Source: Salinicola peritrichatus
GTDB taxonomy: Bacteria > Pseudomonadota > Gammaproteobacteria > Pseudomonadales > Halomonadaceae
Assembly: GCF_003206715.1 (NCBI RefSeq)
Contig: NZ_PZJU01000041.1
Location: forward strand, 76,815-140,492
Length of the DNA stretch: 63,678 nt
Direction: 5' to 3'
The position numbers and the translations under genes were made by a program. The notes under the pieces are model-generated. The model was not told the origin of the DNA, did no database searches, and saw only the letters and a list, made by a program, of their open reading frames with translations. Shown one piece after another: positions 1 to 63,678 of the stretch; position 1 is the first letter of the stretch, and every line of letters begins with the position of its first letter.

Positions 1-114
1 GCGGCCTGGAGCACCGGTCGAGAGTACGGACCGATGTCCGACACCGCACGCATTCACCGGCATCGCCGGGTGATCTACCATAGGGGCACCACTCCACTGA
101 ATTAGGATGATTCC

Positions 115-555
115 ATGCAATATCTACATACGATGGTGCGTGTCACCGATGTCGATGCCTCGCTGCATTTCTACTGCGACCTGCTCGGCCTGACCGAGGT
201 GCGGCGCATCGAGAACGAGAAAGGCCGCTTCACCTTGATCTTTCTCGCTGCGCCCGATGACGAGGCGAGTTCGCGGGAGAACAAGGCGCCTGAGCTGGAA
301 CTGACCTACAACTGGGATCCGGAGGAGTACAGCGGCGGTCGCAACTTCGGCCATCTGGCGTATCGGGTCGATGACATTTACGCCCTGTGCGAGAAGTTGC
401 AGGCCGGCGGCGTGACCATCAATCGTCCGCCACGGGACGGTCATATGGCCTTTGTGCGCTCGCCGGATGGCATCTCCATCGAACTGCTGCAAAAAGGCGA
501 GGCGCTCGAACCTCAAGAGCCGTGGGCGTCGATGGAGAATACCGGCAGCTGGTAA
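115..555 (+). CDS. gloA: Lactoylglutathione lyase (glyoxalase I)
   Basis: Converts the methylglyoxal-glutathione hemithioacetal to S-lactoylglutathione in the cytoplasm. At 146 aa it has the normal length for a single-domain bacterial GloA. The vicinal-oxygen-chelate fold is visible as two beta-alpha-beta halves: the N-terminal [16 protein letters not shown] strand/helix with its metal-ligand His near residue 5, and the GHLAYRVDD segment carrying a second His. The C-terminal [11 protein letters not shown] segment supplies the last Glu ligand. An AGGAT-type ribosome site lies 7 nt before the ATG. The TAA stop codon is also the left target-site copy of the MITE-like element that follows. Confidence 0.95.
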
Positions 556-755
556 GAACCTGGCCACAATCTGCTGCGCGTCGGCCAAACGTTGTTGAGC
601 CGGAGCGCAGCGGAGACAACAGCCGAAGGCTGGCCCATAGGGCGAGCGAAGCGAGTCAAACGACTTCGGAATACTCATTTACTTCTATGTAAACTCCGTA
701 TCCTCAGTCGTTTTCGCCTAGTTTGATCCTAGCTCGCTAGATCGTGAACGGGTTC
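556..755. mobile_element. MITE-like element (about 200 bp) abutting the gloA stop codon
   Basis: The ends form an imperfect terminal inverted repeat: with the flanking TAA included, 15 of 20 positions match, reading outside-in TAAGAACCTGGCCACAATCT on the left and TTAGAACCCGTTCACGATCT on the right. The element is flanked on both sides by a direct TAA (553-555 and 756-758), as a 3-bp target duplication would leave. The interior has short palindromes (gagcgaagcgagtc, acgacttcgg) and no coding potential. A 3-bp TNA duplication fits non-autonomous relatives of IS5-family elements, but the parent is not visible here. Confidence 0.6.
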
Positions 756-778
756 TAAGCGGCTGGCCGTGTAAGACA

Positions 779-804
779 GGGGCCGCACCGTTCGGGGCGG
801 CCCC
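779..804. terminator. Strong GC hairpin between gloA/MITE and the UDG-like gene
   Basis: The 8-bp stem GGGGCCGC/GCGGCCCC with a short loop lies just before the next gene's ribosome site. There is no clear U-tract, so it may be a weak terminator or an mRNA end structure. Confidence 0.4.
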
Positions 805-833
805 TCAGGCAGAGAGATGTATTGGGAGGAGAC

Positions 834-1538
834 GTGTCGCAGGATCCACAGCACAAGTACGGCCATCCCGTCCCCAAGCCTCTCGAAGCCGCGATGCGTC
901 GAGAGGCCGCCGAGCTGGATCGCCTGGATCGCGAGGTCTATGCGCAGTTCGATCGCGATCCGCTGGCACCAATCATCGGCCTGGGTCCCTCGGATGCCAG
1001 ACTGGCCATCTTCGGTCGCGATCCCGGACGCAAGGAGGTCGAGATCGGTCTACCGTTCGTCGGTGCCGGCGGGCAGAAGGCGCGCGAGGCGCTCTATCGC
1101 CATTGGCATGGCGAGCCGTTGCCGGATTTCGAGGCGTCGTTGGCGGTGGGCAAGGCACTCTTCTGGATCAATACCGTGCCCTACAAGCCGCAGGGCAACA
1201 AGGCTTGGTCGATGGCGGTCAAGAAGCGCTTCCAGCCGTTGATAGCCGAGCTGCTGACGGATCGCTGGGAAGGGCACCGCGTCATCACCCTGGGGCGCGA
1301 TGCCTTTTTCTGGTTCGGTATCGGTCAGTCGCGAGCGGTACGCGAGGCACTCGATGCGTTCTGGGCTGACGATTCCCGTTTCGAGGCCGTCCACGACACC
1401 GAACTGAGCCTGCCCGATGGCAGAACCAAGCGCTTTTCGCTGGCACCGTTGCCGCACCCGTCGCCGCTCAACCAGCGCTGGTTCAAGCGCTTTCCGGAAT
1501 TGATGGATCGGCGGCTGGCGACGCTCGGGATCGATTGA
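834..1538 (+). CDS. Uracil-DNA glycosylase superfamily protein
   Basis: A cytoplasmic protein of about 234 aa with the UDG alpha/beta fold. The pattern GRDPGRKEV...PFVGAGG near residues 60-80 corresponds to the family GxxPGxxE / PFVG active-site region. The C-terminal HPSPLN motif is the UDG leucine-loop signature. The likely role is removing uracil or another damaged base from DNA; the exact subfamily and substrate cannot be told. The start is uncertain. GTG at 834 lies just downstream of a strong GGGAGGAG, but the spacing is short; a TTG at 822 in frame would give 238 aa with a poorer site. Confidence 0.8.
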   Translation: MSQDPQHKYGHPVPKPLEAAMRREAAELDRLDREVYAQFDRDPLAPIIGLGPSDARLAIFGRDPGRKEVEIGLPFVGAGGQKAREALYRHWHGEPLPDFEASLAVGKALFWINTVPYKPQGNKAWSMAVKKRFQPLIAELLTDRWEGHRVITLGRDAFFWFGIGQSRAVREALDAFWADDSRFEAVHDTELSLPDGRTKRFSLAPLPHPSPLNQRWFKRFPELMDRRLATLGID

Positions 1539-1567
1539 CGCCGTAGCAAAGCGTCTTCGAGTCGACG

Positions 1568-1969
1568 TCAATCGGGCTTGGCCGCCATCCGGCCACTGCC
1601 CAGGAACAGGATCGCCAGCGCGCCGAACAGGAACATGCCCTGCAACTCCAGCGTCCAGCCACCCTGGGCATTGAGCGTCCATAACTGCGGTAGATGCACC
1701 AGGATGATCGCCACGATCATGTTGATCGCCATCAGCAACCCGCCGATACGCGACTGCCAGCCGACGATGGCCATGACGGGCCCAACGAGTTCGCCGACCA
1801 GCACTCCATAGGCAACGAACGAGGGCAGGCCCATTCCCGACAACTGATGGGCGATACCGTTGAGGCTCGATGGGTCCATCAGCTTGCTGACGCCATGCAA
1901 CAGAATCAGTATCCCGACGCAGAGTCGTAGCAGCAGCTTGCCCAAGTCTTCGTTGTGCAGAAATCGCAT
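1568..1969 (-). CDS. DoxX family membrane protein
   Basis: 133 aa with about four hydrophobic segments: residues 10-28, 50-70, 76-95 and 110-126. The N-terminal LLRLCVGILILLHGVSKL segment is typical of DoxX/YphA proteins. Members are small inner-membrane proteins, some linked to thiosulfate oxidation or oxidative stress; no specific substrate can be assigned. It is convergent with the upstream UDG-like gene, with only about 30 bp between stops. Confidence 0.85.
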   Translation of the reverse strand: MRFLHNEDLGKLLLRLCVGILILLHGVSKLMDPSSLNGIAHQLSGMGLPSFVAYGVLVGELVGPVMAIVGWQSRIGGLLMAINMIVAIILVHLPQLWTLNAQGGWTLELQGMFLFGALAILFLGSGRMAAKPD

Positions 1970-2224
1970 GAAGTGTCATTCCTTGTATTCGTGATACCAG
2001 CAGCGCCCTCGGCGCGCCAAGCCTATCAGAACTTGGCCTCGGGGGGATGCCGTCACTCTTCGCTTACAAGGGGAGGCGCGAATTTGGAATGTTATTTTAT
2101 GTAAAAACCAGCGATACTTGGCCCGTTGCCGCTCATGAGTGCTTCCGCCGATCCCGCAGTGCGTCGTGCCGGCATTTAATGCGGCGAATGCCTCCACAAC
2201 GGCGTGTGAGGCTACAACGAGACA

Positions 2225-3427
2225 ATGGGTCAGTACGCAATGTGGAGCCTGTTTCTTTCTATTTGGCGAACTCTCACGCGGCCGCCCGAGGCCTTGGCGG
2301 TCGAGCGCCGTCGTAGTTTCGAGATCATGGCGGAGATCTATCTACTGGCGCTGGGTTTGCAGATATTGATAGCGCCGGTGCTCTATTTTTCCGGACACGT
2401 CACATTGGGGCACCTGAACTTGCTGTGTCTCGTTGGCTACGGCGTTGCGCTGGTGCTGCACCGTCGGCTCTTCATCGCCGCGGCGCTGATGACCAAGCTC
2501 GGCGCGTTCATGCTTTTTGCCACCTACGGCGCCATGCTGACGGATAACGGTAACAATCTGATCTACTATCTGCTGTTTGCCGAAGTCGAGTTGATGCTGG
2601 CGGACCTGCGCCGGCGTACCAAAGTCGCGGCCACGGTCGGTATGTTCGGCGTCGCTCTTGCCATTGTTCATCTGCCGGTGCTGCCGCCATTGACGACAAC
2701 GCCGTCGACGCTTGATCTGCTACTTTCCGATCTGGGGCTGGGCCTGGTCTTCGCGATGATCTGCGCAGTGATTCTGCGGATGCTCGCGATCACCGATCGT
2801 CATGAACACCGCTATCGACGCGACGCCACGCATGACTCGCTCACCCTGGTGCTCAACCGCCGCGCGATCTTCGAGCGCGCCTCGTTTCATTGGAAGGCGG
2901 GCCGCGCCTTCTCGATCGTGCTGGTGGACGCCGATCGCTTCAAGGAGATCAACGACAATTTCGGCCACACCGCTGGCGATGCGGTGCTGCATCATCTGGC
3001 GGGACTGCTGCGCGCTTCGCTGCGCAATGACGACAGCATCGGCCGGGTCGGAGGAGAGGAGTTCCTGATCCTGTTGCCGGGCGCAGGCCACAACGATGCG
3101 CTGAAGGCCGCCATGCGCATTCGCGACCGCTTGGCGCGTATGCCTTGCCAGTTCGATGGCAAGGCGCTATCGGTCACGCTGTCGATGGGCATTGCCCGCT
3201 CATGCGAGGGGCTCCATCTGCGGGATGTCATCGAACTCGCCGATCGGCGATTGTATGCGGCCAAATCGGCCGGGCGTGATCAGGTCGTGGCCGAGGGACA
3301 TGCGGAAAGTGCGACTTCCCGCAACGCCCACCGCTTGGCGCAGGGCATTGAAAATGCGCTGCAGCCCGATGACGCCACGGCCACCGTCAGCGAGGATGAA
3401 GGAGACGGGAGAGCCAGCACTGGATGA
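2225..3427 (+). CDS. Membrane-bound diguanylate cyclase (GGDEF domain)
   Basis: Makes c-di-GMP from two GTP. The first ~185 residues hold about six hydrophobic helices, a 7TM/MASE-like membrane sensor. The GGDEF domain follows, from about residue 200. The active-site loop reads GGEEF (catalytically competent), and an RNDD lies five residues upstream, matching the RxxD inhibitory I-site, so product inhibition is expected. The C-terminal ~40 residues look disordered. The last 41 bp overlap the convergent PAP2 gene. An alternative ATG lies five codons downstream. Confidence 0.93.
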   Translation: MGQYAMWSLFLSIWRTLTRPPEALAVERRRSFEIMAEIYLLALGLQILIAPVLYFSGHVTLGHLNLLCLVGYGVALVLHRRLFIAAALMTKLGAFMLFATYGAMLTDNGNNLIYYLLFAEVELMLADLRRRTKVAATVGMFGVALAIVHLPVLPPLTTTPSTLDLLLSDLGLGLVFAMICAVILRMLAITDRHEHRYRRDATHDSLTLVLNRRAIFERASFHWKAGRAFSIVLVDADRFKEINDNFGHTAGDAVLHHLAGLLRASLRNDDSIGRVGGEEFLILLPGAGHNDALKAAMRIRDRLARMPCQFDGKALSVTLSMGIARSCEGLHLRDVIELADRRLYAAKSAGRDQVVAEGHAESATSRNAHRLAQGIENALQPDDATATVSEDEGDGRASTG

Positions 3428-4088
3428 ACCCTGAGACCCCGCTGGCCAGCGGGGTACACAATACCCAGGGAAGGACGATCAGCGCGATGCTGAGCGCGCC
3501 CATGTAAACGTCGCTGAACCAGTGCGCGCCGACCATGATGCGCGGTGCGCTCAGCAGGACCACGAAGGCGATGCTCCAGGCAGCCAGGCGGCGGTCGGCG
3601 AAGCGCAGCATGAAACCGGCAAAGATCATCAGCATCAATCCATGATCGCCGGGAAAACTGTTGGCGGCGGCGTCCTTGGTGGGAATCGACACGATATCCG
3701 TCAGCCTTGCCGCGTGTTCGAAGAAGCGGGTCGGGCTCGGATGCCCATAGCTGATCGCCTTGTTGGTGATGACCGCGACGACCCCGGCGGTCAGCAGCAT
3801 GGTCACGCCAATGGCGCACCAGCGGCGTACACGATCGGGGCGCGGGTCCCGACGCATCGCCATCGCGAACAGCACTCCCATCACAGCGAACGAGGCGGCG
3901 TCGAAAAAGCGTGTGTTGAGCAGCGCCAGCACGTCGTCCCAGAAACCGTTCTCCGGCGTGATCAACTGATTGAAAGCCCAGAAGATGCGATCGTCGAGAT
4001 CGGTCCACAAAACGCCGTGTGGCCAGGCCCAGCTCAGCAGGAGTAAGACCCCGGTCAGATTGAAGGCGACAATGCGCTTGATGTTCAT
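3387..4088 (-). CDS. PAP2-family membrane phosphatase
   Basis: 233 aa, an integral inner-membrane lipid phosphatase with five or six hydrophobic segments. The three PAP2 signature parts are present: a Lys/Arg segment (K-AISYGHPSPTRFF), the SFPGDHG motif in place of PSGH, and R-IMVGAHWFSDV, equivalent to SRxxxxxHxxxD. Substrates in the family include undecaprenyl pyrophosphate, phosphatidate/PGP and lipid A 1-phosphate. With LPS and sphingolipid genes in the window, an envelope lipid is likely, but the sequence does not decide which. Confidence 0.88.
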   Translation of the reverse strand: MNIKRIVAFNLTGVLLLLSWAWPHGVLWTDLDDRIFWAFNQLITPENGFWDDVLALLNTRFFDAASFAVMGVLFAMAMRRDPRPDRVRRWCAIGVTMLLTAGVVAVITNKAISYGHPSPTRFFEHAARLTDIVSIPTKDAAANSFPGDHGLMLMIFAGFMLRFADRRLAAWSIAFVVLLSAPRIMVGAHWFSDVYMGALSIALIVLPWVLCTPLASGVSGFIQCWLSRLLHPR

Positions 4089-4248
4089 GGTGGAGTTCCC
4101 GCTCGGTAACGACTTTGCGCCAGTCGTCGTCAGTCTCGTTCACTCCATTTTGGTTTAAGCAAAACATAAGGAACAGTGTTTTTTTAACTGTGCCTGGCTC
4201 GCCATCAGCAGGACGTTCATCCAGGCCGCTGCAATCGGACTTCAACGT

Positions 4249-4273
4249 AAAAGCCCCCGCCAAAGGCGAGGGC
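4249..4273 (-). terminator. Rho-independent terminator of valS
   Basis: Read on the minus strand: GCCCTCGCC, loop TTT, GGCGGGGGC, then TTTT. It is a 9-bp stem with one G-U pair and a short U-tract, about 60 nt after the valS stop. Confidence 0.8.
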
Positions 4274-4284
4274 CAGCGTTGGCG

Positions 4285-4335
4285 CTGCGCCAAATGGTGT
4301 CAGGCAAGGCGCGGGGTACAAAGCATGGTGGCTCC
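4285..4335. repeat. Partial copy of an intergenic repeat also found inside the 26.5-kb MITE
   Basis: These 51 bp match 26515-26565 at 41 of 51 positions when aligned by eye (shared core CTGCGCCAAATGG, then CAGGC-AGGCGCGGG). It lies between the valS stop codon and its terminator, so it is transcribed as part of the valS 3' UTR. Confidence 0.6.
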
Positions 4336-7262
4336 TAGTCGAGCGCGGCGATCTTGTTGCGCTGCTCGACCAGCAGCTGACGCGTGGACAGGAACTCCTT
4401 GAGCTTGCCGCGCTCCTTCTCGACCACGGCTTCCGGGGCCTTGGCGACGAAGCTCTCGTTGGCGAGTTTCTTCTCGATGCCGGTGATCAGCTTGTCCTGC
4501 TTGTCTATCTCCTTGGCCAGGCGCGTCAGTTCGGCTTCCTTGTCGATCAGATCGGCCATCGGCACCAGCACTTCCATCTCGCCGACCAGTTGCGTCGCCG
4601 ACAGCGGCGCCTGCTCGGGATCGTCCAGCCAGCTGGCGCTTGCCAGCTTGGCCAGCTTGGAAAGGAACAGGCGATTGGCTTCCAGGCGTTCGCGGTCGGC
4701 CGCTTCGCCCTTGGTCAGCAGTACGTCGAGCGGTTTGCCGGGGGCGATATTCATCTCGGCGCGGATATTGCGCACCGCCACGATCACGCCCTTGAGCCAC
4801 TCGATATCGCGGATCGCCTGCTCGTCGATGCGCGACTCGTCCGCTTCCGGCCAGGGCTGGGTCATCAGGCTTTCGCCGCCGGTCGCGGATGCACCGGCAG
4901 TAGAGCCGGTTGTGGAGAGAATCCCGGCCAGCGGTGCCACGCGCTGCCAGATTTCTTCGGTGATGAACGGCATCATCGGGTGGGCGAGGCGCAGAATGGC
5001 CTCGAGTACACGGACCAGCGTACGGCGTGTGCCGCGCTTTCTTTTTTCCAGCTCGGCCGCTCCCGACATCCTGTCTCCCGCGGCACTAGTACCTCCCTGT
5101 ACGTCATCCTCCCACAGCACCGGCTTCGAGAGTTCCAGATACCAGTCGCAATACTCGTTCCAGACGAAATCGTAGAGTGCCTGGGAGGCGTGATCGAAAC
5201 GGTACTCCTCGAACGCCCTGGTGACCTGCGCTTCGGTCTGCTGCAGACGCGAAATGATCCAGCGGTCGGCCAGCGACAGTTCGATGTTTTCGGCGTTGAG
5301 GCCGACATCCTCGCCTTCGGCGTTCATCAACACGTAGCGCGAGGCGTTCCACAGCTTGTTGCAGAAATTGCGGTAGCCGTCGAGCCGGCCCATGTCGAAC
5401 TTGACGTCACGGCCGGTGGTGGCCAGCGACAGGAAGGTGTAACGCAGGGCGTCGGTGCCGTGGGCCTCGATGCCGTCGGGGAACTCGGCTCTGGTCGCTT
5501 TCTCGATCGCACGCGCCTTCTGCGGCTGCATCATGTTACCCGTGCGTTTCTGCACCAGGCTTTCGAGATCGATGCCGTCGATCAGATCGATCGGATCGAG
5601 CACGTTGCCTTTCGACTTCGACATCTTCTGGCCCTGGCCGTCGCGCACCAGGCCGTGGACGTAGACGGTCCTGAACGGGACTTCGCCGGTGAACTTCAGG
5701 GTCAGCATGATCATCCGCGCGACCCAGAAGAAAATGATGTCGAAGCCGGTCACCAGCACGCTGGAGGGGTGGAAGGTTTCGAGTTCCGGCGTCATTGAAG
5801 GCCAGCCCAGCGTGCCGAAGGTCCACAGCCCGGAGCTGAACCAGGTATCCAGCACGTCGTCGTCCTGGGTCAGGGCGATCCCGGCGTCGATGCCGTACTT
5901 TTCGCGGGCTTCGGCTTCGGTGCGCGCGACATAGACGTTGCCGTCGGCGTCGTACCACGCCGGAATGCGGTGACCCCACCACAACTGGCGCGAGATACAC
6001 CAGTCCTGCAGGTCGCGCATCCAGGCGAAGTACATGTTCTCGTAGTTCTTGGGCACGAACTCGATATCGCCGTTTTCCACTGCGGCGATGGCCGGTTTCG
6101 CGAGCTGCTCGACGGCGACGAACCACTGGTCGGTCAGCAGCGGCTCGATCACGTCGCCGGAGCGATCGCCATAGGGCAGGGTATTGGTGATTGTCTCGAT
6201 CTTCTCGAGCAGGCCGGCGGCTTCCATGTCGGCGACGATGCGCTCGCGGGCGACGTAGCGGTCGAGCCCGGCGTAGGCGGCGGGCAGACGGGTATCGACG
6301 TCGGCCAGCGGACGGCCCTGCAGGTCGAATGCCTCGGCGCGTTCGAGCACGCTGGCATCCTTGGAGAACACGTTGATCAATGCATGATCGTGGCGCTTGC
6401 CGACTTCGTAGTCGTTGAAGTCGTGAGCCGGGGTGATCTTGACGCAGCCGGAGCCCTTCTCCATATCGGCGTGCTCGTCGGCAATCACCGGGATCCGCCG
6501 GCCAACCAGCGGCAGTTCGACGAACTTGCCGATCAGCGAGGCGTAGCGCGGGTCCTCCGGATTGACCGCCACCCCGGTATCGCCAAGCAGGGTTTCCGGG
6601 CGGGTGGTCGCGACCACCAGATAATCCTTGCCGTCGGCTGTCCTGGCGCCGTCGGCCAGCGGGTAGCGGAAGTGCCAGAACTGGCCCTGCTGTTCGCGAT
6701 TCTCCACCTCGAGATCGCTGATCGCAGTGTGCAGGGTCGGGTCCCAGTTGACCAGGCGCTTGCCACGATAGATCAGGCCCTCGTCATGGAGCCGCACGAA
6801 GACTTCCTGCACCGCCCTGTAGAAGCCATCGTCCATGGTGAAGCGCTCGCGGCTCCAGTCGACGCTGGCGCCCATGCGGCGCAACTGGCGGGTGATATGG
6901 CCGCCGGACTCTTCCTTCCACTCCCAGATCTTGTCGGTGAACGCGTCACGACCCAGGTCGTGACGGGTCTGTCCGGTTTCTGCCGCCAGCTTGCGTTCCA
7001 CCAGCATCTGGGTGGCGATCCCGGCGTGGTCGGTACCGACCTGCCACAGGGTGTTGTTGCCGCGCATGCGTTTCCAGCGGATCAGGGTGTCCATGATCGT
7101 GTCCTGGAAGGCGTGGCCCATGTGCAGGCTGCCGGTCACGTTGGGCGGCGGGATCATGATCGAGAACGGTTCGCCCTGGCCGCTCGGGGCGAAGCGGTTG
7201 TCGGCTTCCCAGCGTTGATACCAGCGGGTTTCGATCTGATCGGGTTGGTACGTCTTGTCCAT
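4335..7262 (-). CDS. valS: Valyl-tRNA synthetase
   Basis: Class I aminoacyl-tRNA synthetase charging tRNA-Val, 975 aa. The HIGH-equivalent motif ([12 protein letters not shown]) is near residue 45 and KMSKS ([10 protein letters not shown]) near residue 550. The CP1 editing domain lies between them, a helical anticodon domain follows, and the C-terminal ~70 residues form the ValS coiled coil. There is a low-complexity Gly/Ser/Thr insertion around residue 720 and a second one near residue 800. The start was set at the ATG of [15 protein letters not shown], which matches the family; longer in-frame extension is unlikely to be translated. Confidence 0.97.
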
Positions 7263-7405
7263 GGCGGCTATCGGGCTCGGCGATCGGTAACGACGATGCG
7301 TGCAGCCAAGGCCGCAGCGCATCACGAAAATGGCGGGGATTATACCCTTTGGGGACATGCCACGTCATGGCAGGGGAGGGGCGCTCAGGTATCAAGGTCA
7401 AGATG

Positions 7406-7831
7406 CTAGAGTTTGTGGGCTTCGACCTTGTAACCCCTGTCCCGGTAAGTCTGCCAGCAGGCACGCTTGGTACGCAGCACGTCCTGATGCTGGTTGATGA
7501 TCTCGGCGACCCGCTCCAGACGCGAGAACCACTCGGGGATCTCGTCGTGCAGGTTGAGCATTGCCTGGACGCCGGGCTCCGGCACGCTCTCCCAGCCGAT
7601 GGTCACCGGCGGTACCGGCTCCATGGCGTCTCCCGCCACCATGTGCGGAACGTAGCTGTCCTCGCGGAAGGCCCACAACAACTCATCCAACTCGCGAGCC
7701 ATCCGCTCGTCCTGTGCATGAATATGCAACCGATAACCCTTGCGGTAGATCGTTTCCGCCAGACGGCAGGCAAAGGTTAGCCGCGCTTCCAGCGTGGTGT
7801 CGGGCAGGATGTAGAAATCGACTTGGGTCAT
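7406..7831 (-). CDS. holC: DNA polymerase III chi subunit
   Basis: 141 aa. It begins MTQVDFYIL, as chi proteins do, followed by the conserved helix ACRLAETIYRKGYRLHIHAQD and the DELLWAF segment. Chi bridges the clamp loader (through psi) and SSB. In many gammaproteobacteria the order is pepA-holC-valS; here holC-valS is kept, but pepA is separated from holC by LysE, SDR and ilvE genes. Confidence 0.95.
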   Translation of the reverse strand: MTQVDFYILPDTTLEARLTFACRLAETIYRKGYRLHIHAQDERMARELDELLWAFREDSYVPHMVAGDAMEPVPPVTIGWESVPEPGVQAMLNLHDEIPEWFSRLERVAEIINQHQDVLRTKRACWQTYRDRGYKVEAHKL

Positions 7832-7840
7832 GGGGGCGCG

Positions 7841-8476
7841 TTATTGATTCCGTTGGTAAATAGCAGTAATACAGCCTGCGCCCACCAACACACTGCCGCC
7901 GATGCGATTGGCGACTCGCTGAACACGGGGCTGCCGAATTCTCTCGCGAGCCGATGAGGCGAGTAATCCATAGAACGCGGCATTCAGCGTGGCCAGGATG
8001 ATGAACGTGGCCTCCATAATCGCTACCTGTGGCATCAACGCGTGATGGGGGGTCAGGAATTGGGGAACGAATGCCACGAAGAAAATGAGACTCTTGGGAT
8101 TAAAGGTGGTGACGGTATAGGCGTGCCAGAACAAGGCCGATACGGTTTTATCGTCGTTGGAATCAGGGACTTTTTCGCCATCATCCAGAGCAACAGGCGC
8201 TCGCCACGCCTTGATTCCCAGATAGATCAGGTAAGCAGCCCCGATCCATTTCAGCACGCTGAATAGCATCGCCGAGGTGGCCAACAGGGCACCCAAGCCC
8301 GCCATGGAAGCCGTCATTGCGGTGAGATCGCCGAGGGCCACGCCGCCGACAGTTGCGCCGGCGGCCCTGCGGCCATGGCTCAGTGCGTGGGAGACCACCA
8401 GCAATATCGTTGGTCCGGGAATCGCCAACATGATGGCCGAGGCTAAGACGAAGGCGAGCCAAGTGTCGAGGGGCAT
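7841..8476 (-). CDS. LysE/RhtB family amino-acid exporter
   Basis: 211 aa inner-membrane protein. The N-terminal motif AIMLAIPGPTILLVVSHAL contains the family PGP signature, and NPKSLIFFVAF is the second conserved LysE/RhtB motif. About six transmembrane helices are expected. The substrate is not predictable. The start has a GGAG site 8 nt upstream. It lies 9 bp upstream of holC and may be co-transcribed with it. Confidence 0.9.
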   Translation of the reverse strand: MPLDTWLAFVLASAIMLAIPGPTILLVVSHALSHGRRAAGATVGGVALGDLTAMTASMAGLGALLATSAMLFSVLKWIGAAYLIYLGIKAWRAPVALDDGEKVPDSNDDKTVSALFWHAYTVTTFNPKSLIFFVAFVPQFLTPHHALMPQVAIMEATFIILATLNAAFYGLLASSARERIRQPRVQRVANRIGGSVLVGAGCITAIYQRNQ

Positions 8477-8561
8477 GCTGGTGTCTCCTATCGAGGACCG
8501 ATGTCCCTCAAGCCATCCATGATGCAACGTAGGCTGTCAAACCGAATTGGCCCCACCTTTC

Positions 8562-9302
8562 CTAAACGCCGCCGTCGATATCGATCAATGCCCCCGTGGT
8601 AAAGCCGGCCTCGGCCAGCCACAAAATGCCGTTGGCGATCTCGTCCGGCTCGCCGATACGGCCCATCGGGATCACGCTGCCTGCCACCTCGGGTTTGTCC
8701 GGATTGCCGCCGCTGGCATGGATGGTGGTGCGGATCACGCCGGGACGCACGGTATTGACGCGGATGCCTTCGCCGGCGACTTCCTTGGAGAGCCCCTCGG
8801 TCATGACGTCGATCGCGCCCTTGGAAGCGGCATAATCGATGTACTCGCCGGCGCCGCCCAGGTGCGAGGCCGCCGAGCCGACGTTGACGATCGCTCCGCC
8901 CTTGCCGCCGTGCTTGGTCGACATGCGCTTGATCGCTTCGCGGGCGCAGATGAAGGGACCGACGACGTTGATCTTCATCATGCGGTCGACGCGCGCGAAG
9001 CTCATCTCGTCGACGCGGCTGATCTGGTCGACCACGCCGGCGTTGTTGACCAGTACATCGACCGGCCCCAGTTCGCGGTCGACGGTCTCGAACATGGCGA
9101 CGATGGCCGCTTCGTCGACGACATCCGCCTGGATGGCGATGGCGCGGCCACCGTCGGCTTCTATCTCGGCCACAACCGCTTCGGCGGAAGCCTTGTCGCT
9201 GCGGTAGTTCACGGCGACGGCGTAACCCTTGCGGGCCGCCATCTTGGCGGTGGCGGCGCCAATGCCACGGCCGGCGCCGGTAATGATCATGACTGGCTTC
9301 AT
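8562..9302 (-). CDS. SDR-family NAD(P)-dependent oxidoreductase
   Basis: 246 aa classical short-chain dehydrogenase. It has the TGAGRGIG cofactor loop, NNAG near residue 87, a catalytic Ser, and YAASK (YxxxK) near residue 155. An Arg-bearing NYRSDKASAE after strand 2 favours NADP(H). Its closest look-alikes are glucose-1-dehydrogenase/FabG-like or YgfF/YgcW-type proteins; no substrate can be assigned. An AGGA ribosome site supports the ATG at 9302. Confidence 0.88.
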   Translation of the reverse strand: MKPVMIITGAGRGIGAATAKMAARKGYAVAVNYRSDKASAEAVVAEIEADGGRAIAIQADVVDEAAIVAMFETVDRELGPVDVLVNNAGVVDQISRVDEMSFARVDRMMKINVVGPFICAREAIKRMSTKHGGKGGAIVNVGSAASHLGGAGEYIDYAASKGAIDVMTEGLSKEVAGEGIRVNTVRPGVIRTTIHASGGNPDKPEVAGSVIPMGRIGEPDEIANGILWLAEAGFTTGALIDIDGGV

Positions 9303-9363
9303 CACGGGATCCTTTTGTGAATGGGCTGGGTGCATCAATGGATGCTGATGGGCTAAGTGCAAG

Positions 9364-9385
9364 ACGACCGCCGTTGGGCGGTCGT
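9364..9385. terminator. Hairpin downstream of ilvE
   Basis: A perfect 9-bp stem, ACGACCGCC/GGCGGTCGT, in the gap after ilvE on the minus strand. The U-tract is weak. Confidence 0.5.
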
Positions 9386-9452
9386 ATGACGATCGAGTAT
9401 CTTTCTTCGCGAGTAAAGCCGACGTTCAGCTTAGGCCAGGTCAGTGCAGCGG

Positions 9453-10553
9453 TCAGGCCAGGCGCATCAGCCAGCCGCGAGTATCCTCGCTGCGGCCGTA
9501 CTGGATATCGAGCAGACGCTTGCGCAGCTTGGCGCTGATCGCTTCGTCCGCGATTTCCGGCGTGACGATGCGGTCGTTTTCGGTGACCAATTGTCCAATC
9601 TGGGTGATGACGGCGGCGGTACCGCAGGCGAACACCTCGCTGATCTCGCCGCTGGCCACGCCCTCGCGCCACTCGTCGATGCTGATCGGTCGCTCCTCCG
9701 GGGTCAGGCCCTCGTCGCGCGCCAGTTCCAGGATCGAGTCGCGGGTGACGCCCTCGAGGATGGTGCCGGTCAGCGCCGGCGTGACCAGGCGGCCATCGCG
9801 GTAGACGAAGAATAGGTTCATGCCGCCGAGCTCTTCGATCCACTTGTTCTCCGCCGCGTCGAGGAACGCGACCTGATCGCAGCCGTGGCTTTCGGCCTCG
9901 GCCTGGGCCAGCAATGATGCCGCATAGTTGCCACCACACTTGGCGGCGCCGGTGCCGCCCGGTGCGGCGCGATTGTAATGCTGGGAGAGCCAGATCGAGA
10001 CCGGCTTGCCGCCGCCCTTGAAGTAGGAGGCGGCCGGCGAGGCGATCAGATAGTAATCGACCTCGGCCGCCGGCTTGACGCCCAGCGACTTGCCGTTGCC
10101 GATCATGAACGGGCGTAGGTACAGGCTGCACTCTTCGGTATCGTTCTTCGGCGTCGGCACCCAGGCGGCGTCCTGCGCCACCAGAGTCTTGAGCGAGCCT
10201 AGGAAGGTTTCGTCATCGAGCTCCGGCAGCGCCAGGCGACGAGCGGAGGCGCGGAAGCGTGCCGCGTTCTTCTCGGGGCGGAAGGTCCAGACCGAACCGT
10301 CGGCATGGCGATACGCCTTGATGCCCTCGAAGATCTCCTGACCATAGTGCAGCACCGGAGAGGCCGGGTCGATCAGCAGCGGCCCGTAGGGACGGATCTC
10401 GCCGCGCTGCCAGCCGCCCGACTTGGTCCAGCGTACGTGTACCATGTGGTCGGTGAAGTAGCGGCCGAAGCCCGGGTTGGCAAGAATCTCGTTGCGCAGA
10501 GCAGCATCGAGTGGATTGGATGAAAGGTGGGCTTCGAAACCTGAAGTGGACAC
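9453..10553 (-). CDS. ilvE: Branched-chain amino-acid aminotransferase (long, BCAT2-type)
   Basis: 366 aa PLP fold-type IV aminotransferase for the last step of Leu/Ile/Val synthesis. It has the long-form architecture of eukaryotic and many bacterial BCATs, about 55 residues more than E. coli IlvE. The PLP Lys is in GAAKCGGNYA near residue 205, and FEGIKAYR and EELGGMN are conserved. The start is GTG, with AGGAG 8 nt upstream. The 268 bp between it and pepA carry both genes' control regions and nothing else recognised. Confidence 0.94.
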   Translation of the reverse strand: MSTSGFEAHLSSNPLDAALRNEILANPGFGRYFTDHMVHVRWTKSGGWQRGEIRPYGPLLIDPASPVLHYGQEIFEGIKAYRHADGSVWTFRPEKNAARFRASARRLALPELDDETFLGSLKTLVAQDAAWVPTPKNDTEECSLYLRPFMIGNGKSLGVKPAAEVDYYLIASPAASYFKGGGKPVSIWLSQHYNRAAPGGTGAAKCGGNYAASLLAQAEAESHGCDQVAFLDAAENKWIEELGGMNLFFVYRDGRLVTPALTGTILEGVTRDSILELARDEGLTPEERPISIDEWREGVASGEISEVFACGTAAVITQIGQLVTENDRIVTPEIADEAISAKLRKRLLDIQYGRSEDTRGWLMRLA

Positions 10554-10821
10554 TGCGACTTCTCCTGACAGTCCATGATGCCTGACGACGCGAGCGGGGC
10601 GGCAGGCGGTCGATGACCTCGGTTGGGAACTGCCCGTTCGACGGGCAGCGGAACATTTAAATTAGCATGCAAAGCGTTGGCTGCGAAGAGGGCGGCGGCG
10701 GTTATCTCTGGCGCCCGATTCCGCGCCTGTCCCGGCGCCTGCGAGTTTCAGCGCCTGCCTGCGGCGAGCTGATATTTTCCCGCGTGGCGCCGCCGCTCTC
10801 CACGGCCAAACTCCACAATGA

Positions 10822-12339
10822 TCAGGCCTCCGGTGTGACCACCAGCTCGCTCTCGCGGTCCAGCAGATAGCGCGTCAGCAATCCTACCGGGCGGCCGCTG
10901 GCGCCTTTCTGCTTGCCGCTGTCCCAGCCGGTGCCGGCGATATCGAGATGCGCCCACGGATACTTGTCGGCGAAGCGTGACAGGAAGCAGGCGGCGGTAA
11001 TGCTGCCGGCCGGACGCCCGCCGATGTTGGCGAGATCGGCGAAGTTGGAGTCCAGCTGCTGCTGGTAGTCGTCCCACAGCGGCATGTGCCAGGCGCGATC
11101 CCAGGAGGACTCACCCGCTTCGAGCAGGTCCAGCGCGAGGTCGTCGTCATTGGAGAACAGGCCGCTGGCATGATCGCCCAGCGCGATGACGCAAGCGCCG
11201 GTGAGGGTGGCGATATCGACGACGCTGGCCGGTTCGAAGCGCTCGGCGTAGGTCAGCGCGTCGCACAGCACCAGGCGACCTTCGGCGTCGGTGTTGAGAA
11301 TCTCGACGGTCAGCCCCTTGAGCGTGGTGACGATATCGCCCGGCTTGATGGCGCGACCATCCGGCATGTTCTCGGCGCTGGCGACGATCGCGATCACGTT
11401 GAGCTTCGGCTTCAGTGCGATCACGCTTTTCATGGTGCCGAAGACGCTGGCGGCACCGCACATGTCGAACTTCATCTCGTCCATGCCGGCACCCGGCTTG
11501 AGCGAAATGCCGCCGGTATCGAAGGTGATGCCCTTGCCGACCAGAACGTGTGGCGACTCCTCGGCGTCGTCGGCACCCTGGTACTTCATCACGATCAGCT
11601 TGGAGGGTTCCGCACTGCCGCGACCCACGGCCAGCAATGAATGGGCACCAAGGGCTTCCAACGCGGCTTCGTCGAGAATTTCGACTGCCAGCGAGCCGGC
11701 GGATTCCGCGGCCAGCGTCTCGGCCTGATTGGCGAGGTACGTCGGGGTACAGATATTGCCGGGCAGATTGCCCAGGGTACGGGCCAGATTGATACCGTCG
11801 CCCAGCGCGGCGCCGATGCTCGCGCCTGCCTTGGCATTGTCGGCCTGCCCCGGTTCGCTCACTAGCAGTTCGATCCTGCTAAGCTGCGGTGACGGTGCCG
11901 AGGTCGACTTGCACTGAGTAAAGCGATAGACCGCGCGAGTCGCGGATTCCAAGGTCATCTGTGCATTCCAGGCGGTGTCGCGATCTTCGACTTCGGCATC
12001 GGCAAACGCTACCGCAGCGCTGTCGACCGGCAGCTTGGCCAGCGCGGTGAAGGCGGCATCGAGTGCCTTGCGCAGTGCGCCTTCGTTGAAGGCGTCGCGT
12101 TTGCCCAGGCCGACCAGCAGCAGCCGTTCGGTGGCGAGACCCGGCGCAAACGGAATGAGCTGAACATTGGCGAGCTCCGGGGTGAAATCGCCGCGCTCGA
12201 CGAGTTGCGCGATCAAGCGTTCGCTGGCGTCATCCAGCTTGGCGACGGCGGGCAGCAGGTCGCCATCCTCAAACAGCGGTACGACCAGACAGGCTGTTTC
12301 GACCTTGGCTGGATTGACGGTCAGTACGGAAAATTCCAT
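10822..12339 (-). CDS. pepA: Leucyl aminopeptidase (cytosol aminopeptidase A)
   Basis: 505 aa M17 dinuclear-metal aminopeptidase that forms hexamers. The family signature NTDAEGRL is present near residue 330, and the metal-binding KGITFDTGGISLKP stretch is near residue 260. In E. coli, PepA also binds DNA. The start ATG (MEFSVLTVN) has GGAG 8 nt upstream and was preferred over a 29-codon extension. It is divergent from lptF, the usual gammaproteobacterial arrangement. Confidence 0.96.
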   Translation of the reverse strand: MEFSVLTVNPAKVETACLVVPLFEDGDLLPAVAKLDDASERLIAQLVERGDFTPELANVQLIPFAPGLATERLLLVGLGKRDAFNEGALRKALDAAFTALAKLPVDSAAVAFADAEVEDRDTAWNAQMTLESATRAVYRFTQCKSTSAPSPQLSRIELLVSEPGQADNAKAGASIGAALGDGINLARTLGNLPGNICTPTYLANQAETLAAESAGSLAVEILDEAALEALGAHSLLAVGRGSAEPSKLIVMKYQGADDAEESPHVLVGKGITFDTGGISLKPGAGMDEMKFDMCGAASVFGTMKSVIALKPKLNVIAIVASAENMPDGRAIKPGDIVTTLKGLTVEILNTDAEGRLVLCDALTYAERFEPASVVDIATLTGACVIALGDHASGLFSNDDDLALDLLEAGESSWDRAWHMPLWDDYQQQLDSNFADLANIGGRPAGSITAACFLSRFADKYPWAHLDIAGTGWDSGKQKGASGRPVGLLTRYLLDRESELVVTPEA

Positions 12340-12540
12340 GACATCTCCACACGACAGAGGCTTCATCCACACCACCGACATCTCACGAAGAGACAAGGGC
12401 GAGCGGTTTCTGGATAATGCTGGCACGTCGCCAGCCTCGAACGTTTCTCAGTGTACGCAAAGCGGTGCCGTATTGCATGGACCGGCAACCGGCGTCGATA
12501 GGAAGACAGGCCAGCAAGGAAGCCATTTCGGGAGACACTT
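12340..12540. promoter_or_regulatory. Divergent promoter region pepA / lptF-lptG
   Basis: A 201-bp gap between divergent starts that must hold the promoters for both. The lptF side ends with GGGAGA about 6 nt before a TTG start. No confident sigma-70 hexamers were picked by eye. Confidence 0.5.
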
Positions 12541-13623
12541 TTGATTATTTTTCGTTATCTGACTCGCGAGATACTCACCACCATGGCCGCCGTTGCCGGC
12601 GTGCTGCTATTGGTGATCATGGGCAACCGCTTCATCAGCTACTTTACCGATGTGGCGCAAGGGGACTTTCCCGCCAGGCTGCTCGGCACCTTGATGCTGT
12701 ATCAGTTGCCGAACTTCATGCAGTTACTGCTGCCGCTGGCATTCTTTCTGGCTATCCTGCTGGCATACGGGCAGCTCTATCTCAACAGCGAAATCACCGT
12801 GCTGGCGGCCTGTGGCGTCAGCCCGCGCAAGCTGTTGCATGTGGCATTATGGCCCGCCGCGGTCGTGGCCCTGCTGGTAGGTGTCTGCAGTCTATGGTTG
12901 ACACCGGCCGGCCTGGTGCATAACGAGAGCATGCTGGATGATCAAAAGCAGAACGCCGATTTCAGTACACTGACGCCCGGACGTTTCCAGGAGCTTGGCG
13001 ATCGTACGGCATACACCGAGTCGCTCGGCGACGACGCCAGCCGCATGCAGGACCTGTTCATCGCCGAACAGGAGGAGCAGGCCAACGGCCCGCCGAGACA
13101 GGTCATCACGCGTGCTCGTAGCGGTTATCAGGCGACCGACCCGGAGACGGGCAGCCGTTATCTGGTTCTCAAGAACGGTTACCGTTACAGCGTCGTGCCG
13201 GGTAGTGCGGCGAGTGACCGCCTGCAGTTCGAGACCTATGCCATTCGCCTCGCCGGCGCCGCTACGACGCCGCAATACGACGACGTCGAACTATTATCCA
13301 CGCCCTCCCTGCTTGCCAGTGACGATCCGGAGGCCCGCGGGGCGCTTCAGTGGCGCGCCAGCCTGCCCTTGATGGTACTGATCCTGACCCTGATCGCGCT
13401 TCCGCTGTCACGCGCCAATCCACGCCACGGACGTTTTGCCAAGCTGCTGCCGTCGATCTTCCTGTATATCTGCTACATGAGCCTGCTGCTGGCGGCACAG
13501 AGCGCCATCGCCAGGGGGCAGTTGTCGGCGACGCTGGGGGTATGGCCGATCCATGTCGCTTTTCTCGCGTTCGGTTTATGGCTGAACCGAGGCCGACGTC
13601 CACGCAGGAGACGTGTCCTATGA
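12541..13623 (+). CDS. lptF: LPS export ABC transporter permease LptF
   Basis: 360 aa inner-membrane subunit of LptB2FG, which extracts LPS and drives it over the LptCA bridge. The N-terminal FRYLTREILTTM is typical. Three TM helices precede a beta-jellyroll periplasmic domain (residues ~125-260) and three follow it. The start is TTG with a GGGAGA site. The TGA stop overlaps the lptG ATG (ATGA), so translation is coupled. Confidence 0.95.
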   Translation: MIIFRYLTREILTTMAAVAGVLLLVIMGNRFISYFTDVAQGDFPARLLGTLMLYQLPNFMQLLLPLAFFLAILLAYGQLYLNSEITVLAACGVSPRKLLHVALWPAAVVALLVGVCSLWLTPAGLVHNESMLDDQKQNADFSTLTPGRFQELGDRTAYTESLGDDASRMQDLFIAEQEEQANGPPRQVITRARSGYQATDPETGSRYLVLKNGYRYSVVPGSAASDRLQFETYAIRLAGAATTPQYDDVELLSTPSLLASDDPEARGALQWRASLPLMVLILTLIALPLSRANPRHGRFAKLLPSIFLYICYMSLLLAAQSAIARGQLSATLGVWPIHVAFLAFGLWLNRGRRPRRRRVL

Positions 13624-14678
13624 ACCTTATCGACCGCTACACTGCGCGAAACGTGCTTGCCGCGATGTTGGTCGTTCAGGTCCTTCTGATGGGGCTGGAT
13701 CTGGTGATCAACTACATTTCCGGGCTCGATGACGTGGAAAACCATTACGGTGCTTTCGAGGTGCTGTTGTACACCCTCATGCGGCTGCCGTGGCGCTTTT
13801 ATCAATACGCACCGGTGGGTGTCCTGCTCGGCGGGTTGATCGGGCTGGGTGCGATGGCATCGAATAACGAGCTGACCGCGATGCGCGCGGCGGGATGGTC
13901 GCTGGCACGCATCATCTGGGCGGTGATGAAGCCGCTCGGAGTGGTGATCCTGCTGACCATGGCGGTCGGCGAATACGTTGCACCGAGTACCGAGCAGTAT
14001 GCCAAGTCATGGCGGGCGGAACAGCGCCAGGGGGATAATGGCCTGGCTGAACAGGACGGCGGCTGGCAGCGTGAAGGCAACGATTTCTACCGATTCGCCT
14101 CGATGCGCTCCGATAATACCGTGATCGGCGTCCTACGCTACCATTTTGACGGCCAACGCCTGGAGAGTGCCCTGCATGCCGAGCGCGCCGTGCCGATGAA
14201 AGGCGGATGGCAGTTGCAGAACGTACAGGAGACCCATTTCGAGCCAGACCGTACCGTAACCGACACCTATGCCAGCGAGCCCTGGCGGACATCGCTCGAT
14301 CCGAAACTACTCAAGCAGATCATCACCGACCAGGACAGTCAGTCGATCGCCGATCTGTGGCGCTATGGCCGCTATCTCAATGCTCAGGGCACCGACGCCA
14401 CCGATACTTGGCTGTATTTCTGGCAGAAGCTGCTGCAGCCGCTGGTGCTGGCAGGGCTGATGCTGGTCGCCGTCTCGTTCGTGTTCGGACCGCTCAGAAG
14501 CGCTGCCGCCGGCACGCGGGTGTTCTATGGCACCCTCGTCGGTTTGTCGTTCAAATACCTGCAGGACCTGCTCGGCCCGGCCTCGACGATCTTCGGCTTC
14601 TCGCCGATCTGGGTGGTACTGACGCCCACGCTGGCCTGTTTCCTGCTTGGCTGTTTCCTGCTCAGGCGGGCAGGTTAA
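13620..14678 (+). CDS. lptG: LPS export ABC transporter permease LptG
   Basis: 352 aa partner of LptF. It has the MNLIDRYTARNVL N-terminus, six predicted TM helices, and a periplasmic jellyroll (about residues 120-260) with the EGNDFYRFA strand. SFVFGPLRSA near residue 285 is conserved. Its ATG overlaps the lptF stop by 4 nt. Confidence 0.95.
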   Translation: MNLIDRYTARNVLAAMLVVQVLLMGLDLVINYISGLDDVENHYGAFEVLLYTLMRLPWRFYQYAPVGVLLGGLIGLGAMASNNELTAMRAAGWSLARIIWAVMKPLGVVILLTMAVGEYVAPSTEQYAKSWRAEQRQGDNGLAEQDGGWQREGNDFYRFASMRSDNTVIGVLRYHFDGQRLESALHAERAVPMKGGWQLQNVQETHFEPDRTVTDTYASEPWRTSLDPKLLKQIITDQDSQSIADLWRYGRYLNAQGTDATDTWLYFWQKLLQPLVLAGLMLVAVSFVFGPLRSAAAGTRVFYGTLVGLSFKYLQDLLGPASTIFGFSPIWVVLTPTLACFLLGCFLLRRAG

Positions 14679-14710
14679 CTCGCTTTTTCTTCATGTCCTT
14701 CCGTGATCCC

Positions 14711-14749
14711 TCAGCGGGGAATCGTCATAAGCTGATGATTTCCCGCTGA
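14711..14749. terminator. Long stem-loop after lptG
   Basis: Arms TCAGCGGGGAATCGTCA and TGATGATTTCCCGCTGA pair over 17 positions (two G-U) around the loop TAAGC. There is no U-tract. It may terminate lptFG or stabilise the transcript end. Confidence 0.5.
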
Positions 14750-14874
14750 ACGGTTATCTCTTGTGCCATGCAACCCCCTGTGCGGCTGCCCTCAGGGCGG
14801 CGTGCTTGTGCCCGTCGGTAGCTGTATATTAAGGAAACATTAAGGCGTTACTGATCCGGCGAAGAGTCGATGGA

Positions 14875-15945
14875 ATGATAACGGGTGCAAGGCGAGAGGG
14901 GGCTCGGTGGCCCCGGCCGCAGTTTTTGACTGCACGCAGCGACGGACCGGTGGCATTTTCCGATTCGGGATGGCGCTGGTGGCTTATCGAAGGGCATGCA
15001 GCGCTACCGGCCCGGACGATCGATCATTATTTCCGTACCGGAGATTCGTCCGGCATTACGCTATTACGTGAGAAAGCGGCGAAATCGCGTCGCTTCTATC
15101 GTATCGCGCCGACGACCCTGCCGGATTCACCGCACTATTTTGCCAAGCAGATGACATTGCCGCCGCGCAAGCGCCTGGGCGCACTGCTGGGCCGCAGCAA
15201 CCCTTTGGTAGGGTATAGCCATGGCACGGCGGAACTGTCACACAACCTGGCCTTGAACGAGCAGACGGCGCACGGTGTCAGGGCCTTTGCCTTTGGCGAA
15301 TATTTCCGTGGTGGCCTGCCTGTTCAGCAGGTACTGCTACAGGAATATCTGGTGGATTGGCAGCCGTTCGATGCTGTCTGGAAATTGCATGAAGATAATG
15401 CAACGCTGCGTAGGACGTTGCTGTTACAGTTTTTCGACATGCTTGTATCGCTGCGCGATACCGGTATCAGTCATCTCGATCTCCACCCCGGCAATGTCAT
15501 GGTTTCACCTGATCTACAGGCTCCCCTGCGGGCGATCGATTGCGGGCAGATGAGCATGGAAGCCGACCCTGCCATCTCGGCGGCGCTGCACCTGGGCGTG
15601 TTTCTGCATGAGCTCAACGGCAAGCGTGCCTCGCCGGCACCTGAGCTCGAGGATGGCGCTTGCAGGCTGCTGTACGGGCTTGTGGGCGCCGAAGCCGGTT
15701 TTGCCACCGCCGAACGGCTGTTACCGCTGCTGGTGCGCCACTCGACCAAAAAGCCGTTCTCAAGACGCCGGTTGCTGCGGCACAAGCCGGATAAGCTCAA
15801 GCTCGACGCCGTCGAGAAGCAACTGCATAAACTGTCACAGCGCCGCCGTCTGCCAGCGCCTGCCGCTCATGCGCCCGGCATCGCCAGTAGACAGGAACAG
15901 CGACTGATTGCCTCCCTCGATGACATGGTGACCGCGATGCGCTGA
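14875..15945 (+). CDS. Lipopolysaccharide core kinase-like protein (WaaP/Kdo kinase superfamily)
   Basis: 356 aa. The catalytic loop HLDLHPGNVMV near residue 200 has the HxDxxxxN pattern of the RIO/WaaP-type kinases. The metal-binding position is IDCGQM, i.e. D-C-G rather than D-F-G, as seen in some LPS heptose/Kdo kinases. The C-terminal ~80 residues are basic. It lies directly downstream of lptFG and next to glycosyltransferases, so phosphorylation of an inner-core sugar is the likely role. No membrane segment is seen. Confidence 0.75.
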   Translation: MITGARREGARWPRPQFLTARSDGPVAFSDSGWRWWLIEGHAALPARTIDHYFRTGDSSGITLLREKAAKSRRFYRIAPTTLPDSPHYFAKQMTLPPRKRLGALLGRSNPLVGYSHGTAELSHNLALNEQTAHGVRAFAFGEYFRGGLPVQQVLLQEYLVDWQPFDAVWKLHEDNATLRRTLLLQFFDMLVSLRDTGISHLDLHPGNVMVSPDLQAPLRAIDCGQMSMEADPAISAALHLGVFLHELNGKRASPAPELEDGACRLLYGLVGAEAGFATAERLLPLLVRHSTKKPFSRRRLLRHKPDKLKLDAVEKQLHKLSQRRRLPAPAAHAPGIASRQEQRLIASLDDMVTAMR

Positions 15946-15955
15946 TTGAGCGTAG

Positions 15956-16672
15956 TCAGGCGGCGGGTTTGAACAGGCCCTTGAGCGTCTTGGATAGCTG
16001 CTTGATCGGGCGGCGTTCGTTGATGACCACGATGAACACCTTGCGGTAATATCCCGGCGGACAGCTGATCTCACGCACGCCGTGCCAGGAGTTGCCGCGG
16101 CGGGTGAACAGCAGGCTGTAGTTGCCCATCGCATGCGACTCGGTCGCGCTGTCGAAATCCTCGAATGCCGGCGCGCTTTTGCTATCGAAGCGACCGCCGT
16201 CATCGAGCACCACGGTCTGCCCGCCCCATTCCGGCTGCCAGTCGTCTTCGGTATTGAAGTAGAAGATATGTGAGCCCAGCTTTTCGCGGGCATCGCAGTG
16301 CGGCGAGACCGAGCAGCTGGCCGGCGTATAGTGCCAGTGAAAGCGCAGGTTGAAGGCGCGCGTGCCGAGCATGCGCGCCATGAACTGTCGATAGTCCGGG
16401 CCGGTCAGCTCTTGCATGAACGCTTGCCAGTGCGGCGAGAGTTCAAGCCCCGGCGAATACTCCAACGCCAGACGGTCATGGGGCTGCTGACCGTGACGAC
16501 GCTGCTTGCCGAAGACTTTCTCGAATCGCTCGGCGGCGGGCAGGGTTTCACGCAGCGCCGCGTAACCTTCATCGGTCAGCAGGCCCGCCGGATTGGCCCA
16601 CGGGTAGGGATGCTGCTGCTGGAACGCCTTGGCATCCATGCGCGCCAGCGCCTCGAAATCCAGATAGCGCAT
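15956..16672 (-). CDS. 2-oxoglutarate/Fe(II)-dependent oxygenase family protein
   Basis: 238 aa. The double-stranded beta-helix iron ligands are visible: SPHCDA (HxD, near residue 128) and a distal NSWHGVRE His near residue 200. A following Arg (YYRKVF) could bind 2-oxoglutarate. Such proteins hydroxylate amino acids, lipids or sugars. Placed between an LPS kinase and glycosyltransferases, an LPS-modifying function is possible but only inferred. Confidence 0.75.
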   Translation of the reverse strand: MRYLDFEALARMDAKAFQQQHPYPWANPAGLLTDEGYAALRETLPAAERFEKVFGKQRRHGQQPHDRLALEYSPGLELSPHWQAFMQELTGPDYRQFMARMLGTRAFNLRFHWHYTPASCSVSPHCDAREKLGSHIFYFNTEDDWQPEWGGQTVVLDDGGRFDSKSAPAFEDFDSATESHAMGNYSLLFTRRGNSWHGVREISCPPGYYRKVFIVVINERRPIKQLSKTLKGLFKPAA

Positions 16673-16753
16673 GATGTGCTCCTTCCCTTATCAATTAACG
16701 CGAAAAACCTCGTACTTCTAGTGCGAGGATGGATGGGGCCGCCCAGGTAGCGT

Positions 16754-16770
16754 GGGACGCGAAGCGTCCC
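16754..16770. repeat. Left-end hairpin of the IS200/IS605 element
   Basis: A 7-bp stem GGGACGC/GCGTCCC with GAA loop lies immediately after the tnpA stop codon. Such hairpins are recognised by the TnpA dimer. Confidence 0.6.
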
Positions 16771-17187
16771 CTATTCCGGCCTTGTCTGCTGCTCAATGTA
16801 TTGCTTGACGACACTCAGCGGCGCTCCGCCGACGCTTCCCGCAAAATAGCTGGGACTCCACAACGCATTTTTCCTGTAGGCGGGCTGTACCAATTCGGGG
16901 TGCAACAGCTTCATCCGCCTGCTCGAAACACCCTTCAGGCTGTTCACCAGCTTTGAGATCGCCACCTTGGGTGGGAAATTGACCAGCAAGTGAACATGAT
17001 CGGTTTCGCCATTGAATTGCTTTAGTTCGGCCTCGAAGTCCTGGCATACCCGCTTGAACAGGCTTTCAAGGGAATGGAGATGCGCATCATTGAATACCTT
17101 GCCACGATATTTAGTCACAAAGACCAAGTGGGCGTGCATCTCAAAAACGCAGTGCCTGCCAGTTCTGATTGAGTTGATTTTGTCCAT
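16771..17187 (-). CDS. tnpA: IS200/IS605 transposase TnpA (Y1 HUH)
   Basis: 138 aa. It has the HUH motif in DHVHLLVNF near residue 65 and the catalytic Tyr in SVVKQYIEQQ near residue 129. The start FEMHAHLVFVTKYR is characteristic of the family. It nicks and rejoins single-stranded DNA at the element ends. It is divergent from tnpB with 21 bp between starts. Confidence 0.95.
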   Translation of the reverse strand: MDKINSIRTGRHCVFEMHAHLVFVTKYRGKVFNDAHLHSLESLFKRVCQDFEAELKQFNGETDHVHLLVNFPPKVAISKLVNSLKGVSSRRMKLLHPELVQPAYRKNALWSPSYFAGSVGGAPLSVVKQYIEQQTRPE

Positions 17188-17208
17188 AGACCCAGTATAC
17201 TCAAAGCC

Positions 17209-18300
17209 ATGAAGCAGACCAAGACATTAAAAGTTCGCGTGAAAGACAAGCACGCCGCCCAGCTTAACCGCATGGCGCGCAGCGTGAACTTCGTCTGGAA
17301 CTACCTCAACGAACTGAGTTTACGCGCCATCCGTGAGCGCGGTCTGTTTCTGTCGGCCTACGATCTACATCCGTATACCAAGGACGCAGGCAAGGAACTT
17401 GGCCTGCATAGTCAGACGCTGCAGTGTATCGCCGCCGAATACGTCACCCGTCGCAAGCAGTTCAAGAAGTCTCGACTTAATTGGCGCAAGTCGCGTGGCG
17501 TGCATCGCTCCCTCGGCTGGATACCGGTCAATACCGGCGCGGCCAAGTGGAAGAACGGTCAGGTATTCCACAACGGCAGCTACTTCAAGGTGTGGGATAG
17601 CTACGGTTTGTCCAACTACAAGTTCCGCTCGGCATCCTTCAATGAAGACGCTCGCGGGCGTTGGTATTTCAACGTGGTGGTTGATGCCGAGGTTAAGCCA
17701 TCAACTGGACAAGGCTCGGTAGGCATCGACCTTGGGTTGAAAGACGTGGCGACCTGTAGCGATGGCGCAAAGCTGGAAAATGGGCGTTTCTATCGCGGCA
17801 TGGAAGACAAGCTGGCAATAGCTCAACGCAGCCGTAACAAGAAACGCACCCGCGCCATTCACGCCAAGATTGCCAATCGCCGCAAGAATGCCTTGCACAA
17901 GTTCTCTCGCCGTCTGGTCAACCAGTACGGTGAAATCATCGTGGGCGATGTCAGCTCACAGAAACTCGCCAAGACCAAAATGGCCAAGTCCGTGCTCGAT
18001 GCCGGGTGGGGCCAGTTGGAGACGATGCTGGAATATAAATGCGCTCACGCAGGCATCGTGTTCAAGGTAGTTGGCGAGCGGAACACCACCCGCACCTGTT
18101 CGGCTTGCGGCTCGCTCAGCGGGCCACAAGGCGTCAACGGGTTGCGAATAAGAGACTGGGAGTGCGTGGAATGTGGTGTGCTCCACGACCGGGACGTAAA
18201 TGCGGCTCGGAATATCCTCAGTCTCGCGGCGGGGCATCGCCGTCCAGAAGTGGGAATCCCCGGGCTAAAGCCCGGGGAGGATGTCAAGCCTCGTCAATGA
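17209..18300 (+). CDS. tnpB: IS200/IS605 TnpB, RNA-guided nuclease (OrfB)
   Basis: 363 aa. It has an N-terminal helix-turn-helix part, then a RuvC-like core. The first catalytic Asp is in VGIDLGLKDVA near residue 175, a Glu/Asp-containing EIIVGDVSSQ near residue 245, and the last Asp in HDRDVNAARNIL. The zinc finger CSACG...CVECG is intact. TnpB proteins cleave DNA guided by an omega-RNA made from the element's right end, which here overlaps the 3' end of this gene. All RuvC and zinc residues are present, so it may be active. Confidence 0.93.
   Translation: MKQTKTLKVRVKDKHAAQLNRMARSVNFVWNYLNELSLRAIRERGLFLSAYDLHPYTKDAGKELGLHSQTLQCIAAEYVTRRKQFKKSRLNWRKSRGVHRSLGWIPVNTGAAKWKNGQVFHNGSYFKVWDSYGLSNYKFRSASFNEDARGRWYFNVVVDAEVKPSTGQGSVGIDLGLKDVATCSDGAKLENGRFYRGMEDKLAIAQRSRNKKRTRAIHAKIANRRKNALHKFSRRLVNQYGEIIVGDVSSQKLAKTKMAKSVLDAGWGQLETMLEYKCAHAGIVFKVVGERNTTRTCSACGSLSGPQGVNGLRIRDWECVECGVLHDRDVNAARNILSLAAGHRRPEVGIPGLKPGEDVKPRQ
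18258..18277. repeat. Right-end hairpin / probable omega-RNA stem
   Basis: An 8-bp perfect stem CCCCGGGC/GCCCGGGG with TAAA loop, inside the last codons of tnpB. The omega-RNA guide would be read from sequence just past this point, in the 18290-18320 flank. Confidence 0.6.
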
Positions 18301-18354
18301 GCAGGTTGCATATCCTGCCGTAACAGCGATGGTGTTGTCGCGCTCACGTTGGCA

Positions 18355-19377
18355 TCAAGATGCCGCTGGACGCGGCGTTCGCAAGCGGCGCCACAGCGCT
18401 GCAGGTACGCGTCTGGCCAGCGGCGAACGCATCAGGTGCAGATATGCCCCTGTTCCGAGCTGGCGGCGTGCATGCCAGCACAGCTCTACCCAGCGCTCGG
18501 TCATGACCCGTGACAGCGCCTCAGGCACATAACGTTGACTGCGCCGATTGGCGGCGTCGAGCTGGGCCAGCCACTGTTCGGCCCAGGCCAGATAGTCCTT
18601 GTTCAGCGCGGCGCCGAGCTTCTTCGGACGCGCCAGCGCGTAGTGGCGATCGAGGTCTTCTTCGCCTGGCGTGATACCCATCTCGATCAGCGCACGTCGG
18701 CAGATTTCACGCTTGCGCTCGCGCCCCAACGCATCGGTCTGCTTGGTGAAACGGCCGCCATGCTCGCGGCCACAGACCAGCACGTCGGCGAGATTGGCCA
18801 TGCGCTGCGTCCGTGACAGGCGCTGATGCAGCTCGTAGTCCTGGCAGCGCGGAAAAGTCTCGCAATAGCCATGCTCGCGCAGAATGGCGGTACGCGCCAT
18901 GATCGTGCGGTTGGTCAGCGCGCAGTAGAACGCCAGGCTGGCGGCGACGTCATCGGCCGCTAACGGCTGGCGGCGGACACGATTGATTCGCTGGCCGTCG
19001 GCATCCATGAAATCGCAGGCACTGCCGATCTGAGCCAGGTCGGAATGACGATCCAGCGTTTCGACCTGACGGGCGAGCCGGTTCGGCCAGGAGATGTCAT
19101 CGCTGTCGAGCAGGGCGATATATTCGCCGCGCGCCAGCTCGAGGCCGCGATTGCGGGTGGCCGGGATGCCCAGGTTACGCGGGTTGCTTTCCACACGCAG
19201 GCGCGGGTCCTGATAGCCCGCCAGCACATCGAGAGTCGCGTCGGTCGAGCCATCGTCGACGATCAACAGTTCGAAGTCCTCGAATGTTTGCGCCAGGATG
19301 CTGTCGACGGCAGTCGTTATATAGTGCTGACGGTTATGCACCGGAATGAAGACCGTCACGCGCGGCGTTGTGGCCAT
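18355..19377 (-). CDS. Family 2 glycosyltransferase
   Basis: 340 aa cytoplasmic GT-A enzyme. It has VTVFIPVHNRQHYI, IVDDGSTD (nucleotide-binding) and the metal-binding DSDD near residue 92. No membrane helix is seen. It probably adds a sugar to LPS core or O-chain, judging from the neighbouring LPS kinase and glycosyltransferases. Confidence 0.9.
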   Translation of the reverse strand: MATTPRVTVFIPVHNRQHYITTAVDSILAQTFEDFELLIVDDGSTDATLDVLAGYQDPRLRVESNPRNLGIPATRNRGLELARGEYIALLDSDDISWPNRLARQVETLDRHSDLAQIGSACDFMDADGQRINRVRRQPLAADDVAASLAFYCALTNRTIMARTAILREHGYCETFPRCQDYELHQRLSRTQRMANLADVLVCGREHGGRFTKQTDALGRERKREICRRALIEMGITPGEEDLDRHYALARPKKLGAALNKDYLAWAEQWLAQLDAANRRSQRYVPEALSRVMTERWVELCWHARRQLGTGAYLHLMRSPLARRVPAALWRRLRTPRPAAS

Positions 19378-19456
19378 GCTTATCGTGTCCCTGGCGCAGC
19401 AGCGAATACCATAATGTTCATGAGGGCTCCGTCAGTTCCGGTTCTATCCATCATTG

Positions 19457-21937
19457 TCATCTGTCACTCGCGTGGCCCTTGGCACTGACTCGCTCGCGCC
19501 AGTAATGCTCGCCGGCGCGTTCGCGAATTCTCTCTACCGTAGCACTCACCTCGTCGGAGACTGCGATGCGCTGACGGCGTGGGGCGGTGCTTTTCGACGC
19601 ATCGCTCGATCCATTGCGGACATCCTCAACCAGATTGCGCATGGCGAGCACATTGTGCAGGCGCTCGGCGTTGCGCGGTGCGGATATCAGACCCAGGCAG
19701 AAGGCGCGATCGTACAGCCGACCTTTCCAGTCCTGCTGGCGATGGGTGCCGCGGGTGCCGGTCTCGCGCGTGCGCCCATGCATGAACGCTTCAAGCCGGT
19801 GGCCCAGACGGCTTCGTGACTTCGCTGGTGTAGCGAGCGGAAAGACATGCACCGGCCGGCCGGTACGAATGGCTTCGGCCTGCATCGATACACTGTCGCC
19901 GGAAACGATGAATTCATCGCAGAGCGCCAGGTAGGCGCGGTAAGGATTATCGGCGCCGTTGTCACTGTGCCAGGCATAACAATAGCTGGGGACTTCGATG
20001 CCGGCAAAGAAGGCCTCTGCCACGTCAGGCGCTGTACGCGGGCCGGTGGCGATCAGCAGCGAACCCCCGCGGGCTCTGGCCAGACGACAGGCGGCCTCGG
20101 CCATTGAACGGGCGACCTCGGCATCGAACTGCTGCGTCGTTGTGGCGCCGCCGATCAGCACGCCGATATGCGGCCGGGGCAGATCATCGAAGCGACCTTT
20201 CCACTGCGCTGCAGTCTCCTCGAGCGCGGCATTATCATTGGCGTTGAGCGGCAGCATGTTGTGGACGATATTGTCTCGTGCCGGCAGGCCATACTGAGGC
20301 GTAGTGATGATCAGATCGAACCAGTCCAGCGGTGCGCGCGGCCGGCCGAGACAAATCAGCTGCGTGCGGCCTCCCGACTGTTGCTTGACCCAGCGCGCAG
20401 CGCTGACGCTGCGCCGGCCGGCGCTCAGGATCATATCCGGCCAGGGTGGCTCGAGGCGGTCGGAATTGGCCAGGTCTACGCTGGCCAGCGAGGGACTGCT
20501 GAACAGCGCAGGTCTCGGCGCAGACGGTTTGAAGCTCAGCCGTTTCTCCTCGCTCGGCCAGCCCAGGCGCTGCGCGAGTAGCCGCAGCTGGGCATTATCG
20601 CCGTGATGCTGGCCCAGCAATAACCACACCCGCGGTACCCGACCATGGCCATCGCGCGCGCCGGTCAGCCCGGATTGCACGCATTCCCGCTCGCTGGTGC
20701 CTTCGCGCTGAATATCGAGATGCCAGACGAGATCGGGATGGGCGCGGCTGATCCGGCGCAGCTGTTCGCGCCACCAGTGGGTGCGATAGAACGGCAGATC
20801 ATCGACACGTCGCGTATCGGGAAGACGCACGCCCACATAGAGCATGTAGCGAGCACGCTGCGCCAATTCCGCCATGAACCAGGGGATGTCCTCGGCGGGA
20901 AGATGTTCGAGCACGCCCGTCACTGCGGCGCCGTCAAAGACGCTGTCCTCCGGGGCATCGCGCTCGGGGGGCCAGACCTGAGTGGCCTCGATGTTCAGCG
21001 GCGCTGGCATTGCGGCCTGCCGGGCGGGCCGACACCATAGTAGAGAAGTGACGCGACACTCGCTCGCCAGCGTCGCGGCTTGGAGACTGCTGGTTATTGG
21101 TGTGTCGGTATCAGGGCGTGTCTCGAGCGCGCGCAGCGCCTGGTCGAACCACGGGCTTGGCGTCTGGCGTGAAAAGGGCCCATAGTTGTGAGCGTCCGCT
21201 TCCCGCTCCAGGCTGTGCCACAGATCGCCCAGCGCATTGGGGTGATAGGAGTAGACGCGCGGCGTCGGCTGCCAGGGCTGCTGATGCAGCGCCGTATAGT
21301 GCAGCACGTGGGTCCGACCATGCTCATACTCTTCGTCGCGCGCATTCCAGTGACCGTCGAGTTCGCCCCACAGGCCGGGCTGCTCCGCCGGCGTGTGGGT
21401 CAACGCCTTCTTGTCGGCATGCCGGGCCTGCTCGAGATTCCACCATTGCGCCATGCGCGCGCAATCCATCACCATGACCGAAGTGTCCCGGGGCGAGATG
21501 GCGAGGTAGCCATGGTCGGCCATGGGCAGATCGAACAGTTGGGCGGGATCGGTGAAGTAGATCTGATCGACATCGTTGTAGATGGCGCGGCCCTCGCGCC
21601 CGGCGAAATCGGGAATCGCGAAGCGGTAGTTGGTGAAGCCGGTGCGCCATTGGCTGCGATCGAAACCGGCAATATCCTTCATCAGATAGATGCGATATTC
21701 GCGTGCAGGATCGCGTACGCGTTCGACCGAATAGAAGAACACACGCTGGGCGCGTATCTGAGCCTTCTCGGTGCCCAGAAAGATGCGTACGGGCGGGCGC
21801 GGCGGCGACGGTTCGGATGTCAATGCCGGCAATACTACACAGTGGGGCTGATGCGGCGTATCGGCGCGCTCGACCCGGATCGGCCGGGCGGCGATGGATA
21901 AGATATCCTCGTTGAGGGATGAAGCGTTGCTGGTCAC
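19457..21937 (-). CDS. Multidomain GT8-like / methyltransferase-like / ELM1-like glycosyltransferase
   Basis: 826 aa with three recognisable parts. Residues ~45-220 resemble a GT8/GT-A enzyme, with the DxD-like YNDVDQIYFTDPAQLFDLP. Residues ~290-420 resemble a degenerate class I SAM-dependent methyltransferase (DGAAVTGVLEHLPAEDIPWFM). Residues ~490-800 are an ELM1/DUF1022-type GT-B-like domain: MILSAGRRSVSAARW, PHIGVLIGGATT, then DEFIVSGDSVSMQAEA and GRPVHVFPL. ELM1-like proteins usually stand alone. Here the fusion suggests one polypeptide making and modifying an LPS oligosaccharide unit. Function is inferred. Confidence 0.7.
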   Translation of the reverse strand: MTSNASSLNEDILSIAARPIRVERADTPHQPHCVVLPALTSEPSPPRPPVRIFLGTEKAQIRAQRVFFYSVERVRDPAREYRIYLMKDIAGFDRSQWRTGFTNYRFAIPDFAGREGRAIYNDVDQIYFTDPAQLFDLPMADHGYLAISPRDTSVMVMDCARMAQWWNLEQARHADKKALTHTPAEQPGLWGELDGHWNARDEEYEHGRTHVLHYTALHQQPWQPTPRVYSYHPNALGDLWHSLEREADAHNYGPFSRQTPSPWFDQALRALETRPDTDTPITSSLQAATLASECRVTSLLWCRPARQAAMPAPLNIEATQVWPPERDAPEDSVFDGAAVTGVLEHLPAEDIPWFMAELAQRARYMLYVGVRLPDTRRVDDLPFYRTHWWREQLRRISRAHPDLVWHLDIQREGTSERECVQSGLTGARDGHGRVPRVWLLLGQHHGDNAQLRLLAQRLGWPSEEKRLSFKPSAPRPALFSSPSLASVDLANSDRLEPPWPDMILSAGRRSVSAARWVKQQSGGRTQLICLGRPRAPLDWFDLIITTPQYGLPARDNIVHNMLPLNANDNAALEETAAQWKGRFDDLPRPHIGVLIGGATTTQQFDAEVARSMAEAACRLARARGGSLLIATGPRTAPDVAEAFFAGIEVPSYCYAWHSDNGADNPYRAYLALCDEFIVSGDSVSMQAEAIRTGRPVHVFPLATPAKSRSRLGHRLEAFMHGRTRETGTRGTHRQQDWKGRLYDRAFCLGLISAPRNAERLHNVLAMRNLVEDVRNGSSDASKSTAPRRQRIAVSDEVSATVERIRERAGEHYWRERVSAKGHASDR

Positions 21938-22046
21938 CGGAAAACCCCCTTCACTGGGCGCACCTGAAACGATTTATTGGCATGCTACAACACGATAGGT
22001 TAAAAAACAGCGATTGCGCTGATTCGAACATGAGCCCGAATTCCGA

Positions 22047-23351
22047 ATGCCAGAACACCCGCTACCAAGGATTGCCCTGCTATTGCCCTCGCTTGCCGCT
22101 GGCGGTGTCGGCCGTTCACTACTTCATCTGGCCGAAGCTTTTCACGCTGCCGGCCATCCGGTGGACCTGGTGCTGTGTCGCGCCGAAGGCCCCTATTTGT
22201 CGGCGGTGCCGGCGGGCGTCAATATCGTGACCCTGCGGCAGCAGAACGGCCTGGCCGCACAACTGCAACTCGCCAAACTGGACCCCGGTGGCCTCATGGC
22301 GCTGGCTCGGCCCGCGCTGCTGACGCGGCGCCCGGCCCCCGTCCAACCCTATCTGGCCGATCTGGCCCGTTATCTGGCCGATATGCGCCCGGCAGCGCTG
22401 CTCGCTGCCAAGACGCCCACCAATCTGTTGGCGCTATGGGCGCGGCGCTTGAGTGGCGCACCCACCCGCATCGTGATCAGCGAGCGCACCCAGCTTTCCC
22501 AATCTATCACGCTCAGCCGCAAGTGGCGCTGGCGTCATATCGCGCCGCTGGTTGCACGCACCTATCCATGGGCCGATGCGATTGCCGCGGTTTCCGATGG
22601 CGTCGCCGATGATCTGGCCGTTACCACCGGGTTGCCTCGCGCCATCATCGATACCGTCTACAATCCGGTGGTCACGCCGGAACTGGCCGTTCGCGCCGCC
22701 GAATCTGCGCCACATCCGTGGCTGGATGACGGTGGAACGCCGGTGATCGTTGCAGCGGGAAGATTCGTGCCGCAGAAGAATTTCCCGCTTCTGTTGCGCG
22801 CCTTCGCCCGGCTGCGTGAGCGGCGGCCGGCACGGCTGCTGATCATCGGTGAGGGCCGGGAACGGCCGCGGCTGCAAGCGCAGGTCGAGGCGCTGGGCAT
22901 CGGCGACGATGTCGCGCTCCCCGGCTTCACCGAAAATCCCTACGCGGCATTTTCCCGGGCCGCCCTGTTCGTGCTCTCTTCCGATTACGAAGGGCTGGGA
23001 AATGCACTGATCGAAGCGCTTGCCTGCGGCTGCCCGGTCGTGAGTACCGATTGCCCCAGCGGCCCGGCGGAGATTCTGGATGGTGGTCGCTATGGCGAAC
23101 TGGTGCCAGTGAACGATACCGAGGCGTTGGCCGCAGCCATGATACGCACGCTCGATGCCCCGCTGCCGACGGATATGCTGCGCCGCCGTGGCGCCGCTTT
23201 TAGCCTGCAGCGCAGTGCCGGACGCTACCTCGATCTATTGTTGCCGGGGCGTTCAGGTTCAGCGTATGCCGCAGGTGGTCCGCACACCGGAATAGCCTCA
23301 GCCTCTATGAACAACTCGAATTCGGTTCACCACGGACGTGACAACCTATGA
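22047..23351 (+). CDS. Group 1 (GT4) glycosyltransferase
   Basis: 434 aa GT-B enzyme. The N-terminal LPSLAAGGVGRSLLHLAEAF loop and the C-terminal donor-binding stretch (VLSSDYEGLGNALIEALACGCPVVSTD, with the E-x7-E pair) are intact. It is a paralogue of the gene at 23650-24957. The stop codon overlaps the ATG of the following methyltransferase fragment (ATGA), so the two were once a coupled pair. Confidence 0.92.
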   Translation: MPEHPLPRIALLLPSLAAGGVGRSLLHLAEAFHAAGHPVDLVLCRAEGPYLSAVPAGVNIVTLRQQNGLAAQLQLAKLDPGGLMALARPALLTRRPAPVQPYLADLARYLADMRPAALLAAKTPTNLLALWARRLSGAPTRIVISERTQLSQSITLSRKWRWRHIAPLVARTYPWADAIAAVSDGVADDLAVTTGLPRAIIDTVYNPVVTPELAVRAAESAPHPWLDDGGTPVIVAAGRFVPQKNFPLLLRAFARLRERRPARLLIIGEGRERPRLQAQVEALGIGDDVALPGFTENPYAAFSRAALFVLSSDYEGLGNALIEALACGCPVVSTDCPSGPAEILDGGRYGELVPVNDTEALAAAMIRTLDAPLPTDMLRRRGAAFSLQRSAGRYLDLLLPGRSGSAYAAGGPHTGIASASMNNSNSVHHGRDNL

Positions 23352-23728
23352 AACTTAGCGACAACACCTCTGGCTTTTTGCGAGGGAAATGTTTTTCCAA
23401 CGATCTGGTTGCGACGTTCGACCTGGAACCGGCAGATCACGAGTATCGATCGCGTTTCGATGTGCTCACCGAACGGGTGGCCGACAAGCAAGTCATTCAC
23501 GTGGGATGTGTTGATCACGGCTCGGCCGGCATCCGTAAGAAAATGCAGCGCGGCAGATGGCTGCACCAGGCGCTCGACCAAGCGGCCACACGCTGTTTCG
23601 GCGTGGATATAGATGCAGAAGGTATCCACTACATGCGCGAGACGCTGGGCTACAGTGACGTGGCTGCGGCGAACATCTTGGCCTTTGGCGGGAGCTCTTT
23701 CGGGCCAGTGTGCAGGAGTTGCAGATAA
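23348..23728 (+). pseudogene. Truncated SAM-dependent methyltransferase
   Basis: Only the N-terminal ~110 residues look genuine. The SAM-binding strand KQVIHVGCVDHG replaces GxGxG near residue 50, and the second acidic strand is CFGVDIDAEGIHYM near residue 88. After about 23690 the frame runs into sequence that is the 3' end of the opposite-strand glycosyltransferase, and the rest of the methyltransferase is absent. The product would lack the catalytic half. This reads as a deletion/recombination scar. Confidence 0.75.
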
Positions 23729-24957
23729 TGTTGTGCCGAACGGTCAACGCTGAACGCGCTGGCCCGTGAGCGCATGTACTCCGCCGGTTGCGGTGTATCC
23801 AGCTGTCTGATCATGGCATCTGCCAGTGCTTCTACATCGCCTACCGGAACCAGTGGACCATATTGGCCGCCAGCAAGGATTTCGTTGGGGCCATGGGGGC
23901 AGTCGGTACTGACCACCGGGCATCCACAGGCCATGGCTTCGATCAGTACATTGGACAGACCTTCATGGATCGAGGAAAGCACGAAGAGATTGGCTCGACT
24001 CATCCAGACGTAGGGATCTTGTATCCATCCCGGTAAAAGTACAGATTCGCTAACCCCCAAGCTTCGTGCTTCACGTTCGATTTCTGCCCGCTGCTCACCT
24101 TCACCGATAATGATTAATCGTGCACTACGCCGCTCACCGACACGGGCAAAGGCCCGCAACAAGGTCATAAAATCCTTCTGCGCCACCAGTCTGCCGGCAC
24201 CGAGAATCACCGGGATCATCCGTTCGTCATCCAGCCATGGATGGGGTGATGGCATCCGGTGGACATTGGCAAATAACGATTCATCATAGATCGGATTGTA
24301 GATGGTCTGAACGAGGTCGGAGGGGAGTCGCGCATGGTGCACGAGCTCCTCGCTGATAGCCTGGCTGACCCCGACCACGGCATGGGCACGTTGGTAAGAG
24401 TGATGAATAACAGCCTTTAGAAGGCGATGTCGACGCCATGAGCGGCCAAGTTTGAGTCGTTCGGAGAAGGCGTTGTGTTCGCTTAGTACTATGCGAATGG
24501 AGCGGCCTACCCAGCGCTGCGCCCATATAGCCAAGATATTGGAATAAGTATTGATCACCAGCAATGAGTGAATCGGGGTGCGCTCAAGATATTCACCAAG
24601 CGCTGGTAAATAAGGCATCAGTCGTTTAAATCTTGGCGTCGGCAGGAGAAGCGGTGGAAGAGTAGTGAAAAGCGTCCGCCATTCATTACGCATTATCTGC
24701 CAGTAGGCCCTTGATCTCGTAGAGGGTATAAGCTCTACCAGCTTTACGTTCTCAGGAATATGGGAACGATAGGGGCCACTGGTATCGGTGACGATCAGCT
24801 CTACGGTATGGCCGCGCTCACTGAAGGCCCTGGCCAATGTCAGCGCTACCCGCTCTCCGCCTCCTGCATCGAGTGAACGCATGAATATCGCGATGCGCTC
24901 CTGCCCCGTATTCTGGCTGGACATATGATGCGAGGAGGGTGGAGTAGGGATTGTCAT
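23650..24957 (-). CDS. Group 1 (GT4) glycosyltransferase
   Basis: 435 aa GT-B enzyme with MRSLDAGGGERVALTLARAF and LFVLSSIHEGLSNVLIEAMACGCPVVSTD. Base composition is lower in GC than its neighbours, suggesting transfer. The last ~22 residues (after HYLQLLHTG) are read antisense through the methyltransferase remnant and are probably not native. Its ATG overlaps the stop of a glycosyltransferase stub by 4 nt, showing it was the second gene of a coupled pair. Confidence 0.9.
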   Translation of the reverse strand: MTIPTPPSSHHMSSQNTGQERIAIFMRSLDAGGGERVALTLARAFSERGHTVELIVTDTSGPYRSHIPENVKLVELIPSTRSRAYWQIMRNEWRTLFTTLPPLLLPTPRFKRLMPYLPALGEYLERTPIHSLLVINTYSNILAIWAQRWVGRSIRIVLSEHNAFSERLKLGRSWRRHRLLKAVIHHSYQRAHAVVGVSQAISEELVHHARLPSDLVQTIYNPIYDESLFANVHRMPSPHPWLDDERMIPVILGAGRLVAQKDFMTLLRAFARVGERRSARLIIIGEGEQRAEIEREARSLGVSESVLLPGWIQDPYVWMSRANLFVLSSIHEGLSNVLIEAMACGCPVVSTDCPHGPNEILAGGQYGPLVPVGDVEALADAMIRQLDTPQPAEYMRSRASAFSVDRSAQHYLQLLHTGPKELPPKAKMFAAATSL

Positions 24958-25070
24958 GGCGTCATTCCATGCTCAACGTGAATCGATGGATGATCGGGCA
25001 ACAGAATCTCAAGAAATTCATTGGCGCTGCGTTCTAAGCTGAACATATTAGCACGCTGCATCAACAATTG
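24954..25070 (-). pseudogene. C-terminal stub of a GT4 glycosyltransferase
   Basis: The reading frame ending at 24954 encodes LMQRANMFSLERSANEFLEILLPD, which lines up with the C-termini of the two neighbouring glycosyltransferases (e.g. MRSRASAFSVDRSAQHYLQLL). Upstream of about 25070 the sequence is IS1380 transposase in another frame. The remaining ~35 codons are all that is left of a third paralogue. Confidence 0.7.
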
Positions 25071-25761
25071 GGATGGCAGAGGAGCTGCAAGCGTATCCAG
25101 CATGGGCACTGTCCAGGCGCAACAGGATCGGCGAAGCGGTGAGCGTTCGGGCACGAGGCAACACGCGCTTGAGCGTTTCCAGAAAGCCGTTATTGGCGTG
25201 CTGGCTACCGGGGCGTAACTCACAACCCATACACCAGCCTTCCTGGCCCAGGTACGCGGCAATGGGCGCATAGCCGTTGTAGCCCTTGTCGGTGTAGCTG
25301 ACACCTTCCTGGCTCGTCTGGCTGTTGTCCATGGGGAAGCCATCGATATCCAGAGCCACATGGCCCATGCCCCGCGGGGAAACCGGAGCTTGCACGGACT
25401 TCGAAAACTCGGAACTGGCATCGTCCAGCAAGGGTGTCAGCGCCTTGGCATCTTCATCAAAGCGTTGCCGCAACCGGGCCGATGACGGCGACTGCTTGAT
25501 GCCCATGGCGGACTTGAAGAACGGATCGATCCGCACTGGCGCCGCCGCCTCGAAGTCGCTTTTGCCCAGCGTGATCAGGCCCAGGTAGGTCCGGATCCGC
25601 TCGATGTTCGGAATGCCGTGGCGTTTGGCCACGGTGCGCGCGGTTTGGGTCAATGACGTGTGTCGATTCAGGCAATGGCCTACCAGGGCCAGTCCGCCAT
25701 GGGGTGTGTAGACTTCGGTCTTGGATTGCTGGAGAGTGAAGGTGCGCATGGGCCAATGCAC
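25048..25761 (-). pseudogene. Truncated IS1380-family transposase
   Basis: 237 aa, where the family usually has about 430-450. The N-terminal half is clear: GGLALVGHCL...RHTSLTQTA, and the first catalytic Asp region VALDIDGFPMDNSQ...KGYNGYAPIAAYLG. The frame stops just after LLRLDSAH, where it meets the glycosyltransferase stub. The C-terminal catalytic residues and the other IS end are gone, so it cannot transpose by itself. Confidence 0.85.
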
Positions 25762-25864
25762 TGACTGGGTGAATGGATGTCAGGTGCTGTTATACCGTCC
25801 GAAGCCTTGTCGTTGCAGGCTTGAGCGGCAATTCGAGCCGTGCGAAGTCACGGATTCAGGAAGT

Positions 25865-26356
25865 TGGTTATCCCGGCCCTTTGGATCGTCCGTGGCAATC
25901 CACTTGTGGAATTCTCTCTGTAGCTTCCCTGCTCCGGAAGCCGGCCCTACAATGCCAACATCGACGTGTAGGCTTTCTGCCAGTCGCCATCTGTCATGCT
26001 GGTGATTGTTCAAAAGCGAGACTCCGCCAATGAGCAGGCCGGCATAGGGGCGATCATCTTTGATGAGCGCTTCGACCTCGATATCTTCCGCTGTATAAAC
26101 CTGTTGCCCTAATCGGTAAGCCACAACCTCCAGGCTGCTTGCCGGCCATCCCGGAAGCGCCTCTGCGAAATGTCGGGCCCAGTGCCCGTCAACAGGTTCA
26201 AAAAAAAGCCCAGACTGCCTCGATGCCGTTGGTGTAGTGGCGATCGCCACCAGCAGAGAATGCATCGTTTTCCACTTTCAGAGAGAGCAGGCCCTCAGCG
26301 GAAACCGTTGTGGCGAGAGCGCCGAGCAATAGACCCCAGCACCATTGAGTCGTCAT
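25865..26356 (-). pseudogene. lpxR: Lipid A 3'-O-deacylase LpxR-like, frameshifted and truncated
   Basis: LpxR is an outer-membrane beta-barrel enzyme of about 300 aa that removes the 3'-acyloxyacyl group of lipid A. The first frame (start 26356) gives a signal peptide (GLLLGALATTVSA) and LKVENDAFS...DRHYTNGI with the family Asn/Asp and Tyr-Thr-Asn-Gly region. It then hits a stop inside a T8 run (A8 on the + strand, 26200-26207). Removing one T joins it in frame to EPVDGHW...DDRPYAGLLIGG...FHKWIATDDPKGRDNQL. Homology ends at about 25865, where IS1380-side sequence begins, so the C-terminal half is lost. Confidence 0.75.
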
Positions 26357-26481
26357 ATATTCGAGCCTCACTATAGAATGTCTGGCCAAGGACCGGTTGG
26401 GCCTGCCAAGTTAGGTGCCCCTGGCCTCAAGGAAGAGGGCTCCTTCCGGCACTTCCACCTGGGGCAAACGGGGGCGACCTA

Positions 26482-26812
26482 GGGGCTGTTGACGTTTCAG
26501 CGCGAACCGCGTTGCTGCGCCAAATGGCGCCAGGCCAGGCGCGGGATGCAGAAAAGGGTGGTTCCCTTTTCCAATCCCGCAACGCCGCATGGCGCCATTT
26601 GCCGCGCAACCCGAAGGGCCGGGCCAGTTTTTGCACAGTGCTGCGTTATTCGTCGCTCATTTGGAATGACCACAAAAACGCCTGGAGCGTTTTTGCGCGT
26701 CAGCCCCGAAGGGGTGAAGTACAGGGATGTACTGAACAAATCACACTCCTCACGCCTTGCCCCGCACAAAAACTGGCTCCGGCGCGGCCGTGCATGAAAC
26801 GTCAACAGCCCC
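26482..26812. mobile_element. MITE-like element (331 bp) with perfect 19-bp inverted ends
   Basis: Left end AGGGGCTGTTGACGTTTCA (26481-26499) and its exact reverse complement (26795-26813) bound a non-coding interior with its own palindromes, including a TGCGCCAAATGGCGCC arm and a GGCGCCATTTGCCGCGC arm. TA flanks both ends (26480-26481 and 26813-26814), compatible with a TA duplication. It has no transposase gene. Part of the interior also occurs after valS. The right end supplies the last base of the SDR stop codon. Confidence 0.7.
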
Positions 26813-27632
26813 TAACGATCAGTGTGCCCCCAGCCGGCATCTCCGAACGCCGCCGCCGGATCGTCGTCACGCCAGCACTTGGCCAGTAAGCGCTGACCGT
26901 TGATATGGTCGGCTGCCGGGGAAGCCAGCCACAGCAGCGGCGCGACCACGACTTGCGGGTCGAGCAGCTGTGCACGGAAGTGTTCATCCAGGTCCTGCGG
27001 AATCATGCCGGTCAGCGTCGCGCCGCCCGGCAGCAGCGCATTAACGGTGACGCCGGTGCCCTCGAGATCATGTGCCCAGATCACGGTCTCCGATTCCAGC
27101 GCCGCCTTCGATGGTCCATACGGCGAAAAGCCCCGTCGCCGCATGGTTTCGTGGTTCATCGACATATTGACGATGCGGCCCCAACCGGCGGCACGCATAT
27201 GCGGTACCGCTGCGCGCGCCATTAGGAAGGGCCCGTTGACGTTGGTCTCTATAACCATGCGCCAAGTCTCGGGAGTCACCTCCCAGAAGTGAGTGGGCTC
27301 GGTGAGAAAACGCTCGCTGACGTACTTCATGCCGCGGCCGGCATTGTTGACCAGGATGTCCAGCCTCTGCCAGCGCTCCAGCGCGCTGGCCACCACCCGC
27401 TCACAATCGGCCTCTTGGGTAACATCGGCGACCAGCGGCAGGACGCGCTCCTCGCCGCATTCGGCGCATGCCTCGACCGCCACCTGCTCGATCTCCGCCG
27501 ATTCACGTGCCGCAGTGGCAACCACTCGTACCCCGGCTCGAGCTAGGCCGAGCGTCATTGCCCGACCCAGGCCGCGTCCGCCGCCGGTAACGATTGCCAC
27601 GCGGCCATCGAGCGCAGCATCAGTCACGCCAC

Positions 27633-27636
<4 letters not shown>
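26812..27636 (-). CDS. SDR-family oxidoreductase
   Basis: 274 aa, classical [13 protein letters not shown] is the dinucleotide loop, NNAGRG is near residue 95, and YGPSK (Y-x3-K) near residue 170. Cofactor and substrate are not decided by sequence. The stop TAG is made of the TA target copy plus the first G of the MITE, so the original C-terminus may have been different. Its ATG overlaps the stop of the aldo/keto reductase (ATGA), indicating coupled expression. Confidence 0.88.
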
Positions 27637-28619
<983 letters not shown>

Positions 28620-28814
28620 GAATGACTCCTCTCTCCGGTGCCTTCAAAAAGGCTACTTCTGTTTTCAAGCAGCTCTGTCATGCCTGAATCAGTGACTCCG
28701 CTCTCAATATACCCGCCAGAGCACCAGTTCGGCCAGACAATACGGGCAGATCAGAGCTGACGATGGCCTTGCCAACGGTCATGTTTTTTCTGTCGGACTC
28801 GGTTTCCGCCCGCC

Positions 28815-31800
28815 TCACAGGCTCACCAGCTCGCGCAACTCGGCGTCGGAGAACTCGGTGATCCACCGCTCGCCGTCGGCCACGGTGAGCTCGGCGAGTT
28901 CCTTCTTGGCCTGGATCATGGCGTCGATGCGTTCCTCGAAGGTGTTCTCGGTGATCAGGCGGTGTACCGTGACGTTGCGGCGCTGGCCGATGCGGTAGGC
29001 GCGGTCGGTGGCCTGCTGCTCTACCGCCGGGTTCCACCACAGATCGTAGTGAATGACCTGGCTGGCGGCGGTCAGGTTGAGCCCGGTGCCGCCGGCCTTG
29101 AGCGAGATCACCAGGGCGCGCTGGCCGCGGCCGTGCTGGAAGGCGGCGACCATGTCGTCGCGCTGCTTGCGGGTGCGCCCGCCGCGCAGAAAAGGCACCT
29201 CGATACCGAAGGCATTGCGCAGTGCCGCGACGAGCAGCTCGCCCATGTCGGTGTATTGAGTGAAGATCAGGGCCTTCTCGTCCGCCGCCTCGACCTCGCG
29301 CATGATGTCGACGAACGCCGCCAGCTTGCCGGAGGCCTCGATGTCGACCTGCCTCCGGCCCAGGTACTGGTCCGGGCTGTTGCAGATCTGCTTGAGAGCA
29401 TTGAGCAGCTTGAAGATAAGCCCGCGGCGCGCGACGCTCTCCTCGCTGTTGGCCAACTCGTCCATGATCGTGTCGACGGTGTTCTGGTAGAGCGCAGCCT
29501 GGCGGGCGGTGAGCGCACAGTAACGGTTGGCCTCGATCTTATCGGGCAGGTCGGCGATGATCGACTTGTCGCTTTTCAAACGGCGCAGGATGAACGGCGC
29601 GGTGATGGCGCGGAATGTTTTCAGCGCGGCCTGGTCGCGCTCGCGCTCGATGGGTGTGGCGAGCGCCTCGGCGAAGCGTTTCTGGCTGCGCAAATAGCCG
29701 GGATTGATGAAGTCGAACACGCTCCAGTACTCGCGCAGCCGGTTCTCCACCGGCGTGCCGGACAGCGCGATCCTGATATCGGCTTTCAGGCGCTTGACCG
29801 TCTTGGTCTGGGCGGCTGCGGGATTCTTGATGGCCTGTGCCTCGTCGATTACCAGCGCGCCCCAGCGCGGCTTGGTCAGGGTTTTCGCGTCGCTGCGCAC
29901 CAGGCCGTAGCTGGTCAGTACCACGTCGTGGGCGTCGGGATCGAGCTTGCGCTGCGTTCCGTGAAACACCTGTACCGTCAGCGCCGGCGCGAAGCGCTCG
30001 ATCTCGCGGCGCCAGTTGGTCAACAGCGTCGTCGGCGCCACGATCAGTGCACAGGATCCGTTCAGCCGGCCCTGGGCCTTGAGATGGGCGAGCAGCGTGA
30101 TCACCTGCAGCGTCTTGCCCAGGCCCATGTCGTCGGCCAGCAGCGAACCGAACCCCAGCCGGGCGTTGCCGGCCAGCCAGGCGAAGCCGCGCTGCTGGTA
30201 CGGCCGCAGCTGGGCCTTGAGCGTCTCCGGTATCGCTGGCGGCGCCTCGGGCCGGATCAGCTGGTCGAACAGCGCCCGTGCGTCGTCCCGCAGGGCCACT
30301 TCGCCGCCGTCGAGCTCGCCGGCCAGCCCCGCCTGCAGCAATTCGGCGCGTGAGAGCTCGGCCGGCGGCGTGGCCAGCTTGTCGAGCAGTTGGCGTACCT
30401 CGCGTTCGTCGACCAGGACGTACTGATCCAGCACCCGCACCAACCCCGAGGCGTTGTCGACCAGACGCCGGAACGCATCGACCGGGATACGCTGATCGCC
30501 GATCGCCACCTGCCAATCGAAGTCCAGCAGCCGCTCGAGATTGAGATAGGACACCGGTGCCGCGTCGCCCGAGCGCGACAACGACAGGCTCGCCTGCGGC
30601 CGCGCCAGGTTGTGCAGCGCCTTGGGCAGGATCACGCCGATGCCGAGCATGCGCAGCGCCGGCAACACCTCGCGCAGGATGGGGGTGAAGGCATCCAGGG
30701 CGTAGACAAGCTCATGATTGGCCCTGCCCGCATCAGCGTGGCCATACAGGCGCTCTACATCCGGAAAATAATCGGCGAGCACCGCCAGATCGGCGAGCAC
30801 CGCCGCCTTGGCCTGGCCGCCCTCGGCCCGGACGAGCCAGTCGGCGACGGGCTCGAAACCGTCGTCGCACTCGACGCTCAGCGCGACACTCAAGGCGTCG
30901 CCGCCACGCTCGCCGACCATCAGATGCAGCCGGTGCGCACGCTCGCCGAGGGTGAGCCGGCGCAGCCAATGGGCGATGAGCTGCGGTGTCTGCTGTGTTT
31001 CGAAGCGCTTGAAGTGCAGCGGCCGGCCGGCGAAGAACAGCCGCTTGACGGCATCATCGCCGTGCGCCTCTGCGGTGTTCTCGAAGCCCCTGCGCATGAA
31101 CAGTCCCAGCAGCAGATGCAGCGCGGCCATGAGCTGCGTCGGCGCGTCGCCATGGGCATACTCGCGCCGCCCGCTTGTGATGCGAAGCTGCACGAGATCC
31201 GACGGACATAGCTCACACAGCCGCGCGAACAGGGCGTCGACGCTGGCGTCCAGCCGCGCCGGGCGCCACTGAATCAGCGTCTCGCCAGCATTGTTCTCGC
31301 CCGCCCAGGGCACGTAAGCACCCTGCTCGAGGAGCTTGAGCGCGAAGCGCAGCAGCACGCGCCACAGCAGCACGCTATGCGCCAGCCGCGGCTCGCGTTC
31401 GGCGGGCAGCGCATGCAGGCCGGCCAGGTAAGCCGCGAACGGATCGGCGTCATCTTGCTTGTGGCCCGCCGTGAACAGTCGCTTGCCATCGCCGCGCAGT
31501 TCGACGAGGGTCCCGCTGTCATCGATGACCGCGGTCAAGTCCACGATCTGCTCGGCCTCGAACCAGGGCGTATCGGCGCCTTTGTCGAAGGCGCGGGCGG
31601 CGCGGCGCGCGCGCTGATACTGGGTCGCCAGAATCGCGCGGAAATCCTTGGCATGGAACAGTGGCTGGGCGGACAGGATGGTGAAGATACGCGATTCGAG
31701 TGCCGGCACGCGGGAGAGGTCGATGCCGGTGAAGGCGTCGCTGTCCGGTGGCTCGGAACCGGCGATGGTGGATGCCTCGGACCAGCCCGCCGAAACCGCC

Positions 31801-32360
31801 GGCAGGGTCGCCAGCGCCGCCGGCCGGACTCCAGCGCGCGCCGCCAGCGCCCTGGGCAGATCCAGGCCGTGGAGCGCGAACACCAGGAAGGGGTCCTTGT
31901 CGATCTCGTTGGCGATCAGATAGATCACCGCCGCAATATGCTTGCAGGGCAGCGCGACATCGGGACAGGAGCAGCGCGCGGTCATGTCCTGCCAACTGCC
32001 CGGAAACAGCCGTATCCCGCGCTCTTCGAGCAGCGTCAGCACCGGCGCGGGGAGCTGGCGATTGAGCAGGCGCGAAAGCAATACCGGGCTGCTTTCCACC
32101 ACCTCCAGTACGAACTGTCGCTGTGACTCGGAATACGACGTCAGCGCTACCTCGACCCGGTACGGCGAAGGCCGGCTACCCTTTACGTGCGCGGTGACCG
32201 CCGTATCGTCGATCGCAATCGAACGCACCGAGCCATTGCCCGCGTAGCGCCGGCCCCGAGGCAAGCGGTTGCTGAAATCGATGTCGTCGAGAGCGGCCAG
32301 CCACTGCTGGCCCCACCAGGTGCGTCCGAAATGCATCATCTTCCGTCCGGGAACAAGCAT
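28815..32360 (-). CDS. SWIM-zinc-finger SNF2-family helicase/ATPase
   Basis: 1181 aa. The SWIM finger CSCPDVALPCKH (CxCxnCxH) is at residues ~130-141. A long central region without assigned fold follows. The C-terminal ~450 residues are a complete SNF2 ATPase: LADDMGLGKT (Walker A), VIDEAQAIKN (DEAQ), SGTPVENRL (motif III), TAASQVIHYDLWWNP and QATDRAYRIGQ (motif VI). It should translocate on double-stranded DNA and remodel or displace bound proteins. It starts 10 bp after the UvrD-like gene, so the two form an operon. The ATG at 32360 was chosen over a 138-codon extension that overlaps the UvrD frame; ATG at 32339 is also possible. Confidence 0.88.
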   Translation of the reverse strand: MLVPGRKMMHFGRTWWGQQWLAALDDIDFSNRLPRGRRYAGNGSVRSIAIDDTAVTAHVKGSRPSPYRVEVALTSYSESQRQFVLEVVESSPVLLSRLLNRQLPAPVLTLLEERGIRLFPGSWQDMTARCSCPDVALPCKHIAAVIYLIANEIDKDPFLVFALHGLDLPRALAARAGVRPAALATLPAVSAGWSEASTIAGSEPPDSDAFTGIDLSRVPALESRIFTILSAQPLFHAKDFRAILATQYQRARRAARAFDKGADTPWFEAEQIVDLTAVIDDSGTLVELRGDGKRLFTAGHKQDDADPFAAYLAGLHALPAEREPRLAHSVLLWRVLLRFALKLLEQGAYVPWAGENNAGETLIQWRPARLDASVDALFARLCELCPSDLVQLRITSGRREYAHGDAPTQLMAALHLLLGLFMRRGFENTAEAHGDDAVKRLFFAGRPLHFKRFETQQTPQLIAHWLRRLTLGERAHRLHLMVGERGGDALSVALSVECDDGFEPVADWLVRAEGGQAKAAVLADLAVLADYFPDVERLYGHADAGRANHELVYALDAFTPILREVLPALRMLGIGVILPKALHNLARPQASLSLSRSGDAAPVSYLNLERLLDFDWQVAIGDQRIPVDAFRRLVDNASGLVRVLDQYVLVDEREVRQLLDKLATPPAELSRAELLQAGLAGELDGGEVALRDDARALFDQLIRPEAPPAIPETLKAQLRPYQQRGFAWLAGNARLGFGSLLADDMGLGKTLQVITLLAHLKAQGRLNGSCALIVAPTTLLTNWRREIERFAPALTVQVFHGTQRKLDPDAHDVVLTSYGLVRSDAKTLTKPRWGALVIDEAQAIKNPAAAQTKTVKRLKADIRIALSGTPVENRLREYWSVFDFINPGYLRSQKRFAEALATPIERERDQAALKTFRAITAPFILRRLKSDKSIIADLPDKIEANRYCALTARQAALYQNTVDTIMDELANSEESVARRGLIFKLLNALKQICNSPDQYLGRRQVDIEASGKLAAFVDIMREVEAADEKALIFTQYTDMGELLVAALRNAFGIEVPFLRGGRTRKQRDDMVAAFQHGRGQRALVISLKAGGTGLNLTAASQVIHYDLWWNPAVEQQATDRAYRIGQRRNVTVHRLITENTFEERIDAMIQAKKELAELTVADGERWITEFSDAELRELVSL

Positions 32361-32370
32361 GTCCCGTTCT

Positions 32371-35235
32371 CTACCCTTCTTCCGCCAGCCTGGCGAGCGT
32401 CGCCCGGAAATCACCGAGCCGGCGCTCGCCGTGGGCGTCGAGAGTGTCCGCCAAGGATTGGGATTTCTGTTCGGGAGCGCTGCGTCCCAGGGTCGACATG
32501 TCCTGCGCGGTGCGCACGATGCCCAGATCCTCGGGTGGCAGGCAGGCGTAGAGCGGCCGCCATTGCTCGCCGTCGCGCAGCTTGAGGCGCGGGTTGAGGA
32601 TGTAATGGCCGCGCTGCAGCCGCACGAACAGCTTGCGGTTGTAGGGATCGCGCCCGTCGGCCTCGTTCTTGGACAGGATGCTGCTGATATAGGGGCGCTG
32701 CTTGCGCCGCGCCGGCAGCACGCGCTCGGGCAGCCCGGCCAGCCAATCGGCGAGCTGCTTGGCGGTGTAGGCATTGCCCCTCGCCTGCGCCGGGCCGAGA
32801 TAGCGGTAGAAGAGGGCCGTCATCACGTGCAGCAGGAAGGTCTCCATCAGGCGCTGGTCGAGCTTGACCAGGCGCTGGTCGACCTGCAGCGAGACGCTTG
32901 CCGGTGCCAGCAGCGGATAAAGCGAGGCCAGCTGCTGGCGGGCGAAGGTTTCGTCGATGAATGCCTGTTCGAGGGCGAAGTGGAGTGCCGTAAAGCCGTT
33001 ATTGGCGCGCAGCGTCGGATCCGCGCCACGCTCGAGCAGCGCCGCCACCAGTTCGGCGTTGCCGAGCCGGGCGGCGATCATCAGCGGCGTCAGGTTGAAG
33101 CGCGTGCGGTGATCGACGCCGTAGCGCTCGATCTCCTTGAACACCGCGCGTGGCTGGCTGAACGCGTAGGCCATGAAGCGGTTGCGGTTGAGCTGGCTCA
33201 CGGCCTTCGCCTCGCCGCTCAGCGCCGGTTTGAAGCCGGCCGCCTCGAGGGCGTTGAGCGTCGGCCGGTGGTGGTGGATCAGGGCGTATTCCAGCGCTTC
33301 CAGGCGCGCCTTCTTGCCACCGTCGTCGGCCAGCGCCGCCGTGCGCAGTTCGGCGAAGGCGGCGCGGTCGAGCACCTGCCAGGGCACCGGCTGCTGCTTG
33401 AGTACCTGGCTGCGGATCGCCTCCGCCTGCTCGGCCTTGCCCTGCAGCTCGAGCCGGCGCGCCTCCTGCTGCCACTCCTCGACCGAGGATTCCTCGCTCT
33501 GTTCGAGGCTGAGCGTGTCGTCGAGGTGTTCGAGCTTGAGCAGTCCGAGCAGCGGGTGCGCGGGGTCGGATTCGACCAGGTAGACGTTGCGCACCGCGCG
33601 GGTCAGCGCCACATAGAGGGCGTTGATGTAGAATTTGTAAACTTCGAGCGACTTGTCGCGCTTGTCCCGCGGCCGCGCATAGTCGAGGCTGTCGCGCTCC
33701 AGCGCGGCGGGATCGACGCCGGCGGCGATGTCACGGAAGGCCTTCGCCTCGCCGCCGACGACGTCGTAGAGAATGACGTTATCGTACTCGAGCCCTTTCG
33801 CCTCCTGGATCGCGAACACCAGCGGCGTGCTGAACCAGCGCCGGGCTTCGGCCTTTTGCTCCGGGTGCATGACGATCACTGCGAATCGCGTCGAGCGGGC
33901 GGTACGTGCGTCGAGATCGCGCTTGACGGCGTCGCTGGCGGCGAGCAGCTGCAACTGGCCGGGTTGGCGGCTGACGCTATGCACCAGGTAGTGGCTTTCG
34001 CGATCCACCGAGCCGAAGCGCGCCTGCTTGAGCTTGAGGATGCGGTTGGCGGCCTCGGTCACCACCGCGGCGTTGCGGTAGTTGGTGTGCAGCACACGCA
34101 CGATCTCGCCGTGGCCGGTCAACGCCTGCTCCTGGAAGAACAGCGACTTGACGCTGGCCCAGGAGAAGAAGTTGGGGTGGACGATCTGGTTGGCGTCACC
34201 GCTGAGCAGGAAGGCGCCGGGCTCGCGCAGCGCCTTGAGGATCAGGTAGAGCTGTACGGTGGTAATGTCCTGAACCTCGTCGACCACCACGAAATCGTAG
34301 CGTGGCGCGACCCGGGCGAGGTGGTGGTGGGCGACGATATTGGGGTCGTAGAGCCCGGCCTCGTCGAGAAATGCCAGGTACTTCTCGAACAGGTCGTAGA
34401 CCCTGGGCCGCTCTTCCTCGGCGAAGATCGACTGCTTGACGCCGAGTTCGAGATAGGCCTCGCGCGAGCGCCAGCCGCCCTCGCTGAGCGGGCCGGTGAT
34501 TACGCCGCGGAACTCCTCGAAGAGCGTGTGGGCGTCGCTCAGGTGGCTGCCGCGGCGGTGACGCTCGAACCAGCCCTGGAAGTCGCGCAGCGTCACTTCG
34601 CGCCCCGCCGGCACGTGGATGCTCTCGAGCAGCTCCTGGAAGGAGAGGAAGGTGGCTTCCTGATCGGGATTGTCGTAGTCGTGGGCGTAGTAGAGGTCGC
34701 GGGCGTTGTGGACCAGATAGGACGACAGGCTGACATAGAGCACGTCGCCGATGGCCTCCTTCATCTTCTCGAGCAGCAGCGCGGTCTTGCCGCTGCCCGC
34801 CGAGCCGACGATGACCAGCGGCGGCGGTAGCTCGAAGATCGCCTGCTGGTCGTCGTCGAAGGAGAGGATCTTGTCGAGCAGATGAAAGCGCTCGCGCTCG
34901 GGGTGCAGATAGGGCGCCTCCGGCACCTCGCCGGCTGCCGGCGTCTCGAGCGCCGGGATTCTGGCCTCGTCGATCGACGCGTTGCCGGCCAGAAAGCGCG
35001 AGCGATCGTAGGCATGGTTGGCGATGTGCTCGAGGATCAGGCAACAGGTTTCGCCGCCATGACGGTAGAGACTGAACAGCAGCCGGTCACGCTTGTTCAG
35101 CCGGGCGCGGTAGAGGTTGTCACCCACCTTGCGCACGTCCGCCTGGGTGAAGTCGTCGCGCTCGAGGGCCTGACGGACCTTGTCGAAACCGGCAATGCGG
35201 TGCGTCTCGAGAGCGTTGTAAAGCAGTATGCGCAT
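32371..35235 (-). CDS. UvrD/Rep-like helicase with RelE-like and ankyrin-repeat parts
   Basis: 954 aa. Residues ~12-85 resemble a RelE/ParE-type fold (DKVRQALERDD...LYRARLNKRDRLLFSL). Walker A GSAGSGKT is at 144-151, then DEVQD (motif II) and NALYVALTRA (motif VI) of superfamily 1A. Near residues 690-760 are one to two ankyrin repeats (LTPLMIAARLGNAELVAALLERGAD, then GFTALHFA). The combination resembles eukaryotic TRANK1-like helicases and is unusual in bacteria. It pairs with the SNF2 gene downstream. The function is unknown; DNA repair, RNA-related stress or phage defence are possibilities. Confidence 0.85.
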   Translation of the reverse strand: MRILLYNALETHRIAGFDKVRQALERDDFTQADVRKVGDNLYRARLNKRDRLLFSLYRHGGETCCLILEHIANHAYDRSRFLAGNASIDEARIPALETPAAGEVPEAPYLHPERERFHLLDKILSFDDDQQAIFELPPPLVIVGSAGSGKTALLLEKMKEAIGDVLYVSLSSYLVHNARDLYYAHDYDNPDQEATFLSFQELLESIHVPAGREVTLRDFQGWFERHRRGSHLSDAHTLFEEFRGVITGPLSEGGWRSREAYLELGVKQSIFAEEERPRVYDLFEKYLAFLDEAGLYDPNIVAHHHLARVAPRYDFVVVDEVQDITTVQLYLILKALREPGAFLLSGDANQIVHPNFFSWASVKSLFFQEQALTGHGEIVRVLHTNYRNAAVVTEAANRILKLKQARFGSVDRESHYLVHSVSRQPGQLQLLAASDAVKRDLDARTARSTRFAVIVMHPEQKAEARRWFSTPLVFAIQEAKGLEYDNVILYDVVGGEAKAFRDIAAGVDPAALERDSLDYARPRDKRDKSLEVYKFYINALYVALTRAVRNVYLVESDPAHPLLGLLKLEHLDDTLSLEQSEESSVEEWQQEARRLELQGKAEQAEAIRSQVLKQQPVPWQVLDRAAFAELRTAALADDGGKKARLEALEYALIHHHRPTLNALEAAGFKPALSGEAKAVSQLNRNRFMAYAFSQPRAVFKEIERYGVDHRTRFNLTPLMIAARLGNAELVAALLERGADPTLRANNGFTALHFALEQAFIDETFARQQLASLYPLLAPASVSLQVDQRLVKLDQRLMETFLLHVMTALFYRYLGPAQARGNAYTAKQLADWLAGLPERVLPARRKQRPYISSILSKNEADGRDPYNRKLFVRLQRGHYILNPRLKLRDGEQWRPLYACLPPEDLGIVRTAQDMSTLGRSAPEQKSQSLADTLDAHGERRLGDFRATLARLAEEG

Positions 35236-35262
35236 GAAGAGGTACCTTGTTGTCGACGGCGG

Positions 35263-36975
35263 TCAGGCAGGGAGGCGAGACAGTTCGCTTTTCTCGAGCG
35301 GCAACAGTTGCCCCCGTTCGAGCCGATAGACATGATCGGCGGCCTGTACCAGCGCGGGCTGGTGAGAGACGGCGATAATGGTGAGTTCGCTCTTGAGGCT
35401 CTGCAGGGTCTTGCTGATCGCTGCCTCCGCTTCCATATCGAGGGCGCTGGTCGCTTCGTCGAGGATCAACAGCTTGGGTCGATGGGCCAGGGCGCGGGCA
35501 ATGACAATGCGCTGGCGCTGGCCTCCCGATAACCGCGAGCCGCGCTCGCCCACCGAACTCTGCATCCCTTCGGGCATCTGGCCGACGAACGACCAGGCGT
35601 CGGCCTGGCGCAGCGCGCGTTCGGCGTCCGCCTCGGTCAGGGTAGGATCGCCGAGCGTGACGTTGGCCAGCACGCTATCGTGCAGCAGCAGCGTCTCCTG
35701 CGGCACATAGCCGATCAGACGCCGCCAGGCGAGCCGGTCGATCCGCGCGATCGGCACGCCGTCGATACGGACCTGACCGGCGCTGGGCTCCAGCAGCATG
35801 CACAGGATATCGAGCAGGGTGGTCTTGCCGGCGCCGGAGGGGCCGATCAGCGTGATGAACGAGCGCGCCGCAATGGTCAGGTCGGTCTCGTTGAGAATCG
35901 CGTGGTCGCCATAGTGAAAGCGTACCTTCTCGAAGGTAATGCCACGTTCGAGGGTCGGGTTCAAGTCGCCGCTGACGGGCTCGGCGTTGTCGCGCGCCGC
36001 CTGCACCGCATCCTTCAGCGCCCAGTAGGCGCTCTCCTGGGTCTGCATCTGCTGATAGCGCCGCTGCAGCTGGTTGAGCTGCATCACTATCCTAGCCAGC
36101 AGGAACACCATGACCATCACCGACGGCAGCGACAGCCCCCACACGACCAGGGCCAGATAGAGGCCAACGGCAATGAACAGCGTCAGGATCGGCTCCTGAA
36201 AGGCCTTCATCCCCTCGCGGGCCAGCACCTGACGCTCCATGGCGCGGTTGAGACGATGGGTCTGGCGCTGCAAAAGCGCGTCGGCGACATCGTAGCGTGC
36301 CATCGCCTTGAGCGGCTTGACCGAGCCCAGCGTATCGGTCAGGCGTGACAGCAGTTCACGCATCAGTCGGGTCTGCTTCTTGCCGGCACGCTTGGAAGCG
36401 CGCACCAGCCGATACAGCATGAGCGACATCAGCACGCCGAGTCCCAGCGAGACCAGCGTCGCCTGCCAGCCGATCATCAGCGCGACAATCGCATAGACCA
36501 CCACCTGAATGAACAGGGCAATGACGTTGGCACAGTGTTCATAGCCAGTGGCGGCGCGGGTAGCCTCGGTAGCCACCGAGTTGGCCATGCCGCCGGTGGG
36601 CTGGCGCAGATAGTGCTCCCAGCGGCTGGCCAGCAGCGAGTGGATCAGTTCGAGGCGCAGGTCGGTGGCGACCCGCGCGACCGTGTAGCCGACCTGGCGG
36701 TTGGCCAGCAGCACCAGCGCGCTCTTGAGCGTCATGCCGATGACGATGATCGTCAGGATGACGCCGATGGTGGTCGGCAAGCCGATGGCGTCCATGATGG
36801 CGAGCACCTTCTGTGAGAAGGCGTTAGGATGATCGTCCTGGCCGAGCGCCACCGATAGCAGCGGCAACACCGTGGTCAGGCCGATCCCTTCAGCGATGCC
36901 TGCGAACAACAGGCAGATCAACATGATGATCGTGCGTTGCGGGTAAAGGCGAAAGAATGCGAAAAGCAGACGCAT
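35263..36975 (-). CDS. ABC transporter, fused membrane and ATPase domains (MsbA-like)
   Basis: 570 aa half-transporter that should act as a homodimer. Residues 1-320 form a six-helix exporter membrane domain. The ATPase follows, with GPSGAGKT (Walker A), RLSGGQRQR (signature), LLILDEATS (Walker B) and the AVSHQ H-loop. It lies 37 bp downstream of the serine palmitoyltransferase gene on the same strand, so flipping of a ceramide or its derivative across the inner membrane is a reasonable inference. Peptide or other lipid export is not excluded. Confidence 0.88.
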   Translation of the reverse strand: MRLLFAFFRLYPQRTIIMLICLLFAGIAEGIGLTTVLPLLSVALGQDDHPNAFSQKVLAIMDAIGLPTTIGVILTIIVIGMTLKSALVLLANRQVGYTVARVATDLRLELIHSLLASRWEHYLRQPTGGMANSVATEATRAATGYEHCANVIALFIQVVVYAIVALMIGWQATLVSLGLGVLMSLMLYRLVRASKRAGKKQTRLMRELLSRLTDTLGSVKPLKAMARYDVADALLQRQTHRLNRAMERQVLAREGMKAFQEPILTLFIAVGLYLALVVWGLSLPSVMVMVFLLARIVMQLNQLQRRYQQMQTQESAYWALKDAVQAARDNAEPVSGDLNPTLERGITFEKVRFHYGDHAILNETDLTIAARSFITLIGPSGAGKTTLLDILCMLLEPSAGQVRIDGVPIARIDRLAWRRLIGYVPQETLLLHDSVLANVTLGDPTLTEADAERALRQADAWSFVGQMPEGMQSSVGERGSRLSGGQRQRIVIARALAHRPKLLILDEATSALDMEAEAAISKTLQSLKSELTIIAVSHQPALVQAADHVYRLERGQLLPLEKSELSRLPA

Positions 36976-37012
36976 GTGCGAGTCCGTGGGCGGTCATGAC
37001 GACCGCCGGTGT

Positions 37013-38215
37013 TCACTCGTGCCCGTGATGGTCGAGCATGGGTTTCAGGGCGGCGAAGGCGGCGATGATCCGGTCGATCTGGGCCGTGTCGTGGGCCGCG
37101 CTGACGCTGATGCGCATCAACGCCCGACCGCCCGGCGTGGCCGGCGGCAGGACCAGATTGACATAGACGCCACGCTCGAGCAGCCCGTGCCAGAAGGCGA
37201 CCCCTTGCTGAGGTGATCCCAGCAGCGTGGCGACCACCGGGCCGGGCTCCGGCCCCAGTTCGAAACCGAGCCGTGCCAGTCCGTGATACAGACGCTCGGC
37301 ATTGGCCCACAGCTGGCGGCGCAGCGCCGGGCGGCTGGCGACGATATCGAGCGCGACACGCACCGATGCGATCGTCGCCGGGGACGGCGAGGCAGTGAAG
37401 ATGTACGGCCGACTGGCGTAGCGGATCATGTCGAGCTGCGGATGATGGCTGACGGCGAAGCCGCCGATGGCGCCCAGGCTCTTGCTGAAGGTGCCGACCA
37501 CGAAGTCGACGTCGGCCTCGACGCCTTCGGCCTCGGCCAGGCCGCGCCCATGGGCGCCCAGCACCCCCAGCGAGTGGGCCTCATCGACCAGCAGGTAACC
37601 CCCATGGCGGCGCTTGACGGCGACGATCTCGCGCAGCGGTGCCTGGTCCCCCAGCATGCTGTAGATGCCTTCCACCACGATCAAGGCATTGGCGGTGCGT
37701 TCGCCCAGACGGCGCAGGCGTTTCTCGAGATCTCCGGCGTCATTGTGACGAAAGCGGATGATGTCGGCACCAGTGAGGCGGCAGGCATCGTAGATGCTGG
37801 CGTGACAGTCGGCGTCGAGCACGATGACGTCGTCGGCACCGGCCAGGGTACCGATCAGGCCGAGATTGGCCATGTAGCCGGTGGAGAATACGACCGCCGA
37901 GGGACGCGCGAAGAAGCGCGCCAGCTCTTCCTCGAGGCGGGTGTGGCTGACGTAGCTGCCGTTGGCCATGCGCGACCCGGTGGTGCCGGTGCCTTCTTGA
38001 TCGAGAGCGTCGTGTGCCGCCGCGATGCAGTCGGGATCGAAAGTCAGTCCCAGGTAGTTATTGGTGCCGGCGAGGATCACCGACCTGCCGTCTACGCGCC
38101 CTTCGGTAGGCGACAGGACTTCATCGATGCGCGTGCCGATCGGGCTGGGTTCTGCCTGGATCAAGGCGTGGCGCGCATCGCTCAGAGACTGGAATTTATC
38201 GAACAGGGACATCAT
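37013..38215 (-). CDS. spt: Serine palmitoyltransferase (alpha-oxoamine synthase)
   Basis: 400 aa PLP enzyme that condenses L-serine with a fatty acyl thioester to 3-oxosphinganine, the first step of sphingolipid synthesis. The PLP Lys is in TFSKSLG (K245), LVDEAHS supplies D211 and H214, and DADCHASIYD gives H138, which stacks on the cofactor. Phrases such as NNYLGLTFDP and IRFRHND match soluble bacterial SPTs of sphingomonads rather than BioF or Kbl. Overlap with an ACP gene (ATGA), plus nearby acyl ligase, reductase and acyltransferase genes, argue strongly for SPT. No biotin genes are near. Confidence 0.88.
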   Translation of the reverse strand: MMSLFDKFQSLSDARHALIQAEPSPIGTRIDEVLSPTEGRVDGRSVILAGTNNYLGLTFDPDCIAAAHDALDQEGTGTTGSRMANGSYVSHTRLEEELARFFARPSAVVFSTGYMANLGLIGTLAGADDVIVLDADCHASIYDACRLTGADIIRFRHNDAGDLEKRLRRLGERTANALIVVEGIYSMLGDQAPLREIVAVKRRHGGYLLVDEAHSLGVLGAHGRGLAEAEGVEADVDFVVGTFSKSLGAIGGFAVSHHPQLDMIRYASRPYIFTASPSPATIASVRVALDIVASRPALRRQLWANAERLYHGLARLGFELGPEPGPVVATLLGSPQQGVAFWHGLLERGVYVNLVLPPATPGGRALMRISVSAAHDTAQIDRIIAAFAALKPMLDHHGHE

Positions 38216-38460
38216 TGGCTCTCGAGCAGCTTATTGATCGCCTGGGCCAACTGGTTGGGCGTGCGGATATCGGCGAGGATGTTCAGAGGGACGGAGATGT
38301 CGAATTCGTCTTCGGCATCCAGCATGAGATCCATCACCTTGACCGAGTCGAGCCCCAGCTCGCTGACCAGGTCGATGTCGGGGTGAAGATTGCTGTCCGG
38401 CGGCGCCAGGCGTTCGAGATGCGCCATCAATCGCTCGAGGATCTGTTCATGTTGCGGCAT
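38212..38460 (-). CDS. Acyl carrier protein dedicated to sphingolipid synthesis
   Basis: 82 aa. The phosphopantetheine Ser is in ELGLDSVKVMDL near residue 44. The acidic helical pattern fits ACPs. Its stop overlaps the spt start, so it probably delivers the acyl chain to SPT, as the ACP encoded next to spt does in Caulobacter. Confidence 0.9.
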   Translation of the reverse strand: MPQHEQILERLMAHLERLAPPDSNLHPDIDLVSELGLDSVKVMDLMLDAEDEFDISVPLNILADIRTPNQLAQAINKLLESQ

Positions 38461-38541
38461 GCGTGCTATGTCCGTTGCTGGCGGCGTGCGCCACGTTGAA
38501 TGTCATGAAAAAGCAGGGTAGTGGAAAAGCCGGTGGCACGG

Positions 38542-39477
38542 TCAGTCCACCGCCCACTGCCGACGATCGCCAAGCGCCTGCTCCAGCGTGATCTGCGGTG
38601 CCCACCCGGTCGCGCGGGTAAACGCATCATTATGGCATGTCCAGTCGTGATGTCGCAGCTCGCGGGCCTTGCCGGGTGTGAGCATCGGCGAACGGTGCAG
38701 CCCGCGCGCCAGCATCAGGTTGACCAGCGCCATGCCGTGCAAGAGGCCGGCGGGAATCGGCAGGCGGCGCACCGGAGCGCCGCGCACGGCAGCGCCGATC
38801 GCGGCGATGCGCGGCCAAGTGTAGCCGCCCGGGTAGCCATCGTGAAGCTCGAAGGGACCGCCGTCGGCGGGAGCGCCAGCCGGGGAGTGACGCAGCCAGG
38901 CCATCACTGCGGCCACCAGGTCGTCGACATGCAGAAACGACAGGCGCGCCTCGCGCGGGCCGGTCATCGGCAGCCAGCCGCGCATCAGCATCTCGAACAG
39001 AGGTTGTAACTCGCGGTCGCCGGGTCCGTAGACCGCCGTCGGGCGAAATACCGTCACCGCCGGCCGCGCTGCCGATGCGACTTGCTGCTCCGCCTGACGC
39101 TTGGAGGCGGCATACCAGGAGAGTTCGGGATGGCGCGCGGCCAGCGAGGACATCAACAGCAGGCGGGCACACCCCTGACGCTGCGTCGCCTCGAACAGCC
39201 GACGGCTACCGTCGACATTGATGCGCCGGAACGTGGCGTCATTGGCGCCACGCACCGCGCCGGCGCAATGGATGACGGCCCCCGCCCCAGCGACCAGCCG
39301 CTCCAGCGCCGTCGTATCGTCGAGCGACCCGCTGACCCAGCGGATATGCGGGTCTTCCGGCTCGGCTGGCACGCGCCGTGTCAGGGCATGCACTTGCACG
39401 CCATCGCTGACCAGCCGGGCGAGCAGCCGGCGGCCGATGAAGCCGGTGGCTCCGGTAAGCGCGACACTCGTGGCCAT
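38542..39477 (-). CDS. NAD-dependent epimerase/dehydratase, CerR-like ceramide reductase
   Basis: 311 aa extended SDR. It starts VALTGATGFIGRRLL (dinucleotide loop); YAASKRQAE is the Y-x3-K motif near residue 135. In Caulobacter, a protein of this family next to spt (CerR) reduces the 3-keto group of the ceramide precursor. Position (81 bp upstream of acp, 5 bp downstream of the acyl-ligase gene) supports the same role here. The ATG at 39477 was preferred over a 54-codon extension lying inside the upstream gene. Confidence 0.8.
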   Translation of the reverse strand: MATSVALTGATGFIGRRLLARLVSDGVQVHALTRRVPAEPEDPHIRWVSGSLDDTTALERLVAGAGAVIHCAGAVRGANDATFRRINVDGSRRLFEATQRQGCARLLLMSSLAARHPELSWYAASKRQAEQQVASAARPAVTVFRPTAVYGPGDRELQPLFEMLMRGWLPMTGPREARLSFLHVDDLVAAVMAWLRHSPAGAPADGGPFELHDGYPGGYTWPRIAAIGAAVRGAPVRRLPIPAGLLHGMALVNLMLARGLHRSPMLTPGKARELRHHDWTCHNDAFTRATGWAPQITLEQALGDRRQWAVD

Positions 39478-39482
39478 GGGGA

Positions 39483-41255
39483 TCAGGGCGCCCCGGTCCC
39501 GGTCAGCGACGCGGCTGGCGGTGCCAGCCCCAGCGACTCGCCACCGTCCTGCAGGTAGCGTCTGCACGCCTCGCTGCGCGAAAGCTTGCCGGACGACGTG
39601 CGCGGCAGCGAGCGGGGGGGGAGCAGGACGACACGGCACGCGACACCGAAATCGCTGCGAATCAGGCTGGTCAGCTCATTGACCAGGTCGCGTCGACGTT
39701 GCGCATCGCTGAGATGGCACTGAACCAGCATGACCACCGCCTCCTCGTCTTCCGCCGCCGCCGTGAACGCGACGACATCGCCATGCCGGATGCCCTGGCA
39801 ACGCCCGGCGAGATGCTCGAGATCCTCGGGCCAGATGTTGCGGCCGTTGACGAAGATCAGGTCGCGATGACGCCCGGTGATGAACAGCCCCTCCGGCGTC
39901 AGGTAGCCCAGATCGCCGGTGTCGAGCCAGCCGTCACGGAGCACCTTGGAAGTCTTTTCGGGATTCTGGAAGTATCCCGACATGACGCTGGGGCCGCGCA
40001 CGGTGACGCGGCCTACCGCACGCTCGGGCAGGGGTTGCCCCTGCTGATCACGAATCACGATGTCATGGCCGGGCAGCGCATGACCGCAGTTGACGAAGCG
40101 GGTAACGGCCATATCGCCACATGCCGAGGCCGGGCGGGCGTGAGCATGATGCTCGAGATGGGCACGGTCGATGCGCTCGACGGCGATGCCCTGACCGAGC
40201 GGCGCAAAGCTGACCGCCAGGGAGCATTCCGCCAGACCGTAGCAGGGCAGAAAGGCCTGCGAGTCGAAGCCGGCAGGCGCGAAGCATTCGGCGAAACGCT
40301 CGAGAACATCGGTACGCACCGGCTCGGCGCCGACGCCGGCGACGCGCCAGCTCGACAGGTCGAGACGTTCGAGATCGCCACTGCGCAGGCGGCGAGCGCA
40401 GATGTCGTAACCAAAGGGCGGCGCAAAGGCGATGGTGCCGCGGTTGCGGCTGAGCAGCGCCAGCCACTGCATCGGTCGCATGGCGAATTCGCGCGCGCCC
40501 AGATAATCCACCGACAGCTGTGATGCCATTGGCCCGAGGACGAAACCGACCAGTCCCATGTCATGGTAGAACGGCAGCCACGAGACGCAACGGTCGTCCG
40601 GGCGCACCCCCAGGCCATGGGTGACGATCCCGCGCAGGTTGGCCATCACGGTGGCCTGATCGATCATCACGCCACGCGGAAAGCCGGTACTGCCCGAGGT
40701 GTACTGCAGATAGGCCAGCTCATCCGGCCGCGACGGCTCGAGAGGCTGCACATTGGCGTCGAGCCGATGAAACGCCTCGCCATCACCGCTGAACAGCAGC
40801 TCGAATTCACTGCCGGCCTCCGTCAGGAAGGACTGCATCTCGGCAGGCGCAATCGCAACGCGGGCCTCGCAGCTGCGCAGCAGGCGCGCGAGACGTTCGA
40901 CATAGCTGGCATGGTTGCCGAGGCTCATGTTGATCGGCAGCGGCACGGGAACGAAGCCCGCATACTGGCAACCATAGAAGATTTCCATGAACAGCGGGCT
41001 GGTATCGGCGATAATGGCCACCTTGTCGCCCCGTTTCAGCCCCAGGCGACACAGGCGGTAAGCCGCCGCCAGGGCACGCTGGCGCAGCTCGGCGTAGCGC
41101 AAGGGGGCGATGAGACGGCCACGGCCATCATGAAAGTTGTAGCCCGTCACACCCTGCGCGGCATAGTCGAGCGCTTCGGCCAGAGTGGTGAAATCGGCCA
41201 GCCGCTGGGGAAGCGGGTTCCGTGTTGACGTTTTGGTGATATAGAGTTCGGTCAT
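39483..41255 (-). CDS. Fatty acyl-AMP/acyl-CoA ligase (ANL superfamily, FAAL-like)
   Basis: 590 aa adenylating enzyme. LQYTSGSTGFPRGVM is the P-loop, DTGDLGYL the A8 region and TSSGKLSR carries the catalytic Lys. FAAL-like features such as WLPFYHDMGLVG are present. It probably activates a fatty acid and loads it on the ACP or CoA for SPT or the ceramide acyltransferase. It is the first gene of the minus-strand run faal-cerR-acp-spt-ABC. Confidence 0.88.
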   Translation of the reverse strand: MTELYITKTSTRNPLPQRLADFTTLAEALDYAAQGVTGYNFHDGRGRLIAPLRYAELRQRALAAAYRLCRLGLKRGDKVAIIADTSPLFMEIFYGCQYAGFVPVPLPINMSLGNHASYVERLARLLRSCEARVAIAPAEMQSFLTEAGSEFELLFSGDGEAFHRLDANVQPLEPSRPDELAYLQYTSGSTGFPRGVMIDQATVMANLRGIVTHGLGVRPDDRCVSWLPFYHDMGLVGFVLGPMASQLSVDYLGAREFAMRPMQWLALLSRNRGTIAFAPPFGYDICARRLRSGDLERLDLSSWRVAGVGAEPVRTDVLERFAECFAPAGFDSQAFLPCYGLAECSLAVSFAPLGQGIAVERIDRAHLEHHAHARPASACGDMAVTRFVNCGHALPGHDIVIRDQQGQPLPERAVGRVTVRGPSVMSGYFQNPEKTSKVLRDGWLDTGDLGYLTPEGLFITGRHRDLIFVNGRNIWPEDLEHLAGRCQGIRHGDVVAFTAAAEDEEAVVMLVQCHLSDAQRRRDLVNELTSLIRSDFGVACRVVLLPPRSLPRTSSGKLSRSEACRRYLQDGGESLGLAPPAASLTGTGAP

Positions 41256-41453
41256 TATTGAGGAGAGTCTCGATCATCGAAGCAGAGGGGGTTGTTATAA
41301 AGACAATGCGTAGCCGTTGGACACACCATAGTCAGTGGTAGTGTCCCGGATGGCCTTGACCGGCTCGATATACCTTTGTTTCTGCGCGCGGTGTGACACA
41401 GACCTTCGATCTGCCGGCGGCGATCCTGGAGGCTGCGGCATGTCATACAATGG

Positions 41454-41906
41454 TCATGCCCAATACTGCATGATCGTTGACTGTATCCGTGCATTGAGCG
41501 CAGCGTCGCTGGCATTGACGACATCCAGCCTGGGGGGGCCGGGCCAGCCGGCATCGGCGAAATCATGGCCATCGAACGTGCGTGGCGTCGCGTAGCGAGG
41601 GACCACATGAAAATGGACGTGAGGATCAACCATCATCAGCATCAGGTAATTGATCTTGTCGTAGGCAAAAGCCTGGCCCAGAGCGGCTTCGATGTCGGCA
41701 GTCACCTCGGCCAGCTCGGTGAATGCCTCGCGGGGCAGGTCGGGAAAGGCAGTTTCCGGTCCCTTGGCAATCAGCACCAGCGCGCCCACGGTCACTTGGG
41801 CCTCGCGAAACAGCACGCTCCAGTGGCGATAGTCATGCACGATATTGCCGGGAGCGCCGAACTTCACCATCGTCGAGTTCGGCTCGGCTTGTGGTTGCGT
41901 ACTCAC
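41454..41906 (-). CDS. HIT-family protein
   Basis: 150 aa. The histidine triad is complete as HVHFHVVPR near residue 95. HIT proteins hydrolyse or transfer nucleotide monophosphates (for example ADP- or CDP-linked compounds). It sits 198 bp upstream of the acyl-ligase gene in the sphingolipid locus, and could turn over an acyl-adenylate or a CDP-alcohol; this is inference. Confidence 0.88.
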   Translation of the reverse strand: MSTQPQAEPNSTMVKFGAPGNIVHDYRHWSVLFREAQVTVGALVLIAKGPETAFPDLPREAFTELAEVTADIEAALGQAFAYDKINYLMLMMVDPHVHFHVVPRYATPRTFDGHDFADAGWPGPPRLDVVNASDAALNARIQSTIMQYWA

Positions 41907-42190
41907 GATCCTTGTCTCACCTCTGCTTATTGTATTCCCAGTATAACGAACAAAACCTTAATGATGTCTTAACATATTTAGCAGGCTACTAGAAATCATC
42001 GGACAGCCTTCTTCCTTTTTCATGGTAGTCGCAGACGCCTTCGCGTTGCAGTGATGCGTGAAGATACCTATGATGCGGCATCCGATGCAAAATTCCTAAA
42101 GCGATCCGCTTGTCTGGCTACGGCTTTCGATCGCCTCCCATCCCGCCGAATTCCGTTGTCGCGCTGCATCATGCTGCTCGGTGTGAGGCG

Positions 42191-43411
42191 ATGGCATGCT
42201 TAAGGCTTCACGTGAATAGTAACGCTCCTTCCGAAGTGCGTGTCTCTTCCGACACTCATCATCACGCCGCCCCCCGTCACTCGCCTGCCGAGATCGACGT
42301 CAGGCCGGTCAAAGGGCGCCGGGATCTGGCTACCTTCGTGCGTTTGCCGGGCGACCTGCTGCGGGATGATCCGCAATGGGTTGAACCGCTGCACCTGGAG
42401 CGACGCCTGCATCTGACCAAGAACCCGGCCTTCGACCATGTCACCTGGCAGGGATTCATCGCCTGGTCTGGCGATAGACCGGTAGGGCGGATCAGTGCCC
42501 AGACTGACAGCCTCCACCGCCAGTATCACGGCGCTGATAGCGGCCATTTCGGCATGCTCGACGCCATCGACGACCCCGCCGTGTTCGCGGCGCTGTTCAC
42601 CGCTGCGGAGACCTGGCTGCGCGAGCGTGGCGCGCGGCACATAACCGGTCCCTACAACTTGACCATCAACGAGGAGTGCGGATTGCTGGTTGACGGTTTC
42701 GAGTGGCCGCCTTCGATGATGATGGGACATGCCGGGCGCTACTATGCCTCCCACGTCGAGGCGCAAGGCTATACGCCCGCCAAGGATCTGCTCGCCTATT
42801 GGATGTCGACACGTGGCGTGAATTTTACGCCAACGATGAGGCGCATGATCGATCGTCGGCGCGAACGAATTCACCTACGCCCCCTGCGTCGCGACCGCTT
42901 CGACGAAGAACTCGATATTCTACGCGACATTTTCAACGACGCCTGGGCAAAGAACTGGGGATTCGTACCGTTCACCGAAGCCGAATTTAACGAGTTGGGC
43001 ACCAGCCTGAAGATGCTGGTGCCGCCGGAGTTGATCCAGATCGCCGAGATCGACGCCAAGCCCGTCGCGTTCATTGTCGGCTTGCCCAACCTCAACGAGG
43101 CGATCGCGCCACTGCACGGACGTTTGTGGCCGGTGGGTTGGCTGCGTCTGCTATGGCGACTCAAGGTGCGCAGGCCAAAGACCGGACGCGTGCCGCTGAT
43201 GGGGGTACGCAGTGAATACCAGTTCAGTCGCCTCGGGCCGACGCTTGCCCTGGTGTTGATCGAGTCGATCCAGGCGTCGCTCATCCGCCATGGCATCGAA
43301 GCCGTGGAAATGTCCTGGATACTCGAGGACAACGCTGGCATGCGAAATATCCTCGAGCATATCGGAACCGACCTCTACAAACGTTACCGTCTCTATGAAA
43401 AGCATCTCTGA
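42191..43411 (+). CDS. GNAT-fold acyltransferase, bacterial ceramide synthase (bCerS)-like
   Basis: About 406 aa, with two GNAT-like halves. Conserved runs include GHFGMLDAIDDPAVFAALF, GPYNLTINEECGLLVDGF, PPSMMMGHAGRYY and the C-terminal EMSWILEDNAGMRNILEHIG. This matches the family containing the Caulobacter ceramide synthase, which N-acylates the long-chain base. No transmembrane segment is seen. The upstream 285 bp is AT-rich and holds promoters for this gene and for HIT. The start is uncertain: ATG 42191 follows GAGG; a longer TTG-initiated form from 42110 is possible. Confidence 0.78.
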   Translation: MACLRLHVNSNAPSEVRVSSDTHHHAAPRHSPAEIDVRPVKGRRDLATFVRLPGDLLRDDPQWVEPLHLERRLHLTKNPAFDHVTWQGFIAWSGDRPVGRISAQTDSLHRQYHGADSGHFGMLDAIDDPAVFAALFTAAETWLRERGARHITGPYNLTINEECGLLVDGFEWPPSMMMGHAGRYYASHVEAQGYTPAKDLLAYWMSTRGVNFTPTMRRMIDRRRERIHLRPLRRDRFDEELDILRDIFNDAWAKNWGFVPFTEAEFNELGTSLKMLVPPELIQIAEIDAKPVAFIVGLPNLNEAIAPLHGRLWPVGWLRLLWRLKVRRPKTGRVPLMGVRSEYQFSRLGPTLALVLIESIQASLIRHGIEAVEMSWILEDNAGMRNILEHIGTDLYKRYRLYEKHL

Positions 43412-44201
43412 AGGGCAGATTGCGGCCGTGGTGCTGGCGGCGGATCGCGGCGCCGACGATCCGGTCACGCGGGAGGCCGGTGTCGCCTGCAAGGCGTTGA
43501 CACCGGTCGCCGGTGTACCGATGCTGCGTCGCGTGTTCGGCGCGCTCGACGGCAGTGCGCGTATCGCGCGTATCTGTCTGGCCGGACCGTCGGCGGCGAT
43601 CATCGAACACGATCCGGTGCTTGGCGAGCTGCTTAGCCGCGACGATGTGAGCTGGGTGGAGAATGCCGCGACGCCCAGCGCCAGCGTCGGCGCCGCCCTG
43701 CGGTCGCTGCCCGATGACGTGCCGGTCATGGTGACCACCGCCGATCATGCCCTGTTGACGCCGACCATCGTCACCGCGTTTGTCGGTCGCGCCCTGGCCA
43801 GCGATGGCGATTTCGTGGTGGGCGTGGCACGCCTGGAGACAGTGACGAGGCGCTTCCCCGATACGCGACGCACGGCGATACGGCTGTCCGACGGTCCCTA
43901 CTGCGGCTGCAACCTGTTTGTCTTCACCACACCGCAAGGCCGCGCGCTCGCCGACTTCTGGCGCCAGGTCGAGCAGCAACGCAAGCGGCCCTGGCGGGTC
44001 ATCGGCGGAGCGCTGGGCTGGGGGGCGGTGCTGCGTTACCTGCTCGGACGTCTGACGCTCGAGCAGGCCCTGGACAGGCTATCCCGCCGGCTCGGCATAC
44101 GCATCCGGGCCGTAGTGCTGGATCACGCCGAGGCGGCCGTCGACGTGGACACGCCTGCCGACCGGCAACTGGTCGAAGCGATTCTCGCCGGCGAACGCTG
44201 A
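43395..44201 (+). CDS. NTP-transferase (MobA-like) domain protein of the head-group module
   Basis: 268 aa. The N-terminal VVLAADRGADDP...CKALTPVAGVPML is the nucleotide-binding loop with an Asp where LAAG is usual. VTTADHALL is the metal-binding Asp region, and DVDTPADRQL the C-terminal signature. It overlaps the bCerS-like gene by 17 bp. It could make a CDP-activated head group, as CpgD (a phosphoglycerate cytidylyltransferase) does in Caulobacter. Donor and acceptor are not readable. Confidence 0.78.
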   Translation: MKSISEGQIAAVVLAADRGADDPVTREAGVACKALTPVAGVPMLRRVFGALDGSARIARICLAGPSAAIIEHDPVLGELLSRDDVSWVENAATPSASVGAALRSLPDDVPVMVTTADHALLTPTIVTAFVGRALASDGDFVVGVARLETVTRRFPDTRRTAIRLSDGPYCGCNLFVFTTPQGRALADFWRQVEQQRKRPWRVIGGALGWGAVLRYLLGRLTLEQALDRLSRRLGIRIRAVVLDHAEAAVDVDTPADRQLVEAILAGER

Positions 44202-44261
44202 CCGGCTAGGAGCCTGGCAGCGCTCGCAGAAGCCGACGGGTCCGAGAAGGAGAGAAGACGT

Positions 44262-45047
44262 TCAGCCGCGCGCGGCCTCCACCGCCGCGTCACGGGTCTG
44301 CCAGCGAGTCACCAGAGCGCGCGCCTGCTCGAGATCCTTGGGAAAGTCGAGTTCCGCCCAGCGCAACCCCTCGATGGACTGGACGAAGATGTTGCCGCTT
44401 GCCGCGAGTTCATCGATCACGCTCAGATACCAGCGCTTGAGCGCCTCAGGGTCGTGCATGATGCGTTCCAGCGTGTCGCGGAACAGCGCCACGCCTGCGC
44501 CGCGGAAGGTCATCATGCCGATCGACTCGCCGTTTACCGTATCCAGATCGAGCGTCTTGCCGACCCGCACCAGGCGATCGCCGTGCAGGCTGACCTTCAT
44601 GTCGTCGGCGTCATAGCGCGCCTTGCGGTCGATGGCCAGGGTGACCGGATGCTGCGGCGCCTCCAGCAAGCGTTCCACCACCGGCTGGTCGAACAGGGTA
44701 TCGCCATTGAGCAGCAGGAAGTCTTCCCGCATCGCCTCGCGCGCCATCCAGCAGCTGGCCAAGTTATCGGCGACCTCATAGAAGGGGTTGAAGACGATAT
44801 CGACCAGATCATCTGCATAGCGATCATGCAGGCATTGCGTCACTTGTTCGATGCCATAGCCGAGTACGACGGTGATCCGCTCGAAACCGGCGGCGAGCAG
44901 ATGATCGATCTGATGTTCGATGACGGTCTTGTCGCCAAGGCGAATGAGACACTTGGGACAATGTTCGGTATAAGGCAATAGACGTTTGCCTTGGCCGGCG
45001 CTGAGAAGGATGGCTTGGCGTGGCCGCGAAGGATTCGATTGCTGCAT
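44262..45047 (-). CDS. Nucleotidyltransferase (LicC/IPCT-like)
   Basis: 261 aa sugar- or choline-phosphate nucleotidyltransferase. LLSAGQGKRLLPYTEHCPKCLIRLG is the complete nucleotide-binding loop with PKCL Lys, and LLLNGDTLFD the metal Asp. LicC and inositol-phosphate cytidylyltransferases share this pattern. It is on the opposite strand to its neighbours, inside the sphingolipid locus. It probably makes a CDP-alcohol for the phosphotransferase at 46340. The 259 bp before its start show nothing recognised. The start could lie up to 50 codons upstream. Confidence 0.82.
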   Translation of the reverse strand: MQQSNPSRPRQAILLSAGQGKRLLPYTEHCPKCLIRLGDKTVIEHQIDHLLAAGFERITVVLGYGIEQVTQCLHDRYADDLVDIVFNPFYEVADNLASCWMAREAMREDFLLLNGDTLFDQPVVERLLEAPQHPVTLAIDRKARYDADDMKVSLHGDRLVRVGKTLDLDTVNGESIGMMTFRGAGVALFRDTLERIMHDPEALKRWYLSVIDELAASGNIFVQSIEGLRWAELDFPKDLEQARALVTRWQTRDAAVEAARG

Positions 45048-45306
45048 GGTGGGTCGATGTCTCGTCTGTATGGTGCTGTGCATGAAGGCCGGGAAGGCGA
45101 GCGCCCGCTCCTTGGTGCTGAGAGCCAGGCGCTGCCTTTCGTTACGGCACTCGACTTTAGCAATTTTACCCTGCTCATTCACTTTTGAATGTATCATCTA
45201 GACCTGAACAAAGGCTTACCCGGTGGATACAGCTTCTGAGTGCAACACGGTTATTGAATCGAATCCAGTTTCCATTCGACCTGCCGCTACCCGACTTCTT
45301 TCCGCG

Positions 45307-46251
45307 TTACGGGACCGAAGCCCAGTGCCAAGTCGCGCTCGAACAGACGTGCAAGCGCCCGGCTTCACTCAGGTAGCGGTGCGTTGCCGTCAGGGTCCAG
45401 CGATCCACCTGGCGCGCGATGCGGAACAGCGTGTACCCGGCAGCCTTCGTCACGTCGTCGTTCGGCAGCAGCGAGGCCGAGGGCGCTCCGAACACCGCTG
45501 CCTGCCCGTGCGGCGTGGGCAGGCAGGCGTCCATGCGGCAATGGGCGTGACCATGCAGGACTAGCTCGACGCCCGCGCGTGCCAGTACGCGACGCAGCGC
45601 CGGCGCATCGGTGAGGCGTTTGCGCCAGTTCACGGCGTTGCGCTGTAACGGATGATGGATCAACAGGATACGAAAGCGACCCTCGCGCCCCGCCCGGTGC
45701 AGACAGCGCTCCAGGCGCACGAGCTGTGCATCACCAAGCGCGCCGGTAGCCAAAGGCCAGTGCGTGGGTATCGCCGTAGAGACGCCGATCAACGCGACCG
45801 GTCCACGATAGCGAACGAAGGGGAAGCGCGGCACAAGCGGTGCATCACTCGGTGCCGTTGCGTCGCCCATCGTTTCACGCATTTCATCATGCATGTAGTC
45901 ACGCCACAGCCCGACGGTGCCGGCCCATGGCGCCGGTGCATAGGCGTCATGATTGCCGGGGACGACGGAGACGTCATGCGGTGCGCCCAGCGCTTGTAGC
46001 CACGTCAGCGCCTGACGACATTCGGCAGGCGTGCCAAGATGCGTCAGGTCGCCGGTCACGGCAATGTGGTCGGGCGCCGCACCGCGCAGGTCGTCGACAA
46101 GCGTCGCCAGCACCTCCGCCCGATGCACGTGCCGGCGCTTGCGTCGCCAAGCCCAGTATCCTAAGGCACGCTTGTTGAACAACTCTTTCCATGGCGGCAT
46201 GTCGAAAGAGGTCAGATGGGGGTCGGAGAGATGCGCCAGGCACAGCGACAT
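45307..46251 (-). CDS. Calcineurin-like metallophosphatase
   Basis: About 314 aa. Motifs in order: HLSDPHL (DxH), VTGDLTH (GD), VVPGNHD (GNHD), LLIHHPL and LHGHAH (GHxH). The dinuclear metal site is complete. In lipid pathways such enzymes remove a phosphate or cleave a CDP-lipid (LpxH-like). Divergent from the CDP-alcohol phosphotransferase gene. The start is not strongly marked by a ribosome site, and a 13-codon upstream ATG is possible. Confidence 0.85.
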   Translation of the reverse strand: MSLCLAHLSDPHLTSFDMPPWKELFNKRALGYWAWRRKRRHVHRAEVLATLVDDLRGAAPDHIAVTGDLTHLGTPAECRQALTWLQALGAPHDVSVVPGNHDAYAPAPWAGTVGLWRDYMHDEMRETMGDATAPSDAPLVPRFPFVRYRGPVALIGVSTAIPTHWPLATGALGDAQLVRLERCLHRAGREGRFRILLIHHPLQRNAVNWRKRLTDAPALRRVLARAGVELVLHGHAHCRMDACLPTPHGQAAVFGAPSASLLPNDDVTKAAGYTLFRIARQVDRWTLTATHRYLSEAGRLHVCSSATWHWASVP

Positions 46252-46339
46252 ATCTTGCCCAGCGAAAATCGGGGGTGCCTTCGTCGTCATCGGCATAATA
46301 TAATCGCAGGATTTTGAAAGGAAAAGGATCATTGGTGGC

Positions 46340-47545
46340 ATGATGACGATACGCGTATATTTCGAAGAGGATTCGCCTGTCCAGTTATGGGGTCTGACGC
46401 CTCGTCAGCGGCTGGTGAAATCGCTGGCACCGCTGTCCAACGTGATCCTCGCGGATGACGCCACGTCCCCCGGGTCCGGCAGCGATCAGCCCGGCACCGA
46501 TATCCTCGTTCTGCGCGCCGACTACATTTACGATCAACGCGTGCTGAATGGCCTGCTGGATAGCCAAACCGGGCAACTCGCGCTCACTGACCCCAGCGAT
46601 GACAGCGTAGTCGCCGTACGGGCATGCGCCGATCAGTGGCCGCCGAATACGCGCCCCTCCCTGGCCAATGGGCCATTGTCGGCGTTGAAACGCTTGGCGC
46701 CTCCCGCCGTGGCCAGCAGCGAGCAGTCGAAACTGCGCAAGTTCGATACGCCCTGGGTGGCCCGGGTGTCGGCGTCGGCACGCCGACGTCTCGAAAACGC
46801 CCTGTTCAGTGCCGCCTACAAGGGCGTGACCGATCTCGTCACCAAATGGGCCTGGCCGCTGCCGGCACGCGCCGTCACCCGGCTATGCGTGCGCTGGGGG
46901 CTGCGGCCCAATCACGTGACGTCGCTGAGCTACGTGCTGGCGATCTTGGCCGGGGTGCTGTTCGGGTACGGCGAGTTCGGCGCCGGCCTGCTCGCCGGCT
47001 GGATCATGACCTTCCTCGATACGGTGGACGGCAAGCTGGCCCGCGTGACGTTGACGTCGAGCCGCTTCGGCAACGTTTTCGATCACGCCTTGGACCTGGT
47101 CCACCCGCCGTTGTGGTACATCGCCTGGGGCGTTGGCCTGGCCGCCGGCACCGCGGATGTGACGATGCTGTTGTGGCTGACCGTGATCGGCTATGTCGGC
47201 GGACGCTTGTGCGAGGGAGGGTTCAAGTTCGCGGCGCCATTCTCGATGTTCACCTGGCGCCCCTTCGACTCGGTCAACCGCCTGGTCACCGCGCGCCGCA
47301 ACCCCAATCTGATCCTGTTGACGCTGGCCTGGTGGGCAGGCTTGCCCTATATCGGCCTGGTCCTGGTCACGCTCTGGACACTGCTCTCGACACTGGTCCT
47401 GGCGGTGCGCCTCGCGCAAGGGCTGCTGGCCCGCGCCAAGGGCGAGCCGCCTCGGGCCTGGCTATACAGCGACGACCCGCGCGCCGGACGCCATCCGCTG
47501 ATGGTACGCTGGTTCACCTTTCCCGCCATCCGCTCGGGCGGGTAG
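46340..47545 (+). CDS. CDP-alcohol phosphatidyltransferase with N-terminal NTP-transferase-like region
   Basis: 401 aa. The CDP-alcohol motif DGKLARVTLTSSRFGNVFDHALD is intact (residues ~228-251), in a six-helix membrane domain starting at about 185. Residues 1-150 resemble a degenerate nucleotidyltransferase (VLRADYIYDQRVLNGLLD), as in fused inositol-phosphate cytidylyltransferase/phosphotransferases. It should transfer a phospho-alcohol from a CDP donor to a lipid, here probably ceramide or its phosphate. Confidence 0.85.
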   Translation: MMTIRVYFEEDSPVQLWGLTPRQRLVKSLAPLSNVILADDATSPGSGSDQPGTDILVLRADYIYDQRVLNGLLDSQTGQLALTDPSDDSVVAVRACADQWPPNTRPSLANGPLSALKRLAPPAVASSEQSKLRKFDTPWVARVSASARRRLENALFSAAYKGVTDLVTKWAWPLPARAVTRLCVRWGLRPNHVTSLSYVLAILAGVLFGYGEFGAGLLAGWIMTFLDTVDGKLARVTLTSSRFGNVFDHALDLVHPPLWYIAWGVGLAAGTADVTMLLWLTVIGYVGGRLCEGGFKFAAPFSMFTWRPFDSVNRLVTARRNPNLILLTLAWWAGLPYIGLVLVTLWTLLSTLVLAVRLAQGLLARAKGEPPRAWLYSDDPRAGRHPLMVRWFTFPAIRSGG

Positions 47546-47555
47546 GGTACCTCCG

Positions 47556-48548
47556 ATGCTTCATCCCGCTGATCTCCCGCGCCGGGTTGGCGTATTGTGC
47601 AATCCGCACAGCGGGCGCAACCGCCGCCATCTGGAGGCGATCCGCCGCATTGCCGAGCAGCAGGCGGCGTTGTTCGTCTATCACGAGGCCACGACGCCGG
47701 AGGCGATTGTCGAGACGTTGCGTGCGTTTCATGCCGAACGTGTCGAACTGATAGCGGTGGTGGGGGGTGACGGCACGCTGCAGGCGGCCCTGACCGGCCT
47801 GCTGCGCGACCTGGCACTACCGGCCGAGACCTTGCCGAAGCTGCTGGTAATTGGCGGTGGCACGACCAACATGAGCGCCGCCGATCTCGGCACGCGCTGC
47901 CAGCCGCCTGTCGCGCTGACCAGGCTGGCGGCTTGGCTCGAACGCAGGGGCCCGGAGCCGCACTCCTGTTCCCGCCCCCTCGTGCGCCTGGCGCTGGGGC
48001 GCCCGGAGGCGGCGCAGTATGGTCTGTTCTTCGGTAGCGGCGCGATCCAGACCGGCGTCGACTACTTCAACAGCCGGGTACGTTGCGGTCCGGTAGCGGG
48101 CGCATGGGGGCCACGCCTGGCCTTCCTGCGGGTAATGGTGTCGATGCTGCGTGGCCGGCCCCATCCGCTGCTGCCTGCTGCGTCGTGCCGGCTGGTGCTG
48201 GATCGCGACGAGGTGCTGGAAGGCCGTTACCTGCTGGTACTGGTATCGACCCTCGAGCGGCTGCTGCTGGGCTCGCGACCGTTCTGGGGAGAACAGTCCG
48301 CGCCGCTGCATTTTACCGCCGTACGCTACCCACCGCGCGCTCTGTGGCGGCGCCTGCCGGCCATTCTGCGCGGGCGTGGCGGCCGCGCCGTACGCGACGG
48401 GGAAGGCTATGCCAGCCGCAACCTGACGTCGCTGCGTCTGGAGCTCGATGCAGGCGGCATCCTCGACGGTGAACGCTTCCGCGCCGAACCTGGCGAGGCC
48501 ATCGAGCTATCGGCGACGCTGGCGATCGATTTTCTCGTCTTCCCATGA
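47556..48548 (+). CDS. Diacylglycerol/ceramide-kinase-like lipid kinase
   Basis: 330 aa. The DAGK catalytic loop VVGGDGTLQAAL is near residue 70, and an IGGGTTNM segment follows near residue 98. The N-terminal GVLCNPHSGRNRR is also typical. The Caulobacter ceramide kinase CpgB belongs to this superfamily; in this locus a ceramide-1-phosphate-forming role is the favoured inference. It starts 10 bp after the phosphotransferase gene, in the same operon. Confidence 0.82.
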   Translation: MLHPADLPRRVGVLCNPHSGRNRRHLEAIRRIAEQQAALFVYHEATTPEAIVETLRAFHAERVELIAVVGGDGTLQAALTGLLRDLALPAETLPKLLVIGGGTTNMSAADLGTRCQPPVALTRLAAWLERRGPEPHSCSRPLVRLALGRPEAAQYGLFFGSGAIQTGVDYFNSRVRCGPVAGAWGPRLAFLRVMVSMLRGRPHPLLPAASCRLVLDRDEVLEGRYLLVLVSTLERLLLGSRPFWGEQSAPLHFTAVRYPPRALWRRLPAILRGRGGRAVRDGEGYASRNLTSLRLELDAGGILDGERFRAEPGEAIELSATLAIDFLVFP

Positions 48549-48574
48549 TTTTCTCGTCCATCCTCCGAGGCCCC

Positions 48575-49531
48575 ATGCGAACCCTCCATTTATCTCCGCC
48601 CGCGGCGCTGGTCGCTCAGGTGGCCGAACAGGCCGCCCGTCCGCAGCCTGAGGGGGTGGCACCGCTGGTGGCCCGCGTGCAGGAGCGTTTTGGTCAGGCT
48701 ACCTGCGCGGTGCTCTTCTACGGCTCCTGCCTGCGTAGCCACGATCCGGGTGATGGCGTGGTCGATCTCTATGCGCTGGTCGACCGCTACGCCGCCGTCT
48801 ACGATCGCCGTCTGCTGCGGCTGGTCAACGCCTGGCTGCCACCCAACGTGTTCTATCTCGAGGCACAGGATGCCCAGGGGCGGCGCCTGCGCGCCAAGTG
48901 CGCGGTCATCACCCTCGATGACTTCGCACAGGGAGCGACACGCTGGTTCGAAAGCTATCTGTGGGGGCGCTTCGCCCAGCCCTGTCGCCTGGCCTATTGC
49001 CGCGATGAAGTCACCCGGATGCGGGTGAACGACGCCTTGGCCGGGGCGGTGCTCGCGTTGTGGCGTGCCGCGCTGCCCTGTCTGCCGGACACCTTCGAGG
49101 CCGCCGAGGGCTGGCAGCAGGCCCTCGCGCTGAGTTACGGTGTCGAGCTGCGACCCGAAGGCGCATCGCGCCCGGCCTCGCTGCTGGCTGGACAGGAGGC
49201 GGAATACCGCGGGCGGCTGGCAGCGGCAGCCGAGGCGCTGCCCGGGCTGTCGGCGACCGGCAACGACCACTATCGCAATGTACTGGAAGCGGCACAGCGC
49301 CGCCGGGGACGACGCGTCTGGCGCTGGCGACGCCGACAGGGACATATCCTGCACATCGCCAGACTGATGAAGGCGGTTCTGACCTTTGAAAACGGTGTCG
49401 ATTACATAGCCTGGAAGCTGGAACGCCACAGTGGCCGGCAAATTTCCGTCAATGACCGCTTGCGCCGCTATCCGTTGCTGTTCGGCTGGCCGCTACTGTG
49501 GCGGTTGCTGCGCGAGCGTGTGCTGCGCTGA
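48575..49531 (+). CDS. Nucleotidyltransferase-like protein of the sphingolipid head-group module
   Basis: 318 aa. FYGSCLRSHDPGDGVVDLYALVD near residues 40-62 looks like the GS-x-DxD signature of the pol-beta/TAM41-type nucleotidyltransferase fold. TAM41 is the mitochondrial phosphatidate cytidylyltransferase, so one possibility is CDP-ceramide or CDP-lipid formation. The match is short and I could not verify it. The C-terminal half has basic helices and a VDYIAWKLERHSG segment. The start at 48575 follows GAGG; an alternative ATG at 48545 overlaps the previous stop. Confidence 0.65.
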   Translation: MRTLHLSPPAALVAQVAEQAARPQPEGVAPLVARVQERFGQATCAVLFYGSCLRSHDPGDGVVDLYALVDRYAAVYDRRLLRLVNAWLPPNVFYLEAQDAQGRRLRAKCAVITLDDFAQGATRWFESYLWGRFAQPCRLAYCRDEVTRMRVNDALAGAVLALWRAALPCLPDTFEAAEGWQQALALSYGVELRPEGASRPASLLAGQEAEYRGRLAAAAEALPGLSATGNDHYRNVLEAAQRRRGRRVWRWRRRQGHILHIARLMKAVLTFENGVDYIAWKLERHSGRQISVNDRLRRYPLLFGWPLLWRLLRERVLR

Positions 49532-49551
49532 TATACGAGGAGACGAGCATC

Positions 49552-50310
49552 ATGAAAGAGTCCTCACCCCCTCCAACTGAAGCAGGGCCTCCTGCCAAGC
49601 GCAGGAAGCCCTGGTACATCAAGACCGGGCGCAGGTTGCTGGTCTCGGTAGATCGCTTTATCGCCCGTCATTCCCGGGTAGGCGATCCCACCTTCTTCGA
49701 TCCTGCCGAGTTTGCCTGGGTCAGTCCGCTGGAAGCCGAATGGCAGGCCATTCGTACGGAACTCGATGACATCCTGCGCGAGCGTGATGCGCTGCCAAAT
49801 TTCCAGGACATTTCGCAGGACCAGGCACGCATCAGCCAGGATGATCGCTGGAAGACCTTCTTCTTCTACGGCTACGGTTATCGCATGGATGACAACTGCG
49901 CGCGTTGTCCCCAAACGACCCGCCTGATCGAAAGCGTGCCGGGAATGACGACCGCGTTCTTCTCGATCCTCGCACCCGGCAAGCACATCCCGCCGCATCG
50001 CGGCCCCTACAAGGGCGTGATGCGTTACCATCTGGGGCTGCGGGTACCGGAACCGCGCGAGCGTTGCCGCATCCGCGTCGGCGACGACACCGGCTACTGG
50101 CGGGAAGGCGGCAGTCTGCTGTTCGACGATACCTACGAGCACGAGGTGTGGAACGACACCGACGGCGTCAGGGTGGTGCTGTTTCTGGATGTCATGCGGC
50201 CTATGCGCTTCCCGGGCGCACTGGTCAACCGCTTGGTCTTCAATCTGATTCGCTTGTCGCCCTACGTGCAGCGCGCGCGCAGGAACCAGCAGCGCTGGTC
50301 GCAGCGCTAG
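49552..50310 (+). CDS. Aspartyl/asparaginyl beta-hydroxylase family protein (LpxO-like)
   Basis: 252 aa. HIPPHRGPYKGVMRYHLGL contains the iron-binding HxxPHxG, and FDDTYEHEVWN the second His. The family includes LpxO, which 2-hydroxylates a fatty acyl chain of lipid A. As the last gene of the sphingolipid run, hydroxylation of the ceramide acyl chain is a plausible job. GAGGAG 9-10 nt before the ATG at 49552 supports this start. Confidence 0.85.
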   Translation: MKESSPPPTEAGPPAKRRKPWYIKTGRRLLVSVDRFIARHSRVGDPTFFDPAEFAWVSPLEAEWQAIRTELDDILRERDALPNFQDISQDQARISQDDRWKTFFFYGYGYRMDDNCARCPQTTRLIESVPGMTTAFFSILAPGKHIPPHRGPYKGVMRYHLGLRVPEPRERCRIRVGDDTGYWREGGSLLFDDTYEHEVWNDTDGVRVVLFLDVMRPMRFPGALVNRLVFNLIRLSPYVQRARRNQQRWSQR

Positions 50311-50561
50311 CCTATGCCATGCTTGACGGTACCTGGGAGGGTATCGGCCGGACTGCGCTTTATCGACCGTCTTGACGAATTGATCGCTCTTGGCGAGATC
50401 TGGCCCGCCGGGCTTTGAGATTCCTTTGGCTATATCATGATGGCTGCCATGATCTGCGGTGTGCTGGTGCCAGTTGCGGTGTGAATGCCGGGGAATGCGT
50501 CACGGATCTCCTGAACGATGGCGAAGTTGACCATGTTTTTTTCGCGGTTCGGTCTTGCGAT
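50311..50561. other. Intergenic, no gene recognised
   Basis: A 250-bp stretch after the hydroxylase gene with short frames only. I see no promoter, repeat or RNA gene that I can support here. Confidence 0.5.
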
Positions 50562-50563
50562 TC

Positions 50564-50581
50564 ATTATGAGAATAATTTAC
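50564..50581. promoter_or_regulatory. Possible Fur box upstream of bfd
   Basis: ATTATGAGAATAATTTAC matches the Fur consensus (GATAATGATAATCATTATC) at about 11 of 16 aligned positions. It lies 31 nt before the bfd start, where iron repression of bfd is well known in other bacteria. Confidence 0.45.
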
Positions 50582-50612
50582 ATTTCACTTCGTAATGCCA
50601 AGCGAGGTGTTT

Positions 50613-50816
50613 ATGTACGTCTGTCTCTGTGTAGGGGTCACCGACCGCGATATCGAAAATGCCGTTTCGGACGGTGCCCGCAGCTGGCGCGAAGTCCGCG
50701 AGACGACCGGCTGTGCCGGCCAGTGCGGCAAGTGCGCCTGTACGGGCAAGAGCATCATGCGCGAGGCGATCAGCCAGGAACTGACGATGGATCCGGATCT
50801 CGCCTACGCGGTATAA
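50613..50816 (+). CDS. bfd: Bacterioferritin-associated ferredoxin
   Basis: 67 aa [2Fe-2S] protein with the Bfd cysteine spacing CLC ... CGQCGKC-like (CLC near residue 4, CAGQCGKC near 35-42). It reduces ferric iron out of bacterioferritin. The start follows GAGG. Its partner bfr lies 370 bp downstream. Confidence 0.93.
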   Translation: MYVCLCVGVTDRDIENAVSDGARSWREVRETTGCAGQCGKCACTGKSIMREAISQELTMDPDLAYAV

Positions 50817-51187
50817 GCTGGATTACGAGTGCTTACTTATGCTGGCTTCGGGCTAAATAATTGTGAACGCCGAGCGTTGGTCGATATTCGTCTTTGCAGC
50901 TCGCAGCTCGCAGCTCGCAGCTCGTAGCTCGTAGCTCGTAACTCTCAGACGCAAGTCGTTATCAGCCGCGTTTCCATCTGCCAACGGCTTGCAGATGAGA
51001 TCTTGTCGTAACCTACTGTAATAGTTGTCATTTATTCTCTCGCTGAGCGATACTGCCTCTATCGGATCGACGCTGCCGATTGTGGTAGCGTGGTCCAGAC
51101 GGGAGAGCGTGGCCGGAACGTGCCTCCCCATCGCCAGAGACCAATCACTCGATGCGAATCGCTCGAGGCAATGAGGAGAATACGACA
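50817..51187. promoter_or_regulatory. bfd-bfr intergenic region with bfr promoter and a heptamer repeat
   Basis: 371 bp without a gene. It holds the tandem heptamers at 50897-50938, then an AT-rich stretch, and GAGGAG before bfr. Specific promoter elements are not called. Confidence 0.5.
50897..50938. repeat. Six tandem heptamers (CAGCTCG/TAGCTCG)
   Basis: Four CAGCTCG followed by two TAGCTCG and a decayed seventh copy. It lies in the bfr leader or promoter region. Length change here could tune bfr expression or be a simple slippage product. Confidence 0.85.
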
Positions 51188-51670
51188 ATGAAAGGCGACG
51201 CCAAGGTCATTTCCTATCTCAACACCGTGCTCGGCAACGAGCTGGTCGCGATCAACCAGTACTTTCTGCACAGCAAGATGTACAAGGACTGGGGCTTGAG
51301 CGTGCTGGCCAAGTGGGAGTACGAAGAATCCATCGAAGAGATGCAGCACGCCGACAGGCTGATCGAGCGCATCCTGTTCTTGGAAGGCATTCCCAACCTG
51401 CAGGATCTGGGCAAGCTGAACATCGGCGAGAACTGCCAGGAGATGCTCGAGAGCGATCTCAAGATCGAGCACAAGGCTCGCGCCGACCTGCAGGAAGCGA
51501 TTCCCTACTGCGAATCCGTCCGCGACTACGTCAGCCGCGATCTGTTCATCAAGATCCTCGACGACGAAGAAGAGCACATCGACAAGCTCGAAGCGGAACT
51601 GGGCCTGATCGACAAGGTCGGCATCCAGAACTATCTGCAGAAGCACATGTTCACGACGGACAAGGAGTGA
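51188..51670 (+). CDS. bfr: Bacterioferritin
   Basis: 160 aa four-helix ferritin. Ferroxidase Glu/His residues are in [37 protein letters not shown] and [10 protein letters not shown]. The heme-ligand Met is in EEMQHAD (near residue 52). It stores iron as a 24-mer; iron release needs Bfd. GGAG lies about 10 nt before the ATG. Confidence 0.96.
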
Positions 51671-51709
51671 GGCGCGACGCCTGATCAGGCACGCACTTTA
51701 CGCATACGC

Positions 51710-51745
51710 AAAAGCCCCGATGTCATCGACATCGGGGCTTTTTTG
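51710..51745. terminator. Bidirectional terminator between bfr and purK
   Basis: A 14-bp stem AAAGCCCCGATGTC/GACATCGGGGCTTT flanked by A and T runs on each side. It serves bfr on the plus strand and purK on the minus strand. Confidence 0.85.
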
Positions 51746-51769
51746 CTGTGGACCGCCGATTTTTCCGGC

Positions 51770-52861
51770 TCAGCCCAGCTCGTTGACCAGCAGTGCCTCG
51801 ACGGCCTCGATGCGCTGGGTCAGCGTCTCGTCGTCGGCCGCGAGCACCGTGATGTGACCGATCTTGCGGCCGGGGCGGGGCGCCTTGCCGTAATCGTGCC
51901 AGCGGGTGCCGGGCAGAGCGAGCACGGCGTCGCGCTCGGGGAAGGCGCCGATCACGTTGAGCATCGCACACGGCGCCAGGCGTGCGGTCTCGCCCAGTGG
52001 CAGCCCGGCGATCGCGCGGACGTGGTTCTCGAACTGGCTGGTCACCGCGCCTTCGATGCTCCAGTGGCCGGAGTTATGCACTCGCGGGGCGATCTCGTTG
52101 GCGAGCAGCCCCGCCGCGGTGACGAAGAACTCGAACGCCATCACGCCGACATAGTCGAGTGCGTTCATCACCCGGCTGGCGTAGTCCTCGGCCTGGGCCT
52201 GCAGCGGATGGGATACCTGTGGCACCGAGCAGTGCAGGATGCCCTGGCGATGTTCGTTGCGGACCACCGGCCAGTGACGAATCTCGCCGTCACGGGCGCG
52301 TACCGCGATCACCGAGATCTCGTGATCGAAGTCGATGAAGCCCTCGAGGATCAGCGGCACGCCGCCGAGTTCGTCGAAGGCGCCGGCAACGTCTTCCGGT
52401 GTTCGCAGCACCTTCTGGCCCTTGCCGTCGTAGCCCAGGGTGCGGGTCTTGATCACCGCCGGCAGGCCGATTTCCGCGACTGCGGCGTCGAGATCGGCCT
52501 GGCTGTCGATCCGCGCGATCGGCGGCACGGCGATATCCAGCGAGCGGAACAGCGACTTCTCCAGCCAGCGATCGCGCGCCGTGGCCAATGCTTGGGCGGG
52601 CGGAAAGGCGGGACGCTGCTCGGCCAGGCGCTCGACGGCCTCGGCCGGTACGTTCTCGAATTCGAAGGTGATGGCATCGCAGGTCGCGGCCAGGGTCTCG
52701 AGCGCTGCCGCGTCCTGCCAGTCGGCCCGCACATGCTCGCCATGAACGGCCGCGCAAGGCTCGTCGCCAGGATCGAGGAAGGTGAAACGCAGGTTCAGCG
52801 GCGCGCCGGCCTGGGCGAGCATGCGCCCGAGCTGGCCGCCGCCGACGATTCCGATACGCAT
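51770..52861 (-). CDS. purK: N5-carboxyaminoimidazole ribonucleotide synthase
   Basis: 363 aa ATP-grasp enzyme of purine synthesis that carboxylates AIR using ATP and bicarbonate. It begins MRIGIVGGGQLGRML; the ATP-grasp lysines are in KTRTLGYDGKGQ. It starts 2 bp after the purE stop. Confidence 0.97.
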   Translation of the reverse strand: MRIGIVGGGQLGRMLAQAGAPLNLRFTFLDPGDEPCAAVHGEHVRADWQDAAALETLAATCDAITFEFENVPAEAVERLAEQRPAFPPAQALATARDRWLEKSLFRSLDIAVPPIARIDSQADLDAAVAEIGLPAVIKTRTLGYDGKGQKVLRTPEDVAGAFDELGGVPLILEGFIDFDHEISVIAVRARDGEIRHWPVVRNEHRQGILHCSVPQVSHPLQAQAEDYASRVMNALDYVGVMAFEFFVTAAGLLANEIAPRVHNSGHWSIEGAVTSQFENHVRAIAGLPLGETARLAPCAMLNVIGAFPERDAVLALPGTRWHDYGKAPRPGRKIGHITVLAADDETLTQRIEAVEALLVNELG

Positions 52862-52863
52862 GA

Positions 52864-53373
52864 TCAGCTCTCGCTCGTGTCGTCTACAGGACGGGGGTCG
52901 GGGGATTCGAGCACCTTGCGCGTCTGCTCGGCGCGGTAGGCTTCCAGCGCCTGGCGGATGTGCTCGTCATGGTTGGCCAGCATGGCGGCGGCGAGCAGCG
53001 CGGCGTTGATCGCCCCGGCACGGCCGATCGCCAGCGTCGCGGTGGGAATGCCGGCCGGCATCTGCACGATGGAAAGCAGCGAGTCGACCCCGGAGAGCGT
53101 GCTCGACTTGACCGGCACGCCGAGTACCGGCAGCCGCGTCTTGGCGGCGCACATGCCCGGCAGGTGAGCGGCACCGCCGGCGCCGGCGATGATCACTTGA
53201 AGGCCACGCTCGGCGGCGGTCTCGGCGTACTCGAACAGCAGATCCGGCGTGCGGTGGGCGGAGACCACCTTGGTTTCATGCTCGATACCCAACTGTTCCA
53301 GGGTCTCGACGGTATGGCAGAGAGTCGACCAGTCCGACTTGGACCCCATGATCACGCCGACGCGTACGCTCAT
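52864..53373 (-). CDS. purE: N5-carboxyaminoimidazole ribonucleotide mutase
   Basis: 169 aa octameric enzyme converting N5-CAIR to CAIR. It has GSKSDW, the SAHRTP motif and the [10 protein letters not shown] loop. GGAGGAAGC directly before the ATG fixes the start. It is the first gene of purE-purK; no PurR-like site was seen. Confidence 0.97.
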
Positions 53374-53505
53374 GCTTCCTCCGGGAGTGTTCGACGGCCA
53401 GCCGCTGCTGGGCCACAAGGGCCGCCGCTTGGAAAGCAGCGTATTGTATCACCGTAAATCCAGCAATACAGAAATACAGCTAACGGTAAATACAGCAAGA
53501 CACGG

Positions 53506-53736
53506 TCAGCGAAACGCTTTTTCCAGCGCGAAGCGCTGTACCGGCTCGCCGCTGACGTCGACCTGCTCGCAGAACATGTCCAGTGGGCGTACCCACAGGC
53601 CGTAGTCGCCATAGAGCGCGCGATAGACCACCAGCCACTCCTCGGTCTCGCTGTGCTGGGCCACATCGAGCACTTCGTAGAGATGGCCCTTGTAGTGGCG
53701 ATAGATCCCCGGCACGGGGCGCTGGGTATCACTCAT
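53506..53736 (-). CDS. DUF1653 family protein
   Basis: 76 aa small cytoplasmic protein with PGIYRHYKGHLYEVLDVA and VVYRALYGDYGLWVRPL, the DUF1653 pattern. Function unknown. It overlaps the tcdA stop by 8 bp on the same strand. A GTG three codons upstream is an alternative start. Confidence 0.85.
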   Translation of the reverse strand: MSDTQRPVPGIYRHYKGHLYEVLDVAQHSETEEWLVVYRALYGDYGLWVRPLDMFCEQVDVSGEPVQRFALEKAFR

Positions 53737-54595
53737 GGAACTCACTCTCCTGAATCAGTGATGGCAGCGTCGATGCTTCGGCCGTGCGCCGGGCCTTCTC
53801 GGCGAGCCGGGTCAGCACGCGGCCGGCGGCGGTGAAGCCGAAGGTGCCGGTGACCACGCTGACCGCGCCGAAGCCGGAAGCACAGTCGAGCCGGGTGGCC
53901 TGGCCCGGCTCCGGCTTCTGCAGGCAGACCTCGCCATCGTCGCCGGGATAGACCAGCTGTTCGTCCGAATAGACGCACTCGACCCCGAAGCGACGCTTGG
54001 GATTGCGCGAGAAACCGTGGTCACGGCGCAGCCGCGCGCGCACCTTGGCCAGCAGCGGGTCGTGCTCGGTACGGGTGAGATCGGCCACGCGCACTCGGGT
54101 CGGGTCGCTCTGGCCACCGGCGGCACCGGTCACCGTGATCGGCAACTTGCGCCGCCGGCAGTAATGGATCAGGGCCGCCTTGGCACCGACATGGTCGATG
54201 GCGTCGATCACATGGTCGGCATCCGCCGGAATGCGCTCGGCCAGATTGGTCGGGGTGATGAAGGCGGCATCGGCGTGGATATCGATACCCGACCAGATCG
54301 CACGGCAGCGCTCGGCCAGCACCTCGACCTTGGGCCGGCCGATCTGGCCGTCCAGCGCGTGGAGCTGGCGGTTGACGTTGGAGACGCAGACGTCGTCCAG
54401 GTCGATCAGGGTCAGCCTGCCGATGCCCGAGCGTGCCAGTGCCTCGGCACACCAGCTGCCGACACCGCCGACGCCGACCACCACCACATGGGCATGGCGG
54501 AAGGCGTGGGCGGCGCGGGTGCCGTAGAGGCGGCGGATGCCGCCAAAGCGGAAATCGTAGTCGTCGTTCTCTGCGGTCGCGGTATCGTCGCTCAT
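53729..54595 (-). CDS. tcdA: tRNA threonylcarbamoyladenosine dehydratase
   Basis: 288 aa E1-like (ThiF/MoeB) enzyme that cyclises t6A37 of tRNA to ct6A using ATP. VVVVGVGGVGSWCAEALARSG is the nucleotide loop, followed by LTLIDLDDVCVSNVNRQ and ITVTGAAGGQSDPTRV; the C-terminal LDCASGFGAVSVVTGTFG is conserved. It follows truC with a 4-bp overlap. Confidence 0.94.
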   Translation of the reverse strand: MSDDTATAENDDYDFRFGGIRRLYGTRAAHAFRHAHVVVVGVGGVGSWCAEALARSGIGRLTLIDLDDVCVSNVNRQLHALDGQIGRPKVEVLAERCRAIWSGIDIHADAAFITPTNLAERIPADADHVIDAIDHVGAKAALIHYCRRRKLPITVTGAAGGQSDPTRVRVADLTRTEHDPLLAKVRARLRRDHGFSRNPKRRFGVECVYSDEQLVYPGDDGEVCLQKPEPGQATRLDCASGFGAVSVVTGTFGFTAAGRVLTRLAEKARRTAEASTLPSLIQESEFHE

Positions 54596-55404
54596 GAACT
54601 CTCGCCGATCGGTTCGGCCGTCGCTGCTGGCTCGCTGGCGTTTTCCCAGCGCGCGGCACTGTGGGTCAGGTGCGCCTGCCAGCCGAACCGGGCCAGCAGG
54701 GCGGCAAAATGGTCGTCCGGGGCGGCTTCCAGCGTCAACGTACGCGCTTCCCGGGGATGCCGGAAACAGAGCGACACGGCAAAGAGCAGCAGATGCGGAC
54801 AGTCCAGATGATCGCGGAAATAGCGATTGTGAATACCCTTGCCGTGCTTGGCATCGTTGATGATCGGATGACCGCAGCGTGCCAGGTGGCGTCGGATCTG
54901 ATGCCGCCGTCCGGTCGCCGGTCGCGCTTCCATCAACGAATAGCGCGACTGCGGGTAGCGGTCGATCGCCACCGGAATCTCCACCGTCGCCAATCGCCGC
55001 ACGTGGGTCAGCGCCGGCTGGGCCGGCATCTCCGCCTTCGGCCGGATGCCGTCTTCTTCGCGCAGCGGGGCGTCGATGATCAGCGCTTCCGGTCCCCAGC
55101 CGCGCACCACCGCCAGATAACGCTTGGTCACCCGGTGCTCGCTGAATTCCCGCGTCAGCGCGGCGGCGCTATCGGGATCGAGCGCAAACAGCAGCACGCC
55201 GCCGGTCGGGCGGTCCAGGCGGTGCACCGGGTAGACGCGGCGGCCGATCTGGTCGCGCAGCGTCTGCAGCAAGAAACGCGTCTCGCCGCGTGCCAGCGCC
55301 GTGCGATGGACCAGCATGCCGGGCGGCTTGACCACGGCGATCAGGTGGTCGTCGCGGTAAAGTATCGGTAAAGGAGACGCCGGCAGTTGGGGGAAAGCGC
55401 TCAT
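54592..55404 (-). CDS. truC: tRNA pseudouridine synthase C (RluA family)
   Basis: 270 aa. The catalytic Asp is in HRLDRPTGGV near residue 65; GRRHQIRRHL is the RluA-family motif. The length and lack of an S4 domain fit TruC, which modifies U65 of some tRNAs. Overlap with tcdA makes a two-gene tRNA-modification unit. Confidence 0.88.
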   Translation of the reverse strand: MSAFPQLPASPLPILYRDDHLIAVVKPPGMLVHRTALARGETRFLLQTLRDQIGRRVYPVHRLDRPTGGVLLFALDPDSAAALTREFSEHRVTKRYLAVVRGWGPEALIIDAPLREEDGIRPKAEMPAQPALTHVRRLATVEIPVAIDRYPQSRYSLMEARPATGRRHQIRRHLARCGHPIINDAKHGKGIHNRYFRDHLDCPHLLLFAVSLCFRHPREARTLTLEAAPDDHFAALLARFGWQAHLTHSAARWENASEPAATAEPIGESS

Positions 55405-55536
55405 GTCGACCTGTTTCGCGAGCGGAACAGGGCGCTATTGTTGGGGCATGGGGATGGGATCGCAAGAGCCGACGGGCCGGTGTTGATGATTTAGCGTCAT
55501 GCTAGGCTCGGATGGATGCGTATCCAAGGAATGAAC

Positions 55537-56253
55537 ATGAGCGAGCGACAACCTCCCCATCTGGTCGTGCTGACCGGCGCCGGCATCAGCGCCGAGAGCG
55601 GCCTCAAGACCTTCCGCGATGGCGACGGACTGTGGGAAAACCACCGTATCGAAGATGTCGCCACGCCGGAAGCCTGGGCCCGCGATCCCGCTACCGTATT
55701 GCGCTTCTACGACGAGCGGCGCGAGCAGACTCGCAGCGCCCGGCCCAACGCGGCCCATCGGGCACTGGCCGAGCTCGAGACGGCAGGTTTCCGCGTCAGC
55801 GTCGTCACCCAAAACATTGACGATCTCCACGAGCGTGCCGGCTCGCGCCATGTCCTGCATCTGCACGGCGAGATCCTGCTGGCGCGCTCTTCGGTCGACG
55901 ACGATCTGCGCTATCCGCTGCCGAACGGCGGTATCGCCATCGGTGACCTCTGCGACAAGGGCAGCCAGCTACGCCCTGACGTGGTCTGGTTCGGCGAGTC
56001 GGTGCCGCGCTACGCGGAAGCCTGCGATCTCGTTGCCGAGGCCGATGCGCTCCTGGTCGTCGGCACCTCGCTGGCGGTGATGCCCGCCGCGCTGCTGCTC
56101 GAGCAGGCGCCGTTAGAGGCGCCGTGCTGGCTGGTCGACCCCAACGCCCGCGAACTGACGCCGGCGGGTGTCAGTCCCATCGCCGAGCCGGCCAGTCGGG
56201 GCGTCCCCGAGCTGGTCGCCGAATGGCAAGCGCGGGGCGGCTTCGCGGACTGA
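55537..56253 (+). CDS. NAD-dependent sirtuin-family deacylase lacking the zinc cysteines
   Basis: 238 aa. GAGISAESGLKTFRDGDGLW binds NAD, QNIDDLHERAG is the second NAD motif, and LHLHGE supplies the catalytic His. The loop that normally holds four zinc cysteines has only one (DLCDKGSQLRPDVVWFGE). It resembles CobB otherwise. Removal of acetyl or succinyl groups from Lys is expected. The ATG at 55537 has AAGGA upstream. Confidence 0.88.
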   Translation: MSERQPPHLVVLTGAGISAESGLKTFRDGDGLWENHRIEDVATPEAWARDPATVLRFYDERREQTRSARPNAAHRALAELETAGFRVSVVTQNIDDLHERAGSRHVLHLHGEILLARSSVDDDLRYPLPNGGIAIGDLCDKGSQLRPDVVWFGESVPRYAEACDLVAEADALLVVGTSLAVMPAALLLEQAPLEAPCWLVDPNARELTPAGVSPIAEPASRGVPELVAEWQARGGFAD

Positions 56254-56328
56254 ACGACCGAACAGCCTTCCCGGCCTTTCCTTGAGTCTGATCAGACGGT
56301 CGTAGACGACGATTATTCGGCCTTTGAC

Positions 56329-56362
56329 CTATTTTGCCGCCCGCCGCAGTGCGGCAGAATAG
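56329..56362. other. Hairpin between the sirtuin and BASS genes
   Basis: 12-nt arms CTATTTTGCCGC and GCGGCAGAATAG pair with one G-U. It may end the sirtuin transcript; no U-tract. Confidence 0.35.
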
Positions 56363-56495
56363 CGTCCCCGGTTCGCCGGGTACCAACTCGTAACATTCCA
56401 GAGCCACTCGAGTGGCCGGGCTCGCCAGGTTCCGTGCGTAAGCAAAGCGTTCGCGCAGAACCAATCCTGGGCCTTGAACCGCTAGGACACATATC

Positions 56496-57449
56496 ATGTT
56501 TGAACGCATCAACCGGCTATTCCCGGTCTGGGTCGTTTTGCTGGCCGTCATCGCCGCCTTCCAGCCCCAGCTCTTCGTCGGCTTCAAAAGCGACATCCAA
56601 ACGCTGCTCGTCGTCATCATGTTCGCCATGGGGCTGACGCTGACCCGCGAGGACTTCGCGCGCGTGATCAAGGCGCCCAAGCCGGTTGCCGTCGGCGTGG
56701 TGCTGCAGTTTCTGATCATGCCGCTGGCGGCGCTGCTGGTCTCCCGCGTGCTCGGCCTCAGCCCGGAACTGACCACCGGCATGGTGCTGGTGGGCGCCAC
56801 CGCCGGCGGTACCTCCTCCAACGTCATGACCTGGCTCGCCGGCGGCCACGTGGCGCTCTCCGTGACCATGACCATGGTTTCCACCGTGATCTCGGTGGTG
56901 GCGACGCCCTTCATCACCTGGCTGATCGTCGGTCGGAGCATCGATGTGCCGGTGCTCGGCATGCTGATGAGCATTGCGCAACTGGTCCTCGCCCCGATCG
57001 CACTCGGCGTGATCGTGCACCACCTGCTCGGCGCACGCATCCGCAAGATCGAACCGGCGCTGGCGACGCTCGCCATGGCGGCGATCATACTGATCATCGC
57101 CATCGTCGTCGCACTCAACGCCGGCAACTTGACCACGCTGGGCCCGATCGTCGCGCTGGCGGTCATTGCCCACAACGGCATCGGGCTCGCCGCCGGCTAC
57201 TGGCTGACCCGTGCGCTGGGTTTCGACATCCGCACCGCGCGCACCATTGCCTTCGAGGTCGGGCTGCAGAACTCCGGTCTCGCGGTCTCGCTCGCCAACC
57301 AGTTCTTCACTGCCGGCGCGGCATTGCCGGGTGCGCTGTTCTCGGTCTGGCACAACGTTTCCGGTTCGCTGCTGGCGGGTTACTGGAAACGGCGCGGTAT
57401 TTCGTCTGCCATCACCAAGCCCGGGGCAGGGGAGAGTGTCAGCCGCTGA
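56496..57449 (+). CDS. Bile acid:sodium symporter family (BASS) transporter
   Basis: 317 aa inner-membrane transporter with about nine to ten helices. Family signatures GATAGGTSSNVMTWLAGG and FEVGLQNSGLAVSLANQFF (sodium-binding region) are present. Close bacterial relatives move pantoate/keto acids or other organic anions; the substrate is not known. Confidence 0.93.
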   Translation: MFERINRLFPVWVVLLAVIAAFQPQLFVGFKSDIQTLLVVIMFAMGLTLTREDFARVIKAPKPVAVGVVLQFLIMPLAALLVSRVLGLSPELTTGMVLVGATAGGTSSNVMTWLAGGHVALSVTMTMVSTVISVVATPFITWLIVGRSIDVPVLGMLMSIAQLVLAPIALGVIVHHLLGARIRKIEPALATLAMAAIILIIAIVVALNAGNLTTLGPIVALAVIAHNGIGLAAGYWLTRALGFDIRTARTIAFEVGLQNSGLAVSLANQFFTAGAALPGALFSVWHNVSGSLLAGYWKRRGISSAITKPGAGESVSR

Positions 57450-57491
57450 TTCGATTGTCACGGATGTTTGCTCAATTCCGGCGCTAGGAAA

Positions 57492-57522
57492 GCGGGGCGA
57501 GATGATAGAATCCGCCCCGTTT
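57492..57522 (+). terminator. Rho-independent terminator after the BASS gene
   Basis: GCGGGGCG ... CGCCCCG stem followed by TTTTT. Confidence 0.8.
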
Positions 57523-57547
57523 TTCGCAGAATAGAGACTAACGATAC

Positions 57548-58363
57548 ATGCGTGACGACGCCGAATTCTCGACCGGGACAGGCTCCATGGGTGCCTGCGA
57601 CGAGGCTATCGGATGCGATCCGGGGACTGGGCAGTCATGTCCTCCACGTCGTGAATTCAAGGCGCGGGGCAGTTTCGTCGAACGTTGCGACGGCTGTCGT
57701 CTGCCGGTCTTGAACTGCCTCTGTCCCTACCGCGTCAGCGCGACCAGTGATGTCAGGGTGTGGCTGTTGACGCACCCCTTCGAGCATCACAAACCGACCA
57801 ATACCGGGCGGCTGATTGCCGACGTGCTGCCGCAGAGCGAAATTTTCACCTGGTACCGTACCGCGCCGGACGAACGCCTGCTCCAGCAGTTGACGGACAG
57901 GCGCTACGTACCGTTCGTCGTCTTTCCGGACGATCAGCCCGACTATCAGCATCGCGTGGTCGACGAGCGTGCCGTCGCCAGTGCCAAGCAGGATGACTTC
58001 ATCCCGGTCTTCATCCTGATCGACGGTACCTGGCGCCAGGCTCGGCGCATCTTCCGCAAGAGCCCCTACCTGGATGGCCTGCCGGTGCTGCCGCTGCATA
58101 CCGAGCGGCTGACTCGTTATCGGCTGCGCAAGCCGGCCTCGGCTTCGCACCTGTGTACCGCCGAAGTCGCCGCCGAACTGCTGCGCAAGACCGGCGATGT
58201 CGCCGCCGCCGGCATACTCGACGACTACTTCGACGCCTTCAACGATAGCTACGCCGCCAGCCGCATCTACCACAAGCTCGAAAAGCCCACCCCGGCGATG
58301 CAGCGCCTGCTCGAGCGTCGTGCCTTCGGCTCGCAAATGGCCCGGGTCTTCTCGCCGGAGTAA
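57548..58363 (+). CDS. tapT: tRNA-uridine aminocarboxypropyltransferase (DTW domain)
   Basis: 271 aa. It has an N-terminal zinc-type cluster (CDGCRLPVLNCLC) and the DTW-like motif as DGTWRQAR near residue 163, with a conserved STAE-like CTAEVAAEL. TapT/DTWD2 proteins transfer the aminocarboxypropyl group of SAM to U47 in tRNA (acp3U). The first ~40 residues are extra and poorly conserved, and the start could lie later. Confidence 0.88.
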   Translation: MRDDAEFSTGTGSMGACDEAIGCDPGTGQSCPPRREFKARGSFVERCDGCRLPVLNCLCPYRVSATSDVRVWLLTHPFEHHKPTNTGRLIADVLPQSEIFTWYRTAPDERLLQQLTDRRYVPFVVFPDDQPDYQHRVVDERAVASAKQDDFIPVFILIDGTWRQARRIFRKSPYLDGLPVLPLHTERLTRYRLRKPASASHLCTAEVAAELLRKTGDVAAAGILDDYFDAFNDSYAASRIYHKLEKPTPAMQRLLERRAFGSQMARVFSPE

Positions 58364-58430
58364 TTTTTCCACTCATTGACTGAGTCTGCTGGCTCGAAAA
58401 GTGGGGAAGTGCTTCTGGTTCATGATACGT

Positions 58431-58444
58431 TATGTTGTAACATA
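58431..58444. promoter_or_regulatory. Putative Zur operator upstream of zinT
   Basis: TATGTTGTAACATA is a perfect 6+6 palindrome around a GT centre and resembles the core of the gammaproteobacterial Zur box (ATGTTATANTATAACAT). It lies 43 bp before the zinT start. Confidence 0.55.
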
Positions 58445-58487
58445 TCTATATGTTCCGTATCTACTTGGAAGCAAGGGAAATTCAGTC

Positions 58488-59168
58488 ATGAAGTCAGTTT
58501 CAGCACAGAGTCTGTTGGCGATCGGTCTATTCCTGGCCGGCAGCGTCCAGCTTGCGCAGGCTCACGATCACGACCATGCCGACGATCACTCTCATGAGCA
58601 TGCACACGATTATAAGCATGAGCACAGCCACGACTCGGACATCTATGCCGGCTACTTCGATGACGACCAGATCGAGGATCGCGAGCTGTCCGACTGGGAA
58701 GGGGACTGGCAGTCCGTCTATCCCTACCTGCAGGATGGCACGCTCGACGGCGTGCTCGCCCACAAGGCCGAACATGGCGATGAAAGCGCCGACGAGTACA
58801 AGACGTATTACGAGGAAGGGTACAGGACAGATGTCGAGCGCATCGTGATCGATGGTGATGAGGTGACCTTTCATGATGACGGAGGCAGTCACACTGGCGA
58901 ATATGCCTATGACGGCTACGAGATTCTGAACTATGAAGCGGGCAATCGCGGCGTGCGTTATATTTTCGAGCGGAAGAGCGGCGACGAAGACGCACCCAAG
59001 TTCATCCAGTTCAGCGATCATGCCGTCTATCCTACGGACGCCGACCACTACCATCTCTACATGGGTGATGACCGTGCCGCGTTGTTGGAGGAGGTCGTCA
59101 ACTGGCCAACCTACTATCCGTCGTCGCTCAGCGGCGATGAAATCGCCAAGGAAATGATGGCGCACTGA
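58488..59168 (+). CDS. zinT: Periplasmic zinc-binding protein ZinT
   Basis: 226 aa. It has a signal peptide (LLAIGLFLAGSVQLAQA, residues ~10-26) and then a His/Asp-rich stretch (HDHDHADDHSHEHAHDYKHEHSHD). The ZinT lipocalin-like domain starts about residue 55 (DWEGDWQSVYPYLQDGTLD), with zinc His residues near the C-terminus (HYHLYMG). It helps deliver zinc to the ZnuABC importer under zinc shortage. The operator upstream supports Zur control. Confidence 0.93.
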   Translation: MKSVSAQSLLAIGLFLAGSVQLAQAHDHDHADDHSHEHAHDYKHEHSHDSDIYAGYFDDDQIEDRELSDWEGDWQSVYPYLQDGTLDGVLAHKAEHGDESADEYKTYYEEGYRTDVERIVIDGDEVTFHDDGGSHTGEYAYDGYEILNYEAGNRGVRYIFERKSGDEDAPKFIQFSDHAVYPTDADHYHLYMGDDRAALLEEVVNWPTYYPSSLSGDEIAKEMMAH

Positions 59169-59284
59169 CAGTGCCGTGCGTGGAAAAGCGAGTTAAAACA
59201 ATCGTTTCCTTCATCTGATACGAAGCCTCCGGCACGATTCCCCTCGCGCCGAAGGCCTTGGCAATGTTATTGTCTGCGCCGTGC

Positions 59285-59361
59285 GCCCGAATAGCTCAAT
59301 TGGATAGAGTACCGGCCTTCGAAGCCGTGGGTTGCAGGTTCGAGTCCTGCTTCGGGCGCCA
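59285..59361 (+). tRNA. tRNA-Arg(TCG)
   Basis: 77 nt including the encoded CCA. The acceptor GCCCGAA/TTCGGGC pairs fully. D arm GCTC...GAGT, anticodon loop CTTCGAA (anticodon TCG, reads CGA and relatives), T arm GCAGG-TTCGAGT-CCTGC. The outermost anticodon-stem pair (27-43) is a C-T mismatch. A phage-type integrase remnant follows 165 bp downstream, as often seen at tRNA genes. Confidence 0.93.
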
Positions 59362-59525
59362 GTCCACCTTCCCAAGCGTTCCCAGATGTTCTTTTAAGAC
59401 GCTGAAAGGGAAGAAAAATAGGAAGTCTTCTTCCTCGTTGTTCCTCTCTGTTCCTACCAAATCTGGCATACAAAAGGTATAGTTTCTGGCCTGCCTACCT
59501 GTTATATCTCGGTCGATATACCTGC

Positions 59526-59690
59526 ATGCCGCTAACCGTTCGTCAGATCGAAGCAACCAAGCCAGGGGCGAAGGTCAAAACCCTCTCGGATGGCTCGGCC
59601 ATTTCCCTCGTCTGTCGCCAGACATTGGCTGTCACTTCCCTTGCCCGAAGCGGCGAGCTCGCTAGAGTTCGATCTTCGAGGTGCATTTGA
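59526..59690 (+). pseudogene. Remnant of a tyrosine integrase (N-terminal arm)
   Basis: The 54-codon frame begins MPLTVRQIEATKPGAKVKTLSDGSAISL, which matches the DUF4102 N-terminal domain of prophage/island integrases (for example ...LTDRQIRAAKP..., LSDGGGL). The frame then ends after crossing into the 3' end of the lrp-like gene, and nothing of the catalytic domain is present. With the tRNA-Arg gene 165 bp upstream it marks an old island or prophage insertion site. Confidence 0.7.
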
Positions 59691-60135
59691 TATCTTCCAT
59701 AGGTATCTCGGTCTTGACGCTTTGGACGATCTTCAGGCCGGTCAGATTGTGTATCTGGAACTGCCGATACGCGGCCAGATCCTCGACAGCTACCCTGAGC
59801 AGGAAATCGCAGTCACCGGCCATGAGATGGCATTCCAGCACCTGGGGCATCTCCTTCACCAGCGTGATGAACTGATCGACCGTGGCTTCGTCCTGGCCGG
59901 TTAGCCACACACGGACGAAAACGCTGACGCCCACGCCGACCTTGGCACCATCCAGAAGTGCCGCGTAGCCACGTATCACGCCAGCCTCTTCCAGTAGTCG
60001 TACTCTTCGCAGGCAGGTGGAAGGAGCGAGCCCGATCCGCTTGGCGAGTTCCAGATTCTGCACTCGGCCGTCCCTTTGCAGGGCGTTCAATATCCATTTG
60101 TCCGTCTTATCGAGTGGATATGGTCTTGAATTCAA
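59662..60135 (-). CDS. Lrp/AsnC-family transcriptional regulator
   Basis: 157 aa. It has an N-terminal winged HTH (residues ~8-60: DKWILNALQRDGRVQNLELAKRIGLAPSTCLRRVRLL) and a C-terminal RAM ligand-binding domain. It is divergent from azlC-azlD, with 120 bp between, so control of the amino-acid exporter in response to a branched-chain or other amino acid is likely. Confidence 0.92.
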   Translation of the reverse strand: MNSRPYPLDKTDKWILNALQRDGRVQNLELAKRIGLAPSTCLRRVRLLEEAGVIRGYAALLDGAKVGVGVSVFVRVWLTGQDEATVDQFITLVKEMPQVLECHLMAGDCDFLLRVAVEDLAAYRQFQIHNLTGLKIVQSVKTEIPMEDIKCTSKIEL

Positions 60136-60255
60136 ATTTCTCTCCCGACTTGCAATCCAGTTCCATAATCTACCGCTTTAGCGGTGCATAAAGAACCTAA
60201 TTTCGCGCTCTGTTCGATAGTCTATTCATCACTTCATGGCTAGCGAGCACGCCTT

Positions 60256-60972
60256 ATGCAACCGATGTCCAAGACTGCGTTCTATCCTAGGAATGAGATC
60301 AAGCGAGGAATGAAGGACTCGCTTCCCGTCATTATCGGCTTGGTTCCATTGGCGCTGGTACTGGGCGCGCAAGCGAGTCAGAAGGGAATGAGCATCGCCG
60401 AGGTGTCGTTGATGACTGCGCTCAACTACGCCGGCGGATCCGAGTTCGCCGCGGTCGAGCTGTGGTCCTCGTCACCGGATATCGCTCTGATCGTGGCAAT
60501 GACATTCTTGATCAACAGTCGTCACATCGTGATGGGGGCCACGCTGGCTCCTCTGCTGAAACACCTGTCTTACCGCAAGACGGTGCCTGCTCTTTTCTTC
60601 ATGTGTGATGAGAGTTGGGCGATGGGGCTTAACGATGCAAGAAGTTCATCGCGACCCCTATCTTTCAGCTTCCACTATTACCTGGGTGTTGCGCTGTTGC
60701 TCTGGTTCAACTGGGTGGCTTTTACCTCCGTTGGTGCGCTGATCGGCCCAACCTTGACCGATATCCGGGCCTGGGGGTTCGACATGGTGTTTCCTGCCGT
60801 ATTCCTCGTATTGATGAGAGGCATGTGGAGAGGGCGTAGCTTTGCATTGCCTTGGGTGACCAGTCTATTGGTCGCTTTAGGGGCATGGCTATGGCTACCC
60901 CAGGGATGGTACGTCCCGGCTGGGGCGACTGGCGGATTATTGGTGGCATATCTGTCGGGGGGCGAACGCTGA
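60256..60972 (+). CDS. azlC: Branched-chain amino-acid exporter large subunit AzlC
   Basis: 238 aa inner-membrane protein of the AzlC/YgaZ family. It has GMKDSLPVIIGLVPLALVLGA, NYAGGSEFAAVELW and NSRHIVMGATLAP. It works with AzlD (next gene, one-base overlap TGATG) as a two-component amino-acid exporter. A start at 60265 is also possible. Confidence 0.93.
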   Translation: MQPMSKTAFYPRNEIKRGMKDSLPVIIGLVPLALVLGAQASQKGMSIAEVSLMTALNYAGGSEFAAVELWSSSPDIALIVAMTFLINSRHIVMGATLAPLLKHLSYRKTVPALFFMCDESWAMGLNDARSSSRPLSFSFHYYLGVALLLWFNWVAFTSVGALIGPTLTDIRAWGFDMVFPAVFLVLMRGMWRGRSFALPWVTSLLVALGAWLWLPQGWYVPAGATGGLLVAYLSGGER

Positions 60973-61271
60973 TGGTCTCGTTCGATGCGGCGTTGACGAT
61001 AGCTCTCATGGGACTAGCCACTTATTCCACTCGCCTGATCGGCTTCCTCGCGGTCAGTCGTCTGGCATTGAATGCCAGAGCGACTCGCGTCATGGAAGTT
61101 GCTCCCGGCTGTGTGCTCATCACGGTAATAGCGCCTCGATTCGTCACCGGGGACATGGGTGAGTTGCTGGCACTGGCGATTACCTTGCTGGCAGCCATCC
61201 GCTTTTCGCTGCTTTCCACGGTCATGATCAGTGTGATCTCGACGGGTTTGTTGCGACACCTGCTGGGCTAG
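60972..61271 (+). CDS. azlD: Branched-chain amino-acid exporter small subunit AzlD
   Basis: 99 aa with four predicted helices, typical of AzlD/YgaH, including TYSTRLIGFLA near the N-terminus. Its ATG shares its A with the azlC stop. Confidence 0.9.
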   Translation: MVSFDAALTIALMGLATYSTRLIGFLAVSRLALNARATRVMEVAPGCVLITVIAPRFVTGDMGELLALAITLLAAIRFSLLSTVMISVISTGLLRHLLG

Positions 61272-61336
61272 GCATGCACATGTTCCGGGAGTTCGACAGC
61301 CTGGTTGGTCCGGTAGTCGAACCGCCGCTGAAAATC

Positions 61337-62146
61337 TCAACCCCGCTTCAGAAGCGATCTCCATCGCGAGGGCGTCATGCCGAAGGCTCGCCCGAAGGCG
61401 CGCGTCATGTGGCTCTGATCGGCGAATCCCGCCGAGAGCGCCGCTTCACTCAGGCTGATGCCGGTGGCAATGCACTGCCTGGCGAGATCCAGCCGACGTA
61501 GCGTGAGGTAGCGATAGGGACTGGTGCCGAACAGCGCACGAAAGTCGCGGGAGAGCGTCCAGCGCTCCTGACCGGATATCGACTCGAGATCGCCCAGCGT
61601 CACGCCCTCATGAGTGTGGGCATCGAGATAGTCCCGAACCCGGCTTGCCGCGCGGTAGTCGGGTGTCGTTCGCGAGCGGGCGATCCGGGTATCGCTGTTG
61701 GCTTCCAGTACGGCGGCCAGGTCGGCAATGCCGTTCTCCTCTTCGAGCGCATCCAGAGGCGTTTCGACCGAGGTCAGGAGAAAGCGGACGGCGTCCCTCA
61801 ATCGCGGGTCCGTCGACAGGCCGCCGGTAATGTGGGGCAGGGTCCTGCCGCCCAGCGCGGTCTGGATCAGCGCCGGGGCGATGTAGAGCATGCGGTAGCG
61901 AAACCCGCGCTCGTCGCCGGCGTGGCCATCGTGGGCCTCGTCCGGGTGGAGCACCATGACGGTGCCGGGCAGGCTGTGCCGATAGTCGCGCCGGTAGTGG
62001 AAGCTCTGCACCCCATCCAGCGTGATGCCGATGGCGAAGGTGTCGTGGCGGTGGGTGTCGTAGGCATGACCCTGAAAGCGGGCCTCCAGACGCTCGATGT
62101 GAGAAGGCGAAGCCACGATGCACCAGTCGGCACTGTTATCGGCCAT
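61337..62146 (-). CDS. AraC-family transcriptional regulator
   Basis: 269 aa. It has an N-terminal cupin sensor (HRHDTFAIGITLDGVQSFHYRR...PDEAHDGHA) and a C-terminal two-HTH DNA-binding domain (SGQERWTLSRDFRALFGTSPYRYL and FADQSHMTRAFGRAFGMTPSRWR). It lies 11 bp after the LysE gene and probably controls it. The ATG at 62146 has AGGA 8 nt upstream; an earlier ATG at 62161 overlaps the LysE stop. Confidence 0.93.
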   Translation of the reverse strand: MADNSADWCIVASPSHIERLEARFQGHAYDTHRHDTFAIGITLDGVQSFHYRRDYRHSLPGTVMVLHPDEAHDGHAGDERGFRYRMLYIAPALIQTALGGRTLPHITGGLSTDPRLRDAVRFLLTSVETPLDALEEENGIADLAAVLEANSDTRIARSRTTPDYRAASRVRDYLDAHTHEGVTLGDLESISGQERWTLSRDFRALFGTSPYRYLTLRRLDLARQCIATGISLSEAALSAGFADQSHMTRAFGRAFGMTPSRWRSLLKRG

Positions 62147-62157
62147 GGCGGTTCCTG

Positions 62158-62763
62158 TCATAGCAGCGGTGCGACAACGTAATCGAAGAACATCATCACT
62201 GCGACCACGACGAGCAGAATCGCCATGATCCGGTTGCAGAGACGAAAGTATCTCGGCTGATGGATTTGCTTGCCAACTATCTTGCCTACCCCGAAGTAGA
62301 GCGCGGGAGCGCCGCCGCCGCCCAGGGCGATGAGTGCCGAGCAACCGAACAGCGCGATGCCGGTGATTTCCCGGCCTGGAAACATGACCGTGGTGATCGG
62401 GATGACGACGAGTGAGTTCTTCGGGTTCAGCAACTGCATGAAAAATCCATTGCCGAAGCTCAACCTCCCGGGATGGGTCTTGTCCTGGTGCTCCGAGACA
62501 GTCGGGGTCGATGTGAATACCTTGAACGCCAGGTAGAGAATATAGGCGCTGCCGGCCAGCGCGATATAGGGGATCAGGTCCCGGACGATCAGAATCTGGC
62601 CCGCGAAACCGATCACGGCGAACCAGCAGAAGATCGCCAGTGCCACGCCAGCGAAGAACCCCCACGTCTCCCTGAGCGAGGCGCTCAGCCCTTCGTTCAG
62701 GCTCAGCAGATTCACGGGGCCGGGGGTGTACATCACGGTGAACGCGTACAAAACGATCTCCAT
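62158..62763 (-). CDS. LysE/RhtB family amino-acid exporter
   Basis: 201 aa with FTVMYTPGPVNLLSLNEGL and LLNPKNSLVVIPITTV, the two family signatures, and about six helices. It is in an operon with the AraC-type regulator. GAGG before the ATG at 62763 supports the start. Confidence 0.9.
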   Translation of the reverse strand: MEIVLYAFTVMYTPGPVNLLSLNEGLSASLRETWGFFAGVALAIFCWFAVIGFAGQILIVRDLIPYIALAGSAYILYLAFKVFTSTPTVSEHQDKTHPGRLSFGNGFFMQLLNPKNSLVVIPITTVMFPGREITGIALFGCSALIALGGGGAPALYFGVGKIVGKQIHQPRYFRLCNRIMAILLVVVAVMMFFDYVVAPLL

Positions 62764-62951
62764 CTCTCTGCCTCGGGGATAATGCTGTCTCAAGTTGATC
62801 GATAGGCTAGAGATTCCGATGATGAAGGTCTTGAATGATCCTGCAGCAAGTGGCCTCGGGCGATGCCGGGAAATTCACCGCTTCTCTGGAGATTTCGGCG
62901 CGCCGTAGCATGTGCGCATATTTCTGCACCCACCTATTGGACGTCACTACG

Positions 62952-63476
62952 ATGAATGTGGAAGTCTTTCAACCCGGAGACGAGCACAGGCCGGCGTTTC
63001 TGGCTGCCGTTCGGCGCAGCAAGTCCGTTTTTGATCGCTGGGTCGCTCCGCCAGACACTCCGGAGAGATACGCTGATTATCTGCGTCGGTACTCGGTGGA
63101 TACGCACTACAGCTATTTGGCCAAGACGGGGGACGGCACTCTGGTTGGTTGTATTAATCTAAATGAGATCGTTCGTGGCTCGCTCCAGTCCGCGTACCTT
63201 GGCTACTATGCATTTCATCCGAACCAGGGAAAGGGACTGATGAAAAAGGCTATGAGTGCCGTGCTTTCGCTTGCCTTTGGCACACACGAGCTTCATAGAT
63301 TGGAGGCTAATATCCAGCCAGGTAACATGCAGTCGGTGGGTCTGGTTAAATCATTGGGTTTTCGACTGGAGGGTTATTCTCCGCGCTACCTGAAAATTGA
63401 TGGTGAGTGGAGGGACCATGAGCGCTATGCCATCACATCGGAAGAGTGGCCTTCGGGAACAGGCCAACGTCGCTGA
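62952..63476 (+). CDS. GNAT-family N-acetyltransferase (RimJ/RimL type)
   Basis: 174 aa. The acetyl-CoA loop reads HPNQGKGLMKKA near residue 95; HELHRLEANIQPGNMQSVGLVKSLGF is the RimJ/RimL C-terminal pattern. The substrate, protein N-terminus or small molecule, is unknown. Base composition is lower in GC than the window average. Confidence 0.88.
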   Translation: MNVEVFQPGDEHRPAFLAAVRRSKSVFDRWVAPPDTPERYADYLRRYSVDTHYSYLAKTGDGTLVGCINLNEIVRGSLQSAYLGYYAFHPNQGKGLMKKAMSAVLSLAFGTHELHRLEANIQPGNMQSVGLVKSLGFRLEGYSPRYLKIDGEWRDHERYAITSEEWPSGTGQRR

Positions 63477-63630
63477 AACCCTTGAGAAGTGGGTACACGG
63501 TGGGTTTGCTCCTTTCCGGCATCGTTTTGCTCTTGTCCCGCTGTGTCCGCACCGAATTACCATGGTTCATGATTTTGGTGCTGAAACTGCGTAATAACCG
63601 ACAAGAAGCACACGATAAGAGGACGGCAGC

Positions 63631-63678
63631 ATGAACCTGGAAATACTCTATCTCTTTGTGCCGGCTAGTGTGGTGTTT
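63631..63678 (+). CDS. Partial LysE-family exporter, cut by the window end
   Basis: Sixteen codons, MNLEILYLFVPASVVF, with GAGGA about 9 nt before the ATG. The start resembles LysE/RhtB proteins (a short polar start followed by LFVPA-type helix). Too short to be certain. The 154 bp before it hold no gene that I can support. Confidence 0.5.
   Translation, partial: MNLEILYLFVPASVVF

Follow-up and report, generated by a model that had tools for sequence, protein, structure and literature searches.

A predicted Caulobacter-like (CPG/CPG2) phosphosphingolipid pathway within an envelope island of Salinicola peritrichatus that carries a diverged lptFG pair

The closest described system is the CPG/CPG2 cluster of Caulobacter crescentus (CC_1152-CC_1168; PMC11324152; PMC12275187), where hydroxylation is reported to depend on a DesA-family gene outside the cluster. 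Enzyme types were given for CC_1161, CC_1160, CC_1159, CC_1158, CC_1153 and CC_1152 by Olea-Ozuna (2024), and CpgD itself is described as closest to the phosphocholine and inositol-1-phosphate cytidylyltransferase families. Contiguous phosphosphingolipid clusters are also in print for Azotobacter vinelandii and Pseudomonas luteola, and that paper (PMC11324152) reports the CC_1158-type phosphoesterase as missing from both, and suggests an alphaproteobacterial donor for other gammaproteobacteria. In Escherichia coli BL21(DE3) the ceramide genes are yghO-aasR-cerR-acpR-spt (PMC9386255), YghO being the published CerS orthologue, of CC_1154. A preliminary description of the present locus had called bacterial sphingolipids little studied in gammaproteobacteria, which these published clusters and ceramide genes contradict. 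What is new here is the context, i.e., an island, its empty sites and a diverged lptFG pair. A literature search on sphingolipid synthesis in Halomonas and Salinicola gave nothing useful among the matches listed.

The window, by which we mean the whole 63,678-nt stretch that was analyzed, very probably encodes at 35.3-50.3 kb a full pathway to a phosphosphingolipid, of the CPG/CPG2 kind known from Caulobacter and lying within a horizontally acquired envelope island. The likeness to the Caulobacter cluster consists of all five ceramide genes and all six CPG2 gene types. The preliminary description had recognized the ceramide genes and the exporter, all of which lie at or very near the places it gave them; its Halomonas-like host is, by comparison with the family genomes, rather a Salinicola. 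The predicted ceramide genes and the exporter are:

35263-36975, minus strand: ABC exporter, MsbA/PglK-like, candidate sphingolipid flippase (ABC_tran 2.6e-31)
37013-38215, minus strand: spt, serine palmitoyltransferase (SPT; NF047599, 637.7 against a cut-off of 500)
38212-38460, minus strand: acpR, specialized acyl carrier protein (PF00550 3.4e-12; GLDS motif)
38542-~39477, start inferred, minus strand: cerR, SDR/epimerase-type keto reductase (PF01370 7.4e-29)
39483-41255, minus strand: aasR, fatty acyl-AMP/acyl-ACP ligase (NF006624, 803.9 against a cut-off of 600)
42191-43411 (open reading frame from 42110, start codon uncertain), plus strand: cerS, tandem-GNAT N-acyltransferase (55% identity to BL21 YghO)

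The five-gene Rhodobacterial ceramide set (aasR, cerR, acpR, spt, cerS) is complete in the window, with acpR directly before spt and overlapping it by 4 nt (ATGA), an overlap that had been noted from the start. The cerS gene is divergent from the spt operon; this divergence was correctly described, but it is not an unusual order, since the five genes of E. coli BL21(DE3) are annotated likewise. SPT shares 62% identity with BL21 Spt (Kbl, 37%; BioF, 32%), and AcpR, CerR and AasR are 43%, 49% and 50% identical to their BL21 homologues. Together with the likeness of CerS to YghO, this bears out the original ceramide claim, and ceramide synthesis is a well supported prediction. The AlphaFold2 model of CerS (pLDDT 86.6) matches tandem GNATs, and when the CerS alignment was used as a profile against the PDB, a single weak GNAT match came up. 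These open reading frames are not chance ones: the SPT model scores above its cut-off, and other genera have their genes in much the same order.

The preliminary reading stopped at ceramide, whereas a whole CPG/CPG2-type head-group set follows at 43.4-50.3 kb, with a hydroxylase at its end:

43395-44201, start inferred, plus strand: CofC/MobA-like nucleotidyltransferase, CC_1153-type (PF12804 1.7e-11)
44262-45047, start inferred, minus strand: CpgD-like CTP:phosphoglycerate cytidylyltransferase, CC_1152-type (PF12804/PF00483)
45307-46341, start uncertain, minus strand: calcineurin-like phosphoesterase, CC_1158-type (PF00149 4.6e-14; motifs intact)
46340-47545, plus strand: CDP-alcohol phosphotransferase, CpgA/CC_1159-type (PF01066 4.6e-9)
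47556-48548, plus strand: ceramide kinase, CpgB/CC_1160-type (PF00781 1.7e-15; GGDGT)
48545-49531, plus strand: Tam41-fold CTP transferase, CpgC/CC_1161-type (PF09139 7.8e-5, below cut-off)
49552-50310, start inferred, plus strand: LpxO/OlsC-family Fe/2OG acyl hydroxylase, third branch (PF05118 1e-56)

The six CPG2 head-group gene types of Olea-Ozuna (2024) match six window genes one to one; their putative orthology to the CC_ genes is drawn from enzyme types, from synteny with P. luteola and from comparison with E. coli BL21. In the stretches fetched from E. coli BL21(DE3), no gene annotated next to the ceramide genes belongs to any of the six types. The motif D-x2-DG-x2-AR-x8-G-x3-D-x3-D is found in the CDP-alcohol phosphotransferase and in 87/87 homologues, while a regular expression for the CerK motif GGDG matched in only 48 of 73 kinase homologues. 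For the Tam41-fold protein the structural model has a pLDDT of 88.6, and its top five Foldseek matches are all Tam41 (E 5e-9). The hydroxylase (49498-50310) is neither OlsC (the ornithine-lipid hydroxylase) nor LpxO (the lipid A hydroxylase) proper: it scores 278.9 against the OlsC model NF052565 (cut-off 450) and 138.7 against the LpxO model NF033391 (cut-off 500), and a separate true LpxO sits elsewhere in the genome (516.8). The genome has two matches to PF13444, which we take to be the OlsB family, one an exosortase-associated acyltransferase and the other a match of 25 residues. This enzyme family lies inside the cluster, unlike the DesA-family gene reported from elsewhere in Caulobacter.

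From these genes we infer the substrates, product, order of steps and export route as follows. AasR would load a fatty acid onto AcpR, SPT would condense the acyl group with serine, and CerR and CerS would finish dihydroceramide. The DAGK-type kinase would then yield ceramide-1-phosphate, which the Tam41-fold enzyme probably activates with CTP, while the CpgD-like enzyme would supply CDP-glycerate. Phosphoglycerate would be added by the CDP-alcohol transferase, the CofC-like enzyme and the phosphoesterase acting together, the acyl chain is probably hydroxylated by the LpxO/OlsC-family enzyme, and the ABC exporter would flip the lipid. The product should be a charged phosphosphingolipid rather than bare ceramide.

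The gene order is nearly that of the loci of P. luteola, Azotobacter chroococcum and Stutzerimonas, i.e., SPT-ACP-CerR-AasR / CerS-CC_1153-CC_1152 ... CDP-OH-kinase-Tam41-hydroxylase. P. luteola, A. chroococcum and S. kunmingensis also carry the ABC exporter on the spt side (62-63% identity), as do the four other bearers in the family, where it adjoins spt (78-94%); the Caulobacter cluster has a flippase gene, CC_1166. A difference is that LptF2/LptG2 of these loci sits exactly where the Halomonadaceae carry the CC_1158-type phosphoesterase. Caulobacter has an LptF2/LptG2 pair and in E. coli BL21(DE3) a second lptFG adjoins spt, whereas no such pair was found at the window locus or elsewhere in the genome, nor in any of the five bearers. 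Specifically, PF03739 has two matches in each bearer, as against four in P. luteola, A. chroococcum and S. kunmingensis. A dedicated pair is present at most related loci in a survey of 80 of 545 confirmed loci; the 10-kb flanks clip many of these, so that counted absences may be artefacts.

The sphingolipid locus is part of an insertion of ~36 kb between lptG and bfr, and the island extends from lptF at its left end to ~50.6 kb. The insertion is absent from 9/9 non-bearing relatives checked (6/6 Salinicola and the genomes G122, G124 and G092). Unlike the Caulobacter cluster, the locus sits in an island that brings a glycosyltransferase module along and is inherited with a diverged lptFG. The genes in this part are:

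12541-13623, plus strand: lptF, canonical-type, strongly diverged from the genus allele (TIGR04407, 370.9 bits, cut-off 230)
13620-14678, plus strand: lptG, canonical-type, strongly diverged from the genus allele (TIGR04408, 385.6, cut-off 240)
14875-15945, plus strand: kinase-like ORF of the glycosyl module (weak ABC1/APH match: Pfam 8.8e-4 and 2.1e-3, both under the curated cut-offs)
15956-16672, minus strand: 2OG-Fe(II) oxygenase-like ORF (PF13640 3.9e-5, below cut-off)
17209-18300, plus strand: IS605-type transposase, inserted in the glycosyl module (PF01385, PF07282)
18355-19377, minus strand: family 2 glycosyltransferase (PF00535 6.3e-33)
19457-21937, minus strand: ELM1/GtrOC1-family putative glycosyltransferase (PF06258 1e-52)
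22047-23351, plus strand, and 23650-24957, minus strand: two GT4 glycosyltransferases (PF00534/PF13692)

The kinase-like ORF is 92% identical in S. kunmingensis, whose copy of the module lacks the transposase, and has no match in bearer G115 at 1e-15. The oxygenase-like ORF occurs in all five bearers (72-87% identity in the other four). LptF is 65-68% identical to that of six non-bearing Salinicola and 99% to that of bearer G185; for LptG the values are 59-61% and 97%. These pairwise identities are clearer evidence of divergence than the trees: that of LptF places two non-bearers, G122 and G124, within the bearer clade (95/96), and the LptG tree does not resolve the bearers. In G127 lptFG, with the oxygenase-like ORF on its contig, and the cassette lie on different contigs, and adjacency is seen in the layout of the other bearers only. 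The whole Lpt system was not replaced, as judged from LptD, the component compared alongside LptF and LptG, which is ordinary (85-87% identical to six non-bearing Salinicola, 84.7% to G185). The island lptFG did not come from Pseudomonas either, given that its identity to the canonical pairs in P. luteola and S. kunmingensis is only 43-47%.

A possible, if rather doubtful, reading of this arrangement is that a mobile envelope island of the Halomonadaceae makes a phosphosphingolipid and swaps the resident LPS permease for its own lptFG allele, a single LptF-LptG serving both LPS and sphingolipid in place of a dedicated LptF2/G2, with the island LpxO/OlsC-family enzyme as the sphingolipid acyl hydroxylase, from another family than the DesA type of Caulobacter. 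Alternatively, with close to an even chance, the diverged lptFG goes with the glycosyltransferases as an LPS-core module and has nothing to do with sphingolipid export. By gene content LPS would still be made in the bearers (LpxC in 5/5), and the glycosyltransferases and the kinase-like and oxygenase-like ORFs adjoin lptG. However, the two modules always occur together in the family (5/275 genomes, exactly those in which the ELM1 gene is found), which leaves no way to separate them here, and in Pseudomonas loci, which have a separate lptF2/G2, ELM1 is likewise a neighbour of the sphingolipid cassette.

It is unlikely, but conceivable, that the pathway runs as described to a head group other than phosphoglycerate, such as phosphoinositol, phosphocholine or phosphoglycerol. 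Among named models, inositol-phosphate synthases come closest to the CDP-alcohol transferase, and the matches of the CpgD-like protein include cytidylyltransferases for CTP:phosphocholine and inositol-1-phosphate; yet CpgD itself is described as nearest to just these families, and all six CPG2 gene types occur together. Of nine CpgD contacts, placed by eye and without alignment to CpgD, seven are identical (G12, R16, N90, N110, G111, S170, W201), T93 is replaced by Ser, which makes eight with an identical or hydroxyl-conserving counterpart, and T88, a backbone contact, by Ala; a fixed offset matches only G12 and R16, the other five requiring a shift of 1-2 residues. Because the published head-group steps are only partly assigned, CPG2 stands as the likeliest among several candidate head groups.

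That the locus serves ceramide only, the genes at 43.4-50.3 kb being unrelated neighbours, is very improbable. Five ceramide genes alone would be enough for ceramide, and in one family genome (G005) the ceramide genes stand in a fetched stretch of 19.9 kb that shows no head-group gene. Against this, the two gene sets occur together in the four other bearers, and 80 CDP-alcohol-transferase loci from several phyla (among the 545) include a Tam41-like gene in 69, a kinase in 66, cerS in 61 and a CC_1153-type gene in 58. We can dismiss the possibility that 37013-38215 encodes some other alpha-oxoamine synthase (BioF, Kbl or CqsA): the superfamily is common to SPT and the BioF model gives 338.6 bits, but this is below its cut-off of 426, as is the autoinducer-synthase model (220, cut-off 428), while the SPT model exceeds its own, the DEAHS and TFSKSLG motifs are present, and a tree of 39 rows, picked for their likeness to the SPT of the window and with no characterized SPT among them, sets it apart from BioF and Kbl of E. 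coli (100/99). A place inside BioF, Kbl or CqsA had been named beforehand as the refuting outcome; by curated models, tree and identity to BL21 Spt the predicted protein is a true serine palmitoyltransferase.

A close SPT occurs in 6/275 family genomes, the source genome included, and the head-group cassette in 5/275; at these numbers the locus is not a general salt adaptation, and the earlier suggestion of membrane stability in salt finds no support. All 13 cassette genes are present in G185 and G115, and 12/13 in G125 and G127, where no cerS turned up in the interval from aasR to the CC_1153-type gene or in the neighbouring stretches fetched; close relatives of the cassette are thus not always complete at the locus. 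In a CDP-alcohol-transferase tree (88 rows) the Halomonadaceae clade lies beside Pseudomonadaceae and two betaproteobacterial MAGs (100/99). Four rows from outside the class, taken as alphaproteobacterial, lie apart, so the tree does not show an alphaproteobacterial donor; they are few and long-branched, which makes this weak evidence.

Related head-group cassettes are found on IncP plasmids, each with its own lptF/lptG. Pseudomonas pPNP1, typed non-mobilizable, has a CDP-alcohol transferase (57% identical to that of the window), cytidylyltransferase, kinase, phosphoesterase, hydroxylase, ELM1, aasR, cerR and ACP; Diaphorobacter pDCB2, typed conjugative, has CDP-alcohol transferases (44%), cytidylyltransferase, kinase, phosphoesterase and ABC exporter. 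No spt was seen in the plasmid stretches shown. Head-group cassettes on plasmids, one of which is typed conjugative, suggest that an outer-membrane lipid type can move between bacterial families. The hydroxylase, the ABC exporter and the ELM1 glycosyltransferase are concrete candidates for pathway steps yet to be assigned. The route of sphingolipids to the outer leaflet of Gram-negatives is stated in the literature to be unknown; here, within one genus, Salinicola with and without the island also differ in which allele of the single-copy LPS permease pair they carry, and so offer natural pairs of strains on the question of whether Lpt can transport sphingolipids.

The ceramide genes that the preliminary description reported in this 4.62-Mb genome of a Salinicola (Halomonadaceae) are real and lie where it placed them. 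The serine palmitoyltransferase (SPT) scores 637.7 against the NCBIfam SPT equivalog model, which has a cut-off of 500. Its identity to E. coli BL21 Spt is 62%, against 37% for Kbl and 32% for BioF. A tree of 39 rows puts it among the 35 SPT rows (100/99), which were picked for their similarity to it, while E. coli BioF, Kbl and the genome's own two paralogues lie outside. Taken as a BioF, a Kbl or an autoinducer synthase, it scores under the cut-offs of all three models. Pfam gives no match at 0.001 for the acyltransferase, our candidate for the ceramide N-acyltransferase (CerS). This protein shares 55% identity with BL21 YghO, which is described as corresponding to Caulobacter CC_1154/CerS (PMC9386255), and its predicted model (pLDDT 86.6) resembles tandem GNAT enzymes. 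The observation thus stands, and its earlier interpretation holds in part. Six head-group genes at 43.4-49.5 kb had been overlooked.

Two of these six genes encode nucleotidyltransferases, one CofC/MobA-like and one CpgD-like; the others encode a calcineurin-like phosphoesterase, a CDP-alcohol transferase whose motif is intact, a lipid kinase of the DAGK type and a CTP transferase with the Tam41 fold. Synthesis of the Caulobacter ceramide-phosphoglycerate lipid CPG2 is ascribed to the enzyme types of CC_1153, 1152, 1158, 1159, 1160 and 1161 (PMC11324152), and all six are matched in the window, the correspondence being one of enzyme type. The functions reported in that pathway are ceramide kinase for CpgB and CTP:phosphoglycerate cytidylyltransferase for CpgD (PMC12275187). 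Of the nine contact residues named for CpgD (PMC13228409), the window protein keeps seven unchanged, has Ser in place of one Thr and Ala in place of a residue that makes a backbone contact, although a fixed offset matches only two of the nine and the others were matched by eye after shifting by 1-2 residues. From the six enzyme types, the roles of CpgB and CpgD and this residue comparison, the predicted product is ceramide phosphoglycerate or a close relative. As a biosynthetic locus, it belongs to an already published kind.

Relatives of the CDP-alcohol transferase were confirmed in at least 545 stretches of named genomes, 80 of which were analysed. Within about 10 kb of it, flanks that cover many of the 80 loci only partly, we find a Tam41-like gene in 69, the kinase in 66, cerS in 61, a CofC-like gene in 58, a CpgD-like gene in 31 and the phosphoesterase in 22. 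A homologue also occurs on 16 of 72,556 plasmid records, and both plasmids examined carry a head-group cassette: Diaphorobacter pDCB2, an IncP plasmid typed as conjugative, and Pseudomonas pPNP1, typed as non-mobilizable, where the hydroxylase is followed by an ELM1 gene. On pDCB2, one such cassette combines an lptF/lptG pair with two CDP-alcohol transferases, a desaturase and an ABC exporter.

A close SPT is present in six of 275 Halomonadaceae genomes, that of the window included, a distribution that does not support the suggestion that the locus serves salt adaptation. Five of the six also have the head-group cassette (the bearers). All 13 cassette genes are found in the window genome, Salinicola salarius and Halomonas ventosae 1_TX, and 12 of 13 in two further bearers, G125 and G127, whose cassettes are otherwise similar; cerS is absent there between aasR and the CC_1153-type gene (L040:9684-10635 and L041:8824-9877) and was not found in the further surrounding stretches examined. 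The sixth genome, G005, has the ceramide genes and a hydroxylase, and nothing more of the cassette in the stretch examined.

The protein encoded at 49552-50310 is of the LpxO/OlsC family and scores below both curated cut-offs; a separate true LpxO lies elsewhere in the genome, in which no ornithine-lipid acyltransferase is evident. A relative is found at the cassette in all four other bearers and in 15 of the 80 related loci (of at least 545), including 9 of 12 from Pseudomonadaceae. The simplest reading is that it would be a dedicated sphingolipid acyl hydroxylase. In Caulobacter, N-acyl hydroxylation is attributed to a gene of the DesA family located away from the cluster (PMC11324152), whereas here the LpxO/OlsC-family gene is at the cassette. 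The Stutzerimonas kunmingensis locus has two adjoining convergent LpxO/OlsC-like genes after its cassette (L206, 1159-2610), and so does that of P. luteola (L208).

The cassette is part of a larger island. Ahead of it or beside it the bearers have lptFG, a 2OG-oxygenase-like ORF, an ELM1-family protein and glycosyltransferases of families 2 and 4 (in G127 divided between two contigs), and the ELM1 protein occurs in five of the 275 genomes, exactly those with the head-group cassette. The segment at 14.7-50.6 kb is absent from all six SPT-lacking Salinicola examined, where lptF-lptG is directly followed by the bfr region; in three non-bearers from the genera of other bearers (G122, G124, G092), bfr lies about 1.0-2.3 kb from lptG. 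Positions 14680-16691 and 18288-20107 (about 3.8 kb) are 95.5-95.6% identical in DNA to S. kunmingensis, a member of another family, whose counterpart genes lie close to its own sphingolipid cassette; an IS605-type element splits the window copy. Judged by its sequence, 14680-20107 is a recent cross-family transfer. Compared with S. salarius, the DNA of 45501-49000 is 98-100% identical, while elsewhere in the cassette most 500-base bins lie at 85-96% (one at 98.8%) and the hydroxylase at 71-72%; on this pattern the cassette is a recombination mosaic. The interval that separates the glycosyl module from the cassette (28815-35235) holds two helicases, one SNF2-type and one UvrD-like with ankyrin repeats, also present in S. 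salarius and without a match in the examined stretches of H. ventosae 1_TX and G125.

The Caulobacter cluster includes LptC2, LptF2 and LptG2 (PMC11324152), and most related loci carry an LptF/LptG pair close to the CDP-alcohol transferase (65 of 80 with the LptF query, 68 of 80 with LptG, the 80 being drawn from at least 545). The five Halomonadaceae bearers, in contrast, have no LptF/LptG at the cassette, and each genome encodes only two LptF/G proteins, where P. luteola, A. chroococcum, S. kunmingensis and G005 have four. The window pair (12541-14678) scores above the cut-offs of the canonical LptF and LptG models, but shares only 59-68% identity with the pair of the six non-bearing Salinicola, compared with 86-94% for the neighbouring PepA and 85-87% for LptD. 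The two Salinicola bearers share 97-99% identity in LptFG, against 94% in PepA and 85% in LptD. The same break is seen in other genera: 60-66% between H. ventosae 1_TX and the non-bearer G092, and 65-67% between G125 and the non-bearers G122 and G124, whereas within the genus group of the latter three the bearers G125 and G127 share 90-93% and the non-bearers 91-92%. Non-bearers of different genera (G184 and G092) share 68-70%. Bearer LptFG thus differs from that of congeners to about the same degree as LptFG does between genera, or further. Trees of LptF and LptG give a less clear picture than these pairwise identities, but the break in three genera indicates that lptFG was exchanged, or strongly diverged, along with the island.

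LpxC is encoded in all five bearers, so their lptFG should still carry LPS, and the pair may have been swapped to fit an LPS core altered by the neighbouring glycosyltransferases. Alternatively, bearer lptFG may carry the sphingolipid as well as LPS. What is new is the Halomonadaceae arrangement: no LptF2/LptG2, an lptFG allele inherited with the island, a glycosyl module and, linked to them, a candidate hydroxylase.
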